Positions 1 to 64,000 of a DNA stretch of 64,000 nt are shown here, in pieces. Position numbers and translations under genes: made by a program. The notes below the pieces were generated by a model. It saw only the letters and a program-made list of their open reading frames with translations. It had not been told where the DNA came from and did no database searches. Where the stretch lies: positions 1,165,991 to 1,229,990 of the forward strand of contig JAHLLG010000002.1 in NCBI GenBank assembly GCA_020444275.1. Reading direction: 5' to 3'. The DNA comes from Bacteroidota bacterium (lineage in GTDB: Bacteria; Bacteroidota; Bacteroidia; Bacteroidales; UBA12077). Position 1 is the stretch's first letter, and every line of letters starts with the position of its first letter.

Positions 1-1
1 A

Positions 2-430
2 TCTTTTATTAAAGCAAGCGAAAAGAAGATACCTTTCAGTAGCGAAAGTTTCGATGTTTTAATCAATATTGGTGCGGCAAGATTTTATGATGATTTTCCA
101 AAATTCTGTAACGAGGTGTATCGTGTTTTAAGAAAAGATTCTATTTTTATTTTTGCAGATATCATCGAAAAAAGATACCTGGAAACGGTCAAACATCAGC
201 TTAGAATGGCTGGTTTTACCATAGAATATAAAGACGATATCACAAAAAATATTACAGCTTTTATAGAAGACGAACCTATTCATGATTATTCATTTAAAAA
301 AGAACGAATACCGGGATTTATGAAAAAAGCTTTTAGTCCATTTATAAAAAACCACGATCCCGATAGTTCTGAATCATTACTAAATGGTAATGCTGTATTC
401 ATGAGTTATATTCTTAAAAAAGTTTCGTAA
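2..430 (+). CDS. class I SAM-dependent methyltransferase, C-terminal part
   Basis: This reading frame is open from the left edge of the window, so the gene is cut at its 5' end and the SAM-binding glycine loop is outside. What remains is the second half of a Rossmann-type methyltransferase. The stretch IPFSSESFDVLINIGAARFY followed by EVYRVLRKDSIFIFADI is the usual 'falls in the methylatable substrate window, then leader must tell' pattern of motif post-I and motif III in small-molecule methyltransferases of the UbiE/Methyltransf_11 type. The tail after residue 60 is variable and gives no substrate. An internal ATG at 116 is not the real start because the conserved pattern begins before it. 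The fold is well supported; the substrate is unknown. The next gene on this strand begins 117 bases later. Confidence 0.75.
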   Translation, partial: SFIKASEKKIPFSSESFDVLINIGAARFYDDFPKFCNEVYRVLRKDSIFIFADIIEKRYLETVKHQLRMAGFTIEYKDDITKNITAFIEDEPIHDYSFKKERIPGFMKKAFSPFIKNHDPDSSESLLNGNAVFMSYILKKVS

Positions 431-547
431 TCCAGCTTTTAAGCATGGTATTAATTCTCCATCCAGATATATATTTGATCTAATCGAAAATATATCTTAT
501 CTTTCACTAACGTATATATTAAGGAAAGATCATTCAAATAACTTGAT

Positions 548-946
548 ATGGATAAGAAATTAATTATTAAAGCTACCGATAAAACTCCTTCTATTAAATT
601 CGATTCAGAATCTGGATTATTTCAAATTCATGGATATTGCCTACCAGAGAACTCTTTTGAATTTTATAATCCTATTATTCAATGGTTAGATGAATATATT
701 ATCAACCCAAATGATAAAACTAAATTTGATATTAGACTTATAGTCCTGAATACATCATCATCAAAAATGTTTATTGACATTTTTAGAAAAATAAATAAGA
801 TGGTGGAAATGAAGAATTCTGATGTATCTGTGGTCTGGTACTATGAAATTGAAGATGAAGATATGCATGAACTTGCTTTGCAGTATGAAGAAATTTGTAA
901 GGCTCCATTTAAAATCATTGGAACCGAACATCGATTAATCGAGTAA
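548..946 (+). CDS. SiaC-family (DUF1987) regulatory phosphoprotein
   Basis: A 132-residue cytoplasmic protein without signal peptide. It resembles the SiaC/DUF1987 family: an N-terminal beta hairpin ending in a FQIHGYCLPENSFEFYNPIIQWL segment, then FDIRLIVLNTSSSKMFIDIF, in which the Thr-Ser-Ser stretch corresponds to the phosphorylated site of SiaC. In Pseudomonas, SiaC is phosphorylated by the kinase SiaB and dephosphorylated by the PP2C phosphatase SiaA, and unphosphorylated SiaC stimulates a diguanylate cyclase. No siaA- or siaB-like gene lies next to it, so the partner is unknown. A second paralogue lies at 46761-47135 on the other strand with the same LNTSS core. Family call is firm, role in this organism is inference. 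Confidence 0.8.
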   Translation: MDKKLIIKATDKTPSIKFDSESGLFQIHGYCLPENSFEFYNPIIQWLDEYIINPNDKTKFDIRLIVLNTSSSKMFIDIFRKINKMVEMKNSDVSVVWYYEIEDEDMHELALQYEEICKAPFKIIGTEHRLIE

Positions 947-1041
947 AATACCACCAACATATCAACAAAAACACCATAAATTTGTAAGTAGAATGTTTTT
1001 TATATTGTTTTTTTGAATTTATTTGCAAAAAATATACATCA

Positions 1042-2070
1042 ATGAACATATGCTTTATTATTGATCCCTGGGAAGAGATAAACCCGGAAGAAGATTCAAC
1101 AATTAGATTGATCCATGAATCTTTAGTCAGAAATCACACTGTGGGAATTCTATATCCGTATAGTTTAACCATTCGTGATAGTAATACTTATGGTTTTGTG
1201 CGGTTAATTAAAAAACAGGAAAAATATTCAACCAACTATACCACATTTCATAAAAAGGTTATTCTGAATAAGCAGCTCCTACCTATCAGTGGTTTTGATG
1301 CTATTTTCATTCGAACCAATCCACCATTGGATCAGATTATGTTGAATTTTCTGGATTCAATTAAAGATCAAACCTTTATTGTTAACGATATTGATGGTTT
1401 GCGCCGTGCAAATAATAAACTCTATCCGGCATCTTTCGAGGATCCTAAAAATGAAATAATACCAGTTACACACGTATCAAAAAGTAAAAATTACCTGAAA
1501 GAAGTTATTAAAAACTCTGTAAAAGATAAAATGATTCTTAAACCTCTTGATGGCTTTGGAGGTAGCGGAGTTATTGTCTTAGAGCGTGATGCGACCCAAA
1601 ATATTAATTCGTTGCTCGATTTCTACATTTCCGGAAAGCGCGATGGCAACTACGTTATTGTACAGGAATTTATCGAAGGTGCTGAAGAAGGCGATACACG
1701 TGTTCTTATGTTAAATGGAGAACCCATTGGTGCTTACAGAAGAATCCCTGCACAAGATGATATACGCTCAAATATAAAAGCTGGTGGAAGTGCGCAAAAG
1801 CATGTACTTTCGAAACAAGAAAAGCTGATTTGCAAGAAAATTGGTCCAAAACTGGTTGCTGATGGTTTATATTTTGTTGGTTTAGATATCATTAAAGGTA
1901 AACTCATAGAAATAAATGTTGTAAGTCCGGGAGGAATTACACGAATCAATAAATTTAACAGAACCAAAATCCAAAGCAAGGTAATTGATTTTGTTGAACA
2001 TGTAATTTCACATAAGGAAAAAGCTTACCATCGCAAACAAAGTCATAAAAAACTGATCGAAAATGCTTAA
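1042..2070 (+). CDS. gshB: glutathione synthetase-like ATP-grasp ligase
   Basis: A 342-residue cytoplasmic ATP-grasp enzyme. The N-terminal third (MNICFIIDPWEEINPEEDST) is the GshB-type substrate domain, followed by FIRTNPPLDQ and NDIDGLRRANNKLY, both typical of glutathione synthetase. The ATP-grasp core follows: ILKPLDGFGGSGVIVLE (ATP-binding loop, about residues 165-180), VQEFIEGAEEGDTRVLMLNGE (about 212-232), and the metal-binding end GLDIIKGKLIEINVVSPGG (about 280-300). GshB joins gamma-glutamylcysteine to glycine using ATP. The gene overlaps the next one by 8 bases, so the two are translationally coupled. No gshA is visible in the window, so the real substrate pair could be another peptide or thiol; the symbol is a family-level assignment. 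Confidence 0.75.
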   Translation: MNICFIIDPWEEINPEEDSTIRLIHESLVRNHTVGILYPYSLTIRDSNTYGFVRLIKKQEKYSTNYTTFHKKVILNKQLLPISGFDAIFIRTNPPLDQIMLNFLDSIKDQTFIVNDIDGLRRANNKLYPASFEDPKNEIIPVTHVSKSKNYLKEVIKNSVKDKMILKPLDGFGGSGVIVLERDATQNINSLLDFYISGKRDGNYVIVQEFIEGAEEGDTRVLMLNGEPIGAYRRIPAQDDIRSNIKAGGSAQKHVLSKQEKLICKKIGPKLVADGLYFVGLDIIKGKLIEINVVSPGGITRINKFNRTKIQSKVIDFVEHVISHKEKAYHRKQSHKKLIENA

Positions 2071-4057
2071 GCTAAGCATCTCAGAAATTATTCAACGAAT
2101 AAACCAATCGAAACATTTTGAAGCAGAATGTATCGATTCTTCATTTCAAATTAAAATAGACGAATACACTCCTTTTGTTTGTTTCGCCATACATAACGGG
2201 CATAATTTAAGAAATGAACTTAAACAAAAGTGTTTATTGAGTGATTTTGAACGATGGCAGGAAGAAGATCCCGAAACAGCAAATTTTATTTCATCATTAC
2301 CAATTGTAGTTTCTGCCAATGATTCTCGTTATGAGTATGACTTAAATAGAAATGAAGAAAACGCTATATATGATAAGGCCTGGGGAAAAGAAGTTTGGAA
2401 AGAAGAGTTAACAAAAAATGAGAAGGATATTTCTTTGCAAAAACACCGTAATTTTTACGTAGTAGTTTATGCGTTAATTCAAAAATTAGAATCAAAATTT
2501 AAGGCTGTTGTTGTTTATGATATCCATTCATATAATTTCAAACGCTACGAAAATGCAACACCGGTTTTTAATTTGGGTACAGAAAGAATTGATCGAGTAA
2601 AATACTCACGATATATCAATTACTGGTTGAAAGAGCTTAAAAAAATCGATCTTCCCGGAATTGAAAATACAACTGAAGAGAACGACATTTTTAAAGGCAA
2701 AGGTTATCTTCTGGAATTTATTACATCAAAATTTCAAAACACACTGGTTTTTGCAACCGAAGTAAAAAAGATCTACTGCAACGAAGAAAGTGGTGAGAAG
2801 TACCCACTTGTTATCGAAGAGTTAACAGAACAACTCAAAAAAGCAATTATTAACACATCGGCCTATTTTGCAAAACAGAAAACAAATTTAACAGTTAAGA
2901 AGAAAAACACCCTACTTTCATCAGAGCTTGATAAAGAGTTATTAAAAATTGATAATCAGCTTTTTAACATTGCTAAAGATTTTGAAATTATCAGTTTAAT
3001 AAATCCTGTGAATATTGATCAGGCAAGAAAAAAATTCTTCAAAAACAGATATCAGGTTAATCCTGAGTTCGTTTACAAACAACTGCCTATAAATCCTTTT
3101 GAGTTCAAGCGTAAGCTGTATAATATTCCGGTTGAAAAAATTTCTGATATATCACTTCGTATTCTTTACCAAGATGTGATCGACTCATATGCCGATAAAA
3201 TTGATATCATCGCATCCATAGGGACAGACCGGTTTTTATACAATTCATTGCGCTATTTTGGAGAACCCGAAAAAGCAGACATCAAAAATGCAGAATACAT
3301 TCTACATTCATCATTAAGTATTGATGAAAAAGAAGAGATGAATTTAAACTCTAACGATGTTTATCACTATTTTAAATATGAAATTGATAAATACGGATTT
3401 ACATGTAAACTAGAGATTTCAAGGAAAATTATATCTAAAGTTCTTAATTTAAATAATAAAAAAACGCTTTATATCAGAAAAGATTCTTTTTTCTCTGAAA
3501 AATCTTTAAAAGCTTTAGCCGAGCACGAAATCGGAGTACATATGTTAACCACAATTAACTCCAGGTTACAGCCATTAAAAATATTTAGATTAGGAACTCC
3601 CTTAAACACACACGCACAAGAAGGTCTTGCAATTCTCTCCGAATATTTATCCGGGAATATATCAATAAACCGATTACAAATACTGGCATTAAGAGTAAAA
3701 ACCATAGAAAAAATGCTGTCGGGATTTGATTTTAAACAAACCTTCAGTTATTTAATGGATACCGGTTTATTAAATGAAACCCAGGCATTTTTCATGACAG
3801 CACGAATTTTCAGAGGTGGTGGTTTTACCAAAGATCATTTATATTTAAAAGGCTTTAAAGATATTTTAAAATATTATAATCAAAACAATCATATTATGAA
3901 TTTATTGATTGGGAAAACTTCCCTAAAATATAAAAATGTGATTGAAGAGATGATCGAGCGTAAAATCTTTTTACCTCCAAAATACAAAACCAGATCATTT
4001 ATTAATCCGGTGGAACCCAATCCTATTGTTAAGTATATTTTAAATAGTCTACATTAA
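2063..4057 (+). CDS. QEGLA-motif (DUF1704/MATCAP-like) metallopeptidase with N-formylglutamate amidohydrolase-like N-terminus
   Basis: A 664-residue two-part protein with no signal peptide. The first 270 residues resemble N-formylglutamate amidohydrolases: AIHNGHNLRNEL, then VVYDIHSYN and FNLGTERID. The C-terminal 370 residues carry the DUF1704 pattern: a zinc motif HEIGVH near residue 493 and, about 40 residues on, the diagnostic THAQEGLAILSEYLSG. Bacterial members are named 'flavohemoglobin expression-modulating QEGLA motif protein'; the eukaryotic relatives (MATCAP) are zinc carboxypeptidases that remove the terminal tyrosine of tubulin. The 8-base overlap with the upstream ATP-grasp ligase suggests the two enzymes act on the same small molecule or peptide, one forming and one breaking an amide bond. 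That pairing is inference; the family call is firm. The domain is complete and the gene ends about 400 bases before the next. Confidence 0.8.
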   Translation: MLKLSISEIIQRINQSKHFEAECIDSSFQIKIDEYTPFVCFAIHNGHNLRNELKQKCLLSDFERWQEEDPETANFISSLPIVVSANDSRYEYDLNRNEENAIYDKAWGKEVWKEELTKNEKDISLQKHRNFYVVVYALIQKLESKFKAVVVYDIHSYNFKRYENATPVFNLGTERIDRVKYSRYINYWLKELKKIDLPGIENTTEENDIFKGKGYLLEFITSKFQNTLVFATEVKKIYCNEESGEKYPLVIEELTEQLKKAIINTSAYFAKQKTNLTVKKKNTLLSSELDKELLKIDNQLFNIAKDFEIISLINPVNIDQARKKFFKNRYQVNPEFVYKQLPINPFEFKRKLYNIPVEKISDISLRILYQDVIDSYADKIDIIASIGTDRFLYNSLRYFGEPEKADIKNAEYILHSSLSIDEKEEMNLNSNDVYHYFKYEIDKYGFTCKLEISRKIISKVLNLNNKKTLYIRKDSFFSEKSLKALAEHEIGVHMLTTINSRLQPLKIFRLGTPLNTHAQEGLAILSEYLSGNISINRLQILALRVKTIEKMLSGFDFKQTFSYLMDTGLLNETQAFFMTARIFRGGGFTKDHLYLKGFKDILKYYNQNNHIMNLLIGKTSLKYKNVIEEMIERKIFLPPKYKTRSFINPVEPNPIVKYILNSLH

Positions 4058-4453
4058 AATCTTTGATTAATCAACAGCTTTTATTTAAATATTAGATCAT
4101 TAATGAACAGATAAAAGTTTTAATATCAAAACAATACGAAATATTATCAATATCACGGATAAAGGCATCTGCGCGCAGGAAAAATACAAATTGAACATCA
4201 TGTTATCCAGCATATATAGGAAATTAATTGTCGTTTATTCATGATATCATCTTAAAATTTATAGTTTCGCGAATATTATTTTTCATGCTTGAGACAGATT
4301 TTTCATAAAGATGCTTTTATGTTAAATAAAACATACCGCATTTATACTGTTTCATAAACAAGTCTCTTAATTAAAAAATCAAACATATAGATTTTACCTG
4401 TTGGTAAGTTATGTATTACTTTTTTTATTAATACTTAAAAATCAAAAATAACT
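4058..4453. other. 396-base intergenic region upstream of the betaine-uptake genes
   Basis: No coding potential was seen on either strand. It is AT-rich and must hold the promoter of the porin/betaine importer genes, which are usually induced by osmotic stress. I could not find a convincing TAnnTTTG promoter element, a riboswitch fold or a repeat, so nothing more specific is claimed. Confidence 0.5.
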
Positions 4454-5614
4454 ATGAAATTAAAAAGTACTCTTTTAATTATCTTATTATTTTTTACAAC
4501 TCAATTATTCTCTCAGGACAAACCCAAAATTGACGTAGGTGGTGCCCTTAGGTTTAATTACAATTTATCATCGTGGAAAGATGGACAAAAGTCGCGAGGA
4601 GGAGATTTTGGATACGATGTATTCCGTGTAAATGCTAAAGCTCAGTACAAAGGCGTTAAATTAAACGCTGAGTATCGTCTATATTCAACAGGCTTTGGAG
4701 GTGGTATGCTAAAACAAGGATGGGTAGGATACGATTTCAATGAAAAAAACGGTATCCAAATCGGACTTACCCAGGTACCTTTTGGTATCACACAGTATAA
4801 TTCACACAACTGGTTCTTTAATTTAGGATATTATGTTGGATTAGAAGATGACCATGATATGGGTATCAAATACATGCATAATAATGATAATTGGGAATTC
4901 AGGCTTGCATTTTTCAAAAATGCTGAAGAATTACGATTCGGAGGAAGCAGCGATATTTCCAATTCAAGATACTCTTATGATGTATCATCCATTGATATCG
5001 ACGGCGACGGGAATCTTGATATCCGAAATAAAGAAGTAAACCAGTTTAATGGTAAATTTAATTACAAATTCGGTAATGATAATGTTAAAAGTAAATTAGG
5101 AATTTCTGCACAATTTGGTGGTTTATATAATATAGATACAGACAAAACAGGTAATCACTATGCATTAGCCGGACATTACGAACTAAATGCCGGAAAACTT
5201 AATGTAAAGGCGCAAGTGGCAACCTATAAATACAATTCGGAGAATCCTGTTGGCCAACCCGATAATGTAGTGGCAATGGGAGCATATGGATATCCATATT
5301 TAACAGCAGCCGAAGCAAATATGTATACACTCGCAGTTTCTTATTCAGTTCCTGTAAGCTGGGGACCAGTTTCCAACCTAAATTTTTACAACGACTTTGG
5401 TATGCTCGATAAAGCAGAATCAGGCTTTGAAGACACGTTTATGAATATCACCGGAGTTCTTGTAACAGCCGGACAGGTTTATACCTATATAGATCTAGCA
5501 GCCGGTAAAGATCAACCATGGTTAGGTCCTAATTGGACAAACGGACTAGCAGATGGCGATCCGGATGCTGAATGGCACGCAAGATTCAATATCAACATTG
5601 GATATTACTTTTAA
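4454..5614 (+). CDS. outer-membrane porin-like beta-barrel protein linked to betaine uptake
   Basis: A 386-residue exported protein. MKLKSTLLIILLFFTTQLFSQ is a Sec signal peptide with the FSQ end common in Bacteroidota. The mature part is a series of amphipathic strands with alternating aromatic and polar residues (VGGALRFNYNLSSW, VNAKAQYKGVKLNAEYRL, QIGLTQVPFGITQYNSHNWF, NKEVNQFNGKFNYKFG) and ends in INIGYYF, a C-terminal aromatic residue as expected for an outer-membrane barrel. It resembles phosphate-selective-porin-like proteins. It sits directly upstream of the three genes of a glycine-betaine ABC importer, same strand, with no terminator between, so it probably lets betaine or related osmolytes cross the outer membrane. 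Barrel topology is well supported; substrate is inferred from context only. Confidence 0.7.
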   Translation: MKLKSTLLIILLFFTTQLFSQDKPKIDVGGALRFNYNLSSWKDGQKSRGGDFGYDVFRVNAKAQYKGVKLNAEYRLYSTGFGGGMLKQGWVGYDFNEKNGIQIGLTQVPFGITQYNSHNWFFNLGYYVGLEDDHDMGIKYMHNNDNWEFRLAFFKNAEELRFGGSSDISNSRYSYDVSSIDIDGDGNLDIRNKEVNQFNGKFNYKFGNDNVKSKLGISAQFGGLYNIDTDKTGNHYALAGHYELNAGKLNVKAQVATYKYNSENPVGQPDNVVAMGAYGYPYLTAAEANMYTLAVSYSVPVSWGPVSNLNFYNDFGMLDKAESGFEDTFMNITGVLVTAGQVYTYIDLAAGKDQPWLGPNWTNGLADGDPDAEWHARFNINIGYYF

Positions 5615-5685
5615 AATTATTAAATTAGCGTTACTACAATGTGGTAACTCCCTCTTTAACAAAGAAAAATCACAAAACATATAGT

Positions 5686-6921
5686 ATGGGTGATATACAT
5701 GTAAAAAATTTGAATGTCATTTTTGGCAAACGAAAGAAAGAAGCTCTGAGATTACTTAATCAGGGCGAATCAAAAGCAAGCATATTGGAAAAGACCGGCT
5801 GTACAGTTGGTGTTTACGATGCAAATCTTGAGATTAAACAGGGTGAAATATTCGTAGTTATGGGACTATCTGGAAGCGGAAAATCTACTCTCTTACGTTG
5901 CTTTAACAGGCTAATTGATCCAACATCAGGATCAATTGTACTGGATGACAAAGACATCGTTCAGTGCAATGAAGCTGAACTTAGAGAAATCAGGCGTAAA
6001 AAAATGACCATGGTTTTTCAACACTTCGGTTTATTGCCACACAGAACAGTTAGTTCAAATGTAGGATTCGGTCTTGAAATTCAGGGAATAGACTATGAAA
6101 CAAGAAGAAAAAAAGCTTACGAAACCATTGAAACGGTTGGCCTAAAAGGATATGAAGAACAAATGACTGGTCAGCTAAGTGGTGGAATGCAACAAAGGGT
6201 TGGATTAGCCCGTGCACTTGCCACTGATCCGGAAGTTTTATTAATGGACGAAGCGTTTAGTGCTCTGGATCCGCTTATTAGAAATAATATGCAGGACGAA
6301 TTAATTTTACTACAAGAAAAAGTTAATAAAACAATTCTGTTCATTACACACGATTTGGATGAAGCTTTAAAACTTGGTGATCGAATTGCCATAATGAAAG
6401 ATGGTAAAATTGTACAAATAGATACACCGGAAAATATTCTTACCAATCCAGCGGATGATTATGTAAAAGCATTTGTTGAAAATGTTGATCGTGGTGAAAT
6501 TATTACAGCTGGTTCAATTATGTTTGAAAATCCGGCGAGTATCAGAATTGATCACGATGGTCCAAAAGTAGCTTTAAGAAAGATGCGAAAGGTTGGTGTT
6601 ACTTCTCTTCCTGTTGTAGACAATAAGAATAACTTTCTTGGTTTTGTAAAAGATGAAGAAATGGCATATATGGAAGAAAACAATCTGGATAAGATTAGTG
6701 AATATATGCATTCTAAAGAAGAAGTAAGAGCTGTAAATCCAGATACACCGGTAGCTGATTTACTTCCACTCTTTTTAGATAATATTTATAATATCGCAGT
6801 TATTGATAACGATAAAAAACTTATTGGCGTAGTAGTTCACTCTTCTGTTATTGGAGAAATGATAGGAACGAATCGCGAAAAAGTAGTTCAACTTAAAGAA
6901 GAAGGAGGACTTGCATTATGA
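5686..6921 (+). CDS. proV: glycine betaine/proline ABC transporter ATP-binding protein with CBS domains
   Basis: The ATPase of an OpuA/ProU-type importer. After a ProV-specific N-terminal segment (FGKRKKEALRLLNQGESKASILEKTG) come Walker A GLSGSGKST, Q-loop MVFQHFGLLPHRTV, signature LSGGMQQRVGLARAL, Walker B VLLMDEAFSALDP and the switch histidine in ITHDLDEAL. The C-terminal 130 residues form a CBS pair (from about GEIITAGSIMFENPASI onward), which in OpuA senses ionic strength or cyclic-di-AMP. I place the start at the ATG at 5686; an in-frame GTG at 5641 would add 15 unconserved residues. The stop overlaps the permease start by 4 bases (ATGA), so translation is coupled. Function is firm; the exact osmolyte preference is not visible. 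Confidence 0.92.
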   Translation: MGDIHVKNLNVIFGKRKKEALRLLNQGESKASILEKTGCTVGVYDANLEIKQGEIFVVMGLSGSGKSTLLRCFNRLIDPTSGSIVLDDKDIVQCNEAELREIRRKKMTMVFQHFGLLPHRTVSSNVGFGLEIQGIDYETRRKKAYETIETVGLKGYEEQMTGQLSGGMQQRVGLARALATDPEVLLMDEAFSALDPLIRNNMQDELILLQEKVNKTILFITHDLDEALKLGDRIAIMKDGKIVQIDTPENILTNPADDYVKAFVENVDRGEIITAGSIMFENPASIRIDHDGPKVALRKMRKVGVTSLPVVDNKNNFLGFVKDEEMAYMEENNLDKISEYMHSKEEVRAVNPDTPVADLLPLFLDNIYNIAVIDNDKKLIGVVVHSSVIGEMIGTNREKVVQLKEEGGLAL

Positions 6922-7790
6922 AATTAGATATTGGAAAATATGTTGAAAGTGGTGTAGAATGGTTATCGGCAAACGCCAGTGGATTTTTCGATGCAATAAC
7001 AACTGGTATAGATGCTATTGTTTCTGCCATGCAAACGGTATTTTTAGCATCACCATTTTGGTTAACTATTATATTCTTTGCTGTTTTATCTTATTATTTA
7101 CCGGCTCGAGGTAGATTATTTACAAAAGAAGGATGGAAAGCCGGAGGTGGAATTAGTATTTTTACTGTCTTAGGTTTACTTCTTCTTTATTTCATGGGAT
7201 ATTGGGAAGAAACGATGCAAACCATTGCGCTAATTTTAGCATCAGCACTTCTTGCTTTGGTTATGGGAATTCCATTAGGAATTTACGCAGCAAGAAATGA
7301 TCGTGCAGAAACAATTATTCGTCCCGTTCTGGATTTTATGCAAACCATGCCAGCATTTGTATATCTAATTCCAGCAATTATTTTGTTTAGTGTTGGAAAT
7401 GTACCCGGGGTGGTTGCAACAATTGTTTTTGCACTTCCTCCAGCAGTGCGTTTAACCAACCTAGGAATTAGAAATGTGCCGGCCGATGTGGTAGAAGCAT
7501 CCAGAGCATTTGGATCTACCAAACGACAATTACTTTTTAAAGTTCAGTTACCTTTAGCTATGCCAACTATTCTGGCTGGTGTAAATCAGGTGATTATGTT
7601 ATCACTATCTATGGTAGTAATTGCCTCTATGGTAGGAGCAAGTGGACTAGGTCAGGCTGTTTATAAAGGTATCCTGCAAGCTGATATCGGGCTTGGATTT
7701 GAGGCTGGTCTTGGTATTGTCGTACTTGCTATTATACTTGACCGGATAACGCAGAACCTTGGATTAGAAGGAGTAAAAACAAAAGAATAA
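6918..7790 (+). CDS. proW: glycine betaine ABC transporter permease
   Basis: A 290-residue inner-membrane protein with about six or seven hydrophobic segments, starting with an amphipathic N-terminus as in ProW/OpuAB. The binding-protein-dependent transport motif that docks the ATPase is present in the cytoplasmic loop: FALPPAVRLTNLGIRNVPADVVEASRAFG (EAA-loop variant, about residues 172-200), preceded by LDFMQTMPAFVYLIP, which is highly typical of betaine permeases. It overlaps the ATPase gene by 4 bases and is followed after 30 bases by the binding protein, giving the complete importer. Confidence is high. Confidence 0.92.
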   Translation: MKLDIGKYVESGVEWLSANASGFFDAITTGIDAIVSAMQTVFLASPFWLTIIFFAVLSYYLPARGRLFTKEGWKAGGGISIFTVLGLLLLYFMGYWEETMQTIALILASALLALVMGIPLGIYAARNDRAETIIRPVLDFMQTMPAFVYLIPAIILFSVGNVPGVVATIVFALPPAVRLTNLGIRNVPADVVEASRAFGSTKRQLLFKVQLPLAMPTILAGVNQVIMLSLSMVVIASMVGASGLGQAVYKGILQADIGLGFEAGLGIVVLAIILDRITQNLGLEGVKTKE

Positions 7791-7820
7791 TACTTAATTA
7801 TAAAAAATCAAATTTACATT

Positions 7821-8726
7821 ATGAAGAAATCAAAAATTTATTTAAAATCATTGATAGCTATTTTTACGGCCACAGTATTCATTGCTTTTACTGCATGCCA
7901 ATCAGGTACTAAGAAAAATGAAGATGGCGAATCAAAGGACAGCAATAAGAGTAAAGAAATCTCTTTTCTTTATCCGAACTGGGCAGAAGGTATAGCCTTT
8001 ACACATTTGGCTCAAGCTGCCCTTATGGATAAAGGGTATAATATAAAAGTAACACCACTTGAACCGGGACCAATCTATGCTTCACTTGCAAAAGGCGATG
8101 CTGATGTAATGATGGATGCATGGTTACCTCATACACACGCAGACTATTGGACAAAATTCGGTGATAAACTTGAAAAAATTGGTGAATCATTCAGTGGTGG
8201 AACAACAGGAATGGTAGTTCCTCATTATGTTGATGTAAATTCAATCGAAGAATTAAATGACAACATTGAAATGTTCGATGGTAAAATTATAGGTATCGGA
8301 AGTGGAGCTGGAATTCATACTAGCACAGAGAAAGCAATTGAAGAATACGGTTTGGAGTTTGAACAAATAACATCAAGCGGGCCTGCTATGATGGCCTCTT
8401 TAAAAAGATCATACGACAAACAAGAACCTATTATTATAACAGGTTGGAAACCTCATTTCATGTGGGCCGATTATGATTTGAAGTATTTAGAAGATCCTAA
8501 AGGAGTATTTCCAAAGGATGTATGTGCCATTGTTACTCGTCCAGGATTCTCAACAGATTTTCCTGTTGTAGCCGAGTTCTTAAAGAATTTTAATCTGGAA
8601 GAAATGAAGTTATATAACCTAATGAATGCTATTGAGCAAGGCGACGATACATTCACGGCTGCGCAGCAATGGTATAATGAACACAAGACATTAGTAGAAT
8701 CATGGATGCCGGAAGAAATGAAATAA
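7821..8726 (+). CDS. glycine betaine ABC transporter substrate-binding lipoprotein
   Basis: A 301-residue lipoprotein: the signal peptide ends in a lipobox (FIAFTACQ), so the mature protein is anchored at the lipid-modified cysteine, probably on the periplasmic face of the inner membrane. The mature part is an OpuAC-type fold: ISFLYPNWAEGIAFTHLAQAALMDKGY, LAKGDADVMMDAWLPHTHADYW, and IIITGWKPHFMWADYDLKYLEDP. The aromatic residues in NWAEG, DAWLP and GWKPHFMW correspond to the tryptophans that cage the trimethylammonium group in betaine-binding proteins. It is the last gene of the importer and is followed by a strong terminator. Confidence 0.92.
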   Translation: MKKSKIYLKSLIAIFTATVFIAFTACQSGTKKNEDGESKDSNKSKEISFLYPNWAEGIAFTHLAQAALMDKGYNIKVTPLEPGPIYASLAKGDADVMMDAWLPHTHADYWTKFGDKLEKIGESFSGGTTGMVVPHYVDVNSIEELNDNIEMFDGKIIGIGSGAGIHTSTEKAIEEYGLEFEQITSSGPAMMASLKRSYDKQEPIIITGWKPHFMWADYDLKYLEDPKGVFPKDVCAIVTRPGFSTDFPVVAEFLKNFNLEEMKLYNLMNAIEQGDDTFTAAQQWYNEHKTLVESWMPEEMK

Positions 8727-8748
8727 TTTCGGTTTCCCAGAGAAATTA

Positions 8749-8783
8749 AAAAGACCACCTACAGTATAGGGTGGTCTTTTTTT
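8749..8783 (+). terminator. rho-independent terminator of the betaine operon
   Basis: A 9-bp stem AAGACCACC / GGTGGTCTT with a 10-base loop is followed by seven T residues. It lies 22 bases after the stop of the substrate-binding protein gene and closes the porin-ABC importer unit. Confidence 0.9.
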
Positions 8784-8880
8784 GTTTTGAAACGTTGAAA
8801 AAAGAGAATAAAAATATAAATTACGTAAACAAGACTACTCAACGTTTGTTAAGTAATATACAAACTTTAATAAGCAACGT

Positions 8881-9738
8881 ATGAAAATCGCAATAACCGC
8901 GGTTAGCGGACAACTAGGCAGAGCCATTGCAGAAAAAGCCATTGCAACTTTTGGTAAAGAAAATGTAGTTGGAACTGCTCGAACTCCTGAAAAAGTTAAA
9001 GATTTAGATATTACAATTTTTAAAGCTGATTATAACTCAAAAGAAGATTTCGTAAAAGCCTTTCAGGAAATAGAGGCAGTACTTTTAGTATCTGGGATGG
9101 ATAAACCGGAGAAAAGAAGCGGGCAACACAAAAATGTAATAAATGCAGCCAAAGAAAGCGGAGTGAGAAAGATGATTTATACCAGTATTATTGGTAAACC
9201 CGGAGATTCCACTTTTGATGCTGTAATTAATTCAAACCGACAAACCGAAGAAGATATAAAAAACAGCGGAATGGATTATGCCATTGGTAGAAACGGACTT
9301 TATATTGAACCAGATATTGATTATTTCGATAATTATGAGAAAGAAGGTAAAATAATCAACTGTGCGGGACTGGGAAAATGCTCATACACCTCTCGTGACG
9401 AATTAGCAGTTGCTTATACACAACTTATCAAAAATGATTCACTGGATGGACAAGTTTATAATCTCGCCGGAGAGGCCATCACGCAAAAAGAACTTGTGGA
9501 TTATTTCAATCGTTTCTTTAATTCGCAACTTATTTACGAATCGGTAACACCGGAAGAATACCTGGCTTGGCAGAAAATTCATAATGGTGATTTTTTAGGC
9601 ACCATTATAGCTGGAATTTATACTAAAATAAGGCATGGTGAATTCAATGTTGAGTCGGATTTTGAAAAAGTTACTAAAAGAAAACATAAAAAAGTAAACG
9701 AAATATTGAGTGAGTATACAGATCACATAATTGATTAA
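8881..9738 (+). CDS. NAD(P)H-binding NmrA/QorB-like oxidoreductase
   Basis: A 285-residue soluble protein of the atypical short-chain dehydrogenase class. The N-terminus MKIAITAVSGQLGRAIAEKAI is a Rossmann nucleotide-binding motif of the TGxxGxxG type in the form used by QorB/NmrA proteins. Further matches are VVGTARTPEKV, FKADYNSKEDFVKAFQEIEAVLLVSG and the MIYTSIIG segment. The family reduces quinones (E. coli QorB) or acts as NADP(H) sensor. It lies 44 bases upstream of the triple-rhodanese gene on the same strand with no terminator between, so it may be co-transcribed with the proposed ergothioneine genes, but no role in that pathway is known to me. Fold is firm, substrate unknown. Confidence 0.75.
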   Translation: MKIAITAVSGQLGRAIAEKAIATFGKENVVGTARTPEKVKDLDITIFKADYNSKEDFVKAFQEIEAVLLVSGMDKPEKRSGQHKNVINAAKESGVRKMIYTSIIGKPGDSTFDAVINSNRQTEEDIKNSGMDYAIGRNGLYIEPDIDYFDNYEKEGKIINCAGLGKCSYTSRDELAVAYTQLIKNDSLDGQVYNLAGEAITQKELVDYFNRFFNSQLIYESVTPEEYLAWQKIHNGDFLGTIIAGIYTKIRHGEFNVESDFEKVTKRKHKKVNEILSEYTDHIID

Positions 9739-9782
9739 CCGCAGTTAAATTCGTAACTTCAAGAATTATAAAATAAAAAAGT

Positions 9783-11081
9783 ATGCCCTTTAAAGAAATT
9801 ACAACGCAAGAATTACTTAGTAAATTAGATGATAACAATACCAAAATAATTGATGTTCGCTCAATAAATGCCTACAATGGCTGGAAAGAACAAAATGAAA
9901 AGCATGGTGGACATATAAAAGGCGCAAAAAGTTTACCCGTAAAATGGAGTAATTATATAGATTGGATAGAGATTGTGCGCTCCAAGCTTATCGTACCAGA
10001 AAATTCAATAATTATATATTCATACCATAAAGATGACTCGGAAAAAGTAGCTAATTTGTTTCTAAAGGCTGGCTATTCTGATATTCATATTTACAATGAT
10101 TTTGTTAATGACTGGAGTGCAAACGAAAAATACCCAATGAATTATCTTGCCAGATACAAAAATCTTGTATCGGCCGATTGGGTAAAAACCTTGATTGATG
10201 GTAAAAAGCCTACTGAATATGATAATGATAAATTTGTTATTGTTCATTCTCATTATAGAAACCGAGATGCTTACTTATCAGGACATATTCCAGGTGCAAT
10301 CGATATGGATACGCTAGCACTTGAATCTCCAGAAACGTGGAATCGCAGAAGTCCTGAAGAACTAAAGAAAGCATTAGAAGAACATGGAATAACTTCTGAC
10401 ACAACGGTTATTATGTATGGGAAATATATGTCGCCAGATAATGCGGATCAATTTCCGGGAAGTGCAGCCGGACATATTGGTGCTATCAGAAATACAATGA
10501 TTATGCTTTATGCAGGTGTGAAAGATGTGCGTGTATTAAACGGTGGTTTTCAATCGTGGAAAGATGCAGGGTATGAAATTAGTACTGCAGATGAAACTAA
10601 AAAACCTGTTGATGATTTTGGAATATCTATCCCTGCAAATCCTGAAATTATTGTTGATGTTCCTAAAGCCAAAGAAATGATTGAATCAGATGATGCTAAC
10701 CTGGTTTGCGTTCGCAGTTGGCCAGAATATATTGGCGAAGTAAGCGGATATAACTATATCGAAAAAACCGGTCGAATTCCGGGAGCAGTATTTGGTAATT
10801 GCGGTACCGATGCTTATCATATGGAAAATTACAGAAATCTGGATCACACAACGCGCGAGTTTCATGAAATTCAGGAAATTTGGGAAGAGGTAGGAATAAC
10901 GCCGGATAAACATAATGCATTTTATTGCGGAACCGGCTGGCGCGGAAGTGAGGCCTTTTTCAACGCCTGGCTTATGGGATGGCCTAGGGTTTCTGTTTTT
11001 GATGGTGGTTGGTTCGAATGGAGTAACGATCCCAAAAATCCTTTTGAGAAAGGTGTCCCTGAAACCGTAAAATCATACTAA
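9783..11081 (+). CDS. eanB: triple-rhodanese sulfurtransferase, candidate hercynine sulfurtransferase (EanB-like)
   Basis: A 432-residue cytoplasmic protein made of three rhodanese-like units: about 5-130 (IIDVRSINAYNGW, HIKGAKSLPV), 140-285 (FVIVHSHYRNRDAYLSGHIPGAID) and 300-425 (LVCVRSWPEYIGE, GRIPGAVFGN). Only the last carries an active-site loop: a tyrosine followed by CGTGWRG, with the cysteine at residue 382; the equivalent positions in the first two (YSYHKDDS, YGKYMSPD) lack cysteine. This layout, several rhodanese units with one working Tyr-Cys loop near the C-terminus, matches EanB, which moves sulfur from polysulfide onto hercynine without oxygen. The next gene, 48 bases on, is an EgtD-like histidine methyltransferase, which would make hercynine. 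The gene pair strongly supports the call; a generic thiosulfate sulfurtransferase is the alternative. Confidence 0.75.
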   Translation: MPFKEITTQELLSKLDDNNTKIIDVRSINAYNGWKEQNEKHGGHIKGAKSLPVKWSNYIDWIEIVRSKLIVPENSIIIYSYHKDDSEKVANLFLKAGYSDIHIYNDFVNDWSANEKYPMNYLARYKNLVSADWVKTLIDGKKPTEYDNDKFVIVHSHYRNRDAYLSGHIPGAIDMDTLALESPETWNRRSPEELKKALEEHGITSDTTVIMYGKYMSPDNADQFPGSAAGHIGAIRNTMIMLYAGVKDVRVLNGGFQSWKDAGYEISTADETKKPVDDFGISIPANPEIIVDVPKAKEMIESDDANLVCVRSWPEYIGEVSGYNYIEKTGRIPGAVFGNCGTDAYHMENYRNLDHTTREFHEIQEIWEEVGITPDKHNAFYCGTGWRGSEAFFNAWLMGWPRVSVFDGGWFEWSNDPKNPFEKGVPETVKSY

Positions 11082-11129
11082 AAGTTAACATTTTGTTAGA
11101 ATCGTTGTTTTATAAATAAAATTTAAATT

Positions 11130-12128
11130 ATGCCTAAGTTCAATACTGAAGTTACTGTTATCGACCAAATTACAATTTCTAATCATGTAAACGATTTAGG
11201 TATTGAAAATATACGAAAGGAAATTATTGAAGGATTGGTATCGGATCAGAAATATATTTCCAGTAAATATTTTTATGATTCAAAAGGTTCTAAACTTTTC
11301 GAAAAAATTACGCAACTGCCCGAATACTATCCAACCCGAACTGAAAAAGGTATTTTAGAACAAATTGCGCATGATTTAATGCATGATCTTAACTACACTG
11401 ATATAGTAGAGTTAGGTAGTGGCGACTGCTCTAAAATAAGCATCCTATTAAATGCTTTGCAAAAAGAGAATTTAGCAAACATCAACTATATTCCTGTAGA
11501 TATAAGCTACTCGGCCATTCAGAATTCTGCAGAACAATTAATTGAACGATTTCCTGATCTTACGATCAATGGAATAGTGGCTGATTTTATTCATCAGATC
11601 GATTTAATTCCGGCTGATAACCAAAGAATGTTTTGCTTTTTAGGTAGTACTTTGGGCAATTTTAATGATGAAGTAGCACGAGAGTTTATCCTCACTTTAA
11701 GTGAAAATATGAATGAAGGAGATACCTTTTTGCTCGGTTTAGATTTAGTGAAACCAGCTCAGACTCTTCATGATGCGTACAATGATGCGCAGGGCATTAC
11801 TGCTAAATTCAACAAAAATATTCTACATGTGGTAAATGAACTGATTGAATCGGAAATAGATTCTGAAAAGTTTGAGCACCAGGCTTTTTTTAATGAGGAT
11901 AAATCAAGAATAGAAATGCATCTTAAAGCTAAAGAAGATGTTAGAATAAATTCTCCACATCTGGATCAGGAAATTCTACTTAACAAAGGTGAAACCATAC
12001 ATACCGAAAACTCCTATAAGTTCACACCAGATCAAATATCGGAACTGGAAAAAACTTCCGGATTAAAAATAAACCAACTATTTACCGATGAAAATAGCTG
12101 GTTTACTTTAATTCTGTTTGAAAAATAA
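11130..12128 (+). CDS. eanA: L-histidine N-alpha-methyltransferase, EgtD/EanA type
   Basis: A 332-residue SAM-dependent methyltransferase that would convert histidine to hercynine (trimethylhistidine). The EgtD signatures are present in order: SSKYFYDSKGSKLFEKIT, the histidine-binding PEYYPTRTE (Tyr66-Tyr67), the SAM loop VELGSGD (94-99), FLGSTLGNF (170-178, with the catalytic-site asparagine), IEMHL with Met263 and the HTENSYKF segment with Glu293; the last two fall where EgtD holds the imidazole ring. No EgtB-type oxygen-dependent sulfoxide synthase or EgtE gene is nearby; instead a rhodanese gene lies directly upstream, which points to the anaerobic (Ean) route. The gene converges on the next one, with 14 bases between the stop codons. 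Confidence 0.85.
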   Translation: MPKFNTEVTVIDQITISNHVNDLGIENIRKEIIEGLVSDQKYISSKYFYDSKGSKLFEKITQLPEYYPTRTEKGILEQIAHDLMHDLNYTDIVELGSGDCSKISILLNALQKENLANINYIPVDISYSAIQNSAEQLIERFPDLTINGIVADFIHQIDLIPADNQRMFCFLGSTLGNFNDEVAREFILTLSENMNEGDTFLLGLDLVKPAQTLHDAYNDAQGITAKFNKNILHVVNELIESEIDSEKFEHQAFFNEDKSRIEMHLKAKEDVRINSPHLDQEILLNKGETIHTENSYKFTPDQISELEKTSGLKINQLFTDENSWFTLILFEK

Positions 12129-12142
12129 ATGCTTATCTTATT

Positions 12143-12835
12143 TTAATTTTTTATCTCTCCTCCACCAAACATAACAAATCCGCGGATTACAATTTCTTTT
12201 CCAACATCCATTGCAGTTCCTGTCTGAACAGTTCTTTTGTCTGAAAATCCACCAAAAATGGAAACTACTTCAACCTTAATATTCCAGTTTTCAGGTACAA
12301 TTAAGGTTGAACCGCCGAACATACAAAATACGTCAATTACGTTTCTGCCAGGGGCCAGGCTCGATTTTGTTAAATCGATTTTTGAACCGCCAAATAGTGC
12401 AGTTACTTTTCCACCACTAAAATTTTCTGATGTAATTACCCTGTCGCCACCGCCTAGAATTGCAAGATCGTCTAGATAGTCAACGCTTTTCTCTGAAGCA
12501 CTACCTTGTCGTGCCGATGCAGATCTAAATATTATTAATAAACCAACTATAATTAAAATAGCAGGCCAGAACAATCTTCGTACCGAATGTGGAATATATA
12601 CAACATCAGGAATTAAGAATACAAGACCTATGGCCAATAAGATCCAACCCGTAGTTTTATTCTCGCGTGTGGTGATAAAAATTACACCTAATACGATTAA
12701 AATCATTTCCCACGAAAAAACATGACGTGTTATGTGATGGGGAAAGAAATCCAATGTTTTTCCAATAAAAGCAATACCAATAAGGATTAAAACAATCCCA
12801 ATGATTGCCCTCCCTAAACTTCTGTTTGATTCCAT
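12143..12835 (-). CDS. LiaF/LiaI-like membrane protein with cell-wall-stress domain
   Basis: The N-terminal 110 residues contain four closely packed hydrophobic segments (IIGIVLILIGIAFIG, MILIVLGVIFI, GWILLAIGLVFLIP, FWPAILIIVGLLIIF) of the DUF5668/LiaI type. The C-terminal part is a repeated glycine-rich beta structure (LAILGGGDRVI, GKVTALFGGSKIDL, IDVFCMFGGSTLIVP, VEVVSIFGGFSDKR, VIRGFVMFGGGEI) as in the C-terminal domain of LiaF, an envelope-stress modulator. I start it at the ATG at 12835, 4 bases after the stop of the gene upstream; a longer frame starting at 12901 would overlap that gene by over 60 bases. It forms a two-gene unit with the DUF4349 lipoprotein. Confidence 0.75.
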   Translation of the reverse strand: MESNRSLGRAIIGIVLILIGIAFIGKTLDFFPHHITRHVFSWEMILIVLGVIFITTRENKTTGWILLAIGLVFLIPDVVYIPHSVRRLFWPAILIIVGLLIIFRSASARQGSASEKSVDYLDDLAILGGGDRVITSENFSGGKVTALFGGSKIDLTKSSLAPGRNVIDVFCMFGGSTLIVPENWNIKVEVVSIFGGFSDKRTVQTGTAMDVGKEIVIRGFVMFGGGEIKN

Positions 12836-12839
12836 AATA

Positions 12840-13700
12840 TTATTTTTTAGTTGTTTTTCTCTTTTTTCGTCTAATTCTACGAATATAGTAAAATATTGCA
12901 AGTCCGATTAAAATTACGGGCCATATTCTAAATAAGAATAACAAGAATACAATGAAACCTTTCCAGCCTTTGTCAATAGATTTCCATAGCCGCTGAAAGA
13001 AACTTTTCTCCTTTACAGGTTTGTATTTATATTCAAGTTCCTGAGTTATTTGAAGATAAATCGTGCTATAAGCAACCTGGTTTCTTAAATATTTAAGTCT
13101 CCCCTCTTTGGCTTCTATTTCTTCGCGTATAACGCGCAGCTTTTCTTCAATAGCAAGTATATCTTTAATACTGTGTGCTCTACTTAAAAGCTGAATATAT
13201 CGTTTTTCTACTTCCTTTTTAGTTTTTAATCTTGCTTCAATATCAATAAACTCCTCAGTTACATCTCTAGCTGATACGTTTTTATATAAGAGTTTTGCAT
13301 CTCCGTTTTCCAAATACCGTAAAAACTTTTCAAAATTCTCAGCTTGCATTCTGATGGAAAGATTACACTGAATATTAAAATCATTCTTATCCAGGTTATC
13401 ATTTGATATATAACCATTTAAACTGTTAATAGCAGAATCCAGTGTTAATCGGTATGAATCATAATTTTCTACCTTTAATCCTACTCTTGCATCTTTAATT
13501 ATCTTTTTATCTTGTTCATAAAAAACTTGTTCAGAGCTTACCGACTTTGCTACTTCTGCTCCTGCTTGTCGGGTTACCGGAGCAATTTCAGCTTCAGTGT
13601 CCATACTTATCAGCTCATCTGAAAATTCTGATTTTGAGCTATTTGAACAAGAAAAGCTAATCAATAATACAAGAATAAGCAGATAATTCAGTGTTTTCAT
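12840..13700 (-). CDS. DUF4349-type lipoprotein with C-terminal membrane anchor
   Basis: A 286-residue protein with lipoprotein signal (LLISFSCSNS). The middle follows the DUF4349 pattern: DARVGLKVENYDSYRLTLDSAINSLNGYISNDN, IQCNLSIRMQAENFEKFL, VSARDVTEEFIDIEARLKTKKEVEKRYIQLLSRAHSIKDILAIEEKL, with a predicted coiled coil at about 150-205, then IYLQITQ. One transmembrane helix (WPVILIGLAIFYYI) is followed by a very basic tail. Function of the family is not established. It is first of two genes, its stop lying 4 bases before the start of the LiaF-like gene, so a shared envelope role is likely. Confidence 0.75.
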   Translation of the reverse strand: MKTLNYLLILVLLISFSCSNSSKSEFSDELISMDTEAEIAPVTRQAGAEVAKSVSSEQVFYEQDKKIIKDARVGLKVENYDSYRLTLDSAINSLNGYISNDNLDKNDFNIQCNLSIRMQAENFEKFLRYLENGDAKLLYKNVSARDVTEEFIDIEARLKTKKEVEKRYIQLLSRAHSIKDILAIEEKLRVIREEIEAKEGRLKYLRNQVAYSTIYLQITQELEYKYKPVKEKSFFQRLWKSIDKGWKGFIVFLLFLFRIWPVILIGLAIFYYIRRIRRKKRKTTKK

Positions 13701-13760
13701 ACCTGGAAAGAGTTAATGGTTTATCAGCTATTAAAGTTAACGTAATTTCAGTTAAAAGTA

Positions 13761-13797
13761 AAAACAAAAAAGTCTCCACAAGTAAATATGGAGACTT
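13761..13797 (-). terminator. terminator downstream of the YfcC-family carrier gene
   Basis: On the minus strand, a 9-bp stem AAGTCTCCA / TGGAGACTT with a 10-base loop is followed by a T-rich tail (TTTTTTGTTTTT). It starts 32 bases after the stop of the carrier gene and closes the cyanophycinase-carrier unit. Confidence 0.85.
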
Positions 13798-13829
13798 CAA
13801 CTATAGATAAACGTGATTAACACCCCTTG

Positions 13830-15431
13830 CTAGAAACCGTTTAAATCCATAGTCACAGTAGGAATCAATAGTATTAAACCTAAAATTACTAAGATCAGTA
13901 TGAATGGTGTTATCCATTTAACCCATTTTTCGTAAGGAATACGTGCTACACCTAACACCCCGATTAAAACTCCCGAAGTTGGTGTAATCATATTGGTAAA
14001 TCCATCGCCTAATTGAAAGGCTACAACCGTTGCCTGCCTTGAAACTCCTATAAGATCAGAGAATTGCGACATCATAGGCATGGTAAGGGCTGCTTTTCCC
14101 GATCCCGAAGGAATAACAATGTTTAATATCGTTTGGAACAAATACATCATACTTACTGATGCAATGCGCCCGAAATCATTCATCGATTTTGAAATGTAAT
14201 ACAACAAAGTATCTATGATATTACCATCTTGTAAAATAACAATTATACCACCTGCCAGACCAACAATTACAGCAGCTGACATAATATCCCTTACTCCGTT
14301 TAAAAATAGGTTAACAATTGTATTTGCCGAGTTATTCATTGCAATACCGGAAGCAATTCCCATAGCCAAGAAAATGGTTGCAATTTCCATTACATACCAG
14401 TCGTAACCCATTACACCAACGATTAAAAACAGGATGGTATATAACAATAGATTAAGAATAAAAAAATGCACCGATTTCAATAAAGAAACAAATGATGTAA
14501 CAGCATAAATTCCTGTTAATACAGGAATAATTGGCAGTATGGTTGATGAATTTCCTACTTTGAGTTCAGAGCTCGGTAAGAATACAGAATAGATCACAAG
14601 CGCTATTAGAATCACTATGTAGACAATCCACGCGGATAAAGGAGTATAGTATTTTACAGATGATTGATCACTTTCGCCTCGCTTACGCCAGTATTCATCA
14701 TTCTCATAAACGATAGAGGATCTTGGATTTTTCTTTACTTTATTGGCATAACGAAGAACATAAGCAATTCCAATCATATTAATTACGCCCCACATAAACA
14801 TTCGGTATTCAATTCCGGAAAATAAAGGAATATCAGCTAACCCCTGTGCAATACCAATGGTAAATGGGTTTAGTAAAGCTCCTGCAAATCCTAATCCCGC
14901 CGCAACGAAACACATAGATACACCAACAATAGAGTCGTACCCCATGGAAATCGCTAACGGAACAAAAATGATGATAAATGCAATGGTTTCTTCGCTCATG
15001 CCAAATACAGCTCCAAATACGCTAAACATAATCATAATGAGTGTAATGATTATATTATCGACCCCAAGGAATTTAATAAACCTGTTTGCTTCTAATTTTT
15101 TAGTGAACCTCAGGAATGAGAATATACCTACATCAATGGCCTTACTCTCGTTCATAATCCAAAATGCACCACCAATCATTAAGATAAATACAATGATATT
15201 TGATGTATTTACAAATCCATGAAATAAAGCAGAAAATATTTGCCATGTTTGAGGGCTGTTTTGGGTATATTCAAATGAATTATTTACGATAATTTCGCGT
15301 TCAACTCCATTAACTACTTTGGCCTGGCGTTGAAATTCACCACCCGGAACAAACCAGGTTAACACAGCAGAAAAAACAATTATAAAGAATACAATGACGT
15401 AAGTGTGAGGAATTTTGCGCTTTTTGAACAT
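13830..15431 (-). CDS. YfcC/DcuC-type inner-membrane carrier
   Basis: A 533-residue polytopic protein with about 12 hydrophobic segments. The start (IPHTYVIVFFIIVFSAVLTWFVPGGEF) is characteristic of the YfcC family (C4-dicarboxylate/basic amino-acid carrier superfamily), as are MIGGAFWIMNESKAIDVGIFSFL, FGMSEETIAFIIIFVPL and the C-terminal IPSGSGKAALTMPMM with FTNMITPTSGVLIGVLGVARIPY. Relatives carry dicarboxylates, arginine/ornithine or dipeptides. Its start lies 14 bases after the stop of a cyanophycinase gene and it sits in the same locus as an isoaspartyl dipeptidase, so beta-Asp-Arg dipeptide, aspartate or arginine are the likely substrates here. Family is firm, substrate is inference. 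Confidence 0.8.
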   Translation of the reverse strand: MFKKRKIPHTYVIVFFIIVFSAVLTWFVPGGEFQRQAKVVNGVEREIIVNNSFEYTQNSPQTWQIFSALFHGFVNTSNIIVFILMIGGAFWIMNESKAIDVGIFSFLRFTKKLEANRFIKFLGVDNIIITLIMIMFSVFGAVFGMSEETIAFIIIFVPLAISMGYDSIVGVSMCFVAAGLGFAGALLNPFTIGIAQGLADIPLFSGIEYRMFMWGVINMIGIAYVLRYANKVKKNPRSSIVYENDEYWRKRGESDQSSVKYYTPLSAWIVYIVILIALVIYSVFLPSSELKVGNSSTILPIIPVLTGIYAVTSFVSLLKSVHFFILNLLLYTILFLIVGVMGYDWYVMEIATIFLAMGIASGIAMNNSANTIVNLFLNGVRDIMSAAVIVGLAGGIIVILQDGNIIDTLLYYISKSMNDFGRIASVSMMYLFQTILNIVIPSGSGKAALTMPMMSQFSDLIGVSRQATVVAFQLGDGFTNMITPTSGVLIGVLGVARIPYEKWVKWITPFILILVILGLILLIPTVTMDLNGF

Positions 15432-15445
15432 AAACTTAAATTCTA

Positions 15446-16309
15446 TTATTCTACAATTGGAAATTTATCGCCTGGTAAGTATACATTTAACTCAACATCT
15501 TCGGCTCCAAGTAAGCCGTTAACAACCTTCGTTTCAGCAGTTTTATGGCGCAAAACAATTACCTGGCTCGATCCATATACCGTTGCATCATTACGATCAA
15601 CTAAAATTGCCGTTGATTCATCGATACCAATAGCGGTTTCTTGCGGATTTTCCAGGCTGGCTGATATTAACCTGTTCATGCGCATTCGTTTTACAAAATG
15701 CTGATCAATAATTGCATTTTTAAGTAACCCCAAACCTTCATCAATTTCAATATTATTCGATTCAATGGTTCTAAAATTGCCAGTATATTCAGGATGTTTA
15801 TGTTCATTACCTGTAATCATTTTTTCACTCATTACAGCAGCGCCAGCACTTGTTCCGGCAATTAAAGCTCCTTTTTCATAAGCAGCATGTATTGCATCAT
15901 GTACAGGAGTATTCTTAACAATCTTCATGAATATATTTTGATCTCCACCTGAGATATAAATCAATGAGGCATCTTTTAACGAATCGATTCGTGATGCTGT
16001 CATATCCTCTTCCGCTTGAAAGTTAAATGCAAAGACATTTTCTATTCCCCGATCTGTGAATTGCTTTATACCGTAATAAGATGCTGTATCAGGAATTTGG
16101 CTTGACATAGGCAATACGATAATATACCCTGTGCTATCGACACCTGAGATTCTAATCATATCTGTTATCATTGCAACCGGGCGTTTACCTCCTCCAATAA
16201 TAAACAGTTTACCTTTCGTTTTACTTTCTTGAACTGCAGATTGATCATTACTGCATGAACTTAAAATTACCAATAACATAAATGCCATTGCATAAAATTT
16301 ACGTTTCAT
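15446..16309 (-). CDS. cyanophycinase, peptidase family S51, lipoprotein
   Basis: A 287-residue S51 serine peptidase that would cut cyanophycin to beta-Asp-Arg dipeptides. The signal peptide ends in the lipobox VILSSCSN, so it is membrane-anchored in the envelope. Family marks: LFIIGGGKRP, YISGGDQNIF (substrate-binding Gln), GALIAGTSAGAAVMSE with the nucleophile serine in GTSAG (about residue 145), IDQHFVKRMRMNRL (catalytic His region), GIDESTAI and the closing VYGSSQVIVL. Length is typical for cyanophycinase. It is followed after 14 bases by the YfcC-type carrier. Exported S51 enzymes are known in a few bacteria that feed on external cyanophycin; the SusCD genes upstream fit that. An alternative is another S51 activity on aspartyl peptides. 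Confidence 0.85.
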   Translation of the reverse strand: MKRKFYAMAFMLLVILSSCSNDQSAVQESKTKGKLFIIGGGKRPVAMITDMIRISGVDSTGYIIVLPMSSQIPDTASYYGIKQFTDRGIENVFAFNFQAEEDMTASRIDSLKDASLIYISGGDQNIFMKIVKNTPVHDAIHAAYEKGALIAGTSAGAAVMSEKMITGNEHKHPEYTGNFRTIESNNIEIDEGLGLLKNAIIDQHFVKRMRMNRLISASLENPQETAIGIDESTAILVDRNDATVYGSSQVIVLRHKTAETKVVNGLLGAEDVELNVYLPGDKFPIVE

Positions 16310-16417
16310 AATTACACGATTAAAGTTTTTGTATCATTTTATCAAGCATACATCTTATAATACACCTTAAATGATATAAGCCCTTAAGTGAAATTGATTT
16401 TTTTGTGATTTAACCTC

Positions 16418-16444
16418 CATTATTCATGAAATTCATGAATAATG
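16418..16444. promoter_or_regulatory. perfect 27-base inverted repeat upstream of the cyanophycinase gene
   Basis: The arm CATTATTCATGAA is followed by one base and its exact reverse complement. It lies 109 bases upstream of the cyanophycinase start, in the gap between that gene and the ECF sigma gene. It has no T-run on either side, so an operator (or a structured leader) is more likely than a terminator. No known binding-site family was recognised. Confidence 0.55.
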
Positions 16445-16526
16445 CTGCTGACGTAGGAAAAATAAAAGGTTTGACTAAAGTAAATCTTTGATTTTTCACA
16501 GTCAGGCGATGACGCTTTCGGTCACG

Positions 16527-16547
16527 CCGTGACAATAATCGTCACGG
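16527..16547. repeat. GC-rich GTCACG hairpins in the sigma-cyanophycinase gap
   Basis: CCGTGAC and GTCACGG flank a 7-base spacer and can form a 7-bp hairpin. A further GTCACG copy at 16521 can pair with the same CGTGAC, so two mutually exclusive hairpins are possible. The base composition stands out in an AT-rich gap. Confidence 0.45.
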
Positions 16548-16548
16548 G

Positions 16549-16607
16549 TTAACCTGAACTATTCATAAATATTGAAAAATATAATATTTATGAATACGTC
16601 AGGTTAA
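16549..16607. repeat. 59-base inverted repeat overlapping the stop codon of the sigma gene
   Basis: TTAACCTGA then 3 bases then ATTCATAAATATT, a 9-base loop, and the exact reverse complements of both arms (AATATTTATGAAT and TCAGGTTAA). That is 22 paired positions with one symmetric 3-base internal loop. It includes the TAA stop of the ECF sigma gene. There is no clear T-run after it on the minus strand, so it may protect or end the sigma mRNA, but it is not a textbook terminator. Confidence 0.6.
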
Positions 16608-17194
16608 AATAATCCGGGGATAGCGAAAAGTAAAGGAAAGAATATTTCTGCTTTTACGGCTGCCCGCAAAGTTTTCAAAGCCAACCTCATATGTGCTTCG
16701 ACTGTCTTTTCAGAAATATTCAGTTTACTGGCTATTTCTTTATACGACAGACCTTCATTGCGGCTTAGCTGGAAAATTAACTTACGTTGCGGAGGTAATG
16801 ATTCGATGCTTTTATCGATGCGCGTTTTCATATCGGCTAATACCACATCATTTTCCGTTTTATTGTGATGCTGATCGATATAATTTTTTAAATATTCTTT
16901 GTAGGCATTTTCATTAACCTTTTTACGATGTTGATTGAAGATTGTATTTTTGGCAATAGTAAACAAGTAAGCATTAAACGATAATCCACGTTTCAGACCA
17001 TTTCTGTTTTCCCAAACCCTAATAAAAATCTCCTGAACGAGCCCCTCCGCATCTTCCTTAGTTTTTAGGTAGCGTAAAGCAAAATAATAAAGCCTTTCGG
17101 AGTAGATATAGTATAGCTCTTCGAAAGCTTTGCTATCACCCTCCTTAACCTTATCGATTAATAAATCATCAATATATTTTGAATTACGTTCCAC
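16604..17194 (-). CDS. ECF-type RNA polymerase sigma factor
   Basis: A 196-residue sigma-70 family protein of the Bacteroidales ECF type. Region 2: DSKAFEELYYIYSERLYYFALRYLKTKEDAEGLVQEIFIRVWENR (about 18-62). Region 4: SLPPQRKLIFQLSRNEGLSYKEIASKLNISEKTVEAHMRLALKTLR (about 133-180), a helix-turn-helix for the -35 element. Such factors usually sit directly before a FecR anti-sigma and SusC gene. Here the only fecR is 11 kb away at the head of the SusC operon, while the sigma gene lies between isoaspartyl dipeptidase and cyanophycinase, so I infer they are a split pair controlling this locus. It starts just after the terminator of the dipeptidase gene, which leaves little room for its own promoter. 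Confidence 0.88.
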   Translation of the reverse strand: MERNSKYIDDLLIDKVKEGDSKAFEELYYIYSERLYYFALRYLKTKEDAEGLVQEIFIRVWENRNGLKRGLSFNAYLFTIAKNTIFNQHRKKVNENAYKEYLKNYIDQHHNKTENDVVLADMKTRIDKSIESLPPQRKLIFQLSRNEGLSYKEIASKLNISEKTVEAHMRLALKTLRAAVKAEIFFPLLFAIPGLF

Positions 17195-17204
17195 TTTAGT
17201 TCTT

Positions 17205-17237
17205 ATAAAAAAGAGCCAATAGGATTATACGGCTCTT
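17205..17237 (-). terminator. terminator downstream of the isoaspartyl dipeptidase gene
   Basis: Read on the minus strand, AAGAGCC, a 13-base loop, then GGCTCTT runs into six T residues. It lies 18 bases after the dipeptidase stop and 10 bases before the sigma gene start. Confidence 0.85.
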
Positions 17238-17255
17238 CAATGCATAAGTTCTGTT

Positions 17256-18428
17256 TTATTTTTCGTACGTTCCCTTGATAACAATATTACCTTTATCCAT
17301 AAATTTCTTTCCTCTGGCAAAAACCTCTGTGATCGTATAATTTTTATCCATTAACACCAGGTCAGCATCATTTCCAATCTTTATTCTGCCTTTTTGTTTT
17401 AATTTCAGGATATCTGCAACATTTGATGTTACTACAGGTAATACCTTCTCTAATGGCAATTTTTCGTCCTTAATGGTATCAACCAATTCAGTAAAGATAG
17501 ATTTTGGTTGTCCCATTTCTAATTTTATGAGATTTCCCTTTTCGTCGAAATCAGGTAATGATCCATTCCCATCCGATGTCATCGTAATATGGTTCAACGG
17601 CACACCAGCTTTCAAGAATTCCGCTATTGCCCTTGAAGGTTTAATTTCATACTCAGGAAAAAACGGATAACTACTTGCGGTAATATCTATATAACCATGT
17701 TTTCCATACTCTTTTGCATCTTCGAAAATATAATCATTTCGATTACAATGTGTTGGAAAGAATTGGGTAAGTTTTAACTCACTTTGATTCACTGCATCAT
17801 AAATCGGTTGAAATGGATTTTTTGCATCGCCCATATGAATATTTGCTATACCTGCTTTTCCACCAAGCATTCCACCAACTCGTGCATGCTCTACTAAACG
17901 AATAAGTTCCTGTGTTGTAGGGCACGAACTTCTGTGATCAGAAAGTGCTATTTCTCCTATACCAATTATCTCTTCAATCATGGCAATATCTTTTCCTACA
18001 TCGCCCAAAATTGTTGGTGTTGGCACTTGATACGATCCGGTATACATCCATGCAGAAACACCTTCGGCTCTTAAAGATTTTACTTTCATTAAAATACTAT
18101 TCAACGAACGTGTCATTCCATCGGTTCCTAAACAACCAATTACCGTGGTTATTCCACCACTAATCATTTGAGATAATTGCATCTCTGGTGTTCTTGTAGC
18201 TGGGCCTCCTTCGCCTCCTGCACCTGCTATATGCACATGTGCATCGATCAAACCAGGTATGAGCATTTTACCTTTTGCTTGAATAACTTCTACACCTAAA
18301 TTTTTAAAAGTAGAAATATCAATTTGATCCTCAATAGCTAGAATCTGTTCACCACCTATCAAAACATCCTTTACTCCCAGGAATTGTGGACTATAAACTT
18401 CAGCGCTTTTTATTAGAATCATATACAA
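17256..18428 (-). CDS. iadA: isoaspartyl dipeptidase (beta-aspartyl-peptidase)
   Basis: A 390-residue cytoplasmic amidohydrolase that cleaves beta-aspartyl dipeptides, the last step of cyanophycin breakdown (beta-Asp-Arg to Asp and Arg). Metal and substrate motifs match IadA: LIDAHVHIAGAGGEGGP (HxH, residues 64-66, and Glu73), TGSYQVP (Tyr133), ALSDHRSS, ANIHMGDAKNPFQPIYD, FFPTHCNRN (with the substrate-binding Arg) and TSDGNGSLPDFDE (catalytic Asp). One oddity: residue 159 is Glu (IGIGEIALSDHRS), at the place where E. coli IadA has the carbamylated metal-bridging lysine. The start could also be the ATG two codons later. It lies immediately after the stop of the exported cyanophycinase-like gene and ends in a terminator. 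Confidence 0.88.
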   Translation of the reverse strand: MYMILIKSAEVYSPQFLGVKDVLIGGEQILAIEDQIDISTFKNLGVEVIQAKGKMLIPGLIDAHVHIAGAGGEGGPATRTPEMQLSQMISGGITTVIGCLGTDGMTRSLNSILMKVKSLRAEGVSAWMYTGSYQVPTPTILGDVGKDIAMIEEIIGIGEIALSDHRSSCPTTQELIRLVEHARVGGMLGGKAGIANIHMGDAKNPFQPIYDAVNQSELKLTQFFPTHCNRNDYIFEDAKEYGKHGYIDITASSYPFFPEYEIKPSRAIAEFLKAGVPLNHITMTSDGNGSLPDFDEKGNLIKLEMGQPKSIFTELVDTIKDEKLPLEKVLPVVTSNVADILKLKQKGRIKIGNDADLVLMDKNYTITEVFARGKKFMDKGNIVIKGTYEK

Positions 18429-20408
18429 TTAATTTGAAATGAATATACGTTGATTAAAAACCTGATTATCTGATTTTAAATTTACAATATAAACCCCTGA
18501 ATTAAAGGTAGTTGTTGATATAAAACCTTGATCAGTCATTAAATCACTAATCATTATACGTCCATTTGTATCGAATACCTTAACAAAAAACTGATTTTGT
18601 GGCCAACTACAATGAATTCTATTATCCGTATTGATTACAAATATTTTAACATTCTTTGGACGGGTTGGTTCAATTGCTGTAGTTACTTCAACCTCATTAC
18701 CCACTTTATAGGGAGTACTCTCATCTATTAACGATAAGGTCATATTTTCAAATCCGGCAAATTGTGGAGGAGTATCATTGGTATAACCATATGCCGACTG
18801 TTCTGAGAATCCACCTTTCGTTCCATCGTTTTTAAGAATCATAACCGGTGATGTGCCATATGCATTTACGTATGTTTCATTATTATCTGTTGGACCATAT
18901 TTGATATAATTATCTCTATTCAACCAAATACCATACGTTAATGTGTCGGTAATCATAGCATATGGAATGGCAGCAGAAGTGTTTTCGTAATAATCACTGC
19001 TTTTATATGTATTTGGAATTATAGCTGTTGTTTTTAGTAAATTAAGACCTTCATTAAAAGTTAACTCACCATAATAGGTTGCATCTGCTTCAAGATAATT
19101 TTGCACTACAGTTTGCCCTATTAAACGACTGTTATCGCCAATAAATGCAGAAACAAATCCATTGGAACGTATTTTAGCATTTAGTGCTTCACCTGCTGTG
19201 CCACCGTTTAAGAAATATTTTAAATCGGCATAACTATTATTGACAAATAGTATTTTCGATGCTTCAGCAACTGCATTAGCAAAATCATCATTAGATGCCA
19301 TATCAATCGTTGCCGAATAGATTTCAATATCCGTAGCTCCTGCAGTTGTCAGTTGCGTTTTATATGAATTTGCAATGGTTTGGCTCGATCCGGTAACAAT
19401 AAGTATTTTATCATCTGTCGATCCATTGTCATTTACAAAATCAGAGATCATATCCAGATTATCAGAAATATTATCCGACCCACTGGCATATACAATATAA
19501 TTTCCTTTTTCCTGCTTTATGGTTGGATTTCTCTCTTCTGTAAGTCCTGTAATCTCACCAGTATTAAAATCGATAGTACATCCTTGCAGTAGCTGATTAA
19601 CCTGAATCGAATCAGCCAATAACTTGCTATTTTGCGAAAATGTATTCTCAGAAAATGCAGTGTATATGTTTACCGTTCCAATACCATAAACTGTGCCCAT
19701 GTTATTATCATCGATACTCATAGCCGTCATTTCGTCGACACCAATTCCTACAATGGATTCGTTCTGGTTAAATTTCCAGTTAGCCATAAAAGCAACTAAT
19801 CGTCCAAACCGGGCACGAATAGTAAAGTGAGAATCAAATAGATACCCCGGAAAGAAGGGGAAGAAATCATTGGCTAATTGAATATCGCTATGTTCAGGAT
19901 TTTTTATACAATCATCTGGATAGGCAGAACCATTTTTAGCTGTAAAGATAACTTCAGAAAGTACAGCAAGACCTGCTGAGGTTCCACATATAACACCACC
20001 TTCAGAAAACTTATCTTCAATAGCTTGCTCTGTTTTTGTTCCCTTGTACGTAGAATAATAATTATACTGATCACCACCCTTTAGAAAAATTACATCGCAT
20101 GCCATCAAATCGTCATACGTTGTTTGAGCATCGGCAGTAGTTGAGTTGCTAATATTAAAATTAGTGGCCTCTGCAGCTCCACATTGATTTACAAAATAAT
20201 CAGGTAGCCAGTTATCTGCTGTTCCAAATGCTATAATTGCAACTTTTTTATTTTCTGACTGATCGACAGCCCATTTGTAAGCAGCATGATTCCAACTGTT
20301 TTCAGAACTTTTTTCTGATCCACCGCCAATAATTAATAAATTTCCCTGTGCAAAAGAACTCAGGGAAATTAAAACTATAAGAAGCTGTATAATAATCCTT
20401 TTCATCAT
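18429..20408 (-). CDS. T9SS-exported cyanophycinase-like protein with duplicated S51 fold
   Basis: About 659 residues. I start it at the MMKRIIIQLLIVLISLSSFAQ signal peptide; a longer frame to 20465 would run through a terminator hairpin. The first half is an S51 peptidase: NLLIIGGGSEKSSENSWN, VIFLKGGDQYNYY, GGVICGTSAGLAVLSE (nucleophile Ser), FDSHFTIRARFGRL and VGIGVDEMTAMSI. The second half begins again with YIVYASGSDNISDNL and follows the same order (ILIVTGSS, KILFVNNSYADLKYFLNGG) but has SAFIGDNSRLIG where the GTSAG nucleophile should be, so it looks like an inactive second copy. The C-terminal 70 residues (VKVFDTNGRIMISD, STTTFNSGVYIVNL) are a T9SS sorting domain, so the protein is secreted or surface-attached. 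It likely makes the first cut in external cyanophycin. Confidence 0.8.
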   Translation of the reverse strand: MMKRIIIQLLIVLISLSSFAQGNLLIIGGGSEKSSENSWNHAAYKWAVDQSENKKVAIIAFGTADNWLPDYFVNQCGAAEATNFNISNSTTADAQTTYDDLMACDVIFLKGGDQYNYYSTYKGTKTEQAIEDKFSEGGVICGTSAGLAVLSEVIFTAKNGSAYPDDCIKNPEHSDIQLANDFFPFFPGYLFDSHFTIRARFGRLVAFMANWKFNQNESIVGIGVDEMTAMSIDDNNMGTVYGIGTVNIYTAFSENTFSQNSKLLADSIQVNQLLQGCTIDFNTGEITGLTEERNPTIKQEKGNYIVYASGSDNISDNLDMISDFVNDNGSTDDKILIVTGSSQTIANSYKTQLTTAGATDIEIYSATIDMASNDDFANAVAEASKILFVNNSYADLKYFLNGGTAGEALNAKIRSNGFVSAFIGDNSRLIGQTVVQNYLEADATYYGELTFNEGLNLLKTTAIIPNTYKSSDYYENTSAAIPYAMITDTLTYGIWLNRDNYIKYGPTDNNETYVNAYGTSPVMILKNDGTKGGFSEQSAYGYTNDTPPQFAGFENMTLSLIDESTPYKVGNEVEVTTAIEPTRPKNVKIFVINTDNRIHCSWPQNQFFVKVFDTNGRIMISDLMTDQGFISTTTFNSGVYIVNLKSDNQVFNQRIFISN

Positions 20409-20420
20409 CAAAAATTTTCT

Positions 20421-20457
20421 ATAAAAATAAAAAATGGGGGTTTTATTCCCCCATTTT
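20421..20457 (-). terminator. terminator between the T9SS adhesin and cyanophycinase-like genes
   Basis: A perfect 10-bp stem AAAATGGGGG / CCCCCATTTT with a 7-base loop, followed on the minus strand by TTATTTTTAT. It lies between the stop at 20475 and the start at 20408. It may reduce read-through into the enzyme genes rather than end the operon. Confidence 0.75.
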
Positions 20458-20474
20458 CTATTCACAAAATTGTA

Positions 20475-22595
20475 CTATTTCTTTATAATTTTAGAACTTT
20501 TAATTATTCCCTCATTATTATAGAATGAAACAAAGTATAGTCCTGTTTTTAACTCAGATACGTCAATTTTAAGATTTTCATTGCCAGTAACCTGAACACT
20601 CTTTATTTCCTGACCTAAGGTATTAATAATAGATACCTGGTTAACACCATCAAGATTTTCAATATTTAGCACATGTTTTACAGGGTTAGGATAAATTGTA
20701 AACTCAGTATTAAACTTATCCTCTACTAATGTTGCTGTTGTAATATCATCACTTGATCTTACAGTAAGCAAGTAAATTCCATCGCGACCTGTCACAATTC
20801 CGGTAATGTTATGATTTGCTCCAACGGCTAACATATTTTCTCCGAAATCAGCATACAATTCAAATGCATCGCCAATGTAGAATGTATTAGTACCATCATC
20901 ATCAGTACAATTAAAATATGCACCATCCCAGCTTGTAATATTTACATTCTGGATGGTAACTAATGAACCTTCGTATTGTTCAGCAGGATCGGTATCAGCT
21001 GAAATTGAGGTTGCAATATCGGCACCTGTAATCACTACAGGATCATAAACATCATTTCCGCTAGATACTACCTCTATTAGTGCAGCAGGATAAAGTTCGG
21101 TCTGGTTTTTATATGCATCTTGTTGGCCATAAACCAGAATTTCATCGCCTATTGCAACAGTAACATCACCAGTAGCAAGCTCATAGGTATTTATTCCACT
21201 ATGTGCGGCCGATGCATCAGCAATCCAAACTCTGTCGTAATCATTCGTAGCCGACACAATCCCTTTAAAGGTAGCGTTGTAGCCTCCATCAATGGTAGTT
21301 GTATTCGTTATACTTAAGTATTCAATTGGTAGTATTCCTGCATAAAATTCTATTTCAGTACTAACATTTGAGCTAGAAAGTATATCAAGCGTATTATCTG
21401 CAGTAAATGATGCTGAAGCAGTAAGTATCACAATATTTTCATTAGTCGCATTCACTTCGGCAGCTGTAAATGTAAGGTCCTGCGAGCCTGAAAGGCTAAA
21501 TTCATCAGCACTAAATTCACTTGCACTTGGTGGTGCATCGTAAACTACAGCAAGCTCATTTTCACTAATAGCATATGCATCGTAAAATGCTGGCGCTATA
21601 TACTCACCAATTCTAAAATTATCAAAGAAAACTCTTGATCCAAACGATTTAGCTCTTATACCAACATAAATCATATCTCCGTCAGTGATTCCTGAAATAT
21701 TACTCATTTCATATTGATACTTAGTCCAATCCGGATTAGTATAGATCGTATCTGCATGAATTGTAAAATCTCCCGTTGTAACTCCTGTTTTGGAAATCTC
21801 CACATAGATAGTATCTTCATAATCAGCTTCGTTTCCATATAACCAAAAAGACATCACATCATCGGTACGTACTTCGAATTGTGGTGTAATCAACCAGTCA
21901 TCGGCAGGATCAAAATCAGCTTCATAAGTATCAACCCAAACACCATTTGTTCCTTCATAACCACCTTCTATGGTGTCGGTCCAGGTGTTAGGATTTCCGC
22001 CCCCATCAATTACTGTCCAATCGTTAGGAATACCTTCTTCGAAATCTTCATCAACAATGGTTGGTTGATATACCTTAATATCATCCATATATGCATAGTA
22101 TCCGCTAGTGTTTGTGTGAAAACCAATATAAATATTATCACCGTCTGCTACACCAGAGATTTCTGTTAAATTGAATGTAAATTTGGTATAATCAGCTGGA
22201 GCTTCAATTTTACCAACCACATAATCAAAATCAGCAACCGCAGATGTTGCTTTCGAAATATAAATATGAATACTATCCAGGTAATCAGGATCGTCTGATT
22301 TTGCCCAGAGAGAAAGGACATCACCATCATTAACTGTTATTTGTGATGTAACAATCCAATCATCAGCAATACCAAGATCTGTCGAGTCTGCCTCATACGT
22401 ATCTACAGCTAAGTGATATGTTCCGCCGTGTGGATCATAATCATCAATTACCCAGGTGTCAGGATTATGTCCAAAATCATGGGTAATCCATCCGGCAGGA
22501 ATTGCTCCATCTTCAAAATCTTCATCAATTTTTGCCTGAGCAAAAATAATGCTTGACAAAGCAACCAGGCTTAACATTAGTAATAGTTTTTTCAT
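20475..22595 (-). CDS. T9SS-exported protein with two cleaved-adhesin domains and an OB-like domain
   Basis: About 706 residues, started at the ATG at 22595 that opens the signal peptide MKKLLLMLSLVALSSIIFAQ; a longer frame to 22652 adds unlikely residues. Two 'choice-of-anchor J'/cleaved-adhesin domains follow: DEDFEDGAIPAGWITHD...DDWIVTSQITV...YAYMDDIKVY (about 25-180) and DEDFEEGIPNDWTVID...DDWLITPQFEV...RVFFDNFRIG (about 182-345). Then comes a domain with ATFKGIVSATNDYDRVWIAD and VAIGDEILVYGQ that resembles the YhcR/DUF5689 OB fold (about 450-630). The end (FTIYPNPVKHVLNIENL, DVSELKTGLYFVSF) is a T9SS sorting domain. No catalytic motif is visible. Its place between SusD/PKD lipoprotein and the exported cyanophycinase-like gene suggests a surface substrate-binding role. 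Confidence 0.75.
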   Translation of the reverse strand: MKKLLLMLSLVALSSIIFAQAKIDEDFEDGAIPAGWITHDFGHNPDTWVIDDYDPHGGTYHLAVDTYEADSTDLGIADDWIVTSQITVNDGDVLSLWAKSDDPDYLDSIHIYISKATSAVADFDYVVGKIEAPADYTKFTFNLTEISGVADGDNIYIGFHTNTSGYYAYMDDIKVYQPTIVDEDFEEGIPNDWTVIDGGGNPNTWTDTIEGGYEGTNGVWVDTYEADFDPADDWLITPQFEVRTDDVMSFWLYGNEADYEDTIYVEISKTGVTTGDFTIHADTIYTNPDWTKYQYEMSNISGITDGDMIYVGIRAKSFGSRVFFDNFRIGEYIAPAFYDAYAISENELAVVYDAPPSASEFSADEFSLSGSQDLTFTAAEVNATNENIVILTASASFTADNTLDILSSSNVSTEIEFYAGILPIEYLSITNTTTIDGGYNATFKGIVSATNDYDRVWIADASAAHSGINTYELATGDVTVAIGDEILVYGQQDAYKNQTELYPAALIEVVSSGNDVYDPVVITGADIATSISADTDPAEQYEGSLVTIQNVNITSWDGAYFNCTDDDGTNTFYIGDAFELYADFGENMLAVGANHNITGIVTGRDGIYLLTVRSSDDITTATLVEDKFNTEFTIYPNPVKHVLNIENLDGVNQVSIINTLGQEIKSVQVTGNENLKIDVSELKTGLYFVSFYNNEGIIKSSKIIKK

Positions 22596-22628
22596 AAGCT
22601 TATAATTTAAGTTAGTAATTCCATTATA

Positions 22629-22661
22629 AAATGTCCTATGGAAGATATCCACAGGACATTT
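22629..22661 (-). terminator. possible attenuating hairpin between adhesin genes
   Basis: AAATGTCCT and AGGACATTT flank a loop that itself holds TGGA/TCCA, giving a long stem on the minus strand 8 bases after the stop at 22669. The T-tail is weak (TTTTATAATGG), so it may process or attenuate the operon mRNA rather than end it. Confidence 0.5.
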
Positions 22662-22668
22662 CAGGTTT

Positions 22669-23583
22669 TTAAGGTTGTATTATTGTAATATTATCAATTG
22701 CTAATCTGTCGCCTCCAGGGAAAGGTGTCATTAATCTGAATGCCACATAAACGCTTTGGCCGGCAAATTGAGATAAGTTAACCTGATGGTAGGCAATACC
22801 ATCACCACCAACATCCTCTCCCACTTGCTCATCATTTACTCTGAAAACAACTCCATTTTCCATACAACCATCAATATCCTGCGATGAAGTTGATACATAA
22901 ATTTGATAACTATCAGGATAATTACCAGAAGTAGTTAATGACATCGCATTCCAGGTTAATATAGAATTATCTCCCAGAGTAACTGCAGGCAATATCATCC
23001 AGTCGTCAGCACCTGCTTCGGGATTATAGAATGAGTTTCCTAATGCAACATTTCCTTCGAAGGTTGATGAGTAAACCACTATCCACGCACTATCAGCCAT
23101 TGTTCCGTAATTAGGATTATCTGGGGTATTTCCATCGACATTGACCAGTTCCCAATCTGAAGGAATTAAATTGATGCCTTCAAAATCTTCTTTAAATAAG
23201 GTATCGCCAACTAGCTGATCAGTTAGTTTTACCTTTGCTGAGAATCTGGACGAGTCGCCAACCGAAGTTTTAACCACTAACGATACATTAAAAGCACCTT
23301 CCTCTGTAAATGTATGCTTAACTGCAGCTGTATCGGTTGTTTCTAATGTAGATCCATCATCAAAATCCCAGTAAAATGTTGGTGAACCTGCTCTCTCAGG
23401 AACAACACACCGGTTATAAAATGTTACCTCATCAGGCGGAATCAGATTATTTGAAGCCACAAACTCAAAGCTAGATACTGTACTTGGAGGAGGAACATCA
23501 AAATCCTCGGTATAATCTTCACAAGCATAATATGTAATACTTGCCATTATTAGAACTATTATAAAACTTAATTTCTTTTTCAT
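22669..23583 (-). CDS. surface lipoprotein with PKD and cleaved-adhesin domains
   Basis: A 304-residue lipoprotein (lipobox end SITYYACED; the acidic residues after the cysteine fit surface export of Bacteroidota lipoproteins). A PKD-like domain spans about 35-120 (VTFYNRCVVPERAGSPTFYWDFDDGS, HTFTEEGAFNVSLVV). It is followed by a cleaved-adhesin/choice-of-anchor J domain at about 130-304 (FKEDFEGINLIPSDWELVNVDG, DDWMILPAVTLGDNSILTW, RLAIDNITI). It follows SusD by 18 bases, the position held by SusE/SusF-like binding lipoproteins in polysaccharide loci, so it probably binds the imported polymer at the cell surface. No enzymatic motif seen. Confidence 0.75.
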   Translation of the reverse strand: MKKKLSFIIVLIMASITYYACEDYTEDFDVPPPSTVSSFEFVASNNLIPPDEVTFYNRCVVPERAGSPTFYWDFDDGSTLETTDTAAVKHTFTEEGAFNVSLVVKTSVGDSSRFSAKVKLTDQLVGDTLFKEDFEGINLIPSDWELVNVDGNTPDNPNYGTMADSAWIVVYSSTFEGNVALGNSFYNPEAGADDWMILPAVTLGDNSILTWNAMSLTTSGNYPDSYQIYVSTSSQDIDGCMENGVVFRVNDEQVGEDVGGDGIAYHQVNLSQFAGQSVYVAFRLMTPFPGGDRLAIDNITIIQP

Positions 23584-23601
23584 AATTAATCTGTTTTGAT
23601 A

Positions 23602-24972
23602 TTAATAGGTTCCGTTCTGTTCCATCAATTTATTGATATCTAACTCAGATTGAGGGATTGGGAACAACCAGTCGTTTTCGTCCATATTACCTGTAAGTGG
23701 TAAAACATCATTTGCTCTTCCGGTTCGTTTCAGATCAAAGAATCGGTGACCTTCGAATGCAAACTCTAATCTGCGTTCATTTTCTATTGCCAGCCTGAAT
23801 TGTTGCTGGTTAGTTATTGTTGCAGAAGTAAGATCGGGAAGATAAGCTCTGTATCGAATCTCATTGAGCAGATCAAACGCTTCTCCATCAGCTATATAAG
23901 CAATTTCATTTAACGCTTCGGCTCTGATAAGATACATTTCTGCCAAACGAAGAATTACGATATTATCCTTACCATTGGCAACATCGATATATTTATTTTG
24001 GTAATAATCTGTTCCGTCACTAATAATAGTAAAATCTCTGCGTTCATCTGAAGGATCAAAATAATCATATACGCTTTCTGTTTTATCATCATCTACCCAG
24101 GCAGTTACTTCAGTTCTGCCATCAGGCCTTGTCCAATCCGCAATGGCATTTTGATCATCATCGTTAGAAAAATTTATATCAAAAATTACTTCATCCGATC
24201 CTCCATCAAAAATGGTATAATAAGTTAATCCATCCTCTAAAGTAATTCCCTCTGTATTGTTAATAACCATTTCTGCTGCACTTGCCGCTTCAGCCCAGTG
24301 GTTTTCATATTCACTAAAGTACAAGTATACTCTTGCTTTTAAAGCAACAGCACCATAATAACTAGCAAGCTGGCTTTCAAAAGATGAATTCTCTAATTTT
24401 ACCTGTGAAGAATCTAAATCCTTAATGATTTGTAAATACGTGTTTTCTATTGTTTCTCTTGCCTGTTCCAGTGTTTCAGAACTAGCATCTGTCGTTGGTT
24501 CCAGCTTTATCGGAACACCACCAAAATATTTTACCAGGGTAAAGTAATTTAGTGCCCTTAAAAAATAACACTGCCCCATATAATAGTCTAAAGTAGTTTC
24601 ACTTAAAGTCGACAAACTACTTTCTTTTGCCAGAATATTGTTAACACGATTTATTCCATCATAGCAGGAATTCCAGATATCTTCGATATATGCATTAGAT
24701 GCCTGTAAATTGTTGTCATCGACCTGTGCATATTCTTTCTTTGATCCCACATGAATATAGTTGTCAGCCACAAGGTCACCAAATATAATAGCATCTTCGG
24801 CAAAAGCAACGGATTGTAACTGGTCATATGCACCAGTAACAGCTGCTGATAATCCATTTTCATCTGTAATTGCTGTTTCTGCAGGAATTTTATCTGTAGG
24901 TTCCACATCAAGCACATCGCAGCCTAGAAGCAATGCAAATAGAACTAATGTTATTGTGATAATATTTTTCAT
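23602..24972 (-). CDS. SusD/RagB-family substrate-binding lipoprotein
   Basis: A 456-residue surface lipoprotein (signal end LFALLLGCDVLDVEPTD). Family marks: LDVEPTDKIPAETAITDENGLSAAVTGAYDQL at the N-terminus, NILAKESSLSTL, YYMGQCYFLRALNYFTLVKYFGGVPIKLEPT (the most conserved SusD stretch), AVALKARVYLYFSEYENHW, NIVILRLAEMYLIRAEALNEI and the C-terminal NERRLEFAFEGHRFFDLKRTGRANDVL with WLFPIPQSELDINKLMEQNGTY. SusD forms the lid of a SusC barrel and captures the polymer or oligomer. It follows SusC by 18 bases. Substrate is inferred from the cyanophycin enzymes downstream, not from its sequence. Confidence 0.95.
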   Translation of the reverse strand: MKNIITITLVLFALLLGCDVLDVEPTDKIPAETAITDENGLSAAVTGAYDQLQSVAFAEDAIIFGDLVADNYIHVGSKKEYAQVDDNNLQASNAYIEDIWNSCYDGINRVNNILAKESSLSTLSETTLDYYMGQCYFLRALNYFTLVKYFGGVPIKLEPTTDASSETLEQARETIENTYLQIIKDLDSSQVKLENSSFESQLASYYGAVALKARVYLYFSEYENHWAEAASAAEMVINNTEGITLEDGLTYYTIFDGGSDEVIFDINFSNDDDQNAIADWTRPDGRTEVTAWVDDDKTESVYDYFDPSDERRDFTIISDGTDYYQNKYIDVANGKDNIVILRLAEMYLIRAEALNEIAYIADGEAFDLLNEIRYRAYLPDLTSATITNQQQFRLAIENERRLEFAFEGHRFFDLKRTGRANDVLPLTGNMDENDWLFPIPQSELDINKLMEQNGTY

Positions 24973-24990
24973 AATCTTCTAATTTTCGTT

Positions 24991-27900
24991 TTAAAAATTG
25001 AATTTTAATCCTATTGTGTACGTTCTCACCTGAGGATATGTAAAGAAGTCAACTCCTCTTGATACAGTAGAATTTCCCGAATAATTCACTTCCGGATCCA
25101 TACCGCTATATGGAGTAAGTGTGTAAAGGTTTTGACCACGTAAATAGACTCTGGCCGAATTCACCCCTATTTTATTTATGAGCTTTTCTGGTAAATTATA
25201 ACCTAATGTAACAGATTTCAATCGCAGGTATGAACCATCTTCCAGATAGTGTGATGACACATCATTGTTGTAAATTCCATCCGCTTTGGGAATATAGGTT
25301 TCGTCTCCCGGCTCCTGCCATCTGTCCTTTACAGTAGCCAATTGGTTATCATTCGAAATGGTCATATTTTCGGCGTATTGTCTTACACCATTAAAAATTT
25401 CATTACCATATGAATATTGAAGCAATATATTTAAGCTGATATTTTTATATGAAAAATCGTTTGTAAAACCACCCGTAAAATCGGCATGTGGACTACCAAC
25501 AACTTGCTTATCATTATCATTAATTACACCATCGTTATTAATATCTTCCAAGACCAAATCCCCTGACGAAGGATCAACGCCCAGACTTTTGTACATGTAG
25601 AACACTCCGATTGGTTCTCCAACCAATACAGCATTATTTCCTCTATTCTCGTCTGTTATAGGTTGGTCTTCATACAATTCTAACACTTTATTCCTGTTCC
25701 ATGAAATATTAAAATTTGAGGACCAGCTAAATTCACCCTTAAAATTATCCGTGATCAATTGAAATTCCAATCCTTTGTTTTCTAACTCGCCAATATTTTC
25801 TGACATGTATGTAAATCCTGAACTTCCTGGCAAAGGTCTGTCTAAAAGAAGATCTGTAGTATAATTATAATAGTAATCAACGGACAATAAAATTCTGTCT
25901 GTAAATAGTCCTAAATCTGCTCCTAAATTAAAGTTAGATGTTGTTTCCCATCTTAAATCAGGATTAGGAATTTGAGTAGGAATAATTCCTGGAGATGCAT
26001 CGTAATTGTATCCACCACTATATAGGTTTAAATATTTGAACGCTCCAATATTATCATTACCCGTATAACCATAACTTACTTTAAGCTTAAGCTCACTTAA
26101 AATTTCAATATTTTGTAAAAAGTCTTCTTCTGCTATTCTCCAGGCAACGGATCCTGCCGGAAGGTTTGCATATTTATTGTTTTCGCCAAAGTTAGACGAA
26201 CCATCGCGGCGCATACTAACAGAAAGCAGGTATTTATTCTCATAATTATATTTTACTCTTCCAAAAAACGATTCCAATCCGAATTCGGAATAAGATGATT
26301 CTGTATAATCCTGATCAATTACTGCAGCAGCATCGAGATATCTAAAATCTGGTGTAGAAAAACCTGTTCCTCCAACAATTATAAATTTCTCCTTCCATTT
26401 CTCGAAACTGTATCCTAATAAAAAGTTAATGTTATGCTTCTCTTTAAATGATTTAGTATAGTTCAACGTACTTTGCTGAGTAATTTTGAAAACATCAGAG
26501 CTTCCATCAGCACCATAGCCATTTGATGATGCTACAGATTGTATGGTTCCGGGTTCGTAGCGATGCTCTTGTAAATTATAATAATCGAAACCCCATTGGT
26601 GCTTAAATTTTAATCCATCAATAATTTCATATTCTCCGTAGAAATTAGATATATTTCTGAATGTTCTAGCCTGGTTATCTACAGTTTCTCCTGTCGCAAC
26701 CGGATTATCCCACCACCCCGTAGTAGCATAATTTCCATCTTCATCTCTTACCGGATAAACCGGAGGTGTTGAAATTGCATTAGGTAAAACTCCATTTACT
26801 GATTGATCGCCTCTTACCCTGTCGTTAATACTATAGTTAATACTTATTTTAGCTCCTATACTGAATCTATCAGATACATCATGATCAAGGTTTAAACGTC
26901 CATTATATTTTTCGTAGTTAGTTCCTAAAACAACTCCTTCCTGGTTAAAATATCTTCCGGAGATATAATACCTTGTTTTGTCTTTTCCTCCACTTGCCGA
27001 TAATTCATAATTCTGAACAGGTGCTACGTTAAGTACTTCGTCTAACCAGTCTGTATCAACGTTCTGATTAAAGGTAGTCGGATCAACACCCAAATCAACA
27101 ATATACTCTTTCCACTCTTCGGCATTTAACAGATCAAGTTTTTTATACACTTCCTGCAGACCGTAATAAGCCTGGAAATCAAACTTTGTTTCGCCGGCAG
27201 AACCTGTTTTTGTTTCAATTAAAATAACGCCATTACCGGCACGTGCGCCATAAATAGCAGCAGCCGAAGCATCTTTTAATACACTTATGGATTTAATATT
27301 GTTTGGATTAATATCTGCAATCGCATTAATCGATTGACCTTCCATACTAATCTGACTATAATCGCCTGAAGTTACCGGTATTCCATCAACAACATAAAGT
27401 GGTTGGGTGCCAGCTGAAATGGAACTTAAACCACGTATACTAACTGAAGTTGCAGCACCTGGTGTACCAGAGTTCTGATTAATGGTAACACCCGATGTTC
27501 TTCCCTGAAGAGCTGTTTCAAATCCTGATGAGACAGTATTTTCAATTTGCTCAGTATTAACACTGGCTATAGAACTGGTAAGTAATTTTTTACTTGAAGT
27601 ACCATAACCAATAACAACAATTTCATCTAGTTTTGTTGTTTCTTCGTATAGTGTGATATTAATTTCTGTTTGCTGTCCAACAACAACTAATTGTGCTTTA
27701 AATCCAACAAATGAAAATACTAGTGTTACCCCTTCTGAAGGAATATTAATTTCATAATGTCCATCCAAATCGGTGGTTGTTCCAATTGTTGTTCCCTCAA
27801 CAAATACATTAACTCCGGGCAAGGGAGAACCGTTCTCATCTGTAACAGTTCCCCTTATTTTACCTATTTGCTCATCGGGCTGACTCTGCACTTTTGTGTT

Positions 27901-28266
27901 TTTCGGATTTAACACAATTTGCTTATCTACCACCTCGTAAACAATTCCGGAATTATCCAAGATTTTATCCAGTAAGTCGTAAATAGTGTATCCTTCTGCT
28001 TCGATACTTATTTTTTGACTTACATCGATCTTGGTATCGTTGTACATAAAATAAAAATCGCTTTGCTGTTCAATTTCTTTAAGTGCCTGCTTAATAGAAA
28101 CATCTTTTAGCGAAAGCGATAACTTTGCGTTTTGCGCATAGTTGCTAGCGGTAGTAATGTTAATATAATTTATTAATAACATGATTACCGCTGCTTTTAG
28201 TACAAAGGAATATTTTTTTAACCTATTCCTTTTCGTTGACTTTGTCTTGCTTTTGAGTTTTTTCAT
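24991..28266 (-). CDS. SusC/RagA-family TonB-linked outer-membrane transporter with STN signalling domain
   Basis: A 1091-residue protein. After a long basic N-terminus and a hydrophobic segment comes an STN domain (about 45-115: LSLKDVSIKQALKEIEQQSDFYFMYN, YTIYDLLDKIL), which touches FecR-type anti-sigma factors. Then a carboxypeptidase-regulatory-like domain (IRGTVTDENGSPLPGVNVFVEGTT, about 138-215), the plug (LTSSIASVNTEQIENT, ALQGRTSGVTINQNSGTPG, SIRGLSSISAGTQPLYVVDGIPV) and a large barrel ending in TYPQVRTYTIGLKFNF. It imports oligomers across the outer membrane using TonB energy. The STN domain plus the upstream fecR gene show that substrate binding is coupled to ECF sigma activation. 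It is followed by SusD. Confidence 0.95.
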   Translation of the reverse strand: MKKLKSKTKSTKRNRLKKYSFVLKAAVIMLLINYINITTASNYAQNAKLSLSLKDVSIKQALKEIEQQSDFYFMYNDTKIDVSQKISIEAEGYTIYDLLDKILDNSGIVYEVVDKQIVLNPKNTKVQSQPDEQIGKIRGTVTDENGSPLPGVNVFVEGTTIGTTTDLDGHYEINIPSEGVTLVFSFVGFKAQLVVVGQQTEINITLYEETTKLDEIVVIGYGTSSKKLLTSSIASVNTEQIENTVSSGFETALQGRTSGVTINQNSGTPGAATSVSIRGLSSISAGTQPLYVVDGIPVTSGDYSQISMEGQSINAIADINPNNIKSISVLKDASAAAIYGARAGNGVILIETKTGSAGETKFDFQAYYGLQEVYKKLDLLNAEEWKEYIVDLGVDPTTFNQNVDTDWLDEVLNVAPVQNYELSASGGKDKTRYYISGRYFNQEGVVLGTNYEKYNGRLNLDHDVSDRFSIGAKISINYSINDRVRGDQSVNGVLPNAISTPPVYPVRDEDGNYATTGWWDNPVATGETVDNQARTFRNISNFYGEYEIIDGLKFKHQWGFDYYNLQEHRYEPGTIQSVASSNGYGADGSSDVFKITQQSTLNYTKSFKEKHNINFLLGYSFEKWKEKFIIVGGTGFSTPDFRYLDAAAVIDQDYTESSYSEFGLESFFGRVKYNYENKYLLSVSMRRDGSSNFGENNKYANLPAGSVAWRIAEEDFLQNIEILSELKLKVSYGYTGNDNIGAFKYLNLYSGGYNYDASPGIIPTQIPNPDLRWETTSNFNLGADLGLFTDRILLSVDYYYNYTTDLLLDRPLPGSSGFTYMSENIGELENKGLEFQLITDNFKGEFSWSSNFNISWNRNKVLELYEDQPITDENRGNNAVLVGEPIGVFYMYKSLGVDPSSGDLVLEDINNDGVINDNDKQVVGSPHADFTGGFTNDFSYKNISLNILLQYSYGNEIFNGVRQYAENMTISNDNQLATVKDRWQEPGDETYIPKADGIYNNDVSSHYLEDGSYLRLKSVTLGYNLPEKLINKIGVNSARVYLRGQNLYTLTPYSGMDPEVNYSGNSTVSRGVDFFTYPQVRTYTIGLKFNF

Positions 28267-28321
28267 AAAAGCGTTTATTAATTATTGAACATTCTTATTT
28301 TTCTCTATTATTAAATCGTTG

Positions 28322-29320
28322 TTAATTGGTAGTTACAATTACCTGATTTGTGTTTCTTTTAATATTTAGATTCGGTGTTGTTTTCTTTATCAATCTTAAC
28401 ACTTCATCTAATGATTCATCTGTAATTGTTATGGTATAATTGTATTTCTGATTTAACTCCTGGTCTACCTGAATATCTATATCGTACCAACGTTCCAAGA
28501 CATGAACTACACGGTAAAACGGATCGTTATCGAAAACAATAATGCCCTGTTTCCAAGAGGTATACTTTTTAGTATCCACCTGGTCCAAAACAAATCTTTC
28601 ATCTTCTTTATAAAAAACAGCTTGATGATTAGGTGTTAGGATCGCCTTTTGGGCCTTTTTCGTTTCAGGATTTACTCTCTTAACGCTAACCTTTCCGGTT
28701 ACTAATGTAGTTTGTATGGTTTTGTCTTCGCTATACGCCATTACATTAAAACTGGTACCCAATACTTCGATATCGAGCTTATCGGTTTTAACAATGAATG
28801 GTTTTTTCGCATTTTTAACAACCTCGAAAAAAGCTTCACCTTCCAAAGTTATCGTTCTATTGTTTCCTATAAATTTCTCGGGATAGGTAATCTTGGTCGC
28901 TGCATTCAACCACACTCTGCTTCCATCGGGTAGTGTTAACTCAGTTCTCTGACCTTTAGGGTTATATTTTTCGACCATAGCCACATTATTGATCATACCT
29001 GGTCGCAATACCAGTAGAAAATATAATGCACCAACAGCCAGCAATGGAATAACTATAGAAGCCGCGTGTTTTACTAAAAAGTTAGCTAACTTTCGAACTT
29101 TAGGTGTACTTTTTTGCTGCGAAATTAAACGAGCATTAATTCCTTTCGTTATTTTCTGATGATCGATACCGTGTTCAGATTTCAAATCGGAATAATCGTC
29201 CCACTGTTCTTTCAGCATAGAATCTGATTCATCGGAATTGTACACCTGTTTCTTTTCCTCATCGGTGGCAATTCCCCAGTAGAATTTCGCAAATAGTTTT
29301 TTATTTATTTTTTTACTCAT
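28322..29320 (-). CDS. FecR-family anti-sigma factor
   Basis: A 332-residue inner-membrane protein. The N-terminal cytoplasmic segment (KKLFAKFYWGIATDEEKKQVYNS) would hold a sigma factor; one transmembrane helix follows (IVIPLLAVGALYFLLVL, about 90-108), then the periplasmic FecR domain: NPKGQRTELTLPDGSRVWLNAATKITYPEKF, RTITLEGEAFFEVVKNAKKPFIVKTDKLDIEVLGTSFNVMAY, and the C-terminal DUF4974 region (NDPFYRVVHVLERWYDIDI, DESLDEVLRLIKKTTPNL). It heads the SusCD operon, 55 bases before SusC. No sigma gene precedes it; the likely partner is the ECF factor at 16604-17194. Length and order are normal for the family. Confidence 0.92.
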   Translation of the reverse strand: MSKKINKKLFAKFYWGIATDEEKKQVYNSDESDSMLKEQWDDYSDLKSEHGIDHQKITKGINARLISQQKSTPKVRKLANFLVKHAASIVIPLLAVGALYFLLVLRPGMINNVAMVEKYNPKGQRTELTLPDGSRVWLNAATKITYPEKFIGNNRTITLEGEAFFEVVKNAKKPFIVKTDKLDIEVLGTSFNVMAYSEDKTIQTTLVTGKVSVKRVNPETKKAQKAILTPNHQAVFYKEDERFVLDQVDTKKYTSWKQGIIVFDNDPFYRVVHVLERWYDIDIQVDQELNQKYNYTITITDESLDEVLRLIKKTTPNLNIKRNTNQVIVTTN

Positions 29321-29338
29321 AAGATATGCAATACGTTT

Positions 29339-29348
29339 TAACCGGTTA
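29339..29348. promoter_or_regulatory. short palindrome upstream of fecR
   Basis: TAACCGGTTA, a perfect 10-base palindrome 19 bases upstream of the fecR start, within the region expected to hold its promoter. Palindromes of this length occur by chance; recorded as a weak operator candidate. Confidence 0.25.
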
Positions 29349-29499
29349 TAATTTTTGCATTACATACCTATAAACACGCGAAGATTAAAATACCCTTAAT
29401 GCTATTTGAAAAAAAATGAAATAAATTTAAGTGGTTTGGTTATACCTTGAAATAATGAACCTTACAACTGCATAAGCTTATTCAATAATAGACAAATGA

Positions 29500-30717
29500 T
29501 TAGTTGTTATGCCAACTGTTAAGATCTAGATCGTAATGGCACATGTTATTGATGCCTGAAAATAACTCGTAAGTTGAAACTGTAGGACATAAATCGTGAT
29601 AAAGACATTTATTGCATGGTTCAACTGTTTGGCGAGTTTTAAACCAACTTTTCTGCGTTATTAATTCTTCTTCAATAACTTGTTTCAGTGTTTTGTCTGA
29701 TAAAGTTGAAACTTGATTATCATTATTATTTAGGTGAACGCTTCCATCAGGAAAAATGGATAACCGACCGAAAAAATTACTATTTAATAATCGTTTAGTT
29801 CTTATTTCTTTAACAGATTGAGTTTGTTCAAACAAGTCATCTTCATCGGTATATACATTTTCTTTAAAAAAACCCGGGTTTTCATTAAATAAGAGTTGAT
29901 AATCGACTTGTTCTAAAATAGTTGGATCCAAATTATCCTGAATCAAATCGTAATCATCTTTATTCTCAATTACAAAATTTAAAGTTATGTTAGGATGCCA
30001 AAATAATTCCTTGTGTTTATTAATAGTTTGAATCTGATTACTATCTGCTAAAACAGAAATATGGATTACTGATTGCAGTTTTTGTATGAATTTAGTATTC
30101 TCAGATATAGTATCCCATTTTAAGCTTATATGTGTGTTATAATATTTGTTATCATATAAATAATTCACAAGCTTAACTAGGTCTTTATGCTTAGAAATAT
30201 CACCTCCAAACAAGGTTACTTCTGTGTTTTTATATATTTGATTGATAATCGATTTAAACTGATTAAAATCTATGTTGCCCTTTTTAGCTTTTGTGCAACA
30301 ATCAAACTGCTTGTAAGCCTTGTGGCAATAGGTGCAATCATGATCGCAATCTGAAGTCAGATACAGATTAATTTTCTTTAAATACTTGAGACTATCGATA
30401 GTTAATTTTTGCTTTAGCTTTTTTAAATCATTTATAATCAGATCATGGTTGTTTTCGAAAAAGGTTACCGGAGTTTTTGAACTAAATTCAACCCTACTAA
30501 TCATGAATTTATTTATTAACTCTCCAATGAAGTCAAGTGCAAACTCAGGTTCTTCATCTTTTACAATAAAATTATTAGCTTTTAAATGAGAGAAATACTC
30601 TACAATATCTAAATCCGAAGAAACAACTTTTTCTCCATCCAATGTATTATAAAATATTAAGCTTTTGTCAGATATATTAAAATAGTTATATGGTTCGGTA
30701 ACTAATTTATATTTCAT
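29500..30717 (-). CDS. second radical SAM-like protein of the GG-Bacteroidales peptide system
   Basis: A 405-residue protein. The N-terminal 110 residues have no radical SAM character and start KLVTEPYNYFNISDKSLIFYNTLDGE, as in the partner proteins of GG-Bacteroidales RiPP systems. A full CxxxCxxC cluster motif follows (SDCDHDCTYCHKA, Cys124, Cys128, Cys131), then TLFGGDISKHKDL (a GGD variant of the GGE SAM motif). The C-terminal end carries extra cysteines (CNKCLYHDLCPTV and NNMC), resembling a SPASM/twitch auxiliary-cluster region. It starts 5 bases after the stop of the first radical SAM gene. Members of this subfamily are sometimes annotated as 'pseudo' radical SAM proteins; this one keeps the cluster cysteines. 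Exact chemistry unknown. Confidence 0.75.
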   Translation of the reverse strand: MKYKLVTEPYNYFNISDKSLIFYNTLDGEKVVSSDLDIVEYFSHLKANNFIVKDEEPEFALDFIGELINKFMISRVEFSSKTPVTFFENNHDLIINDLKKLKQKLTIDSLKYLKKINLYLTSDCDHDCTYCHKAYKQFDCCTKAKKGNIDFNQFKSIINQIYKNTEVTLFGGDISKHKDLVKLVNYLYDNKYYNTHISLKWDTISENTKFIQKLQSVIHISVLADSNQIQTINKHKELFWHPNITLNFVIENKDDYDLIQDNLDPTILEQVDYQLLFNENPGFFKENVYTDEDDLFEQTQSVKEIRTKRLLNSNFFGRLSIFPDGSVHLNNNDNQVSTLSDKTLKQVIEEELITQKSWFKTRQTVEPCNKCLYHDLCPTVSTYELFSGINNMCHYDLDLNSWHNN

Positions 30718-30722
30718 GATAT

Positions 30723-32198
30723 TTAATCTATAACAACCTCATTTTTAATTCTTAAAATATTTTGTTCATTATTCTCCAGGTATGTAAAAACAGCTTCTAA
30801 ATAGTTTTTATATTTCTCTTTAGATGTAAAGTGTTTACAAACTGGTTTATCATCCAGATTTTCGATATAATACATGCACAAGGAGCAACTATCATTGTTG
30901 TAACACTTCTGACACTGCGATTCTAACTTTTGGATATACTCATTATACTTTTCAACCAAACTGGCAAGTCCCTCCTCCATATTATCAATAAATCCTGCAA
31001 AGTAGTTCTGACTAATTCTTTCACAAAACATAATCTTTTTATTCACCGTAACAAACATTTTTTTGGAAAATGGAGTGCATGTGCCAGTTGGTATATATCC
31101 GGTTTCGTTACGATCCAGCAGCACGTTATTGATAGAATTTTTAAAAATACTTGTATTGTTTAATAAAAAAGTAGATATCGTTGTAAACGAAGGCAGGTTT
31201 AAAAAAAGATCCTTACAAACATCTCTATATTTCTCATTTTTAGATAATTCCTGTTCATCAATAACTTTAAACATTTTTTCAAATTCCTTTTTTGATGTTT
31301 CTCTAATACCAGAGTCATTTAAAGGAGCTATCCTTGGAATTTTATTATAGGTTGATTTTACATAATTCATAATAGAAATAACACTATTCCTATTATGAAG
31401 AACAGCATTAAAATTGACCTTCTCTTTAAAATATTGAGGATATCTTTCGGCTATGATATCTATATTACGTTTAATTTCTGAAAAAGCCTTGTTATCGTTT
31501 TTAAATACCCGATAAGAATTTCCCTCCTCGTTTCCATCCAGGCTAATTAATAAATTGAAGTTATGCTTTACAAGGAAATCTAAATGCTTATGAATTAAAA
31601 GACCATTTGTTGTCATGGAAAAAGATACGGGCCTATTAAATTCTTTTCCGTTTACATAATGTACCGTTTTTTCAATAAACTCAAAATTTAATAAAGGTTC
31701 ACCTCCATAAAAGCTAATAATAAGTGGCTTTGAAGATAAGTTGGCATAGTTGGTTTTGCTTTGTTTAATTATATAGTCAATTATCTTTTTACCTTCGTTA
31801 AAAGAGAGGTTTATATTATGCCTTATATCGTAATCGCAATACAAACTGCCATAAGCGCAATATGTGCAATTTAAATTACATCTGTCTGTAACTTCAAAAA
31901 CAAGCTGAGTTAAATTAGCTATATTATATTTTACATTATCGAGGCTAAGTCTTCCTGAGAATTTTTTTAAATTATCAATTCGTCCAAAATATCCATGATC
32001 TTTTAGAAATTGGCACTTCCTTGAAAAAAAGGAACTAACTTTCTCATTACTTGCACTTTCTATTTTATCAAAGTTTTCATATTCAGCCTTTGATATCGCT
32101 TTTAACTCTTTTAATTTTTTATCAAATAAATAGTGGTTATTATTTTTTGATTTTAATAAGAATGTTGAACGCATTTTTGAAACATCATTTTTTTGCAT
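30723..32198 (-). CDS. radical SAM/SPASM peptide maturase, GG-Bacteroidales type
   Basis: A 491-residue enzyme. An N-terminal region (about 1-95) is probably the leader-peptide recognition part. The radical SAM core has VTDRCNLNCTYCAYGSLY (Cys107, Cys111, Cys114 bind the 4Fe-4S cluster) and LIISFYGGEPLLNFEFI (GGE SAM motif). The C-terminal SPASM region holds many cysteines: GTCTPF, KIMFCERI, QCQKCYNNDSCSLCMYY and KPVCKHF, expected to bind two auxiliary clusters. Such enzymes install carbon-sulfur or carbon-carbon crosslinks in ribosomal peptides. Three small precursor genes with Cys-rich cores lie directly upstream, the likely substrates. The gene is preceded by a weak hairpin with T-run that may lower its expression relative to the precursors. 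Confidence 0.85.
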   Translation of the reverse strand: MQKNDVSKMRSTFLLKSKNNNHYLFDKKLKELKAISKAEYENFDKIESASNEKVSSFFSRKCQFLKDHGYFGRIDNLKKFSGRLSLDNVKYNIANLTQLVFEVTDRCNLNCTYCAYGSLYCDYDIRHNINLSFNEGKKIIDYIIKQSKTNYANLSSKPLIISFYGGEPLLNFEFIEKTVHYVNGKEFNRPVSFSMTTNGLLIHKHLDFLVKHNFNLLISLDGNEEGNSYRVFKNDNKAFSEIKRNIDIIAERYPQYFKEKVNFNAVLHNRNSVISIMNYVKSTYNKIPRIAPLNDSGIRETSKKEFEKMFKVIDEQELSKNEKYRDVCKDLFLNLPSFTTISTFLLNNTSIFKNSINNVLLDRNETGYIPTGTCTPFSKKMFVTVNKKIMFCERISQNYFAGFIDNMEEGLASLVEKYNEYIQKLESQCQKCYNNDSCSLCMYYIENLDDKPVCKHFTSKEKYKNYLEAVFTYLENNEQNILRIKNEVVID

Positions 32199-32199
32199 A

Positions 32200-32226
32200 A
32201 AAAAGACTGATCATTAAATAATCAGT
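32200..32226 (-). terminator. weak attenuator ahead of the radical SAM gene
   Basis: On the minus strand ACTGAT, a 9-base loop, then ATCAGT, one C and six T residues, ending 2 bases before the ATG at 32198. A 6-bp AT-rich stem can only be a partial terminator; it would favour precursor over maturase expression. Confidence 0.4.
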
Positions 32227-32262
32227 TCTCATAATCAGCCTTTTAAAGAATACAGGTTTTTT

Positions 32263-32454
32263 TTATGAATGTAATCCTTCAGCAGCATTAGCAGAATTGT
32301 TATCACTGGTCGAAGATCCACCTGAATCGGCATATGCACAAGCACAGATGCAGATTCCCTTACTACCTACTGCCATTCTTTGCGCATCTTGAAATCCAGC
32401 TTTAATTTTTTTGAGCTGTTTTTGCTCCAGAGTTTTCAAATTGATTTTTTTCAT
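32263..32454 (-). CDS. RiPP precursor peptide 1
   Basis: A 63-residue peptide. The leader MKKINLKTLEQKQLKKIKAG matches the GG-Bacteroidales natural-product leader but ends in AG instead of GG. After a short linker comes the core CICACAYADSGGSSTSDN followed by an Asn/Ala/Ser tail ending in GLHS. The three alternating cysteines, the AYA step and the GGSSxSDN block are shared with the two precursors upstream. It is the precursor closest to the maturase gene and the most diverged of the three. Product structure is unknown. Confidence 0.8.
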   Translation of the reverse strand: MKKINLKTLEQKQLKKIKAGFQDAQRMAVGSKGICICACAYADSGGSSTSDNNSANAAEGLHS

Positions 32455-32558
32455 CTCGCAAGGTTTTGTTAATAATTAGAAGTTGTACTTACAATAATAA
32501 CCTTTTATTGCTTTATTACCAAACCCGGTTCAATGAATACAATCTGCTATTTTTATCT

Positions 32559-32598
32559 GAAAAAGCTGGTAACGAGATCATAATCTCCCAACCAGCTT
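32559..32598 (-). terminator. terminator between RiPP precursor genes 2 and 1
   Basis: Read on the minus strand AAGCTGGT, an inner GAGAT/ATCTC stem, then ACCAGCTT and a run of T residues. It lies 26 bases after the stop of precursor 2. It would let precursors 3 and 2 be made in excess of precursor 1 and the enzymes. Confidence 0.75.
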
Positions 32599-32623
32599 CT
32601 ATTTATCTCAAATAATAAAATTA

Positions 32624-32830
32624 TTAAGAATTTAATCCTTGGGCACTATTTGCAGAACTATTATCACTTGATGAAGATCCACCAGAATTTGCATATGCAC
32701 AGCCACAAGAACAGCTACTTCCTCCACCACTATCCATTTCTTCGTCAAATTTTTCTTTGAATTTCATTCTACCACCTTTAACTGTTAACAGCTGATTTTT
32801 TTCCAAAGTGTTTAGCTTAAATTTTTTCAT
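32624..32830 (-). CDS. RiPP precursor peptide 2
   Basis: A 68-residue peptide. Leader MKKFKLNTLEKNQLLTVKGG ends in the double-glycine cleavage site. A charged spacer (MKFKEKFDEEMDSGGG) leads to the core SSCSCGCAYANSGGSSSSDN and an Asn/Ser/Ala tail ending in GLNS. The spacer between GG and core suggests that trimming happens at more than one place or that the spacer helps enzyme docking. The sequence before the start (ATTTATAGATC) is identical to that before precursor 3, so the two arose by tandem duplication including the leader region. Confidence 0.85.
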   Translation of the reverse strand: MKKFKLNTLEKNQLLTVKGGRMKFKEKFDEEMDSGGGSSCSCGCAYANSGGSSSSDNSSANSAQGLNS

Positions 32831-32873
32831 GATCTATAAATATTAATATATTTCGAATGTACTGGTTAATAGT

Positions 32874-33077
32874 TTATCCTTGTGCACTATTTGCAGAGTT
32901 ATTATCACTTGTTGAGGATCCACCATTATTAGCGTAGGCACAAGCACAGCTACAACCACTTCCAGGATTATCACGTTCCAGTTTATCCATTTCTTCGTCA
33001 AATTTTTCTTTAAATTTTCCACCTTTAACTGTTAGCAGCTGATTTTTTGCAAGCGAGTTTAACTTAAACTTTTTCAT
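32874..33077 (-). CDS. RiPP precursor peptide 3
   Basis: A 67-residue peptide, first in the cluster. Leader MKKFKLNSLAKNQLLTVKGG is nearly the same as in precursor 2. The spacer KFKEKFDEEMDKLERDNPGS is longer and more charged, and the core is GCSCACAYANNGGSSTSDN followed by an Asn/Ser/Ala tail ending in AQG. The last residues GLNS of its paralogue are absent. The promoter of the cluster should lie upstream (33078-33200), which is AT-rich; I could not assign its elements. Confidence 0.85.
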   Translation of the reverse strand: MKKFKLNSLAKNQLLTVKGGKFKEKFDEEMDKLERDNPGSGCSCACAYANNGGSSTSDNNSANSAQG

Positions 33078-33205
33078 GATCTATAAATTTTGATTAATAA
33101 ATAATACGAGTGTATTTTAAGCGTTTGCAAAATATATATTTAGTATTCCTTTTCAAAAAAATACAGCGCAAAAAAAATGAACGGTAGCAACTAATTTATA
33201 AACGG

Positions 33206-33967
33206 TTAAATTTCGAATCTTAAACCGTCATAGGCTAATGAAATTCCATGTGGTAGTTCTTCGTTAATATCGTGGTGTAATCCCATTTGATGACTAATAT
33301 GGGTAATGTAAGCTCTTTTAGGACTAAGCTCTTTAATTAACTCGAGTGATTCTGCTAAAGAAAAGTGTGAGATATGTTTTCTTTTTCGCAATGCATTAAT
33401 AATTAAATATTTTGTTCCGTGAAGCTTTTGTTTCTCTTCTTCGCTAATATAATTAGCATCCGTGATATAAGCAAAATCACCGATTCGAAATCCGAAAACG
33501 GGTAATTTATAATGAAAAACACGAATAGGAATAATCTTTACGCCCTTAATATTGAAAGGTTCCGTGCTAATATTTTTTAAATTGATTTGAGGAACGCCAG
33601 GATATTTATTATCGCCAAACGAGTAAAAGAACTCCGATTGAATTACTTTCTGAACTCTCTCTTCGGCATAAATATCAACCGGTTTATGGTTCATAAAATT
33701 AAAAGATCGAACATCGTCTAATCCGGCAATATGGTCTCTGTGCTCATGAGTAATAAGTATAGCATCAATATCAGCAACCTTTTCGCGAAGCATTTGTTGT
33801 CGAAAATCTGGTCCGGCATCAATTACAATATTTACACCATCGTGTTCTACCAAAACAGCGGTGCGTAACCTCTTATCGTTAGGATCAGTTGATTGACACA
33901 CATTGCAATTACAAGCTATAACCGGTACACCTTGCGATGTTCCTGTTCCTAATACTTTTACTTTCAA
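33206..33967 (-). CDS. MBL-fold metallohydrolase, PhnP-like phosphodiesterase
   Basis: A 253-residue cytoplasmic protein of the metallo-beta-lactamase superfamily. The start MKVKVLGTGTSQGVPVIACNCNVCQS with its cysteine group resembles PhnP, a phosphoribosyl 1,2-cyclic phosphate phosphodiesterase, where cysteines near the N-terminus bind a structural zinc. The di-metal site is present: ILITHEHRDHIAGLDDVRSFN (HxHxDH), FAYITDANYIS, and the closing YITHISHQMGLHHD. It is 3 bases from the stop of the symporter-like gene upstream, forming an operon. No other phosphonate genes are near, so the true substrate is unknown. Confidence 0.85.
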   Translation of the reverse strand: MKVKVLGTGTSQGVPVIACNCNVCQSTDPNDKRLRTAVLVEHDGVNIVIDAGPDFRQQMLREKVADIDAILITHEHRDHIAGLDDVRSFNFMNHKPVDIYAEERVQKVIQSEFFYSFGDNKYPGVPQINLKNISTEPFNIKGVKIIPIRVFHYKLPVFGFRIGDFAYITDANYISEEEKQKLHGTKYLIINALRKRKHISHFSLAESLELIKELSPKRAYITHISHQMGLHHDINEELPHGISLAYDGLRFEI

Positions 33968-33970
33968 AAT

Positions 33971-34888
33971 TTAACCTTTCTTTACTTCTAAACGAATTGA
34001 TAAAAATAGTAAATATAATAATACTATAACGGCCAATATAGCAGAAGGGATAGCTGCTTCCTTACCAAAAAGTGTTAAGGCCGTTACCACAGAAAACCCT
34101 GAACTTTTAATAGTTAACAGTAATACCTGCGTGATATTTCGTTCATACTTAACACCTAACTTTTTTGAAAAGATTTCCCACAAAGATCCAATTCCAAACG
34201 TGGCAGATAATAAAACAATTGATGATAACATCAGGATTTTTGGATCACTAAAAAATACATCTCTGTTCATTCCTACTGCGGTAAATATGATAATGGCAAA
34301 TCCCCAATCGACCACCTTACCTCTTATTTTTGCCACGTATTTAAATATAGGTTTATACAATAAGAATCTGGATAAAATAAGTGGTACTAACACTAACTTA
34401 ATCATTAGTATAAATAGCGACCAGGAACTAACGCTTGCTCCATCGGCAAAAAACTGCACCAAGATGGGTGCAATACCAATGGATGCCAAAAAAGCACCAA
34501 AAACACCTAATATTGAATATTCAATATCGCCTTTTAATATGTCGGAAAATGGAATAACTGCTACTCCTGGCGGTGCAGCAACAATTACTACAAATCCCAT
34601 GAAAAGCTCTTCGGTTGGCATTAAAAACCAGGCAAGTATTAAAACTACTGCACCAAATAAAAAGTAATTTAATACAGTACCAACAAGCATTGGCTTGAAT
34701 AGTTTTTTTATTGGAAGTAATGCCTTGGAATCAATTCCGGTGGTAGAAAAAACCATAGTCAGTCCTAAAATAAATATGGTATAATCTTTTATATGTACGG
34801 CATAGTCTCCCAGTGTCATTCCCATGATTACGGCAAAAACCAGAATAAAATTTCTGTTTAGTATAACTGTACGGATAAAATTTATCAT
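33971..34888 (-). CDS. bile acid:sodium symporter (SBF)-family membrane protein
   Basis: A 305-residue polytopic protein with about nine or ten hydrophobic segments. Typical SBF/BASS-like features are ILGLTMVFSTTGIDSKAL (the helix 3 region), FVVIVAAPPGVAVIPFSDILKGDIEYSILGVFGAFLASIGIAPILVQ (the crossover with proline and glycine residues) and LLLTIKSSGFSVVTALTLFGKEAAIPSAILAVIVLLY. Family members move organic anions with sodium (bile acids, pantoate, pyruvate). The substrate here is unknown. It is the first gene of a pair with the MBL-fold hydrolase. Confidence 0.75.
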   Translation of the reverse strand: MINFIRTVILNRNFILVFAVIMGMTLGDYAVHIKDYTIFILGLTMVFSTTGIDSKALLPIKKLFKPMLVGTVLNYFLFGAVVLILAWFLMPTEELFMGFVVIVAAPPGVAVIPFSDILKGDIEYSILGVFGAFLASIGIAPILVQFFADGASVSSWSLFILMIKLVLVPLILSRFLLYKPIFKYVAKIRGKVVDWGFAIIIFTAVGMNRDVFFSDPKILMLSSIVLLSATFGIGSLWEIFSKKLGVKYERNITQVLLLTIKSSGFSVVTALTLFGKEAAIPSAILAVIVLLYLLFLSIRLEVKKG

Positions 34889-35047
34889 GCTTTTCTAAAT
34901 TTACAACAAATATAAAAGCTTATATGGAAAATAAGTTCGCTTTGAAGACAATAATATCATTATTATGTTTTCTTATCCCAACATATTTTGGTTGAAATTG
35001 GTATTCTATTTTCATATTTTTGATTATTACTAAAAAAAGGAGGCATT

Positions 35048-35506
35048 ATGAAAAAGATTTTTCAAGCAATTAGTATTCTAGCATTAATTTTACTACTCGG
35101 GTCGTGCAAAACAACAACGAATAAGGAGGAATCTGCTGATAATAAATCGGGCAAAGCAGAAGAAAAAATCGATTTATCAACTCAAGAGGCCTATGAAAAC
35201 TTTTTAGACGATTGGGGAATTCAAATACCCGAAAATGCAACGTTTAATGAATTGAAACAGACTGCCGACGGAAATTACAAATTGATATACTCTGTTGAAC
35301 CTTTTGATAATATACAAGATTCGTTGCAGACATATTACGAAAATATGTTTGATGATATTTTGTTGGAAAAAGGCTGGGTAAAACCCAAAGCTGGCTGGGA
35401 CCCACATGGCACAATGTATAAAAAAGATGACGTTTATTTCAAGTTTTTTATACTGGTTTCTAAAAAACATGATATATATGAATTAGCCTTTAAATACGGT
35501 CAATAA
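35048..35506 (+). CDS. uncharacterised lipoprotein
   Basis: A 152-residue lipoprotein (lipobox LLLGSCK) with a low-complexity linker of Thr, Glu and Lys (about 20-50). The globular part starts QEAYENFLDDWGIQIPENATFNEL and ends in FILVSKKHDIYELAFKYG. I do not recognise a family. An AGGAGG-like purine stretch lies just before the ATG, rare in this window. It is followed after 67 bases by another exported protein gene on the same strand. Confidence 0.7.
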   Translation: MKKIFQAISILALILLLGSCKTTTNKEESADNKSGKAEEKIDLSTQEAYENFLDDWGIQIPENATFNELKQTADGNYKLIYSVEPFDNIQDSLQTYYENMFDDILLEKGWVKPKAGWDPHGTMYKKDDVYFKFFILVSKKHDIYELAFKYGQ

Positions 35507-35573
35507 TTAACTATAATTAATCCATTCGGGTAAAATATCGATAATACATATTTTACTCTTTTTATCAGACACC

Positions 35574-36530
35574 ATGAAAAAAATAATTCATTCATTGCTA
35601 TTCATAATTTTAACGAATTGCGCATACTCACAAATGGAGGTTGTAGACACTGTTTTGTTAGCCTTTAAAAATGATCAGTTCTGGAGTTCATCTTCTGAAC
35701 TCGAACAGGATATTTATAAGGATTTTGGCAAATATGGATCAATAAACGTATCCGATTCTGATCCGGCTACCTGCTGGGCAGAAGGTTCCGAATCCGATGG
35801 TATTGGAGAATACCTACTGACTGTAATTCCGGAGAACATTACAAAACTAAGAATCAGAAACGGTTATCAGAAAAGTGAAAATATCTTTAAAGCTAACAAC
35901 AGACCTAAAACCATAGAGTTTACAATTCTTGCATCGTATGAATTAAGTGGTTATGTAACCGAAACACATACCGGGTTTTGTATTAGCGAACCATTGTATA
36001 CTTCGACAGTTACATTAAAAGATCAGTTTGGTTACCAAGATGTGAACACAGGTATTCACTGGCCGGATATTTATGAGCAGCTTTCTCATGATAATACATT
36101 CAATAAAGACCGTTTTGTGTTAAAAATTAAGATCTTAGATATATATAAAGGATCTAAATGGGATGATACCTGCATATCTGATATAAACATTATTCCGAGT
36201 CCTTATTTTAGCCTGACTAAAGACGAACAAGGTTTTATCAAGGTTACTGATTTTAAAACAGATACTTTATTCTACAATCCTGAAAGTCTTTTTCAAATTC
36301 TTGAGATAAGTAATGATTCACAATGGATTATTTTTATTGAGATGCCTTATGAAATTGAAAATTCCAGAGTAGAAAATATTTATAGATTATATAGCATTGA
36401 AAAAGAAGAATTTATTGAGCTGAACAACGTAAATGCAATGTATGGATTCATTAAGGAAGATAATAAACTTTACATAGAAGGACTAGACAACCAATTGAAT
36501 ATGATAACGATTTGCCTGGAAGACTTATAA
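35574..36530 (+). CDS. exported protein with NADase-type glycan-binding domain
   Basis: A 318-residue protein with a signal peptide (IIHSLLFIILTNCAYSQ). The stretch SINVSDSDPATCWAEGSESDGIGEYLLTV, then ITKLRIRNGYQKSENIFKANNRPKTIEF, is the discoidin-like 'NADase-type glycan-binding domain' pattern (Asp-x-x-Pro-Ala-Thr-x-Trp, Gly-x-Gly-Glu, Asn-Gly-Tyr, Asn-Asn-Arg). The last 110 residues (after FSLTKDEQGFIKV) are beta-rich and not recognised. No catalytic NADase part is seen. The gene is closed by a strong terminator 8 bases after its stop. Confidence 0.7.
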   Translation: MKKIIHSLLFIILTNCAYSQMEVVDTVLLAFKNDQFWSSSSELEQDIYKDFGKYGSINVSDSDPATCWAEGSESDGIGEYLLTVIPENITKLRIRNGYQKSENIFKANNRPKTIEFTILASYELSGYVTETHTGFCISEPLYTSTVTLKDQFGYQDVNTGIHWPDIYEQLSHDNTFNKDRFVLKIKILDIYKGSKWDDTCISDINIIPSPYFSLTKDEQGFIKVTDFKTDTLFYNPESLFQILEISNDSQWIIFIEMPYEIENSRVENIYRLYSIEKEEFIELNNVNAMYGFIKEDNKLYIEGLDNQLNMITICLEDL

Positions 36531-36538
36531 TGAATAAC

Positions 36539-36572
36539 CCTAGCAGGATTTAAATCCTGCTAGGTTTTTTTT
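36539..36572 (+). terminator. terminator after the glycan-binding-domain gene
   Basis: A perfect palindrome with 13-base arms (CCTAGCAGGATTT and its reverse complement) followed by eight T residues. It also sits at the end of the convergent permease gene (stop at 36580). Confidence 0.9.
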
Positions 36573-36579
36573 CCTATTC

Positions 36580-38931
36580 TTATTCATATCTGATCGCATC
36601 CACCGGATTCATTCGCGCAGCTTTAATTGCCTGAAACGAAATGGTTAACCAGGCTATAAAGAGACTTATTGCACTTGCCAAAATAAAATATGCCCAGTTT
36701 ATATCAACCCTGTATGGATAATTCTGCAACCAATTTTTCATAACCAGGTATGCAGCCGGCCATGCAACAATGTTGGTTATTAAAACCCATTTAATAATAT
36801 CGTGATTAAGTTTATTTACAATATTTTTTACCGATGCACCAAACGTTTTTCGAATCCCAATTTCTTTAAATCGTCTGGAAACTGTATAAGAGGTTAAAGC
36901 AAATAAACCTAAGATTGATAAAATGATAGCGATTCCTGAACCGAAAAATATCATTGAATAGAGTCTCTCCTCTCCTCTGTACATATCGCTAAACATATCT
37001 TCTAAAAAGAAATAATTCCAATAATAATCGGGATCATATTTCATCAGAATTTTTTGAATATATTGCACTGTACCTACCCTGTCCTCTCGGTCAATACGAA
37101 TAACATAATTATTAAAATTATCGGCATAATTTGAGAGATATAATGGTCCAATTTTTCTGGCAATTGAACTATAATGATAATCTTTCATAACTCCTATAAT
37201 AACCGACTCATGATTAGTAACAACCTCTAAACCAATAGGATTTTCGACATTTAACAGTTTAGCAGCCGTTTCATTAATTATAATCGATTGATTGTCGTCA
37301 AAATCGGGATTAAACGATCGTCCTTTTACCAACTCTATCTGCATTGTTTCGAGATAGTGGTCTTGCACCCGGTTTTCTTCAATTCCAATTGCCTTTTTTG
37401 GATCATCGGTCTTTTTTCGTATAGCCTGTCCGCTTCTGCCTATACCCGGGTAACTCTGAGCCCCGCTAACATTTTGAATATGATGATAAGCAAGCAACTC
37501 ATTCCTGATATTATCATAATTTTGATTTAACTTTTCGGTTACCTCTCGAAGAACAATTAGATTTTCTTCATTAAACCCCAGTTCTTTACTTTTAAGAAAA
37601 TGAATCTGCGAATTGAATATAAGAATCGATATAATTAAAAAAGTAGAGATCGAAAACTGGATTATTACCAATACTATTTTTAAGAGATTAGAATTACCAT
37701 TAGCACTTAAAATACCTTTTATCACTTTTAAAGGACTATACCGGGCCATTATAAATGAAGGATAAATCCCGGAAAAAATACCTAAAACTATAGCCACAAG
37801 AAAAAATAATATAAAAATGCTGAAACTACTTTGTTTAAGTAGAGATAATTCCATGTATAGTTTATCATTAACGAGATAAACTAAGAACTCGGCAAACACA
37901 AAACTTATTAATAAGGCAATAATTGTTAAAATAATAGATTCAGCTAGAAACTGTCTTCTTATTCTATTTTTATCAGCACCTACTATTTTTCTAATACCAA
38001 CTTCTTTGTTCCGGTATTCCGATCGAGAAGTTAATAAGTTAACATAATTTATAATGGCAATTAGTAATATAATACCCGCTAAGAATCCAAATATGTATAA
38101 GTTTCTGAGCGATCCTGTTCTACCTACTTCGTATCTTAAGTTACTACGTAAATAGAGATCCTTTAATGGCTGCACAGGGCTAATTGCAGCACTTGCCCAC
38201 TGCGAATAACGGTCTAACAAAATTTTATTTGACACTTCCCTAATCTTATGCTCAGTGGTTTTATCTAAAGATACACGAGTTTTAAAAAAAGTATATACAT
38301 CTCTGCTTAAATAACTTGTTAAAGGAGGCATAAATTCGAAGTTTGCCAGTAACTCAAAGTTAATTATTGATTTTTCAGGATCTTGCATAACCCATCCAAC
38401 TTCAACATCAAATCCTTCAAACCTTATCATCTCGCCGATGGGATCTTGTTCTTTAAATATCTTTCTGGCGAGTGACTCTGTAATTGCCACTTTCGTTGGT
38501 GATTTAAGAAATGTTTCCGGATCGCCTTGCAGTATCTCAAAAGAAAACACATCTAATAACAACGAGTCAGTAATTAAACATTGTATCCGTGGATAATATT
38601 CATTATTAACCTTTATTAATGATCTGTCGAACCACCTTAAAAAACGAGTAGCTGATTGTACTTCCGGAATCTGCTCTACCAATGCAGGCGCCACTTCATA
38701 AAGTGTTGCGGCAGAAGAGTCTGTTTTTGATTCTGTATGAAATCCGCCACCAATCCGGTAAATTTTATCCGCATCATCAAATCCTTTATTCATACCAGTT
38801 TCATTAAGAATATAAAGGAATGCAACAATACTGCAGGCTAAACCAATACTTAGTCCGAATATGTTAACGGCTGAGTAAACAGGCTTCTTGGTTGTATTTC
38901 TAAAAAATATTTTTAAATAATTTCGTAACAT
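36580..38931 (-). CDS. FtsX/MacB-like ABC transporter permease (second copy)
   Basis: A 783-residue protein with two FtsX-like halves. The N-terminal membrane segment (YSAVNIFGLSIGLACSIVAFLYIL) is followed by a MacB periplasmic core domain (about 45-250) and a three-helix FtsX block (LYIFGFLAGIILLIAIINYVNLLTSRSEYRNKEVGIRKIVGADKNRI). A second periplasmic domain (about 430-650) and a second block (FFGSGIAIILSILGLFALTSYTVSRRFKEIGIRKTFGAS) follow, ending in AARMNPVDAIRYE. These proteins work as mechanotransmission permeases for lipoprotein, peptide or drug export and need a separate ATPase, which is not in this window. It follows its paralogue by 11 bases; the two are aligned end to end and arose by tandem duplication. 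Confidence 0.88.
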   Translation of the reverse strand: MLRNYLKIFFRNTTKKPVYSAVNIFGLSIGLACSIVAFLYILNETGMNKGFDDADKIYRIGGGFHTESKTDSSAATLYEVAPALVEQIPEVQSATRFLRWFDRSLIKVNNEYYPRIQCLITDSLLLDVFSFEILQGDPETFLKSPTKVAITESLARKIFKEQDPIGEMIRFEGFDVEVGWVMQDPEKSIINFELLANFEFMPPLTSYLSRDVYTFFKTRVSLDKTTEHKIREVSNKILLDRYSQWASAAISPVQPLKDLYLRSNLRYEVGRTGSLRNLYIFGFLAGIILLIAIINYVNLLTSRSEYRNKEVGIRKIVGADKNRIRRQFLAESIILTIIALLISFVFAEFLVYLVNDKLYMELSLLKQSSFSIFILFFLVAIVLGIFSGIYPSFIMARYSPLKVIKGILSANGNSNLLKIVLVIIQFSISTFLIISILIFNSQIHFLKSKELGFNEENLIVLREVTEKLNQNYDNIRNELLAYHHIQNVSGAQSYPGIGRSGQAIRKKTDDPKKAIGIEENRVQDHYLETMQIELVKGRSFNPDFDDNQSIIINETAAKLLNVENPIGLEVVTNHESVIIGVMKDYHYSSIARKIGPLYLSNYADNFNNYVIRIDREDRVGTVQYIQKILMKYDPDYYWNYFFLEDMFSDMYRGEERLYSMIFFGSGIAIILSILGLFALTSYTVSRRFKEIGIRKTFGASVKNIVNKLNHDIIKWVLITNIVAWPAAYLVMKNWLQNYPYRVDINWAYFILASAISLFIAWLTISFQAIKAARMNPVDAIRYE

Positions 38932-38942
38932 AACTAGTAAAT

Positions 38943-41294
38943 TTATTCGTATCTAATGGCATCTACCGGATTCATTCTTGCAGCTTTGTATGCCTGAAAC
39001 GAAATGGTAAGAAAAGCAATAACCAAACTTATTACACTTGCCAGTACAAAATGCAACCAGTTCAAATCAACTCTATAAGGATAATTCTGTAACCAATTGT
39101 TCATAATAAAGTATGCAGCTGGCCATGCAATTATATTGGTTAAAAGCACCCAACGAATAATATCTCTGTTAAGTTTGCCGATTATATTGGTAATTGAAGC
39201 ACCAAATGTTTTACGAATGCCAATTTCTTTATACTTTTTGGTTACCGTATATGATGTAAGTGCAAATAAACCTAAAATAGAAAGTATGAGTGCAATTCCA
39301 GATCCCCAGAATATCATGGAAAATAGTCGTTCTTCTGCTCTGTATTGATTAGAGAACATATCATCGATAAAAAAGTAGTTCCAATAATAGTTTGGATCAT
39401 ACTTCTGTATTAATTCTTTAACATATTGAAGAGTTGCTAATTTATCCTCCGGATCAATACGAATCTCCATATACTTAATATAATCACTATAGTTCGATAA
39501 ATAAAGCGGTCCTAGTTCTCTTGTTGTAGGTGTAAAATGATAATCCTTAACCACTCCAATAATAACAGCTTCCTTTGTAGTAAAAACTTCTAAACCAACC
39601 GGATCATCAACCTTTAACAACTTGGCCCCTGTTTCGTTTATAAGGATTGATCTTGAATCATCAAATTCAGGATCAAAAGATCTGCCTTTAATAACCTCTA
39701 TACCCATGGTTTCGATAAAATGATCCTGTACTCTGTTTTCTGAAATAAATGACACTTTATCCGGATCATCTGTCTTCTTGCGAATCGCCTGTCCGCTTCT
39801 GCCTTCTCCGGGAATGCTCTGCGATGCACTTACATTTTTAATCTTATGGTAAGTTAGCAGATCGTTGCGGATACTTTCATAACTTTCCTGAATTTGTTCT
39901 GTACAATTAGGTAAAATCAATAAGTTTTTATCATTAAATCCTAATTCTTTATTTTTTAGATATTTAATTTGGGAGTTAAACGTAAATATGGATATGATTA
40001 AGAGTGTTGAAATGGAAAACTGAATAATAACCAGTACAATTTTTAAAAAGTTAGAATTACCTTCTGCATCAAAAATTCCCTTTATAACCTTTAACGGACT
40101 ATACCCTGCCATTACAAATGATGGATATATTCCGGAAATGATACCAATAAAAATAGTTATTACTATATATGCTAAGAATAACCATATATTGCTTTGTCCA
40201 AATAAAGACAAGTCTATGTTAAGCTTCGCGTTTACCAAATAAATAATAAACTCAGCTATTACAAAACCAATAATTAAAGCTAAAAAGGATAAGATGACCG
40301 ATTCGCCCAAAAACTGAAATCGCAGTTTTCTTTTATCGGCTCCTGCAACCTTGCGTATACCTACCTCTTTGTTTCTGTATTCTGATCTCGACGTTAATAA
40401 ATTCACATAATTAATTACAGCAATTACCAAAATAATAAATGCTAAAAACCCGAAAATATAGATTGTCCGCAGCGAACCTTCCTTTCCCATCTCATCTTTT
40501 AAATTGCTTTTTAGATATAATTCTTCGAACGGTTGTATCGGGCTATTAGTTTTGTTAGTCCACTGACTAAACATATCGAGAATAATTTTATCAGAGACTT
40601 TTCTTATTTTGGATTCTACTTCTGGCGTAAGTTTTTTCGAAGTCTTAAAAAACGTACTAACATCTAATCTTAAATACTCCTTAAATGGAGATTTAAAATC
40701 CAAATTAGCTAATAAGTCAAACTCGATAATCGAATTAGGAGGGTCTTTCATTATCCAAGCTACCTCAAGATCAACATCCTGAAAATTAATGATCTGATGC
40801 ATTGGATCCTGCTCCTTAAATACCTTCTTAGCTAACGATTCGGTAATTGCAATTTGGGTTGGCGATTTTAGAAAATTCTCACGATCTCCTCGTACTATTT
40901 CAAATGAAAAAACATCCAGTAATGCTGAATCGGCTATAATGCTTTTTACGTTTGGATAAAACTCCTGGTTCACCTTAATTAATGAGTTCCTATACCAGGT
41001 TACCATTCGTGTAGCTGCTTCAATTTCAGGGACGCGCTCTTTAATTGTTGGTGCTACCTGTGGTAAAGTTCGTGCCATAGAATCGTTAAGCATTTCGCTT
41101 TCTATACCGGCTCCTATCCTGTAAATTCGTTCAGAACCATCAAAACATTTGTTATAATTTACCTCGTTCAAAATGTAAAGGAAAGCAACTAAACTACAGG
41201 CTATTCCTATCGATAAACCAATAATATTTATGGCCGAATAGAATGGATTCTTAATGGTATTTCTAAAAAAAACTTTCAAATAATTCGATAACAT
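38943..41294 (-). CDS. FtsX/MacB-like ABC transporter permease (first copy)
   Basis: A 783-residue paralogue of the next gene with the same architecture and length: NIIGLSIGIACSLVAFLYIL, periplasmic MacB domain, IYIFGFLAFIILVIAVINYVNLLTSRSEYRNKEVGIRKVAGADK, second periplasmic domain with NASQSIPGEGRSGQAIRKKTDD-like stretch, IFWGSGIALILSILGLFALTSYTVTKKYKEIGIRKTFGAS and NPVDAIRYE. The upstream region holds a sigma-54-like promoter and an inverted repeat, and the divergent genes encode an NtrC-type activator and its kinase, so expression is probably under their control. No ATPase gene adjoins. Cargo unknown. Confidence 0.88.
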   Translation of the reverse strand: MLSNYLKVFFRNTIKNPFYSAINIIGLSIGIACSLVAFLYILNEVNYNKCFDGSERIYRIGAGIESEMLNDSMARTLPQVAPTIKERVPEIEAATRMVTWYRNSLIKVNQEFYPNVKSIIADSALLDVFSFEIVRGDRENFLKSPTQIAITESLAKKVFKEQDPMHQIINFQDVDLEVAWIMKDPPNSIIEFDLLANLDFKSPFKEYLRLDVSTFFKTSKKLTPEVESKIRKVSDKIILDMFSQWTNKTNSPIQPFEELYLKSNLKDEMGKEGSLRTIYIFGFLAFIILVIAVINYVNLLTSRSEYRNKEVGIRKVAGADKRKLRFQFLGESVILSFLALIIGFVIAEFIIYLVNAKLNIDLSLFGQSNIWLFLAYIVITIFIGIISGIYPSFVMAGYSPLKVIKGIFDAEGNSNFLKIVLVIIQFSISTLLIISIFTFNSQIKYLKNKELGFNDKNLLILPNCTEQIQESYESIRNDLLTYHKIKNVSASQSIPGEGRSGQAIRKKTDDPDKVSFISENRVQDHFIETMGIEVIKGRSFDPEFDDSRSILINETGAKLLKVDDPVGLEVFTTKEAVIIGVVKDYHFTPTTRELGPLYLSNYSDYIKYMEIRIDPEDKLATLQYVKELIQKYDPNYYWNYFFIDDMFSNQYRAEERLFSMIFWGSGIALILSILGLFALTSYTVTKKYKEIGIRKTFGASITNIIGKLNRDIIRWVLLTNIIAWPAAYFIMNNWLQNYPYRVDLNWLHFVLASVISLVIAFLTISFQAYKAARMNPVDAIRYE

Positions 41295-41338
41295 GATACT
41301 ATAAATTTAATTTTTTATTTAACATTTTACTCATGTTA

Positions 41339-41354
41339 TACAACGCACATACCA
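41339..41354 (-). promoter_or_regulatory. candidate sigma-54 promoter for the permease pair
   Basis: On the minus strand TGGTATGTGCGTTGTA matches the -24/-12 form TGGYAYR-N4-TTGYA with GG and GT ten bases apart (the usual -12 dinucleotide is GC). It ends 44 bases upstream of the ATG at 41294. The divergent gene encodes a sigma-54 activator, which raises the prior. Confidence 0.55.
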
Positions 41355-41414
41355 TACTTTTTAACGATCTGATTATTTGCGCTTTGTGTCATGATCTGAC
41401 ATTTTTAAAAAGTA

Positions 41415-41439
41415 AAAGTGTTAAGAAACTTAACACTTT
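41415..41439. promoter_or_regulatory. 11-3-11 inverted repeat, candidate enhancer site for the NtrC-type regulator
   Basis: AAAGTGTTAAG, AAA, CTTAACACTTT is a perfect inverted repeat. It lies about 75 bases upstream of the sigma-54-like promoter and about 40 bases upstream of the regulator's own start, where an activator dimer could control both directions. Confidence 0.6.
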
Positions 41440-41463
41440 CTGTTTAGGAACTGAACAAATATG

Positions 41464-41471
41464 TATCTTTG
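41464..41471 (+). promoter_or_regulatory. Bacteroidota-type -7 element (TAnnTTTG) before the regulator gene
   Basis: TATCTTTG matches the -7 consensus of the Bacteroidota housekeeping sigma factor. It ends 7 bases before the ATG at 41479, so the transcript would have almost no leader. A clear -33 TTTG was not found. Confidence 0.45.
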
Positions 41472-41478
41472 ATTTATC

Positions 41479-42849
41479 ATGGCAATCATACAATCAAATA
41501 TATTAATTATAGATGACAATAAAGAAATACGAGAATCTCTCGAACTTTTTCTTCGGCGACATTTCTCGAATATCAAAACTTTATCATCACCTAAAACGCT
41601 AATTAGCACTTTAAACCAGGAAGATTTCGATGTCATATTACTGGATATGAATTTCTTACCAGGCAAACATTCCGGTAACGAAGGAATGTTCTGGTTACGC
41701 GAAATTCTTAACTTTGATCGTGAGGCAATTGTAATACTTATTACTGCATATGGAAAAGTTAATATTGCTGTTGAAGCTATTAAAGAAGGTGCTTTTAATT
41801 TTATATTAAAACCCTGGGATAACAATAAGCTACTTTCTTCCATAAAAGCAGGAATTAAACTCAGAAAATCGCAACAGGAGGTAGAAAAATTAAAGGTGCA
41901 AAAAAAAGCCTTAAACAGTATAATTGATCAAAACTTTAGCTATCTAAAAGGACTTTCACCTGAAATACGCCAAGTAGATGAACTCATAGACAAGGTAGCA
42001 GAAACTGATGCCAATATTTTGATTCTTGGTGAAAACGGAACCGGAAAAGAATTTGTAGCCAGGCAAATACATAAAAAGTCAAAACGAAATGACCAGGTAT
42101 TTATGTCGGTTGACCTGTCGGCCCTAACGGAAACTTTATTCGAAAGTGAATTGTTTGGTTATACCAAAGGTGCGTTTACCGATGCTAAGGAAGATAAACA
42201 GGGAAAAATAGAGGCTGCGCATGGTGGCACTTTATTTCTGGATGAAATCGGGAACTTATCCATGCACTTGCAATCGAAACTATTAACTGTATTACAAACA
42301 AAAAGTATAACACGGATTGGCTCAAATAAACCAATACCGGTTGATTTCAGGTTGATTTGCGCGACCAATAAACCTTTGCATACTTTAATTTCCGAAAATC
42401 AATTTCGGGAAGACCTGTTGTTCAGAATTAATACTGTTGAAATAGAGGTGCCTCCGCTTCGAAAAAGAAAAAAGGATTTAACTATTTTCTCTAACTATTT
42501 TTTAGATATCTATTCGAAAAAATATGGTAAAGGGAAGTTAGAATTGAGTAAATCAGCAAATCAAAAGCTTGAGAACTATTCGTGGCCGGGAAATATTCGT
42601 GAACTAAAACATGCCATGGAAAGAGCTGTTATTCTTACAACAAAGAATACGCTCACACCCGATGACTTTGCCTTTACTGATCTATCATCAAATACTGCAC
42701 ATCATGACACATTAAATTTGGATGAGCTTGAAAAGCTAGCCATACAAAAGGCTATTAAAAAATCTGAAGGAAATATGTCAAAAGCAGCGGACTTATTAGG
42801 AATATCAAGAACCACACTTTATGCTAAAATATCAAAGTATGGGATTTAA
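41479..42849 (+). CDS. sigma-54-dependent response regulator, NtrC family
   Basis: A 456-residue activator. Receiver domain: NILIIDDNKEIRESLELFL with Asp12/Asp13, phospho-acceptor Asp56 in DVILLDMNFL, and switch Thr/Lys in LITAYGKVN and FILKPWD. AAA+ domain: LILGENGTGKEFVARQIH (Walker A), FGYTKGAFTDAKEDKQGKIEAAHGGTLFLDEIGN (sigma-54 contact loop, GAFTDA instead of the usual GAFTGA, then Walker B) and FREDLLFRINTVEIEVPPLRKR. The C-terminal Fis-type helix-turn-helix is AIQKAIKKSEGNMSKAADLLGISRTTLYAKISKYGI. It overlaps the histidine kinase gene by 29 bases and is divergent from two permease genes with a sigma-54-like promoter, its probable targets. Confidence 0.93.
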   Translation: MAIIQSNILIIDDNKEIRESLELFLRRHFSNIKTLSSPKTLISTLNQEDFDVILLDMNFLPGKHSGNEGMFWLREILNFDREAIVILITAYGKVNIAVEAIKEGAFNFILKPWDNNKLLSSIKAGIKLRKSQQEVEKLKVQKKALNSIIDQNFSYLKGLSPEIRQVDELIDKVAETDANILILGENGTGKEFVARQIHKKSKRNDQVFMSVDLSALTETLFESELFGYTKGAFTDAKEDKQGKIEAAHGGTLFLDEIGNLSMHLQSKLLTVLQTKSITRIGSNKPIPVDFRLICATNKPLHTLISENQFREDLLFRINTVEIEVPPLRKRKKDLTIFSNYFLDIYSKKYGKGKLELSKSANQKLENYSWPGNIRELKHAMERAVILTTKNTLTPDDFAFTDLSSNTAHHDTLNLDELEKLAIQKAIKKSEGNMSKAADLLGISRTTLYAKISKYGI

Positions 42850-44188
42850 CCGATATGTTTTAAATATAGTTATCCGCTCAGTTCTTTTAGCCGCTACAGC
42901 TTTACTAATGGCTTTTCTTGCCTTTAAACCAGATTGGTTTTTTACATTTCTTTTCATCGGTATCTTATTTATTCTTCAGATAGTATTATTAACCCGTTAT
43001 GCAAGTAAGGTAAACAGGTTTCTATCTAATTTTTTAATTCACCTGAAAGAAGAAAATACCAGTTTAAATCTTACCAACAACTCTATTGATCAGCTGTTTG
43101 GAGGATTAACCAACGAACTTAAAAATATAAATGAAGAGTTTAAAAGAATTGAAAGTGAAATAACAAAAGAACAAAACCTGTTACAACTTGTTTTAAACCA
43201 GGTAGGAACAGGAATTCTATTAATCGATAACGAAAATAGAATCCGAATAGCTAATAAGGCTTTACATTCAATATTTGGTCTTTCGAATATCAACAGTGCT
43301 GTTCTGCAAAAAGAGATCTTACCTGCATTCAAAAACATTGGAACAATCAGACCTGGTGAACAATCCATAGAGATTCTTCGGATAAATAATCTAACCCGAA
43401 AAATATTAGTTTCACTTTCAGAAATTAAAGAACATAAAAATTACTTAAGACTCTATACATTTCACGATATCGACCGTGAAATTACAGATTATGAACTACA
43501 ATCATGGAGTGGCTTAATAAAAGTATTATCGCATGAAATCATGAATACCGTAACTCCGGTGAGCACGGTTACTGATACCATAAGAGATTGCCTTACGATA
43601 GAAAATCGCTCGAAGGAATTATCTGAAATCAACGAAAAAGATCTTGCTGATTCAATTAAAGGAGTTACTCTTATTGAAAATAGAATCAAGAATTTATCAG
43701 ATGTAATCGATAAGTTAAGACAATTTTCAGATATTACTAATCCATCAACTGAAAAAATTGCTATCTACCCCTTTTTAAAGGATATCGTTGATATTTATAC
43801 AGTTCATCATCCGAAGGTAAAGTTTGAACTTGTTATCAATAATCATAATCTTATGTTTGAATTTGACAGCAAGCTTATTGAACTGGCAGTTAATAACATC
43901 ATAAAAAACTCCATTGAGGCTACTTTAAGTCAAAAACGACCACATATAACCATTCGCGCCTATTCTCTAAAAAAACAAGTCATAATTGAATGCGTAGATA
44001 ACGGCACCGGAATAGATCAAAGCATCCAAAAGAAAATATTTCTACCATTTTATACTACAAAAGAACACGGAAGCGGAATTGGCTTGTCATTGGCGCAGCA
44101 TATTATGTATGCACATAAAGGAAACGTTGAGATATCTTCTGAGCCTGGCAAAACAACGTTAAAACTGATTTTTAAATTAGTCAAATAA
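42821..44188 (+). CDS. membrane sensor histidine kinase, partner of the NtrC-type regulator
   Basis: A 455-residue kinase. Two transmembrane helices near the N-terminus (IVIRSVLLAATALLMAFLAF and WFFTFLFIGILFILQIVLL, about 15-60) with almost no periplasmic loop, then a HAMP-like/coiled segment, a PAS domain (LVLNQVGTGILLIDNENRIRIANKALHSIFG, about 125-215), the H-box (SGLIKVLSHEIMNTVTPVSTVTDTI) and an ATPase domain with N-box NNIIKNSIEATL, G1 ECVDNGTGID and G2 TKEHGSGIGLSLAQHI. Its start overlaps the regulator gene; a second in-frame ATG at 42839 is possible. The short loop suggests that it senses the membrane or the permeases rather than a periplasmic ligand. Confidence 0.9.
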   Translation: MLKYQSMGFNRYVLNIVIRSVLLAATALLMAFLAFKPDWFFTFLFIGILFILQIVLLTRYASKVNRFLSNFLIHLKEENTSLNLTNNSIDQLFGGLTNELKNINEEFKRIESEITKEQNLLQLVLNQVGTGILLIDNENRIRIANKALHSIFGLSNINSAVLQKEILPAFKNIGTIRPGEQSIEILRINNLTRKILVSLSEIKEHKNYLRLYTFHDIDREITDYELQSWSGLIKVLSHEIMNTVTPVSTVTDTIRDCLTIENRSKELSEINEKDLADSIKGVTLIENRIKNLSDVIDKLRQFSDITNPSTEKIAIYPFLKDIVDIYTVHHPKVKFELVINNHNLMFEFDSKLIELAVNNIIKNSIEATLSQKRPHITIRAYSLKKQVIIECVDNGTGIDQSIQKKIFLPFYTTKEHGSGIGLSLAQHIMYAHKGNVEISSEPGKTTLKLIFKLVK

Positions 44189-44197
44189 TGAATAAAT

Positions 44198-44292
44198 AAT
44201 GGGCTAAAGCCCTGATAAAATCATGAATTTGAAACCCCAGCCTAAAGGCTTAGGCTATGAAGATCTAAAGACTCTGGCTGGTTTCAATTAAA
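44198..44292 (+). repeat. REP-like hairpin cluster
   Basis: Three nested inverted repeats: GGGCTAAAGCCC at 44201-44212; AGCCTAAAGGCTTAGGCT at about 44241; and an outer pair TTGAAACCCCAGCC ... GGCTGGTTTCAA enclosing it. The mix of small palindromes with an outer imperfect pair looks like a dispersed intergenic repeat family and could also end transcription of the kinase gene. Confidence 0.5.
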
Positions 44293-44300
44293 TAATACCA

Positions 44301-44308
44301 TATCTTTG
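44301..44308 (+). promoter_or_regulatory. Bacteroidota-type -7 element before the RsmI-like gene
   Basis: TATCTTTG fits TAnnTTTG and lies 49 bases before the ATG at 44357, a normal leader length. No clear -33 element was assigned. Confidence 0.45.
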
Positions 44309-44356
44309 TAAAAAGAAGTACCTTAAAAATTGTCTTTACTAAAACCAAATTCAAAA

Positions 44357-45064
44357 ATGAGTGCAAAAGTTTATTTAATACCAACCACTTTAGGAGATAG
44401 TAAAATTGAACAAGTATTACCACCCTATGTAATTGAGATAATTAACTCAACCAATCATTATATTGTGGAGAATGTTAAAACAGCTCGTCGGTTTTTAATA
44501 AAGGCCGGAATTAAAACTAAAATCGATGATCTCACTTTTTACGAATTAAATAAGCACTCTAATCCAACTCTGTACTCATCGTATTTAAAACCGATAACAA
44601 ATAACGAAAATGTTGGCATAATTTCAGAAGCAGGCACTCCGGGCGTTGCCGATCCTGGTGCTGATATTGTTGATATTGCACATCGGAAAAACATTTCTGT
44701 GGTTCCACTTGTAGGACCATCATCTATTCTTTTATCGGTTATGGCATCGGGATTAAACGGCCAAAGTTTTGCGTTTGTTGGTTACCTGCCAATAAAGAAA
44801 AATGAGCGTATTAAAAGCATAAAAGAACTGGAATGGAAATCGCAAACAGAAAATCAGACACAGCTCTTTATTGAAGCTCCATATCGAAATAATAATTTGC
44901 TGGATGATATTATTACAACCTGTGGCCCAAATACTAAATTGTGTATAGCGTGCGATATTACTCTGGAGACTGAATATATTAAAACAGATACCATAAAAAA
45001 CTGGAGAAAAGGCGTGCCGAATTTACACAAACGGCCAACAATATTCTTAATCCATAAATATTAA
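44357..45064 (+). CDS. SAM-dependent tetrapyrrole-methylase-fold methyltransferase, RsmI-like
   Basis: About 235 residues. The start is placed at the ATG of MSAKVYLIPTTLGDS; an upstream TTG at 44330 would add nine unconserved residues. RsmI-type motifs are IVENVKTARRFLI, the GISEAGTPGVADPGADIVDIAH loop (SAM binding), VVPLVGPSSILLSVMASGLNGQSFAFVGYLP and LFIEAPYRNNNLLDDI. RsmI 2'-O-methylates C1402 of 16S rRNA. In Bacteroidota this shorter, diverged form occurs besides the standard RsmI, so the target may differ. It stands alone between a REP-like cluster and a hairpin. Confidence 0.8.
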   Translation: MSAKVYLIPTTLGDSKIEQVLPPYVIEIINSTNHYIVENVKTARRFLIKAGIKTKIDDLTFYELNKHSNPTLYSSYLKPITNNENVGIISEAGTPGVADPGADIVDIAHRKNISVVPLVGPSSILLSVMASGLNGQSFAFVGYLPIKKNERIKSIKELEWKSQTENQTQLFIEAPYRNNNLLDDIITTCGPNTKLCIACDITLETEYIKTDTIKNWRKGVPNLHKRPTIFLIHKY

Positions 45065-45085
45065 TTCATAAAAAAAACCGTCAGG

Positions 45086-45113
45086 TTCAATAAACTTCAG
45101 GAGGTTTATTGAA
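45086..45113 (+). repeat. 10-bp stem hairpin after the RsmI-like gene
   Basis: TTCAATAAAC, an 8-base loop, then GTTTATTGAA, 21 bases after the stop. There is no T-run behind it, so it is not a classical terminator; it could stabilise the mRNA 3' end or be a repeat. Confidence 0.4.
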
Positions 45114-45260
45114 GTTAACTACCGATTCTAAAACTCAAGAGCAACTTAAAGTAGCAATAAAGACATTTTTATTGGAATGTTTATCATTTATGTTCTAATA
45201 TTTTAACTATTTTTGAACAATAAACCTATTTATTCTAATAATCTATTAATAAACAATACT

Positions 45261-46637
45261 ATGAAAAAAGGATTTTTATTCATTGCTTTTATAACATTAT
45301 CTATTATCAATACTCACAACGCAATTGCCCAAATGGATAATCTTGCAAACATGAGTTCAGAGTGGATAAGAATGAACAACAGAAACGCATCGCTGGATGC
45401 TGCTGATATTGTAAATTACAATCCGGCAGGATTACCATTTTTAGAAGATGGATTTCATATTAATTTAAGCAATCAAACGCTTATTCGTAAACCCAAACAT
45501 ACCTATAATCTGGGGCTAGGCGAAGGTGAAAAATCTTTTGAGCAAGATGGTATCGATCCATTTTTACCTATGCTTTACCTTGCCTATACCAAAAACAACT
45601 GGGCTATTTCCTCAGGAGTTTATATATCCGGAGGTGGAGCTACCGTTAATTATCCAGAGGGATCTATATCAACTGATATTATTACCAAACAGATTTTATT
45701 TACAACTCCTGCGCCAGCGCCATTCCCAAATGGAACCACACTAAATGATATTTACACTTCGAACACACAATCGCTTGAAGCTTCTTCCTATTACATTACG
45801 GTGCCTTTAACATTTTCTTATGCCATTAACGACATGTTTTCTTTCTCGGTTGGTGGTCGATATGTAAATGGAATAAACAGCACAACAGCATCATTAACTT
45901 TAACAGACTCGCCATTTAATGCGCCAGATACGCACATTAATATCGATTATGATGCTAATGCAAGTGGAATAGGTTACGTGTTAGGTTTAAATTTAGTAAT
46001 TAGCGAAAAAATTAATATAGCAGCACATTATGAATCCAAAGTAAAACTTGAATTTGAGAATGATATTAAAACAGATGACACCGGTATGTTTACTGATGGA
46101 GCTAAAAACAGAAGAGATTTACCAGCAGTTATAAACACAGGTATTTCGTATAAAATCACCGATAAATTAAGAACTGAAGTCAACTACAATTACTACTTCC
46201 AAACCAATGCCAATTGGGGTAAAACATTGGAAGGAACTCCTTTTGAAAAAGAAAGTTCTGAATTAGCAGGAAACTGTTACACATTAGGTGCAGGTTTCGC
46301 GTATGATATGAATGCAAAAACTCAGTTAAGTCTGGGTTGCTCATATACACACTTTGGATATGCTAACGACAGAGATAAAGAGATTTATTATTCTAATCTA
46401 GGTTACTATGAATCGTTAAAAAATAACAACTTTAATATTGGTTTTGGAGGTGCTTACGAAATTGCTAAAAATCTTGATGTAAACTTAGGATTTGGCATTA
46501 CATTCTGGGAAGATTACACGATCAGCTCAGTTAATGCAGAAATGTTACAATCTTCAGGAGTTCCAATTACTGATACCAATATAAAATGCGAAGATCAGGC
46601 ATATGTGCTAAGCATCGGTATTAATTATAACTTATAA
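45261..46637 (+). CDS. FadL/OmpP1/TodX-family outer-membrane transport protein
   Basis: About 458 residues. The start is the ATG at 45261 that opens a signal peptide (MKKGFLFIAFITLSIINTHNAIAQ); an upstream TTG frame start at 45213 is unlikely. The N-terminus of the mature part has NMSSEWIRMNNRNASLDAADIVNYNPAGLPFLEDGFHINLSNQ, where NPAG(L) is the typical FadL family mark, followed by amphipathic strands (YYITVPLTFSYAINDMFSFSVGGRYVNG, INIAAHYESKVKLEFEND, TQLSLGCSYTHFGY) and an aromatic-poor end SIGINYNL. FadL proteins let fatty acids or aromatic compounds pass the outer membrane. Substrate unknown. It ends in a very strong terminator. Confidence 0.85.
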   Translation: MKKGFLFIAFITLSIINTHNAIAQMDNLANMSSEWIRMNNRNASLDAADIVNYNPAGLPFLEDGFHINLSNQTLIRKPKHTYNLGLGEGEKSFEQDGIDPFLPMLYLAYTKNNWAISSGVYISGGGATVNYPEGSISTDIITKQILFTTPAPAPFPNGTTLNDIYTSNTQSLEASSYYITVPLTFSYAINDMFSFSVGGRYVNGINSTTASLTLTDSPFNAPDTHINIDYDANASGIGYVLGLNLVISEKINIAAHYESKVKLEFENDIKTDDTGMFTDGAKNRRDLPAVINTGISYKITDKLRTEVNYNYYFQTNANWGKTLEGTPFEKESSELAGNCYTLGAGFAYDMNAKTQLSLGCSYTHFGYANDRDKEIYYSNLGYYESLKNNNFNIGFGGAYEIAKNLDVNLGFGITFWEDYTISSVNAEMLQSSGVPITDTNIKCEDQAYVLSIGINYNL

Positions 46638-46655
46638 GCGTTAGCAACTCCTAGA

Positions 46656-46693
46656 GGCAAAAAAGAGGCTGAAAAATCAGCCTCTTTTTTGCC
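46656..46693. terminator. 17-bp stem terminator, possibly bidirectional
   Basis: GGCAAAAAAGAGGCTGA, loop AAAA, and its exact reverse complement with an internal T6 run. It lies 18 bases after the FadL-type gene and could also end transcription arriving from the SiaC-like gene on the other strand. Confidence 0.85.
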
Positions 46694-46760
46694 CTAATTT
46701 AGGTTTTATATTTTTAAAATAACCAACATGAGATATTTAAAGGTTTATAAGGATAATTTC

Positions 46761-47135
46761 CTAAAAGATATCCACTCCTTCAATGAAATGAAATTGCGCT
46801 CTTTTTAATTCCTCCTCGTAGATGCCGCCCAGATCTTCCATTTCTAAATCATCAAATTCGTAATACCAGTTAATATCTACTTGTTGAATATTCTCATTTT
46901 CATCGAGTGCAATTAACAAGTTTAAAATCTTTTTGGTGGATGATGTGTTTAAATATTCAAGCTTAAGGTCAATTTTAACCTTATCTGTTTCAAGCAATTT
47001 CACCCAATCAATCAAAGGATCATAAAACTTATGAACGTCTTCGGGTAAAGACCTTCCTGTTATTTTAAGCTCTCCCTTATGTAAAAAAGAAATTTCTGGC
47101 GTTGAATCTGTTTTCTGAATTACAAGGCTGTTCAT
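46761..47135 (-). CDS. SiaC-family (DUF1987) regulatory phosphoprotein, second copy
   Basis: A 124-residue cytoplasmic protein, paralogue of the one at 548-946. Shared marks: ISFLHKGELKITGRSLPEDVHKFYDPLIDWVK and IDLKLEYLNTSSTKKILNLLIAL with the Thr-Ser-Ser phosphorylation region, then VDINWYYEFDDLEMEDLG matching VSVVWYYEIEDEDMHELA of the first copy. As there, no SiaA phosphatase, SiaB kinase or diguanylate cyclase gene is adjacent. It stands as a single gene; the nearest neighbour on the same strand is the WbqC-like gene 89 bases upstream. Confidence 0.8.
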   Translation of the reverse strand: MNSLVIQKTDSTPEISFLHKGELKITGRSLPEDVHKFYDPLIDWVKLLETDKVKIDLKLEYLNTSSTKKILNLLIALDENENIQQVDINWYYEFDDLEMEDLGGIYEEELKRAQFHFIEGVDIF

Positions 47136-47224
47136 CTCTATTTTTTTTGTTTCGGTTCAAAAATAAGCCTAAAGTTAATTAAATTATTTTTTCTTCAAAT
47201 TATTTTTTGACTAAATGATTCATT

Positions 47225-47848
47225 TTAAAGATCTACTAAAATATTTATTGCATTAGGTCCTTCATTAAATAGTAAATCAATAATACTTAAATTAGGCAAA
47301 AAGCCATGTCTATCCTGGAAAACCTGTGTGTATTCTATTGGATTAAACTTACGATCTATAACTTTTACTTTAGGATGAATTATATCTCTAAAATCGCAAA
47401 TCGATTGATCTAATTCATTTTTATATTCATCAGAGAAGCTAACCATTGGTTCTATTTCCAAGTGTTCACATATCACTTCTTGAATTTCATGATTAAAATC
47501 GAGTAAATACTTATACTTCTCTTCATAAAAAGGTCTTATGTCATCTTGATAAAACTCAAAGAAAGGAGATGATCTGTAAGCAGATTCTATTGATTTCCAA
47601 TGTAATTTTCTCCAGTTGGTATCATAATCAATTCGTACATCTTTTGTTTTGGTTTTTGGTTTATCCTTTTTTATTGGAATAGAGAGAGACAATTTCCCGT
47701 TGGCACCGCAAATATTGCATCGATTACGATAACTCTGTTTAGTAAAGTTTTCGTGTGCTTCGATAATAATTTTATCGAAATGTGCCAGTTTCGAATAATA
47801 CTGAATTGGTGCTAAGTAGGCTGTTGTAAGAACTATTGTTTTACTCAT
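47225..47848 (-). CDS. WbqC-family protein
   Basis: A 207-residue soluble protein. Family marks: TTAYLAPIQYYSKLAHFDKIIIEAHENFTKQSYRNRCNICGANGKLSLSIPI at the start, DYDTNWRKLHWKSIESAYRSSPFFEFYQDDIRPFYEEKYKYLLDFN in the middle and YTQVFQDRHGFLPNLSIIDLLFNEGP at the end. WbqC proteins occur in O-antigen clusters and are thought to act in sugar-amine biosynthesis; biochemical role uncertain. In Bacteroidota it is often found next to signal peptidase genes, as here. Confidence 0.85.
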   Translation of the reverse strand: MSKTIVLTTAYLAPIQYYSKLAHFDKIIIEAHENFTKQSYRNRCNICGANGKLSLSIPIKKDKPKTKTKDVRIDYDTNWRKLHWKSIESAYRSSPFFEFYQDDIRPFYEEKYKYLLDFNHEIQEVICEHLEIEPMVSFSDEYKNELDQSICDFRDIIHPKVKVIDRKFNPIEYTQVFQDRHGFLPNLSIIDLLFNEGPNAINILVDL

Positions 47849-47856
47849 TTTGTTTT

Positions 47857-47887
47857 ATAAAAATACCGGACAGCTAACTATCCGGTA
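47857..47887 (-). terminator. terminator between lepB and the WbqC-like gene
   Basis: On the minus strand TACCGGA, a 10-base loop, TCCGGTA and then a T-rich tail (TTTTTATAAAA). It lies 20 bases after the lepB stop and just before the next start, so it probably attenuates rather than isolates the WbqC-like gene. Confidence 0.7.
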
Positions 47888-47907
47888 TAAATTATAGTTT
47901 TATTATT

Positions 47908-49317
47908 TTAATGAATTAATGAAAATATTCTATCCCATCGAATTTTACCTAATAATGATTTATCCTTATCTAACGACAACCAAATAAATACCGCTTTCCC
48001 GACAATGTGGTCTTCCGGAACAAAGCCCCAATATCTTGAATCGGCTGAATTGTGTCGGTTATCACCCATCATAAAATAGTAGTCCATTTTAAAGGTATAT
48101 GAAGTTGCTATTTCACCATTAATATAAATATCGCTACCATCTACCTTAAGTTTGTTACCTTCATATGTTTCAATTACACGTCGGTATAGTGGAAGGTTAT
48201 CAATTGTGATATCAACAGTTACTCCTTTTTCAGGTATGTATAACGGGCCAAAATTATCTTCTGTCCACGGATAATTCGAATCGAATGGAAAGATAGATAT
48301 GTTTGCCATATTAATGTTATTGTTTTCATATTTAGATACCGATGAAACCGCAGCAAAATCCTTCAAATTCTGAACATTTTCTTTTGTCAGTGGCAGTTCG
48401 TACATTGAACTTGAAGTAATGTATCTTCTATCATCAACGGCAATATTTAATCGCTCAAAATATTTAGAATTAATTTGCTTACCATTTGTTTTAACGAAAT
48501 AGTCGTATTGCATTTCTTCAAAGTGCTCCTGCTCTTGGCCATTAATGTACACCTGGCTGTGAACAATTTTAAGCGTATCGCCCGGAATAGCAACACATCG
48601 TTTTATATAATTCTCTCTCTTGTCAACCGGACGTACAGTAATATTAAACTGATCCCAAATGTAATCTCTGGCTGTTGCTTTGTAGGTTTCGAAAGGTTTT
48701 ATTGGATTACCGTACTGAATATCTCTACGCTTTAACTCATCGGCATATCCTCTAACAATACTGTAATAATCTTGTTCCTGCATTTCAAGAACCACTGTAT
48801 CGCCTGCCGGGAAATTAAATACAACAATATCATTTCTTTTTACATCGCCAAAACCTGCAATACGCTTGTAGGGTCTTTTAATCCATTCAACATACGATTT
48901 TCTATATTTTGTTAATGGCAATGTATGATGTGCAAAAGGAAACGAAATAGGTGTATTAGGCAATTTCGGTCCATAACTCACTTTGCTTACAAAAAGGTAA
49001 TCTCCAACCAATAATGTTTTTTCCATCGATGATGTTGGAATCGTGTAGGCCTCAATTAAAAACATACGAATTAGTGTTGCTGCAATAACAGCAAATATTA
49101 AAGCATCAACCCATTCAACCAGCGCGTTTTTCTTTTTGGATTCGCCACGTTTTTTCCATGGTGTCCAGTTTACAAACTTGGTTAAATACATATCAATAAT
49201 TACCGGTATACCGAATAAAAACCAGTAGTTTTTGATCCATATTACCCAAAGAATATAAATTGTAAGTGCTAATCCGAATTTAAAGTATTTGTTTCGTAGA
49301 ATCTCTTTTAATTTCAT
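47908..49317 (-). CDS. lepB: signal peptidase I
   Basis: A 469-residue inner-membrane peptidase that removes Sec signal peptides. Catalytic Ser lies in [28 protein letters not shown]; the catalytic Lys follows in [25 protein letters not shown]; the closing box is [33 protein letters not shown]. Two or three hydrophobic segments precede the catalytic part. It is longer than the usual enzyme because of a roughly 150-residue insertion between the Lys box and the GDNR box (about 260-410), which is the usual form in Bacteroidota. It lies 15 bases after dapB on the same strand. Confidence 0.95.
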
Positions 49318-49332
49318 TGTAATTGGATTATA

Positions 49333-50055
49333 TTATATTTTTAACATATCATTCATTGAAAAATATCCTGTTTTCCCGACAATAAATTCTGCAGCCAGAA
49401 CTGCTCCTAAAGCAAATCCTTTTCTGCTTTTTGCATTATGTTCAATCATTAATTTATCAAACGATGATTCGTAAGTTACTTTATGATTTCCTGGAACCTT
49501 TCCTTCTCTAAAAGACATCACTGCAATTGAATCCGAATTGCTGGCAGCTTCTTTTTCCCAATTCTTTTTCCTGTCTAGTGAATTTAATAACTCTTCGGTT
49601 AGTGTTATAGCTGTTCCACTTGGAGCATCCAGCTTTTGTGTATGATGCGTTTCCTCAACATGAACATCGTAAGCACTAAATTTATTCATCATTTTAGCTA
49701 AATAACTATTTAATTTAAAGAATAGATTCACACCAATACTATAATTGGAAGCATAAAAGAACGTTTTTTGCTCACGCTTACATCGTTGAACGGTCTCATT
49801 AAATTTATCGAGCCAGCCTGTTGTACCACTAACTATCGGAATATTGTGATCAAAACATAAATTAATATTTGAAAAAGCACTTTCAGGATTTGAAAATTCA
49901 ACCGCAACATCTATATCTTGAAGATCTTCTTTTTTTACATTACGAATATTGCTTACATCAAGCTTTAACAAAATTTCGTGTCCACGATCAAGAGCAACCT
50001 GCTCTATCTCTTTACCCATTTTACCGTATCCTATTATTGCTATTTTCATATTCAC
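49333..50055 (-). CDS. dapB: 4-hydroxy-tetrahydrodipicolinate reductase
   Basis: About 240 residues. It reduces 4-hydroxy-tetrahydrodipicolinate with NAD(P)H in lysine and diaminopimelate synthesis. The nucleotide loop is IAIIGYGKMGKEIEQ; then DVAVEFSNPESAFSNINLC, PIVSGTTGWLDK, FYASNYSIGVNLFFKLN and the catalytic stretch VEETHHTQKLDAPSGTAITL with the His-His pair and Lys. Shorter than the E. coli enzyme at the N-terminal domain, as usual for Bacteroidota. The start may also be the ATG two codons downstream (50049). First gene of a dapB-lepB unit. Confidence 0.95.
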   Translation of the reverse strand: MNMKIAIIGYGKMGKEIEQVALDRGHEILLKLDVSNIRNVKKEDLQDIDVAVEFSNPESAFSNINLCFDHNIPIVSGTTGWLDKFNETVQRCKREQKTFFYASNYSIGVNLFFKLNSYLAKMMNKFSAYDVHVEETHHTQKLDAPSGTAITLTEELLNSLDRKKNWEKEAASNSDSIAVMSFREGKVPGNHKVTYESSFDKLMIEHNAKSRKGFALGAVLAAEFIVGKTGYFSMNDMLKI

Positions 50056-50143
50056 TTAGTAAGTATGCAAGATATCCAAATCCTTACAACAACAATTAAA
50101 ATTAATCTTAAAAAATGTTAATTGGTTATTGGCAGTGTAAATA

Positions 50144-50173
50144 TAAAAAAAGGGAAGCAGTTTAGCTTCCCTT
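50144..50173 (-). terminator. terminator of the thrS-infC-rpmI-rplT operon
   Basis: On the minus strand AAGGGAAGC, a 6-base loop, GCTTCCCTT followed by T6. It lies 23 bases after the rplT stop. Confidence 0.9.
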
Positions 50174-50196
50174 CAGGTATTTATTCTCGAAATTAA

Positions 50197-50544
50197 TTAT
50201 TTCTTAACTGTTTTTACAACTTCGGCAAACGCTTTTGGATGGTTCATAGCTAAGTCAGCTAACACCTTTCTGTTTAAAGCAATACCTTTTTTATTTAATT
50301 TACCCATAAAATCAGAGTATGACATTCCGTGTTCTCTAACACCTGCATTAATTCTCTGAATCCATAGTGATCTGAAATTTCTTTTCTTTGTTTTTCTGTC
50401 TCTGTACGCATACTGTAAACCTTTTTCGTATGCATTTTTAGCAACTGTCCAAACGTTGCTTCTTCTACCAAAATAGCCTTTGGTATGTTTCAAAATCTTT
50501 TTTCTTCTAGCTCTTGCAGCTACTGAATTTACTGACCTTGGCAT
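50197..50544 (-). CDS. rplT: 50S ribosomal protein L20
   Basis: A 115-residue basic protein with the L20 signature: [35 protein letters not shown]-like segment ([53 protein letters not shown]) and [21 protein letters not shown]. It binds 23S rRNA and is needed early in 50S assembly; in many bacteria it also represses its own operon. Last gene of the classic thrS-infC-rpmI-rplT order. Confidence 0.98.
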
Positions 50545-50645
50545 AATTTTCTTGTTTTGTGAACGGTTAGCGGTCGACTCTTTTTCGACACTTTTCCTGC
50601 TAATTCATCCTGGTTAATTACTAATAATTGTTTTTAATTAAAAGA

Positions 50646-50843
50646 TTACTTCATTGCTAATAATAACTTAGCATTTTTTTCGTCTGTTTTGTCAACCTGG
50701 CCAAAATAACCTAAGTTTCTTTTTCTCTTCTTAGATTTTTTTGTCAAGATGTGACTTTTGTACGCATGTTTTCTTTTAATCTTCCCTGATCCAGTTAAGC
50801 TATATCTTTTTTTAGCTCCCGGATTTGTCTTCATCTTTGGCAT
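50646..50843 (-). CDS. rpmI: 50S ribosomal protein L35
   Basis: A 65-residue, very basic protein: [45 protein letters not shown], the typical L35 start and middle, with a normal length. It lies between infC (28 bases upstream) and rplT (101 bases downstream). Confidence 0.98.
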
Positions 50844-50871
50844 TTTTACTAAAATTTAAATTAAAAATATA

Positions 50872-51432
50872 TTATTTTTTCTTAGCTGTTTTTGGCGAAA
50901 TAAACATGATCATTCGTTTACCTTCCAGCTTTGGCATTTGTTCAACTTTTCCAAATTCTTCTAAATCCTGCGCTAATCTTAGTAGTAAGATCTCTCCTTG
51001 CTCTTTAAATAAAATCGAACGACCTTTAAAAAACACAAATGCTTTAACTTTTGCACCATCTTCAAGAAATTTTTGAGCATGCTTTAGTTTAAACTGATAA
51101 TCATGCTCATCGGTTTGTGGTCCAAACCTGATTTCTTTCAAGACTACCTTTTGTGTTTTTGCTTTAAGCTCCTTTTGTTTCTTTTTTTGTTGATAAAGAA
51201 ACTTCTGATAATCAATTATCTTACATACCGGTGGATCGGCATTTGGTGATATTTCTACCAAATCTAATTCCATTTCGTCGGCCATTTTTAAGGCATCCTG
51301 AATAGAATAGATATCAGGATTATCGACATTATCACCTACTACTCGGACAGCTCTTGCACGGATTTTATCGTTAATTCTGTGCGAAGGCTCTTCCTTCTTT
51401 CTGAATGGTTTTCTGTGTCTTGGTCCAGCTAT
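50872..51432 (-). CDS. infC: translation initiation factor IF-3, with non-AUG start
   Basis: IF-3 proofreads initiator tRNA and start codon on the 30S subunit. The first ATG in frame (51285) would cut off the N-terminal domain. The frame continues upstream without stop and encodes 49 more residues with the expected IF-3 pattern ([18 protein letters not shown], then [27 protein letters not shown]). The only start that fits is ATA at 51430-51432, placed 8 bases after AAGGAGG. Result: 186 residues, a normal length. The C-terminal domain is complete ([52 protein letters not shown]). In E. coli infC starts with AUU and IF-3 represses it through that codon; the same logic probably applies here. It starts 29 bases after the thrS stop. 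Confidence 0.93.
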
Positions 51433-51440
51433 GACTAAAT

Positions 51441-51447
51441 CCTCCTT
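51441..51447 (-). promoter_or_regulatory. strong Shine-Dalgarno sequence deciding the infC start
   Basis: AAGGAGG on the minus strand, 8 bases before the ATA codon at 51432-51430. Such sites are rare in Bacteroidota genomes and almost absent from this window, so it marks a gene that needs special initiation. Confidence 0.8.
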
Positions 51448-51461
51448 AATTTAATGAATAA

Positions 51462-53414
51462 TTAATTTATTGTATAACTCTCAGTTTGAGCTTTTACTTC
51501 ATTATTTACTAGTTCTGCAAATTCTTCCAGTTTCATCGCCCCTTTATCTCCATCACCTTGAACTCGAACTGAAACTGTCTCATTTTCAAACTCTTTCTCA
51601 CCAACAATCAGAAGATAAGGTATGCGTTTTAACTCATTATCACGTATCTTTTTGCCTATCTTCTCGTTACGATCATCAATTAAAGTGCGAATATCGCAAT
51701 TATTTAGGAAATTCAAAACTTTTTTTGCATAATCGTTATATTTTTCGCTGATTGGAAGAATAACCGCCTGATCTGGTGTTAACCACAGTGGAAATTTTCC
51801 CGCTGTATGCTCGATCAGCACAGCTACGAAACGCTCCATTGATCCGAATGGTGCACGGTGTATCATTACCGGGCGATGCTTTTGATTATCAGCACCTACG
51901 TACTCTAAATCAAATCGTTCTGGCAGGTTATAATCAACCTGAATGGTTCCTAACTGCCACTGACGTCCTAATGCATCTTTTACCATGAAATCGAGTTTAG
52001 GACCATAAAAAGCAGCTTCATCATATTCAACAATATAATTCAGATCTTTCTCCTTAACTGCCTCAAGAATAGCACTTTCCGATTTCTCCCAATTTTCTTC
52101 GCTACCAATGTATTTTGAATGATCAGTCTGATGACGCAACGAAACCTGGGCTGTAAAATCTTTAAAATCGAGCGCATTGAAAATAATAAAAATAATATCC
52201 ATCACTTTCTTGAACTCGTCTTTTAACTGATCTGGGCGACAAAAGATATGCGCATCATCCTGCGTAAACCCACGTACACGAGTTAATCCATGCAATTCTC
52301 CGCTTTGCTCATAACGATAAACTGTTCCGAACTCAGCATATCGTATTGGCAGATCTTTATATGAATGCTGTTTGGCTTTATATATTTCGCAATGGTGCGG
52401 ACAGTTCATTGGTTTTAATAAGAACTCTTCTCCCTCGGCTGGAGTACTTATGGGTTGAAAAGAGTCTTTTCCATATTTTTCATAGTGACCTGAAGTTACC
52501 CACAAATCTTTCAATCCAATATGCGGTGCAATTACTTGCTGATATCCATATTTCTTCTGAATCTTTTTTAAGAAGTTCTCCAGGCGCTCTCTTAACTGAG
52601 CTCCTTTTGGCAACCAAAGTGGCAATCCCTGTCCTACTCTTTGAGAAAACGTAAATAATTCTAATTCTTTACCAATTTTTCGATGATCTCTTTTTTTTGC
52701 TTCTTCAAGCATTACCAGATACTCTTCAAGCATTTTTTGTTTTGGGAATGTAATTCCATAAACCCTGGTTAATTGCTTTCGTGTTTCATCACCTCTCCAG
52801 TAGGCACCAGCAACACTTAACACCTTAACTGCTTTAATTAATCCAGTATTTGGCAAGTGTGGACCTCTACATAAATCGGTAAAATTACCTTGTTTGTAAA
52901 AGGTTATGGTTCCATCTTCGAGATCGTTAATTAACTCAACTTTATACTCATCACCCTTTTTGGTGTAAAAATCTAATGCTTCGGCTTTAGCAACTTCACT
53001 TCTGTTATACTCATTTTTTTGTTGAGCTAACTCTTTCATTTTAGACTCGATCTTTGGAAAATCTGCATCGGTAATTACTTTTCCTTCCGGTAAATCAACA
53101 TCGTAATAAAAACCATTGTCGATGCTTGGACCAATTCCAAATTTTATTCCCGGATATAAAGCTTCTAATGCTTCGGCCAATAAGTGCGCCGACGAGTGCC
53201 AGAAAGCATGTTTTCCTTCCTCATCATCCCATTTATGCAATTTAATTTTTGCATCTTCGGTAATCGGCCTTTGAAGATCCCAAACCTCATCGTTTACGGT
53301 AACAGATAAAACTTCTTTTGCTAATCGCGGACTAATATCTTTTGCAATTTCATATCCTGAAACTGCCTCATTATATTCTTTTACTGAATTATCGGGTAAT
53401 GTTATTTTAACCAT
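51462..53414 (-). CDS. thrS: threonyl-tRNA synthetase
   Basis: A 650-residue class II aminoacyl-tRNA synthetase. N-terminal TGS domain ([41 protein letters not shown]), editing domain with [16 protein letters not shown] and [24 protein letters not shown], class II catalytic core (motif 2 [32 protein letters not shown], zinc ligands in [14 protein letters not shown], motif 3 [16 protein letters not shown]) and an anticodon-binding domain at the end. Complete. First gene of the thrS-infC-rpmI-rplT operon. Confidence 0.98.
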
Positions 53415-53441
53415 TTTAAATCGTTTTCTAATTCAAGATTG

Positions 53442-53449
53442 CAAAGATA
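53442..53449 (-). promoter_or_regulatory. Bacteroidota-type -7 element of the thrS operon
   Basis: TATCTTTG on the minus strand fits TAnnTTTG and lies 27 bases before the thrS ATG. A TTTG about 25 bases farther upstream could be the -33 element, slightly too far away. Confidence 0.5.
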
Positions 53450-53561
53450 TAAATTCTTTACAGAAATCATGGTGCAAATCTTTAATAAATATTACTATTT
53501 TTAATGTCTATTTTTATCATAAACAATAATTTAAATGCACTTGTTTAATAATTTATTTATC

Positions 53562-55739
53562 ATGAAAAAAATTACTCCTGCTTTTGTTATCTTATTACTC
53601 TTAACTTTTACTAATCAGCTTATTGCTCAGTATGTAAGAAAGAGCATAACACTTGAAGATATTTATACTAAAAAACTATTTTCAGAACGATCGGTTAGAG
53701 GTCTGCGGTCTATGAACGACGGAGAGCATTTTACAACACTTGAAAATCATAGAAAAATTGTAAAATACAGCTACAAAACCGGTGAAGTGGTTGAAATTTT
53801 ATTTAGCACCATTGAATCTGATTTTAATATAAAAGATTATGAATTTTCAGCTGATGAATCTAAGATTCTTTTGGCTGTAAACGCCGAGTATGTTTACAGA
53901 AGATCTTATACGGCTGAATATTATGTGTATGATATTCAAAATCAAAAACTGGAAAGATTAAGTGATTACGGAAGGCAAAAGTACGCCTGCTTTTCGCCCA
54001 ATGCTTTAAAAGTAGCTTTTGTAAAGGAGAATAATATTTTCATAAAAGATTTACCATCCGATTCTGTACAACAAATTACCACAGATGGTAAGTTTAATCA
54101 TATTATCAACGGTGGAACGGATTGGGTTTACGAAGAAGAGTTTTCGTTCACCAGGGCTTTTTTCTGGTCGCCCAACGGAGATAAAATTGCTTTTTACAAA
54201 TTTGATGAGAGTGATGTTAAAGTGTTTAACATGACCCTATACAATGAGCAGTTGTATCCTGAAAACTATGCATTTAAATATCCTAAGGCCGGAGAGAAAA
54301 ATTCTATTGTCAGCATTCATGTTTATCATTTAGATTCTGAAAAAACCAGAACAATAGATATTGGCGAAGAAACTGACCAATATATTCCAAGAATAAAGTG
54401 GACAACCGAAAATGATAAACTAGCTATTATCAGAGAAAACAGACTACAGAATCATATTAAGATTTTGAAAGCTAACACCACAACCGGAAAATCAACTATT
54501 ATCTATTCTGAAAAAAATGACCGTTATATCGAACGAATTGACGACTGGTATATGACAATGACCGATGATGGAAAATATTTTGTGATAAATAGCGAAAAAG
54601 ATGGATGGAACCACCTTTACTTGTATGATATTGAAGGGAATTTCATCAATCAAATTACAAGAGGAAACTGGGAAGTTACCGATTTTATCGGATTAGATAG
54701 TAAAAACAACACAGTATATTATCAATCAAATGAGGAATCATCGATACACAAAGCTGTTTATTCGATCAAATTAGACGGGACAAAAAAACAAAAGCTTTCA
54801 TCCAGGAAAGGTACAAACGAAGCAAAATTTAGTAAAGGATTTAAGTATTACATCAATTATTATTCAAGCACCAGTACACCTAAATTTGTTACATTACATA
54901 ATAAAAAAGGTAAGCAAATAAGGGTTCTGGAGGATAATAAAGAGCTTAAAAGTAGAATGCAGGAATATAATTTTGCTCCTGTTGAATTTTTAACTATAAA
55001 TACACCATCGAGCCAATGGGATTTGAATGCATTACTCATTAAACCCAATAATTTTGATCCTAATAAGAAGTTTCCACTACTTATATTTCAATACGGAGGA
55101 CCCGGATCGCAGCGGGTAACCGATTCGTGGATTCGAAATTATGCATGGCATCAAATGCTTGTTCAGAAAGGTTACATCATTGCTTATATTGATAACCGCG
55201 GAACCGGAGGAAGAGGAGAAGATTTTAAGAAAATCACGTACGGTCAATTAGGCAAATATGAAACCATCGATCAGATTGAAGCTGCAGAGTATTTGAGTAA
55301 CTTACCATATATTGATGAACAGAGAACAGGCATTTGGGGATGGAGTTACGGAGGATTTCTTTCAGCCTCCTGCCTGTTTCTGGGCACTGATGTATTTGAA
55401 ATGGCAATTTCGGTTGCACCCGTAAGTTCGTATCGTTTTTACGATTCAATTTATACAGAACTTTACATGGGATTGCCCCAGGATAATGCGTCAGGTTACG
55501 ATGATAATTCATTATTGGCTAACGCCCATAAGCTAAAAGGGAAACTTCTTTTAGTGCATGGAACCGGAGATGATAATGTTCATTTTCAGAACTCCATAGA
55601 ATTGGCCAGAACGCTAACTGAAGCAAATAAACAATTTGAAATGCAATTCTATGTAGATAAAGCACATAGCATTCGTGGAAAAACAACCCAGTTGCATTTA
55701 TTTACCCGATTAACAAATTTTGTACTGGAAAACCTTTAA
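53562..55739 (+). CDS. exported dipeptidyl peptidase IV-type serine peptidase (S9B)
   Basis: About 725 residues, started at the ATG at 53562 that opens the signal peptide (MKKITPAFVILLLLTFTNQLIAQ). The N-terminal beta-propeller (DPPIV_N, about 70-470) has GGTDWVYEEEFSFTRAFFWSPNGDKIAFYKFDES, containing the EE pair that holds the free amino terminus of the substrate. The C-terminal hydrolase has the nucleophile in GIWGWSYGGFLSASCLFLG, the Asp in LLVHGTGDDNVHFQNS and the His in DKAHSIRGKT. It cuts X-Pro dipeptides from peptide N-termini in the periplasm. Upstream gene is divergent (thrS); a tRNA gene follows 33 bases after. Confidence 0.93.
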   Translation: MKKITPAFVILLLLTFTNQLIAQYVRKSITLEDIYTKKLFSERSVRGLRSMNDGEHFTTLENHRKIVKYSYKTGEVVEILFSTIESDFNIKDYEFSADESKILLAVNAEYVYRRSYTAEYYVYDIQNQKLERLSDYGRQKYACFSPNALKVAFVKENNIFIKDLPSDSVQQITTDGKFNHIINGGTDWVYEEEFSFTRAFFWSPNGDKIAFYKFDESDVKVFNMTLYNEQLYPENYAFKYPKAGEKNSIVSIHVYHLDSEKTRTIDIGEETDQYIPRIKWTTENDKLAIIRENRLQNHIKILKANTTTGKSTIIYSEKNDRYIERIDDWYMTMTDDGKYFVINSEKDGWNHLYLYDIEGNFINQITRGNWEVTDFIGLDSKNNTVYYQSNEESSIHKAVYSIKLDGTKKQKLSSRKGTNEAKFSKGFKYYINYYSSTSTPKFVTLHNKKGKQIRVLEDNKELKSRMQEYNFAPVEFLTINTPSSQWDLNALLIKPNNFDPNKKFPLLIFQYGGPGSQRVTDSWIRNYAWHQMLVQKGYIIAYIDNRGTGGRGEDFKKITYGQLGKYETIDQIEAAEYLSNLPYIDEQRTGIWGWSYGGFLSASCLFLGTDVFEMAISVAPVSSYRFYDSIYTELYMGLPQDNASGYDDNSLLANAHKLKGKLLLVHGTGDDNVHFQNSIELARTLTEANKQFEMQFYVDKAHSIRGKTTQLHLFTRLTNFVLENL

Positions 55740-55772
55740 GAAATATTAGATTTTGCTATTTTTGCAACAGTT

Positions 55773-55856
55773 GCCCAGATGGTGGAATTGGTAGACACGC
55801 CAGCTTGAGGGGCTGGTGCTCGCAAGGGCGTGCAAGTTCGAGTCTTGTTCTGGGCA
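55773..55856 (+). tRNA. tRNA-Leu, anticodon GAG
   Basis: An 84-base class II tRNA. Acceptor stem GCCCAGA / TCTGGGC with discriminator A, D-arm TGGTGGAATTGGTAGACA, anticodon stem CCAGC / GCTGG enclosing loop TTGAGGG (anticodon GAG), a long variable arm (TGCTCGCAAGGGCG) as expected for leucine, and T-arm around GTTCGAGTC. The CCA end is not encoded. A terminator follows 3 bases later. Confidence 0.96.
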
Positions 55857-55859
55857 CAC

Positions 55860-55885
55860 AATCCTGATTTACTTCAGGATTTTTT
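55860..55885 (+). terminator. terminator of tRNA-Leu
   Basis: AATCCTGA, a 6-base loop, TCAGGATT followed by a T-rich tail, starting 3 bases after the tRNA. Confidence 0.85.
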
Positions 55886-55896
55886 ATTTTAACTAA

Positions 55897-55937
55897 CGTG
55901 CAAGTTCGTCCCGATAACTATCGGGATGTTCTGGGCA
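55897..55937 (+). pseudogene. partial tRNA-Leu 3' copy interrupted by a small palindrome
   Basis: CGTGCAAGTTCG (55897-55908) repeats tRNA positions 55829-55840 exactly, and GTTCTGGGCA (55928-55937) repeats 55847-55856. Between them the normal 6 bases of the T-arm are replaced by 19 bases that form a hairpin (TCCCGATA / TATCGGGA). Only the 3' third of a tRNA is present, so it cannot function. It is followed by its own terminator, as if a tandem tRNA copy had decayed. Confidence 0.65.
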
Positions 55938-55945
55938 GGACAGGA

Positions 55946-55974
55946 AAGATCACTTTTTCAAGTGGTCTTTTTTT
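55946..55974 (+). terminator. second terminator behind the tRNA remnant
   Basis: AAGATCACTT, loop TTTC, AAGTGGTCTT (one G-T pair) running into eight T residues. Confidence 0.8.
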
Positions 55975-56118
55975 AGTTTACTTGTGTTGGTTTTAACGAA
56001 GCAATGTTGTCATGATGCTGACCTCTGCATTACGATTTGATTACCGATGATCGCAAAGCGATATCAGGCATCCTCGAAGTTTTAAGCAAATCGTTTTTAC
56101 ACTATTAAAATGCTCATA

Positions 56119-56149
56119 TAAAAAACGAAGCCCTTTAAAGAGGCTTCGC
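56119..56149 (-). terminator. terminator of the lipoprotein gene at 56207
   Basis: On the minus strand CGAAGCC, a 9-base loop with CTTTAAAG, GGCTTCG and then T6, about 60 bases after the stop. Confidence 0.75.
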
Positions 56150-56206
56150 TAATAGTGTTATTTATTTTAAAATTAGAATTATTACATCTATAATTAAAAC
56201 TAAACT

Positions 56207-56989
56207 TTAATTGCCACCTTGCAATGTCCATACGCTACTTTCATCACCATACCACATGGTCATTTCATCACCAGCTGCGTTTAAAGATACTTTCCCTACA
56301 AAATATTCAACACAATCTCCATCTGAAGAATTATTAGTAGTTTTATTAAAAAAGTACGTATAATCATCTGTGTAAGTAAACTGATTTAATATACCAGATT
56401 CAGAATAATTTGTTTCTTCATACTCATAGGTATTTGGTGAACTTATAAGTAATGTTGCATAAGTATCCATTACCCATGTGCCCAAAAAAGCAGCATCAGG
56501 GTTTGATAACTCTATTTTGTTTGTTGCCCATGCTTCATCTTCCGAAGGTCCAGCTGTTAAAACTTTTCCATCAGACGATAATGCCATATATATTGTTGCT
56601 TCAAAAGGTGCTTCAACCCAATCTAAACTCTCTTCTGACCAATCGTGAGTAAGACTTAAAAGAAGTCCATCATCTTGTATGCTATATGCACCACGATGAC
56701 CAGCGGCCTGCTCTCCTTCAAGAAATGAAAGGATTTTAATATTGCCTGCATTATCTATATCGAAAAATACAGCGTCACATGGTTGACCATTAGGACCTTC
56801 AGCAATCACTTGATCAAAAAATCCAATCCATGTTCCTGCAATCTGGTCTTGTGTAGTTCCTGAATTATCATCATTATCATCATCATCATCACATGATACC
56901 ATAATAAGTGAAAATGTAAATAGTAAAACTACTAGTAAAGAAAACTGAATTTTAATTTTTCCTAATAAATTTTCTCTTTGTTTTTTCAT
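56207..56989 (-). CDS. surface lipoprotein, family not recognised
   Basis: A 260-residue lipoprotein. The signal peptide is long and basic at the start and ends in SLIMVSCDDDDDNDDN: five aspartates directly after the lipid-modified cysteine, the acidic type of signal that directs lipoproteins to the cell surface in Bacteroidota. Two beta-rich, lipocalin-like halves follow: IAGTWIGFFDQVIAEGP...GHRGAYSIQDDGLLLSL and FLGTWVMDTYATLLISSPNTYEYE...DGDCVEYFVGKVSL, each beginning with a GTW motif. No catalytic residues seen. It stands alone between terminators and a long AT-rich gap. Confidence 0.75.
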   Translation of the reverse strand: MKKQRENLLGKIKIQFSLLVVLLFTFSLIMVSCDDDDDNDDNSGTTQDQIAGTWIGFFDQVIAEGPNGQPCDAVFFDIDNAGNIKILSFLEGEQAAGHRGAYSIQDDGLLLSLTHDWSEESLDWVEAPFEATIYMALSSDGKVLTAGPSEDEAWATNKIELSNPDAAFLGTWVMDTYATLLISSPNTYEYEETNYSESGILNQFTYTDDYTYFFNKTTNNSSDGDCVEYFVGKVSLNAAGDEMTMWYGDESSVWTLQGGN

Positions 56990-57554
56990 AATTATTTTTT
57001 TAGTTAAAATTTATATCTGTTTATTTTTATAAGGTTTCCATTGCTCTTTATATTATCTAAATCAACTAATTTATTAAAAATTAACTCAATATTTCATGCT
57101 TAAAACCGAACATTACTTTTTTATTTAAAAATACAAAATCAAATGAACAAATACGAATTATTTCCTTATTTCTTCCTACCTTTTTAACACTCAAATTTTA
57201 ATTTTATTACAAAAATATCAATCAGTTACAGGTGAATAAACAATAAAAGATATTCTAAAAATTTTAAAATTCATCGGATGCTAGCTTCTCTTTTTTAAGG
57301 CAGAGTTACAGTATACCTTTCCAATTGTGATCGGAATTAGTATAAAAGAATTTAAATTAAGTTACAATTACCTGATTTATATCCGACTACATAGATAAAG
57401 TTATCATTAAATTTTTATTTTTGTTACTTACTATCTAAAAAATAAATCAATAGCTATGGATAAAAACTCCTCATTACTCAACCAAAACAACGATTTTCTG
57501 TTTACCATATAATATAACATGTTGTTTTAAAAGGTATTGTTAATTTTAACGCTC
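56990..57554. other. 565-base AT-rich intergenic region
   Basis: No coding potential on either strand, no tRNA, no strong hairpin. It contains the promoters of two divergent genes (surface lipoprotein and TPR histidine kinase). I found no convincing promoter element and nothing else to report. Confidence 0.5.
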
Positions 57555-59432
57555 ATGCTTGTAAAAACTAAACTCTTAACATTCAAATACCTGACCTGGA
57601 TTATTTGTCCTCTAATTATCTTATTCAGTTATCAGATATCCAGTGCTCAAGATCAGCAACAACTAGTAAATAAACTTATCATACAATCAGAAAATACACA
57701 TTACTTAAATCTCGATTCTGCACTATTGTATGCCGACAGTGCTTTGAAAATTGCAGAAAATATTGATTATACGCTCGGTATCGCCAAAGCAAAAAAGCAA
57801 CAAGCACTAATTAAATACTTTGAGGTTCGCTTTACCGATGCACTGAATTTATCGATAGAAAGTTATGAGTTATTTAAATCTGTAAAAAACACCAAAGGAC
57901 AAGCTTCTGCACTAAACCTTACAGCTGTTATTTATAGCGATCAAGGTAAATCTCAGGAAGCTCTGCTAATATACAATCAAATATTACAATTGATTGATTA
58001 TGAAAACTATCAACGTCGAGCTGCTACACTCAACAATATTGGTGTAACATATAAGGAATTAGGTAATATTGAAAAATGTTATGAGTACTATCTGAAAGGA
58101 TTCAATACCATAAAGAATAGAGGCGAACTGGAAGATGAATCTCAATACAGTAATAATTTGGCTTCTATATTCATTGCCATAGAAAATGCAGATTCAGCTC
58201 AGTTTTATGCTAACTATGGACTAAAACTTGCTCTTGAAATAGATAATAATCATCGTATTGCAAATAGTTATGAAACCTTGGGCGATTATTATTACTGGCA
58301 ACAAGATTTCAAGAGTGCCCTTAAGTATTACATGTTAGCTTTCAAATTTGCCAATAAAATTGGAATTGTTTATGAAATAAGCAGCACCGCTTCCGGATTG
58401 AGTAAAACCTATTCTGAACTCCGAGATTACAGAAAAGCTTATGAATATCTGCTGATACAAAAAAGAATGGATGATAGTATTAAGCAAAGGGAAATTGCAT
58501 CGCATATCACGCAAATCGAATTGGAAAAGGTTTTTCAGAAAGAACGTGAATTGAACGAAGCCATTAATGAAAAGAACCGCTTAGTACGAAATATTTATTT
58601 TATCATCATAATAGCTATAGTTATTATATCATGTATCATTTATTACAGTTTTCATCAGAAAAAGAGGTCATATACGCAGCTTAAAACCCACTCGGAGAAG
58701 ATGTTACTGCAAAAACAGGAAATTGAGCAACAGGCAAAAGAATTATCCAAACTCGGTTCGATTAAAGATAAACTATTTTCTATTATTTCGCATGATCTTA
58801 GAAGCCCCTTAACTTCGCTGGTAAGCTTGTTAAATATTGTAAAAAGTGAGAATTTAACCAAAGAGGAATTTAATAAACTGCTAAATGAAACTGTTGAAAA
58901 TGTGAATTATGCAACAACAATGGTCGATAATCTGCTTAATTGGGCAACTTCACAGCAAAATGGAATGCAAAGCTATCCTTCCAATGTGTTATTAAATCAA
59001 ATAGTTCAAAACGAAATTCATCATTTTGGTAATCAGTTAAATAATAAAAACATAACAATAAATAATAGTATCGATAATGATTTGCTGGCTTTTGCTGATG
59101 ACAGTATGCTGCAGATTGTTGTAAGAAACTTGATTTCGAATGCCATAAAATTCAGCAATTTTGATAGCGAAATTCATGTTGCGGCCAGGAAGATTAACCA
59201 AGACATACAGTTGGAGATTCATGATTCAGGAAAAGGCATGACAAAAGAGACACAACAAAACCTTTTCCAATCCATTGTAGAGTCAGAAAGAGGCACAAAT
59301 AACGAAAAAGGTACCGGGCTCGGATTGATCCTTTGCAAGGATCTAATTGAGCTAAATAACGGCAGTATATCTTTCAAAAGTACCGAAGGTAAAGGGAGTA
59401 CGTTTATTATAACAATTCCGCAAAGCAAATAG
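57555..59432 (+). CDS. TPR-containing sensor histidine kinase
   Basis: About 625 residues. Start chosen at the ATG before the signal-like segment LTWIICPLIILFSYQISSAQ; a TTG at 57537 is less likely. The periplasmic part (about 30-320) is a run of tetratricopeptide repeats (SALNLTAVIYSDQGKSQEALLIYNQIL, TLNNIGVTYKELGNIEKCYEYYLKGF, SYETLGDYYYWQQDFKSALKYYMLAFKFA, ASGLSKTYSELRDYRKAYEYLLIQKR). A transmembrane helix (NIYFIIIIAIVIISCIIYYSF) and a coiled coil lead to the H-box (FSIISHDLRSPLTSLVSLLNIV) and the ATPase domain (N-box VVRNLISNAIKFS, G1 IHDSGKGM, G2 EKGTGLGLILCKDLI). No response regulator is attached or adjacent, so the phosphate acceptor is elsewhere. Input is unknown. Confidence 0.9.
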   Translation: MLVKTKLLTFKYLTWIICPLIILFSYQISSAQDQQQLVNKLIIQSENTHYLNLDSALLYADSALKIAENIDYTLGIAKAKKQQALIKYFEVRFTDALNLSIESYELFKSVKNTKGQASALNLTAVIYSDQGKSQEALLIYNQILQLIDYENYQRRAATLNNIGVTYKELGNIEKCYEYYLKGFNTIKNRGELEDESQYSNNLASIFIAIENADSAQFYANYGLKLALEIDNNHRIANSYETLGDYYYWQQDFKSALKYYMLAFKFANKIGIVYEISSTASGLSKTYSELRDYRKAYEYLLIQKRMDDSIKQREIASHITQIELEKVFQKERELNEAINEKNRLVRNIYFIIIIAIVIISCIIYYSFHQKKRSYTQLKTHSEKMLLQKQEIEQQAKELSKLGSIKDKLFSIISHDLRSPLTSLVSLLNIVKSENLTKEEFNKLLNETVENVNYATTMVDNLLNWATSQQNGMQSYPSNVLLNQIVQNEIHHFGNQLNNKNITINNSIDNDLLAFADDSMLQIVVRNLISNAIKFSNFDSEIHVAARKINQDIQLEIHDSGKGMTKETQQNLFQSIVESERGTNNEKGTGLGLILCKDLIELNNGSISFKSTEGKGSTFIITIPQSK

Positions 59433-59593
59433 AAAATATACTGCTTTACTTGGTTAAGTTTAGTTATCTAATATTTATTCCTTTTACATAAACAAAATTT
59501 TGATTAAGAAATCAGGATTTTAAACTATTCATTAAATTTATTTAAAAGGTTATTCCCTCTTTTTCACTTTTAGTAATAACATGTAAATAGTTT

Positions 59594-62434
59594 TTATTCT
59601 TTAATAATCTTTTTCGAGAAAGTATTATCAATTGTTTTAATTTGAATCAGATATAATCCTGAATTATACCTATTCATATCAATTGTTAGGTTTGTCTCGA
59701 AAATATATTCATTTATATATAATTGACGTCCAGCAACATCATAAATTCTAATTTCTTCAATATTTGACGGATCATCTAATTTAATATTGAGTGCATTAGA
59801 AATTGGATTTGGATAAATAACAATTCTTTCTTTTACTAGATCAAAAATTCCTGTCTCATCGCCTTCGTCTTCTTCCTCCTCTACTGTTAATGTAATTGAG
59901 CAACTAGCTGTATTACTTGCTTCATCGGTCGCAGTCCATGTTATCACATATTCTCCTACTGAAAAAGAAATATCATTCAAGGTTGCATTTGAATTATAAC
60001 TATTGCTTACAGTCGGTAAAGCTCCTTCAATACAATTATCAGTAACCTCGGGATCTAAAAAGAATCCTACTGAAAAATTACCATCCGAATCGGCTGTTAC
60101 AGTTGTATCATTAGCACAAGTTATAACCGGATCAGTTTGATCTTCAACTGATACAAAAAACTCGTATTCAGCAAAATTTCCATCATTATCGGTAGCGATA
60201 AGGGTGATTACCTGGTCTGATCCAGAAATTAAAGTTCCGGCAACAGGAGATTGTGTAATATCCAATTCCAAATCACAATTATCTTCTGCTGTTACATCTC
60301 TTTTATAATCCGGTAACGTAGCATCACAGCTTGCGCTGGCAATTAATGTTTGATCATCGTGCGATGACATAATAACCGGATCGATGTCATCGAATGCAAT
60401 AACATTAAAACTTATTGAATCGGAGTAACCTCCATCATCAGTTACAACAATCTTTACAGGGTTGTTTCCATATGATAATGCTGTCCCCGACGTTGGTGTC
60501 TGAACCATATCAAGCTCTGAATCGCAATTGTCTGATACTTGTAATGACGAAATATAATCATCCAAAGTGGCTTCACAATTATCATCCATTGCCTTAGTAA
60601 AATTGGTCCATTCAGAGGTTATCGCAGGAGGAGTAATGTCAAATGATTCATATTCATATATATTTCCAAATACATTACCAAGATATAAATTGGGTATACA
60701 TGATCCATTTAAGTTGGCAAAAGCTATATTAACATCATTATTAGCGGAAATAATGGCTCCATCCGCCTTTAAGGTATCTCCTTCCAAAAATGTACCTTCA
60801 CCATCATTCTCGTACATTAAAATATTGCCATCATGATTAGAGACATATAAATCCAGATCATTATCGTTGTCTATATCAATAAAGAACGGTGAAGGCATTT
60901 CACCTACATCAATATCGGATCCTCCTGCCTGCAAACGATCTGATTCCGAAAATGTCCCAACACCATCATTAAGATACACATGAATATGACCCAAATATTC
61001 TCCCACATATAAATCAAGGTCATCGTCGCCATCTATATCTGCAAATACAGGATTAGCTTGTTGTATAACTTTTAAAGTGTTACCATCTGATTGAAAAGCT
61101 CCAGCAGCTGTAAAATCTCCTGAACCATCGTTGGTGTAAATTATAACTGTCCCGGAACTTTCTCCAACATACAAATCAAGGTCATCATCACTATCCAAAT
61201 CAGCAAAAGTTGGATGAGCCCTATCTCCAACATCTATAATATTTTCATCCGCTTGCATAAATCCTCCCCAATCAAAAATACCTGATTCATCATTATAGTA
61301 TTTAGCAATATATCCATCTACATTTCCAATGTACAAATCAAGGTCATCATCACCATCCAGATCGACAAATTCAGGACTGGCGTATTCGCCACTTCCTGCT
61401 AAAAAACTAATTTCACCTTTTTTCCCCTTAAATACACCACTGGCTGAGAAATTACCTGAACCGTCATTTGTAAAAACATATATGGTAGTATCCTGATTAC
61501 CTATATAAAGTTCCAAAACTCCGTCACGATCTATATTCCCAAAAGTAGGATTTGCGAAAGTTCCCACATCTACTGTTTCATCATTAACTGTAAAATAACC
61601 CTCACTTGAAAAAATACCACTTCCATCATTCGAGAAAATCTCGATTTTACCATCCTCATTCCCAACGTAGATATCTATGTCTCCATCTCCATCTGCATCG
61701 CCAAAAGCAGGGGAAGAGTTGTTTCCAACATCAATGTATGAACCATTTGCCTCCAGGGTGTCATGCAGTGTGAAAACACCACTTCCATCATTGTAACAAA
61801 TATGAACAACACCATTAGCATCGCCAACGGCAAGATCTAAATCAGCATCACGATCCAAATCAACAAAATAAGGTGTTGTATTACCGGCAACAGAAAAACT
61901 TGCTCCTTCTACATTTAAAAAACCAATCTCTTCAAAATCTTCCGGACCAATTTGTTCAATAACAATTATAGCACCTCCATTATATCCAAGATATAAATCA
62001 AGATCACTGTCTCCGTCAAGGTCTGCAAAAGCCGGATGTGGATGATTTCCAACAGATTCGATACCATCGTTATATTGAAAGTTCCCACTGGCTTCAAAAT
62101 TTCCATTTCCATCATTGCTGAATATTGCTATACGGTAATCATCCGTTCCTACAAATAAATCTATATCTCCATCGCCATCTACATCAGCAAAATCTGGAGC
62201 TGCTCGCTCTCCTAAAGAGATGGTATCTTTATATAACAATTTACCTTTAGATGTAAAACCCTGCGAGTAACCATGTGAACTAATCAGCAGTAAAACGAAT
62301 AACCCGCCAATAAATTGCAAGACAGATTTTATACAAAAATTTTGAGGTAGAATCTTGTTGTATGAAAAACACAACCCGGGCAGAAAATTCTTTCCGCTTT
62401 TTAAGTTCATAATAAATAAGTAAATCTTTTTCAT
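59594..62434 (-). CDS. large T9SS-exported FG-GAP/VCBS-repeat protein with HYR domains
   Basis: A 946-residue secreted protein. A hydrophobic signal segment (FIGGLFVLLLISSHGYSQ) comes after an unusually long, about 40-residue N-terminal extension. Residues 65-600 consist of about eleven repeats of roughly 50 residues with the calcium-binding FG-GAP/VCBS pattern (FADVDGDGDIDLFVGTDDYRIAIFSNDGNGNF; FGDADGDGDIDIYVGNEDGKIEIFSNDGSG). Then come three HYR/Ig-like units each around a DNC motif (SDNCDSELDMVQTP, AEDNCDLELDITQSP, VTDNCIEGALPTV). The end (IVIYPNPISNALNIKL, TIDMNRYNSGLYLIQI) is a T9SS sorting domain. It is most likely a surface adhesin or matrix protein; no enzyme motif is visible. The start is the first ATG and could be later. 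Confidence 0.85.
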   Translation of the reverse strand: MKKIYLFIMNLKSGKNFLPGLCFSYNKILPQNFCIKSVLQFIGGLFVLLLISSHGYSQGFTSKGKLLYKDTISLGERAAPDFADVDGDGDIDLFVGTDDYRIAIFSNDGNGNFEASGNFQYNDGIESVGNHPHPAFADLDGDSDLDLYLGYNGGAIIVIEQIGPEDFEEIGFLNVEGASFSVAGNTTPYFVDLDRDADLDLAVGDANGVVHICYNDGSGVFTLHDTLEANGSYIDVGNNSSPAFGDADGDGDIDIYVGNEDGKIEIFSNDGSGIFSSEGYFTVNDETVDVGTFANPTFGNIDRDGVLELYIGNQDTTIYVFTNDGSGNFSASGVFKGKKGEISFLAGSGEYASPEFVDLDGDDDLDLYIGNVDGYIAKYYNDESGIFDWGGFMQADENIIDVGDRAHPTFADLDSDDDLDLYVGESSGTVIIYTNDGSGDFTAAGAFQSDGNTLKVIQQANPVFADIDGDDDLDLYVGEYLGHIHVYLNDGVGTFSESDRLQAGGSDIDVGEMPSPFFIDIDNDNDLDLYVSNHDGNILMYENDGEGTFLEGDTLKADGAIISANNDVNIAFANLNGSCIPNLYLGNVFGNIYEYESFDITPPAITSEWTNFTKAMDDNCEATLDDYISSLQVSDNCDSELDMVQTPTSGTALSYGNNPVKIVVTDDGGYSDSISFNVIAFDDIDPVIMSSHDDQTLIASASCDATLPDYKRDVTAEDNCDLELDITQSPVAGTLISGSDQVITLIATDNDGNFAEYEFFVSVEDQTDPVITCANDTTVTADSDGNFSVGFFLDPEVTDNCIEGALPTVSNSYNSNATLNDISFSVGEYVITWTATDEASNTASCSITLTVEEEEDEGDETGIFDLVKERIVIYPNPISNALNIKLDDPSNIEEIRIYDVAGRQLYINEYIFETNLTIDMNRYNSGLYLIQIKTIDNTFSKKIIKE

Positions 62435-62623
62435 AGCTTATAGTTTAAGGTTCATTGTATTCAGCACATTTGTTTACTAATTGAACTTCCATATCCAAGG
62501 TAAGGCTATATTTGGAGTCATTCAACAGACAATAAGAATCTACTCTCGATGATTAAGAATTTGCAGGGTTTTGGCAGGAATTCGTTAAGTACTCAATCAT
62601 CTTCAGTTAAACCATCTCTATTA

Positions 62624-62670
62624 TATAAAAAAAGGCTACCATCAACACATTAAGTTTGAAAATAGCCTTT
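62624..62670 (-). terminator. terminator of the YadA-head-like gene
   Basis: On the minus strand AAAGGCTA, a 24-base loop, TAGCCTTT and a run of T residues (TTTTTTTATATAA), about 33 bases after the stop at 62703. Confidence 0.7.
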
Positions 62671-62702
62671 CGATTAACTATAAAGAATCTATTAAAAAAG
62701 GA

Positions 62703-64000
62703 TTATTTCTCTTCGAGTAATTTCATGATATCATCTATCTTTTGCTTCAAATCATCAATTTCGGCTTTTTGCCTTTCTATTAATTCTAGCAACGATTCAT
62801 CATACTCATTTTGCTCAACTACTTGCTGCGTAACCATGTCTTTCATATAAACTAATTTTTCACCGGACAACTGTTCAATGGTTCTGATTGCTTTTAGCAT
62901 GTCTACATTTATTTCGTAACCCAATTGTTTATTTTCACTATAAAACGACCAGGCCATAGGTTCTGACTTTTTAGTAAGTGTAAAACTGTGTGGTGAGAGT
63001 GTTGTAACATTACCTCCACCATCCATTACACGCAGTTCTGTGCTAAAATTAATATCCTGGGCAAATAATAAAACCCCATCAGGAATGGTATCTGTTGGTG
63101 GTTGATGACCTATTCCGGTTGTATTGATTGCTAAAACATTTGCTCCTGTAGCACCGGGATATCCTCCAATGCCAACACTACCGTTTTTTAGTACCATTAA
63201 TGCATTTTTGCCTGCCCCCCCGGGCGGAGCATTACCAACGGTAAAAATTGGCTCTGTAAGTACCCATGAATTGGTTGTTATGGAATACGTTGTATCATTA
63301 TTAGAGCCCACAACTACTTCATTAAAAGATTTAGCTGTTAAATGGGCTCCAAGAGTACATGAAAATTTTCCTTTTGAATGACTGCTACGTCCAAGCGCTA
63401 TTGATTCAACTCCACTAGCTTCAACTCCACCTCCTATTGCTACTGAAGTATGTCCGCTTGCCACTGATCCATTTCCAATGGCCGTTGACACTTCTCCACT
63501 GGCAGTTGTAGCTTGTCCCATTGCAGTGGATATAAATCCACTTGCTTCTGAAAATTTGCCCATAGCGGTAGAACTTTCACCAATTGCCGTGGTGCTATGC
63601 CCCATAGCCATGGAGTTTGTTCCACTTGCTGTGGTCCAGAAGCCTATAGCTGTTGCACGTTCTCCACTTGCTTCTGTTCCATCCCCCATTGCAGTGGAAG
63701 CAAAACCACTTGCAACTGTCAGGTTTCCCATAGCCAGTGAATATTCACCTGTTGCTTCAGTCTTGCTTCCTATAGAAAATGATCCAGTATTTTCAGCTAA
63801 ACTGCCCATACCAAAAGCATATGAATAAGTGCCTAAAGCCCTTGTTACATTGGTAGCAAAACCTCCTGCATCAATACCATCGGAGCCAATGGCAAAGCTA
63901 AAATCACCTTGCGCCAAAGCTCCTGATCCTATCGCGTAAGAACCTTCTCCTGATACACTAGCACTATTACCTATAGCATAGGAGTTTGGACTGTTCACTT
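62703..64000 (-). CDS. YadA-head-repeat surface protein with coiled-coil end, cut by the right edge
   Basis: The frame stays open to the right edge, so the N-terminus is missing. The visible first 230 residues are about fifteen 14-residue repeats of the YadA/Hep_Hag head type (SYAIGSGALAQGDFSFAIG, STAMGDGTEASGERATAIG), which form a left-handed beta-roll in trimers. A middle domain follows (TGIGHQPPTDTIPDGVLLFAQDINFSTELRVMDGGGNVTTL). The end, YSENKQLGYEINVDMLKAIRTIEQLSGEKLVYMKD, then a heptad coiled coil (LIERQKAEIDDLKQKIDDIMKLLEEK), resembles the C-terminal part of tail-fibre/peptidase-S74-like proteins. There is no YadA-type membrane anchor barrel, so it is not a classical trimeric autotransporter. 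Its own terminator follows. Confidence 0.75.
   Translation of the reverse strand, partial: VNSPNSYAIGNSASVSGEGSYAIGSGALAQGDFSFAIGSDGIDAGGFATNVTRALGTYSYAFGMGSLAENTGSFSIGSKTEATGEYSLAMGNLTVASGFASTAMGDGTEASGERATAIGFWTTASGTNSMAMGHSTTAIGESSTAMGKFSEASGFISTAMGQATTASGEVSTAIGNGSVASGHTSVAIGGGVEASGVESIALGRSSHSKGKFSCTLGAHLTAKSFNEVVVGSNNDTTYSITTNSWVLTEPIFTVGNAPPGGAGKNALMVLKNGSVGIGGYPGATGANVLAINTTGIGHQPPTDTIPDGVLLFAQDINFSTELRVMDGGGNVTTLSPHSFTLTKKSEPMAWSFYSENKQLGYEINVDMLKAIRTIEQLSGEKLVYMKDMVTQQVVEQNEYDESLLELIERQKAEIDDLKQKIDDIMKLLEEK

Follow-up and report, generated by a model that had tools for sequence, protein, structure and literature searches.

A putative SusCD-based locus for cyanophycin utilization in a Bacteroidota genome

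The window, a stretch of 64,000 nucleotides from a Bacteroidota bacterium, carries ten genes on the minus strand (positions 13830-29320) that, judging from sequence and predicted structure, very likely serve the utilization of cyanophycin and have a SusCD importer at their core. Most known SusCD systems handle glycans, whereas RagAB handles peptides. If a conserved SusCD lineage is associated with cyanophycin enzymes, it would show how Bacteroidota gain access to cyanophycin, a major nitrogen store of cyanobacteria. The positions, strand and identities that a preliminary description had assigned to the ten genes were confirmed by their open reading frames and by Pfam and NCBIfam profiles. The locus combines cyanophycinases, an isoaspartyl dipeptidase and a transporter with the absence of cphA1, the features by which an earlier report defines such a clustered locus (PMC10206079).

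The importer consists of a SusC/RagA TonB-dependent transporter with an N-terminal STN signalling domain (24991-28266; TIGR04056, 918 bits; STN, PF07660) and a directly adjoining SusD-type surface lipoprotein (23602-24972; PF07980 and PF14322), separated by 18 bases. In the SusD-type protein the lipoprotein Cys is followed by acidic residues (CDVLDVEP). The same is true of a PKD/choice-of-anchor-J lipoprotein (22669-23583; PF18911 and NF038128; CEDYTEDF), which is probably also located at the surface. Next to it is a T9SS-exported adhesin-like protein (20475-22652) with two choice-of-anchor-J stretches, DUF5689 and a sorting tail, which is inconstant among relatives. A FecR-type anti-sigma factor (28322-29320; PF04773 and PF16344 above cut-off) and an ECF sigma factor, its presumed partner (16604-17194; TIGR02985, 164.7 bits, above cut-off), accompany the STN-bearing SusC, the combination that marks an STN/FecR/ECF-regulated SusC. 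STN domain and FecR varied together: FecR was present in all 11 cases in which SusC had an STN domain and in none of the 38 without it. The window SusC is one of eight above the cut-off in the genome.

Two genes encode predicted cyanophycinases of the S51 family. The lipoprotein (15446-16309) passes the NCBIfam cyanophycinase model TIGR02069 (162.4 bits against a cut-off of 126.6), and the T9SS-exported protein (18429-20465) falls just under it (116.5 bits). Both carry Ser132/His174, Gln101, Asp172, Arg178, Arg180 and Arg183, the residues listed as critical for cyanophycinases (PMC3235067). The residue pattern of the lipoprotein resembles CphB and that of the T9SS protein CphE, and the closest solved relative of both is 7uqv, titled 'pseudo-CphB'. 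His174 is a member of the catalytic triad. At the triad position corresponding to Glu201 of CphB, a motif search of 80 relatives of the T9SS protein found Asp in 62 and Glu in nine, with the residue not located in nine; Gln101 was found in 74 of the 80. By the same kind of search, part of the motif set was lacking in 11 of the other 44 S51 proteins that the loci encode. The sub-threshold score of the T9SS protein, the 'pseudo-CphB' relative and this variation in motifs weigh against the cyanophycin reading. The lipoprotein has no net acidic export signal and thus probably faces the periplasm. Of the two differently anchored cyanophycinases originally proposed, the T9SS one retains its place at the surface, and the position of the other is refined accordingly.

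Profiles and predicted structure indicate that the T9SS enzyme is a tandem, comprising an intact S51 domain (amino acids ~41-308), a degenerate second S51 domain (~315-595) and a C-terminal T9SS sorting domain (~604-677; TIGR04183 above cut-off); a T9SS is present in the genome. The best structural matches of the first domain were cyanophycinases. Neither the Ser nor the His motif is present in the second domain. When the profiles of the two domains were compared directly, the relationship was weak (P = 0.0013), and comparison of the second domain with the lipoprotein S51 profile gave P = 6.2e-6 with a score of 46.6, whereas 50 column shuffles reached at most 21.4 and the reversed profile 11.0. 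The likeness of the second domain to S51 is therefore clear only against the lipoprotein profile and by structure. CphB and CphE (3en0 and 7uqw; CphE of Pseudomonas) share with the window enzymes the S51 fold, Ser132/His174 and the binding residues. Unlike them, the T9SS enzyme has two S51 domains, the second lacking the Ser/His motifs, and a T9SS tail. The tandem is an obvious place to look for a module that binds cyanophycin.

The cytoplasmic isoaspartyl dipeptidase IadA (17256-18428) is by sequence a clear equivalog: it scored 488.9 bits against the TIGR01975 model (cut-off 331.25) and matched isoaspartyl dipeptidases in the PDB down to E = 1.8e-98. According to PMC10206079, IadA is promiscuous and takes a range of beta-aspartyl dipeptides; therefore, IadA alone is no proof of beta-Asp-Arg. 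This promiscuity would also suit general isoaspartyl or peptide scavenging, in which the SusCD pair takes protein-derived peptides like RagAB, and S51 and IadA clear beta-aspartyl bonds. RagA is indeed among the solved relatives of the window SusC, though not as the top match. We nevertheless regard scavenging as unlikely: both S51 proteins keep the critical cyanophycinase residues and score above PepE by sequence (the T9SS one also by structure), none of the ten genes has a Pfam match to a general endopeptidase, and two of the related loci (L123 and L131) additionally hold a gene resembling arginine dihydrolase/dimethylargininase.

The preliminary description had called for a search for S51 genes adjoining SusC/SusD and iadA in Bacteroidota genomes, and this linkage proved to be conserved in many of them. 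In a set of 295 genomes from the order, IadA and full-length T9SS-S51 tended to occur together (12 of 13 against 35 of 282). When the window SusC alone was used for the scan, S51 and IadA lay within 12 kb for 16 of the 20 best matches, the window included, and for none of the next 13, a boundary that was picked after the list had been viewed. The association of S51, IadA and SusC is not due to chance, and the SusC lineage is largely tied to S51/IadA loci. There are exceptions. Within the window's genus, only three of the 20 genomes had IadA above the cut-off. Neither the SusC group nor IadA was present in 29 of the 80 T9SS-S51 loci fetched; of these, 13 were stretches shorter than 15 kb and five had another type of SusC, the remainder being unexplained. 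In Cytophagales, a small number of loci without IadA contain or adjoin IaaA, the adjacency having been examined in two of the nine named genomes with IaaA-type genes. An IaaA query matched in only three of the 80 named loci, and a general adjacency of IaaA to the locus in Cytophagales was not shown.

SusC and SusD are common and diverse, and the pair might serve another ligand and merely adjoin the cyanophycin enzymes. Relatives of the window SusC with no S51 or IadA close by on the contig exist in G198, which belongs to the window's genus, and in G163 and G138. However, the latter two genomes carry S51 elsewhere, S51 and IadA accompany the lineage even where the order of the genes has changed, and the context is missing from all the next-best SusC matches, which makes an unrelated ligand quite improbable. 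Although cyanophycinase genes cluster with cphA1 in many genomes, as stated in PMC10206079, degradation of the cell's own cyanophycin store is barely credible and was rejected because no CphA exceeded the cut-off in the genome; moreover, both cyanophycinases bear export signals, a T9SS tail in one case and that of a lipoprotein in the other.

We thus prefer a surface-to-cytoplasm route through SusCD. SusD and the PKD lipoprotein would hold cyanophycin from dead cyanobacteria at the surface, possibly helped by the degenerate domain of the T9SS enzyme, whose intact S51 domain would cut it there. SusCD would import short (beta-Asp-Arg)n chains or dipeptides, and the lipoprotein cyanophycinase would complete the cutting in the periplasm. 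A DcuC/YfcC-type inner-membrane carrier (13830-15431; PF03606, 336.8 bits; YfcC model, 386.3 bits, below its cut-off of 500) may then move beta-Asp-Arg or its products over the inner membrane, and cytoplasmic IadA would split beta-Asp-Arg into Asp and Arg. Once occupied, SusC would use its STN domain to signal to FecR and thereby to the ECF sigma factor, raising expression. This route, proposed in the preliminary description, is well supported by the catalytic residues, the predicted structure, the linkage and the replacement of IadA by IaaA in a few loci. Sequence or predicted structure establishes the enzyme families with their critical residues, the T9SS and lipoprotein signals, the covariation of STN and FecR and the linkage; the substrate, the size imported, the compartment of the lipoprotein enzyme and the cargo of the carrier are inferred.

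A more specific proposal, which we put forward tentatively and at somewhat less than even chances, is that this SusCD lineage is specialised on a non-ribosomal isopeptide polymer, importing (beta-Asp-Arg)n oligomers and not just the dipeptide, after cleavage by a surface T9SS enzyme whose degenerate domain serves as the polymer-binding module. Under the same proposal, a second, distant SusC with a SusD-like protein would have been recruited independently to the same enzymes (L109, L116, L123, L130, L131 and L133). If so, a degenerate cyanophycinase domain would do for this polymer what a carbohydrate-binding module does for a glycan.

Strain L21-Spi-D4 is, we assume, Salinivirga cyanobacteriivorans. 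PMC10206079 credits Ben Hania et al. 2017 with a 'cyanophycin utilization locus' of Bacteroidetes that comprises cyanophycinases, iadA and a transporter, and PMC6243061 describes one plain S51 and one S51 with a Por domain in Salinivirga. As described in these two sources, the L21-Spi-D4 locus resembles the window in its Bacteroidota origin, its cyanophycinases, iadA and transporter, and its two S51 types. In G214, which is probably this strain, S51, SusC, SusD, a PKD-like lipoprotein, IadA and a T9SS S51 lie together, and a third S51 is encoded elsewhere. Compared with G214 (30 kb, L044 and L064), the window has a different gene order and adds FecR, the ECF sigma factor, the STN domain on SusC, the T9SS adhesin and the YfcC-type carrier. 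Glycan utilization loci and the peptide system RagAB share the SusC/RagA and SusD families and FecR/ECF with the window. Unlike in the glycan loci, none of the ten genes has a Pfam match to a glycan-active enzyme, the degrading enzymes being S51 and IadA. Citromicrobium is an alphaproteobacterium. In Citromicrobium sp. JLT1363, a TonB-dependent transporter lies beside a cyanophycinase gene and cyanophycin was proposed as its substrate from this context; the accessible part of that report describes one such transporter and mentions no SusD (PMC3400609), whereas the window has SusCD. Neither cyanophycinase and SusD joined in one system nor cyanophycinase together with T9SS was found in the literature searched, which mostly excludes subscription journals. 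A paper on Dyadobacter mentions cyanophycinase and SusD, but separately. The claim that a SusCD system for cyanophycin is new therefore survives in part: a Bacteroidetes locus had already been credited, and what is added here is a SusC lineage largely tied to such loci, a lipoprotein cyanophycinase probably facing the periplasm, and the putative T9SS tandem of intact and degenerate domains. Named strains of Chryseolinea, Marivirga, Fulvivirga and Mangrovivirga have sequenced loci, among them the cultivated Chryseolinea serpens (L129) and Marivirga sericea (L147).

The nearest flanking genes look unrelated to the locus; radical-SAM genes among them were considered as members and rejected, as they resemble a peptide-maturase set. 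No Rfam family exceeded the threshold within 12000-33000. The -33/-7 motif, which we take as the Bacteroidetes promoter consensus, had no match before FecR, the ECF sigma factor or the lipoprotein S51, nor after YfcC, and a sigma-70 scan gave 61 sites, fewer than in shuffled sequences (mean 73.2). A terminator-like hairpin, matched by consensus only, follows the carrier gene (13798-13769, minus strand), but it is a weak site, since the scan gave nine such sites against a mean of 7.7 in shuffles. A hairpin with T residues after it was read by eye between IadA and the ECF sigma factor and is absent from the list of that scan. Because of this hairpin, the 294 bases between the ECF sigma factor and the lipoprotein S51, and the terminator-like site past YfcC, the locus is probably not a single simple operon.

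All ten genes that the preliminary description placed at 13830–29320 on the minus strand were found there, and profile matches assigned them to the families it had named. From FecR through IadA, the intergenic gaps were 0 to 55 bases. The IadA gene was separated by 61 bases from the ECF sigma factor gene, which lay 294 bases from the lipoprotein S51 (cyanophycinase family) gene; the latter was 14 bases from the carrier gene. The IadA/ECF gap holds a hairpin with a T run, read by eye in the sequence, and a terminator scan placed a terminator-like site 3′ of the carrier gene. The locus is flanked on one side by a DUF4349 gene, a LiaF-like gene, an EgtD-type methyltransferase and a rhodanese, and on the other by radical-SAM peptide maturases; the nearest genes on both sides look unrelated to it. 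The genome, near complete in 10 contigs (completeness 98.87), encodes a T9SS translocon, eight SusC proteins above the family cut-off and, elsewhere than in the locus, an IaaA-type gene, while no cyanophycin synthetase above cut-off was found in these contigs.

The window locus is a further case of an already described kind of locus, because a cyanophycin utilization locus, an S51 pair in Salinivirga and a proposal for Citromicrobium precede it. According to PMC10206079, it was Ben Hania et al. 2017 who described a cyanophycin utilization locus, made up of cyanophycinases, iadA and a transporter, in a strain of Bacteroidetes; that paper also mentions Flammeovirga as having a cluster like it. 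The Salinivirga homologues fall into two kinds, of which one has a Por domain (PMC6243061), and for Citromicrobium it has been proposed that a TonB-dependent transporter takes cyanophycin as its substrate (PMC3400609). The novelty implied in the preliminary description, whose author knew of no described SusCD system for cyanophycin, is only partly upheld. The SusC lineage, the second, probably periplasmic enzyme and the tandem enzyme of the surface were not met in the accessible literature on such loci, searched without aiming at the tandem domain.

Adjacency of S51 to SusC and IadA, a search proposed in the preliminary description, was borne out for the best SusC matches. A SusC-only scan of 295 genomes of the order (E ≤ 1e-200, two candidates scored per genome) gave 33 hits in 29 genomes. 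Both S51 and IadA lay within 12 kb of 16 of the 20 best hits, the window counted, and of none of the next 13, the split after the 20th hit having been picked after the list was seen. Among the four misses, G010 has a SusC interrupted by stops on a contig ending in SusD, G163 and G138 carry S51 on other contigs (as does G138 its IadA), and G198, of the window's genus, is a real counter-example. A rapidly built tree of 83 rows, made without a mixture model and flagged for long branches, placed the window SusC in a 50-row clade with support 97; S51 or IadA lay within 6 kb in 48 of these 50. Nine more SusC with such a context fell outside this clade, and that of G198 just outside. The scan is the fairer test, because many tree rows came in via S51.

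Full-length homologues of the T9SS S51 (E below 1e-120) were present in 13 of the 295 genomes, and IadA (E ≤ 1e-40) in 47, 46 of them over cut-off. Of these 13 genomes, 12 also held IadA, compared with 35 of the remaining 282 (p = 8e-10); the one exception, G163, carries a fragment of IadA where its contig ends. Likewise, IadA was found in 41 of 62 genomes with any S51-domain hit versus 6 of 233 without, and 25 of 50 IadA hits had an S51 match within 12 kb on the contig. The trait is patchy, since only 3 of 20 genomes of the window's genus hold IadA over cut-off.

Among SusC of at least 43% identity, STN was present in all 11 with FecR within 1.5 kb versus none of the 38 without, and other SusC examined followed the same rule (9/9 and 0/17). 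STN with FecR is the pattern of a SusC signalling to an ECF sigma factor. Surface lipoproteins of Bacteroidetes have acidic residues following the Cys, according to the accessible parts of PMC5080379 and PMC6222051. A net excess of at least two such residues was found in 17 of 32 PKD lipoproteins, 18 of 48 SusD and none of 21 S51 lipoproteins, counts that leave aside a further 8 PKD and 10 S51 proteins with no recognisable Cys. When the Cys was located in another way and acidic residues were simply counted, the figures were 14/16, 19/42 and 2/17, respectively; some Cys picks in the PKD and S51 sets seem wrong. Because none of the 21 S51 lipoproteins showed a net acidic excess of that size, the lipoprotein cyanophycinase (15446–16309) probably faces the periplasm. 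Such a position would suggest that SusCD imports oligomers as well as dipeptides. The T9SS S51 (18429–20465) carries a degenerate second cyanophycinase domain (residues 315–595), whose catalytic motifs were kept in 0 of 46 aligned proteins.

Searching named genomes with the T9SS enzyme brought up 130 relatives. Among the best 80 of these 130, the loci held SusC of at least 38% identity (43), SusD (40), IadA (32), a second S51 (47), a carrier (22) and IaaA (3). Neither that SusC nor IadA was present in 29, of which 13 are stretches under 15 kb and five (L116, L123, L130, L131, L133) hold another SusC type. Gene order was repeatedly reshuffled, with much of the gene set retained; L082 keeps the window's order without the adhesin. 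One or two extra proteins matching PKD and beta-propeller-like profiles lie between SusD and the S51 lipoprotein in L119, L124, L126, L129, L134, L143 and L146, assigned by DUF5050, Ldl_recept_b or SGL profiles in L119, L129, L134 and L146 and by similarity in the others.

In L109 and the five loci with another SusC type, a SusC from a distant part of the tree lies near T9SS cyanophycinase genes, beside another kind of SusD-like protein (PF12771 in L116 and L123; by similarity to that of L123 in the other four). This suggests a second, separate recruitment of a SusCD pair to these genes.

Nine named genomes (L117, L124, L126, L129, L134, L143, L146, L147, L148) gave no IadA match at E ≤ 1e-30; all nine encode an Asparaginase_2 (IaaA-type) protein. 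Chryseolinea serpens (L129) belongs to the Cytophagales, as presumably do the other eight. In the two of the nine inspected for adjacency, the IaaA-type gene adjoins the carrier (Fulvivirga kasyanovii) or is one gene away from it (Marivirga aurantiaca). In L123 (called by profile) and L131 (by 81–86% identity to L123), the next genes after the carrier are IaaA and one resembling arginine dihydrolase/dimethylargininase. IaaA acts on the bond that IadA splits but is unrelated to it, and its presence in the same place is good evidence for a beta-aspartyl dipeptide as the product.

Besides its strongest S51 hit on contig C4, the window's genome (G000) encodes two S51 proteins outside the window (G000:C9:1258066-1258695 and G000:C8:28846-29427), the latter about 2 kb from a protein partially matching the cyanophycin synthetase model. 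Two neighbouring plus-strand genes, one for a protein that has three rhodanese stretches (9783–11081) and one for an EgtD-type histidine methyltransferase (11130–12128; TIGR03438 over cut-off), possibly form an ergothioneine-like set (9783–12128). Directly upstream of the locus, a minus-strand peptide-maturation cassette (29500–33077) contains a TIGR04148 radical SAM maturase (30723–32198; 431 bits against a cut-off of 300), a TIGR04150-like pseudo-rSAM (29500–30717; 230 bits, below the 250 cut-off) and three small ORFs (32263–32454, 32624–32830 and 32874–33077) with similar leaders, a common Cys/Ser/Gly-rich core and SDNNSAN or SDNSSAN close to the end.
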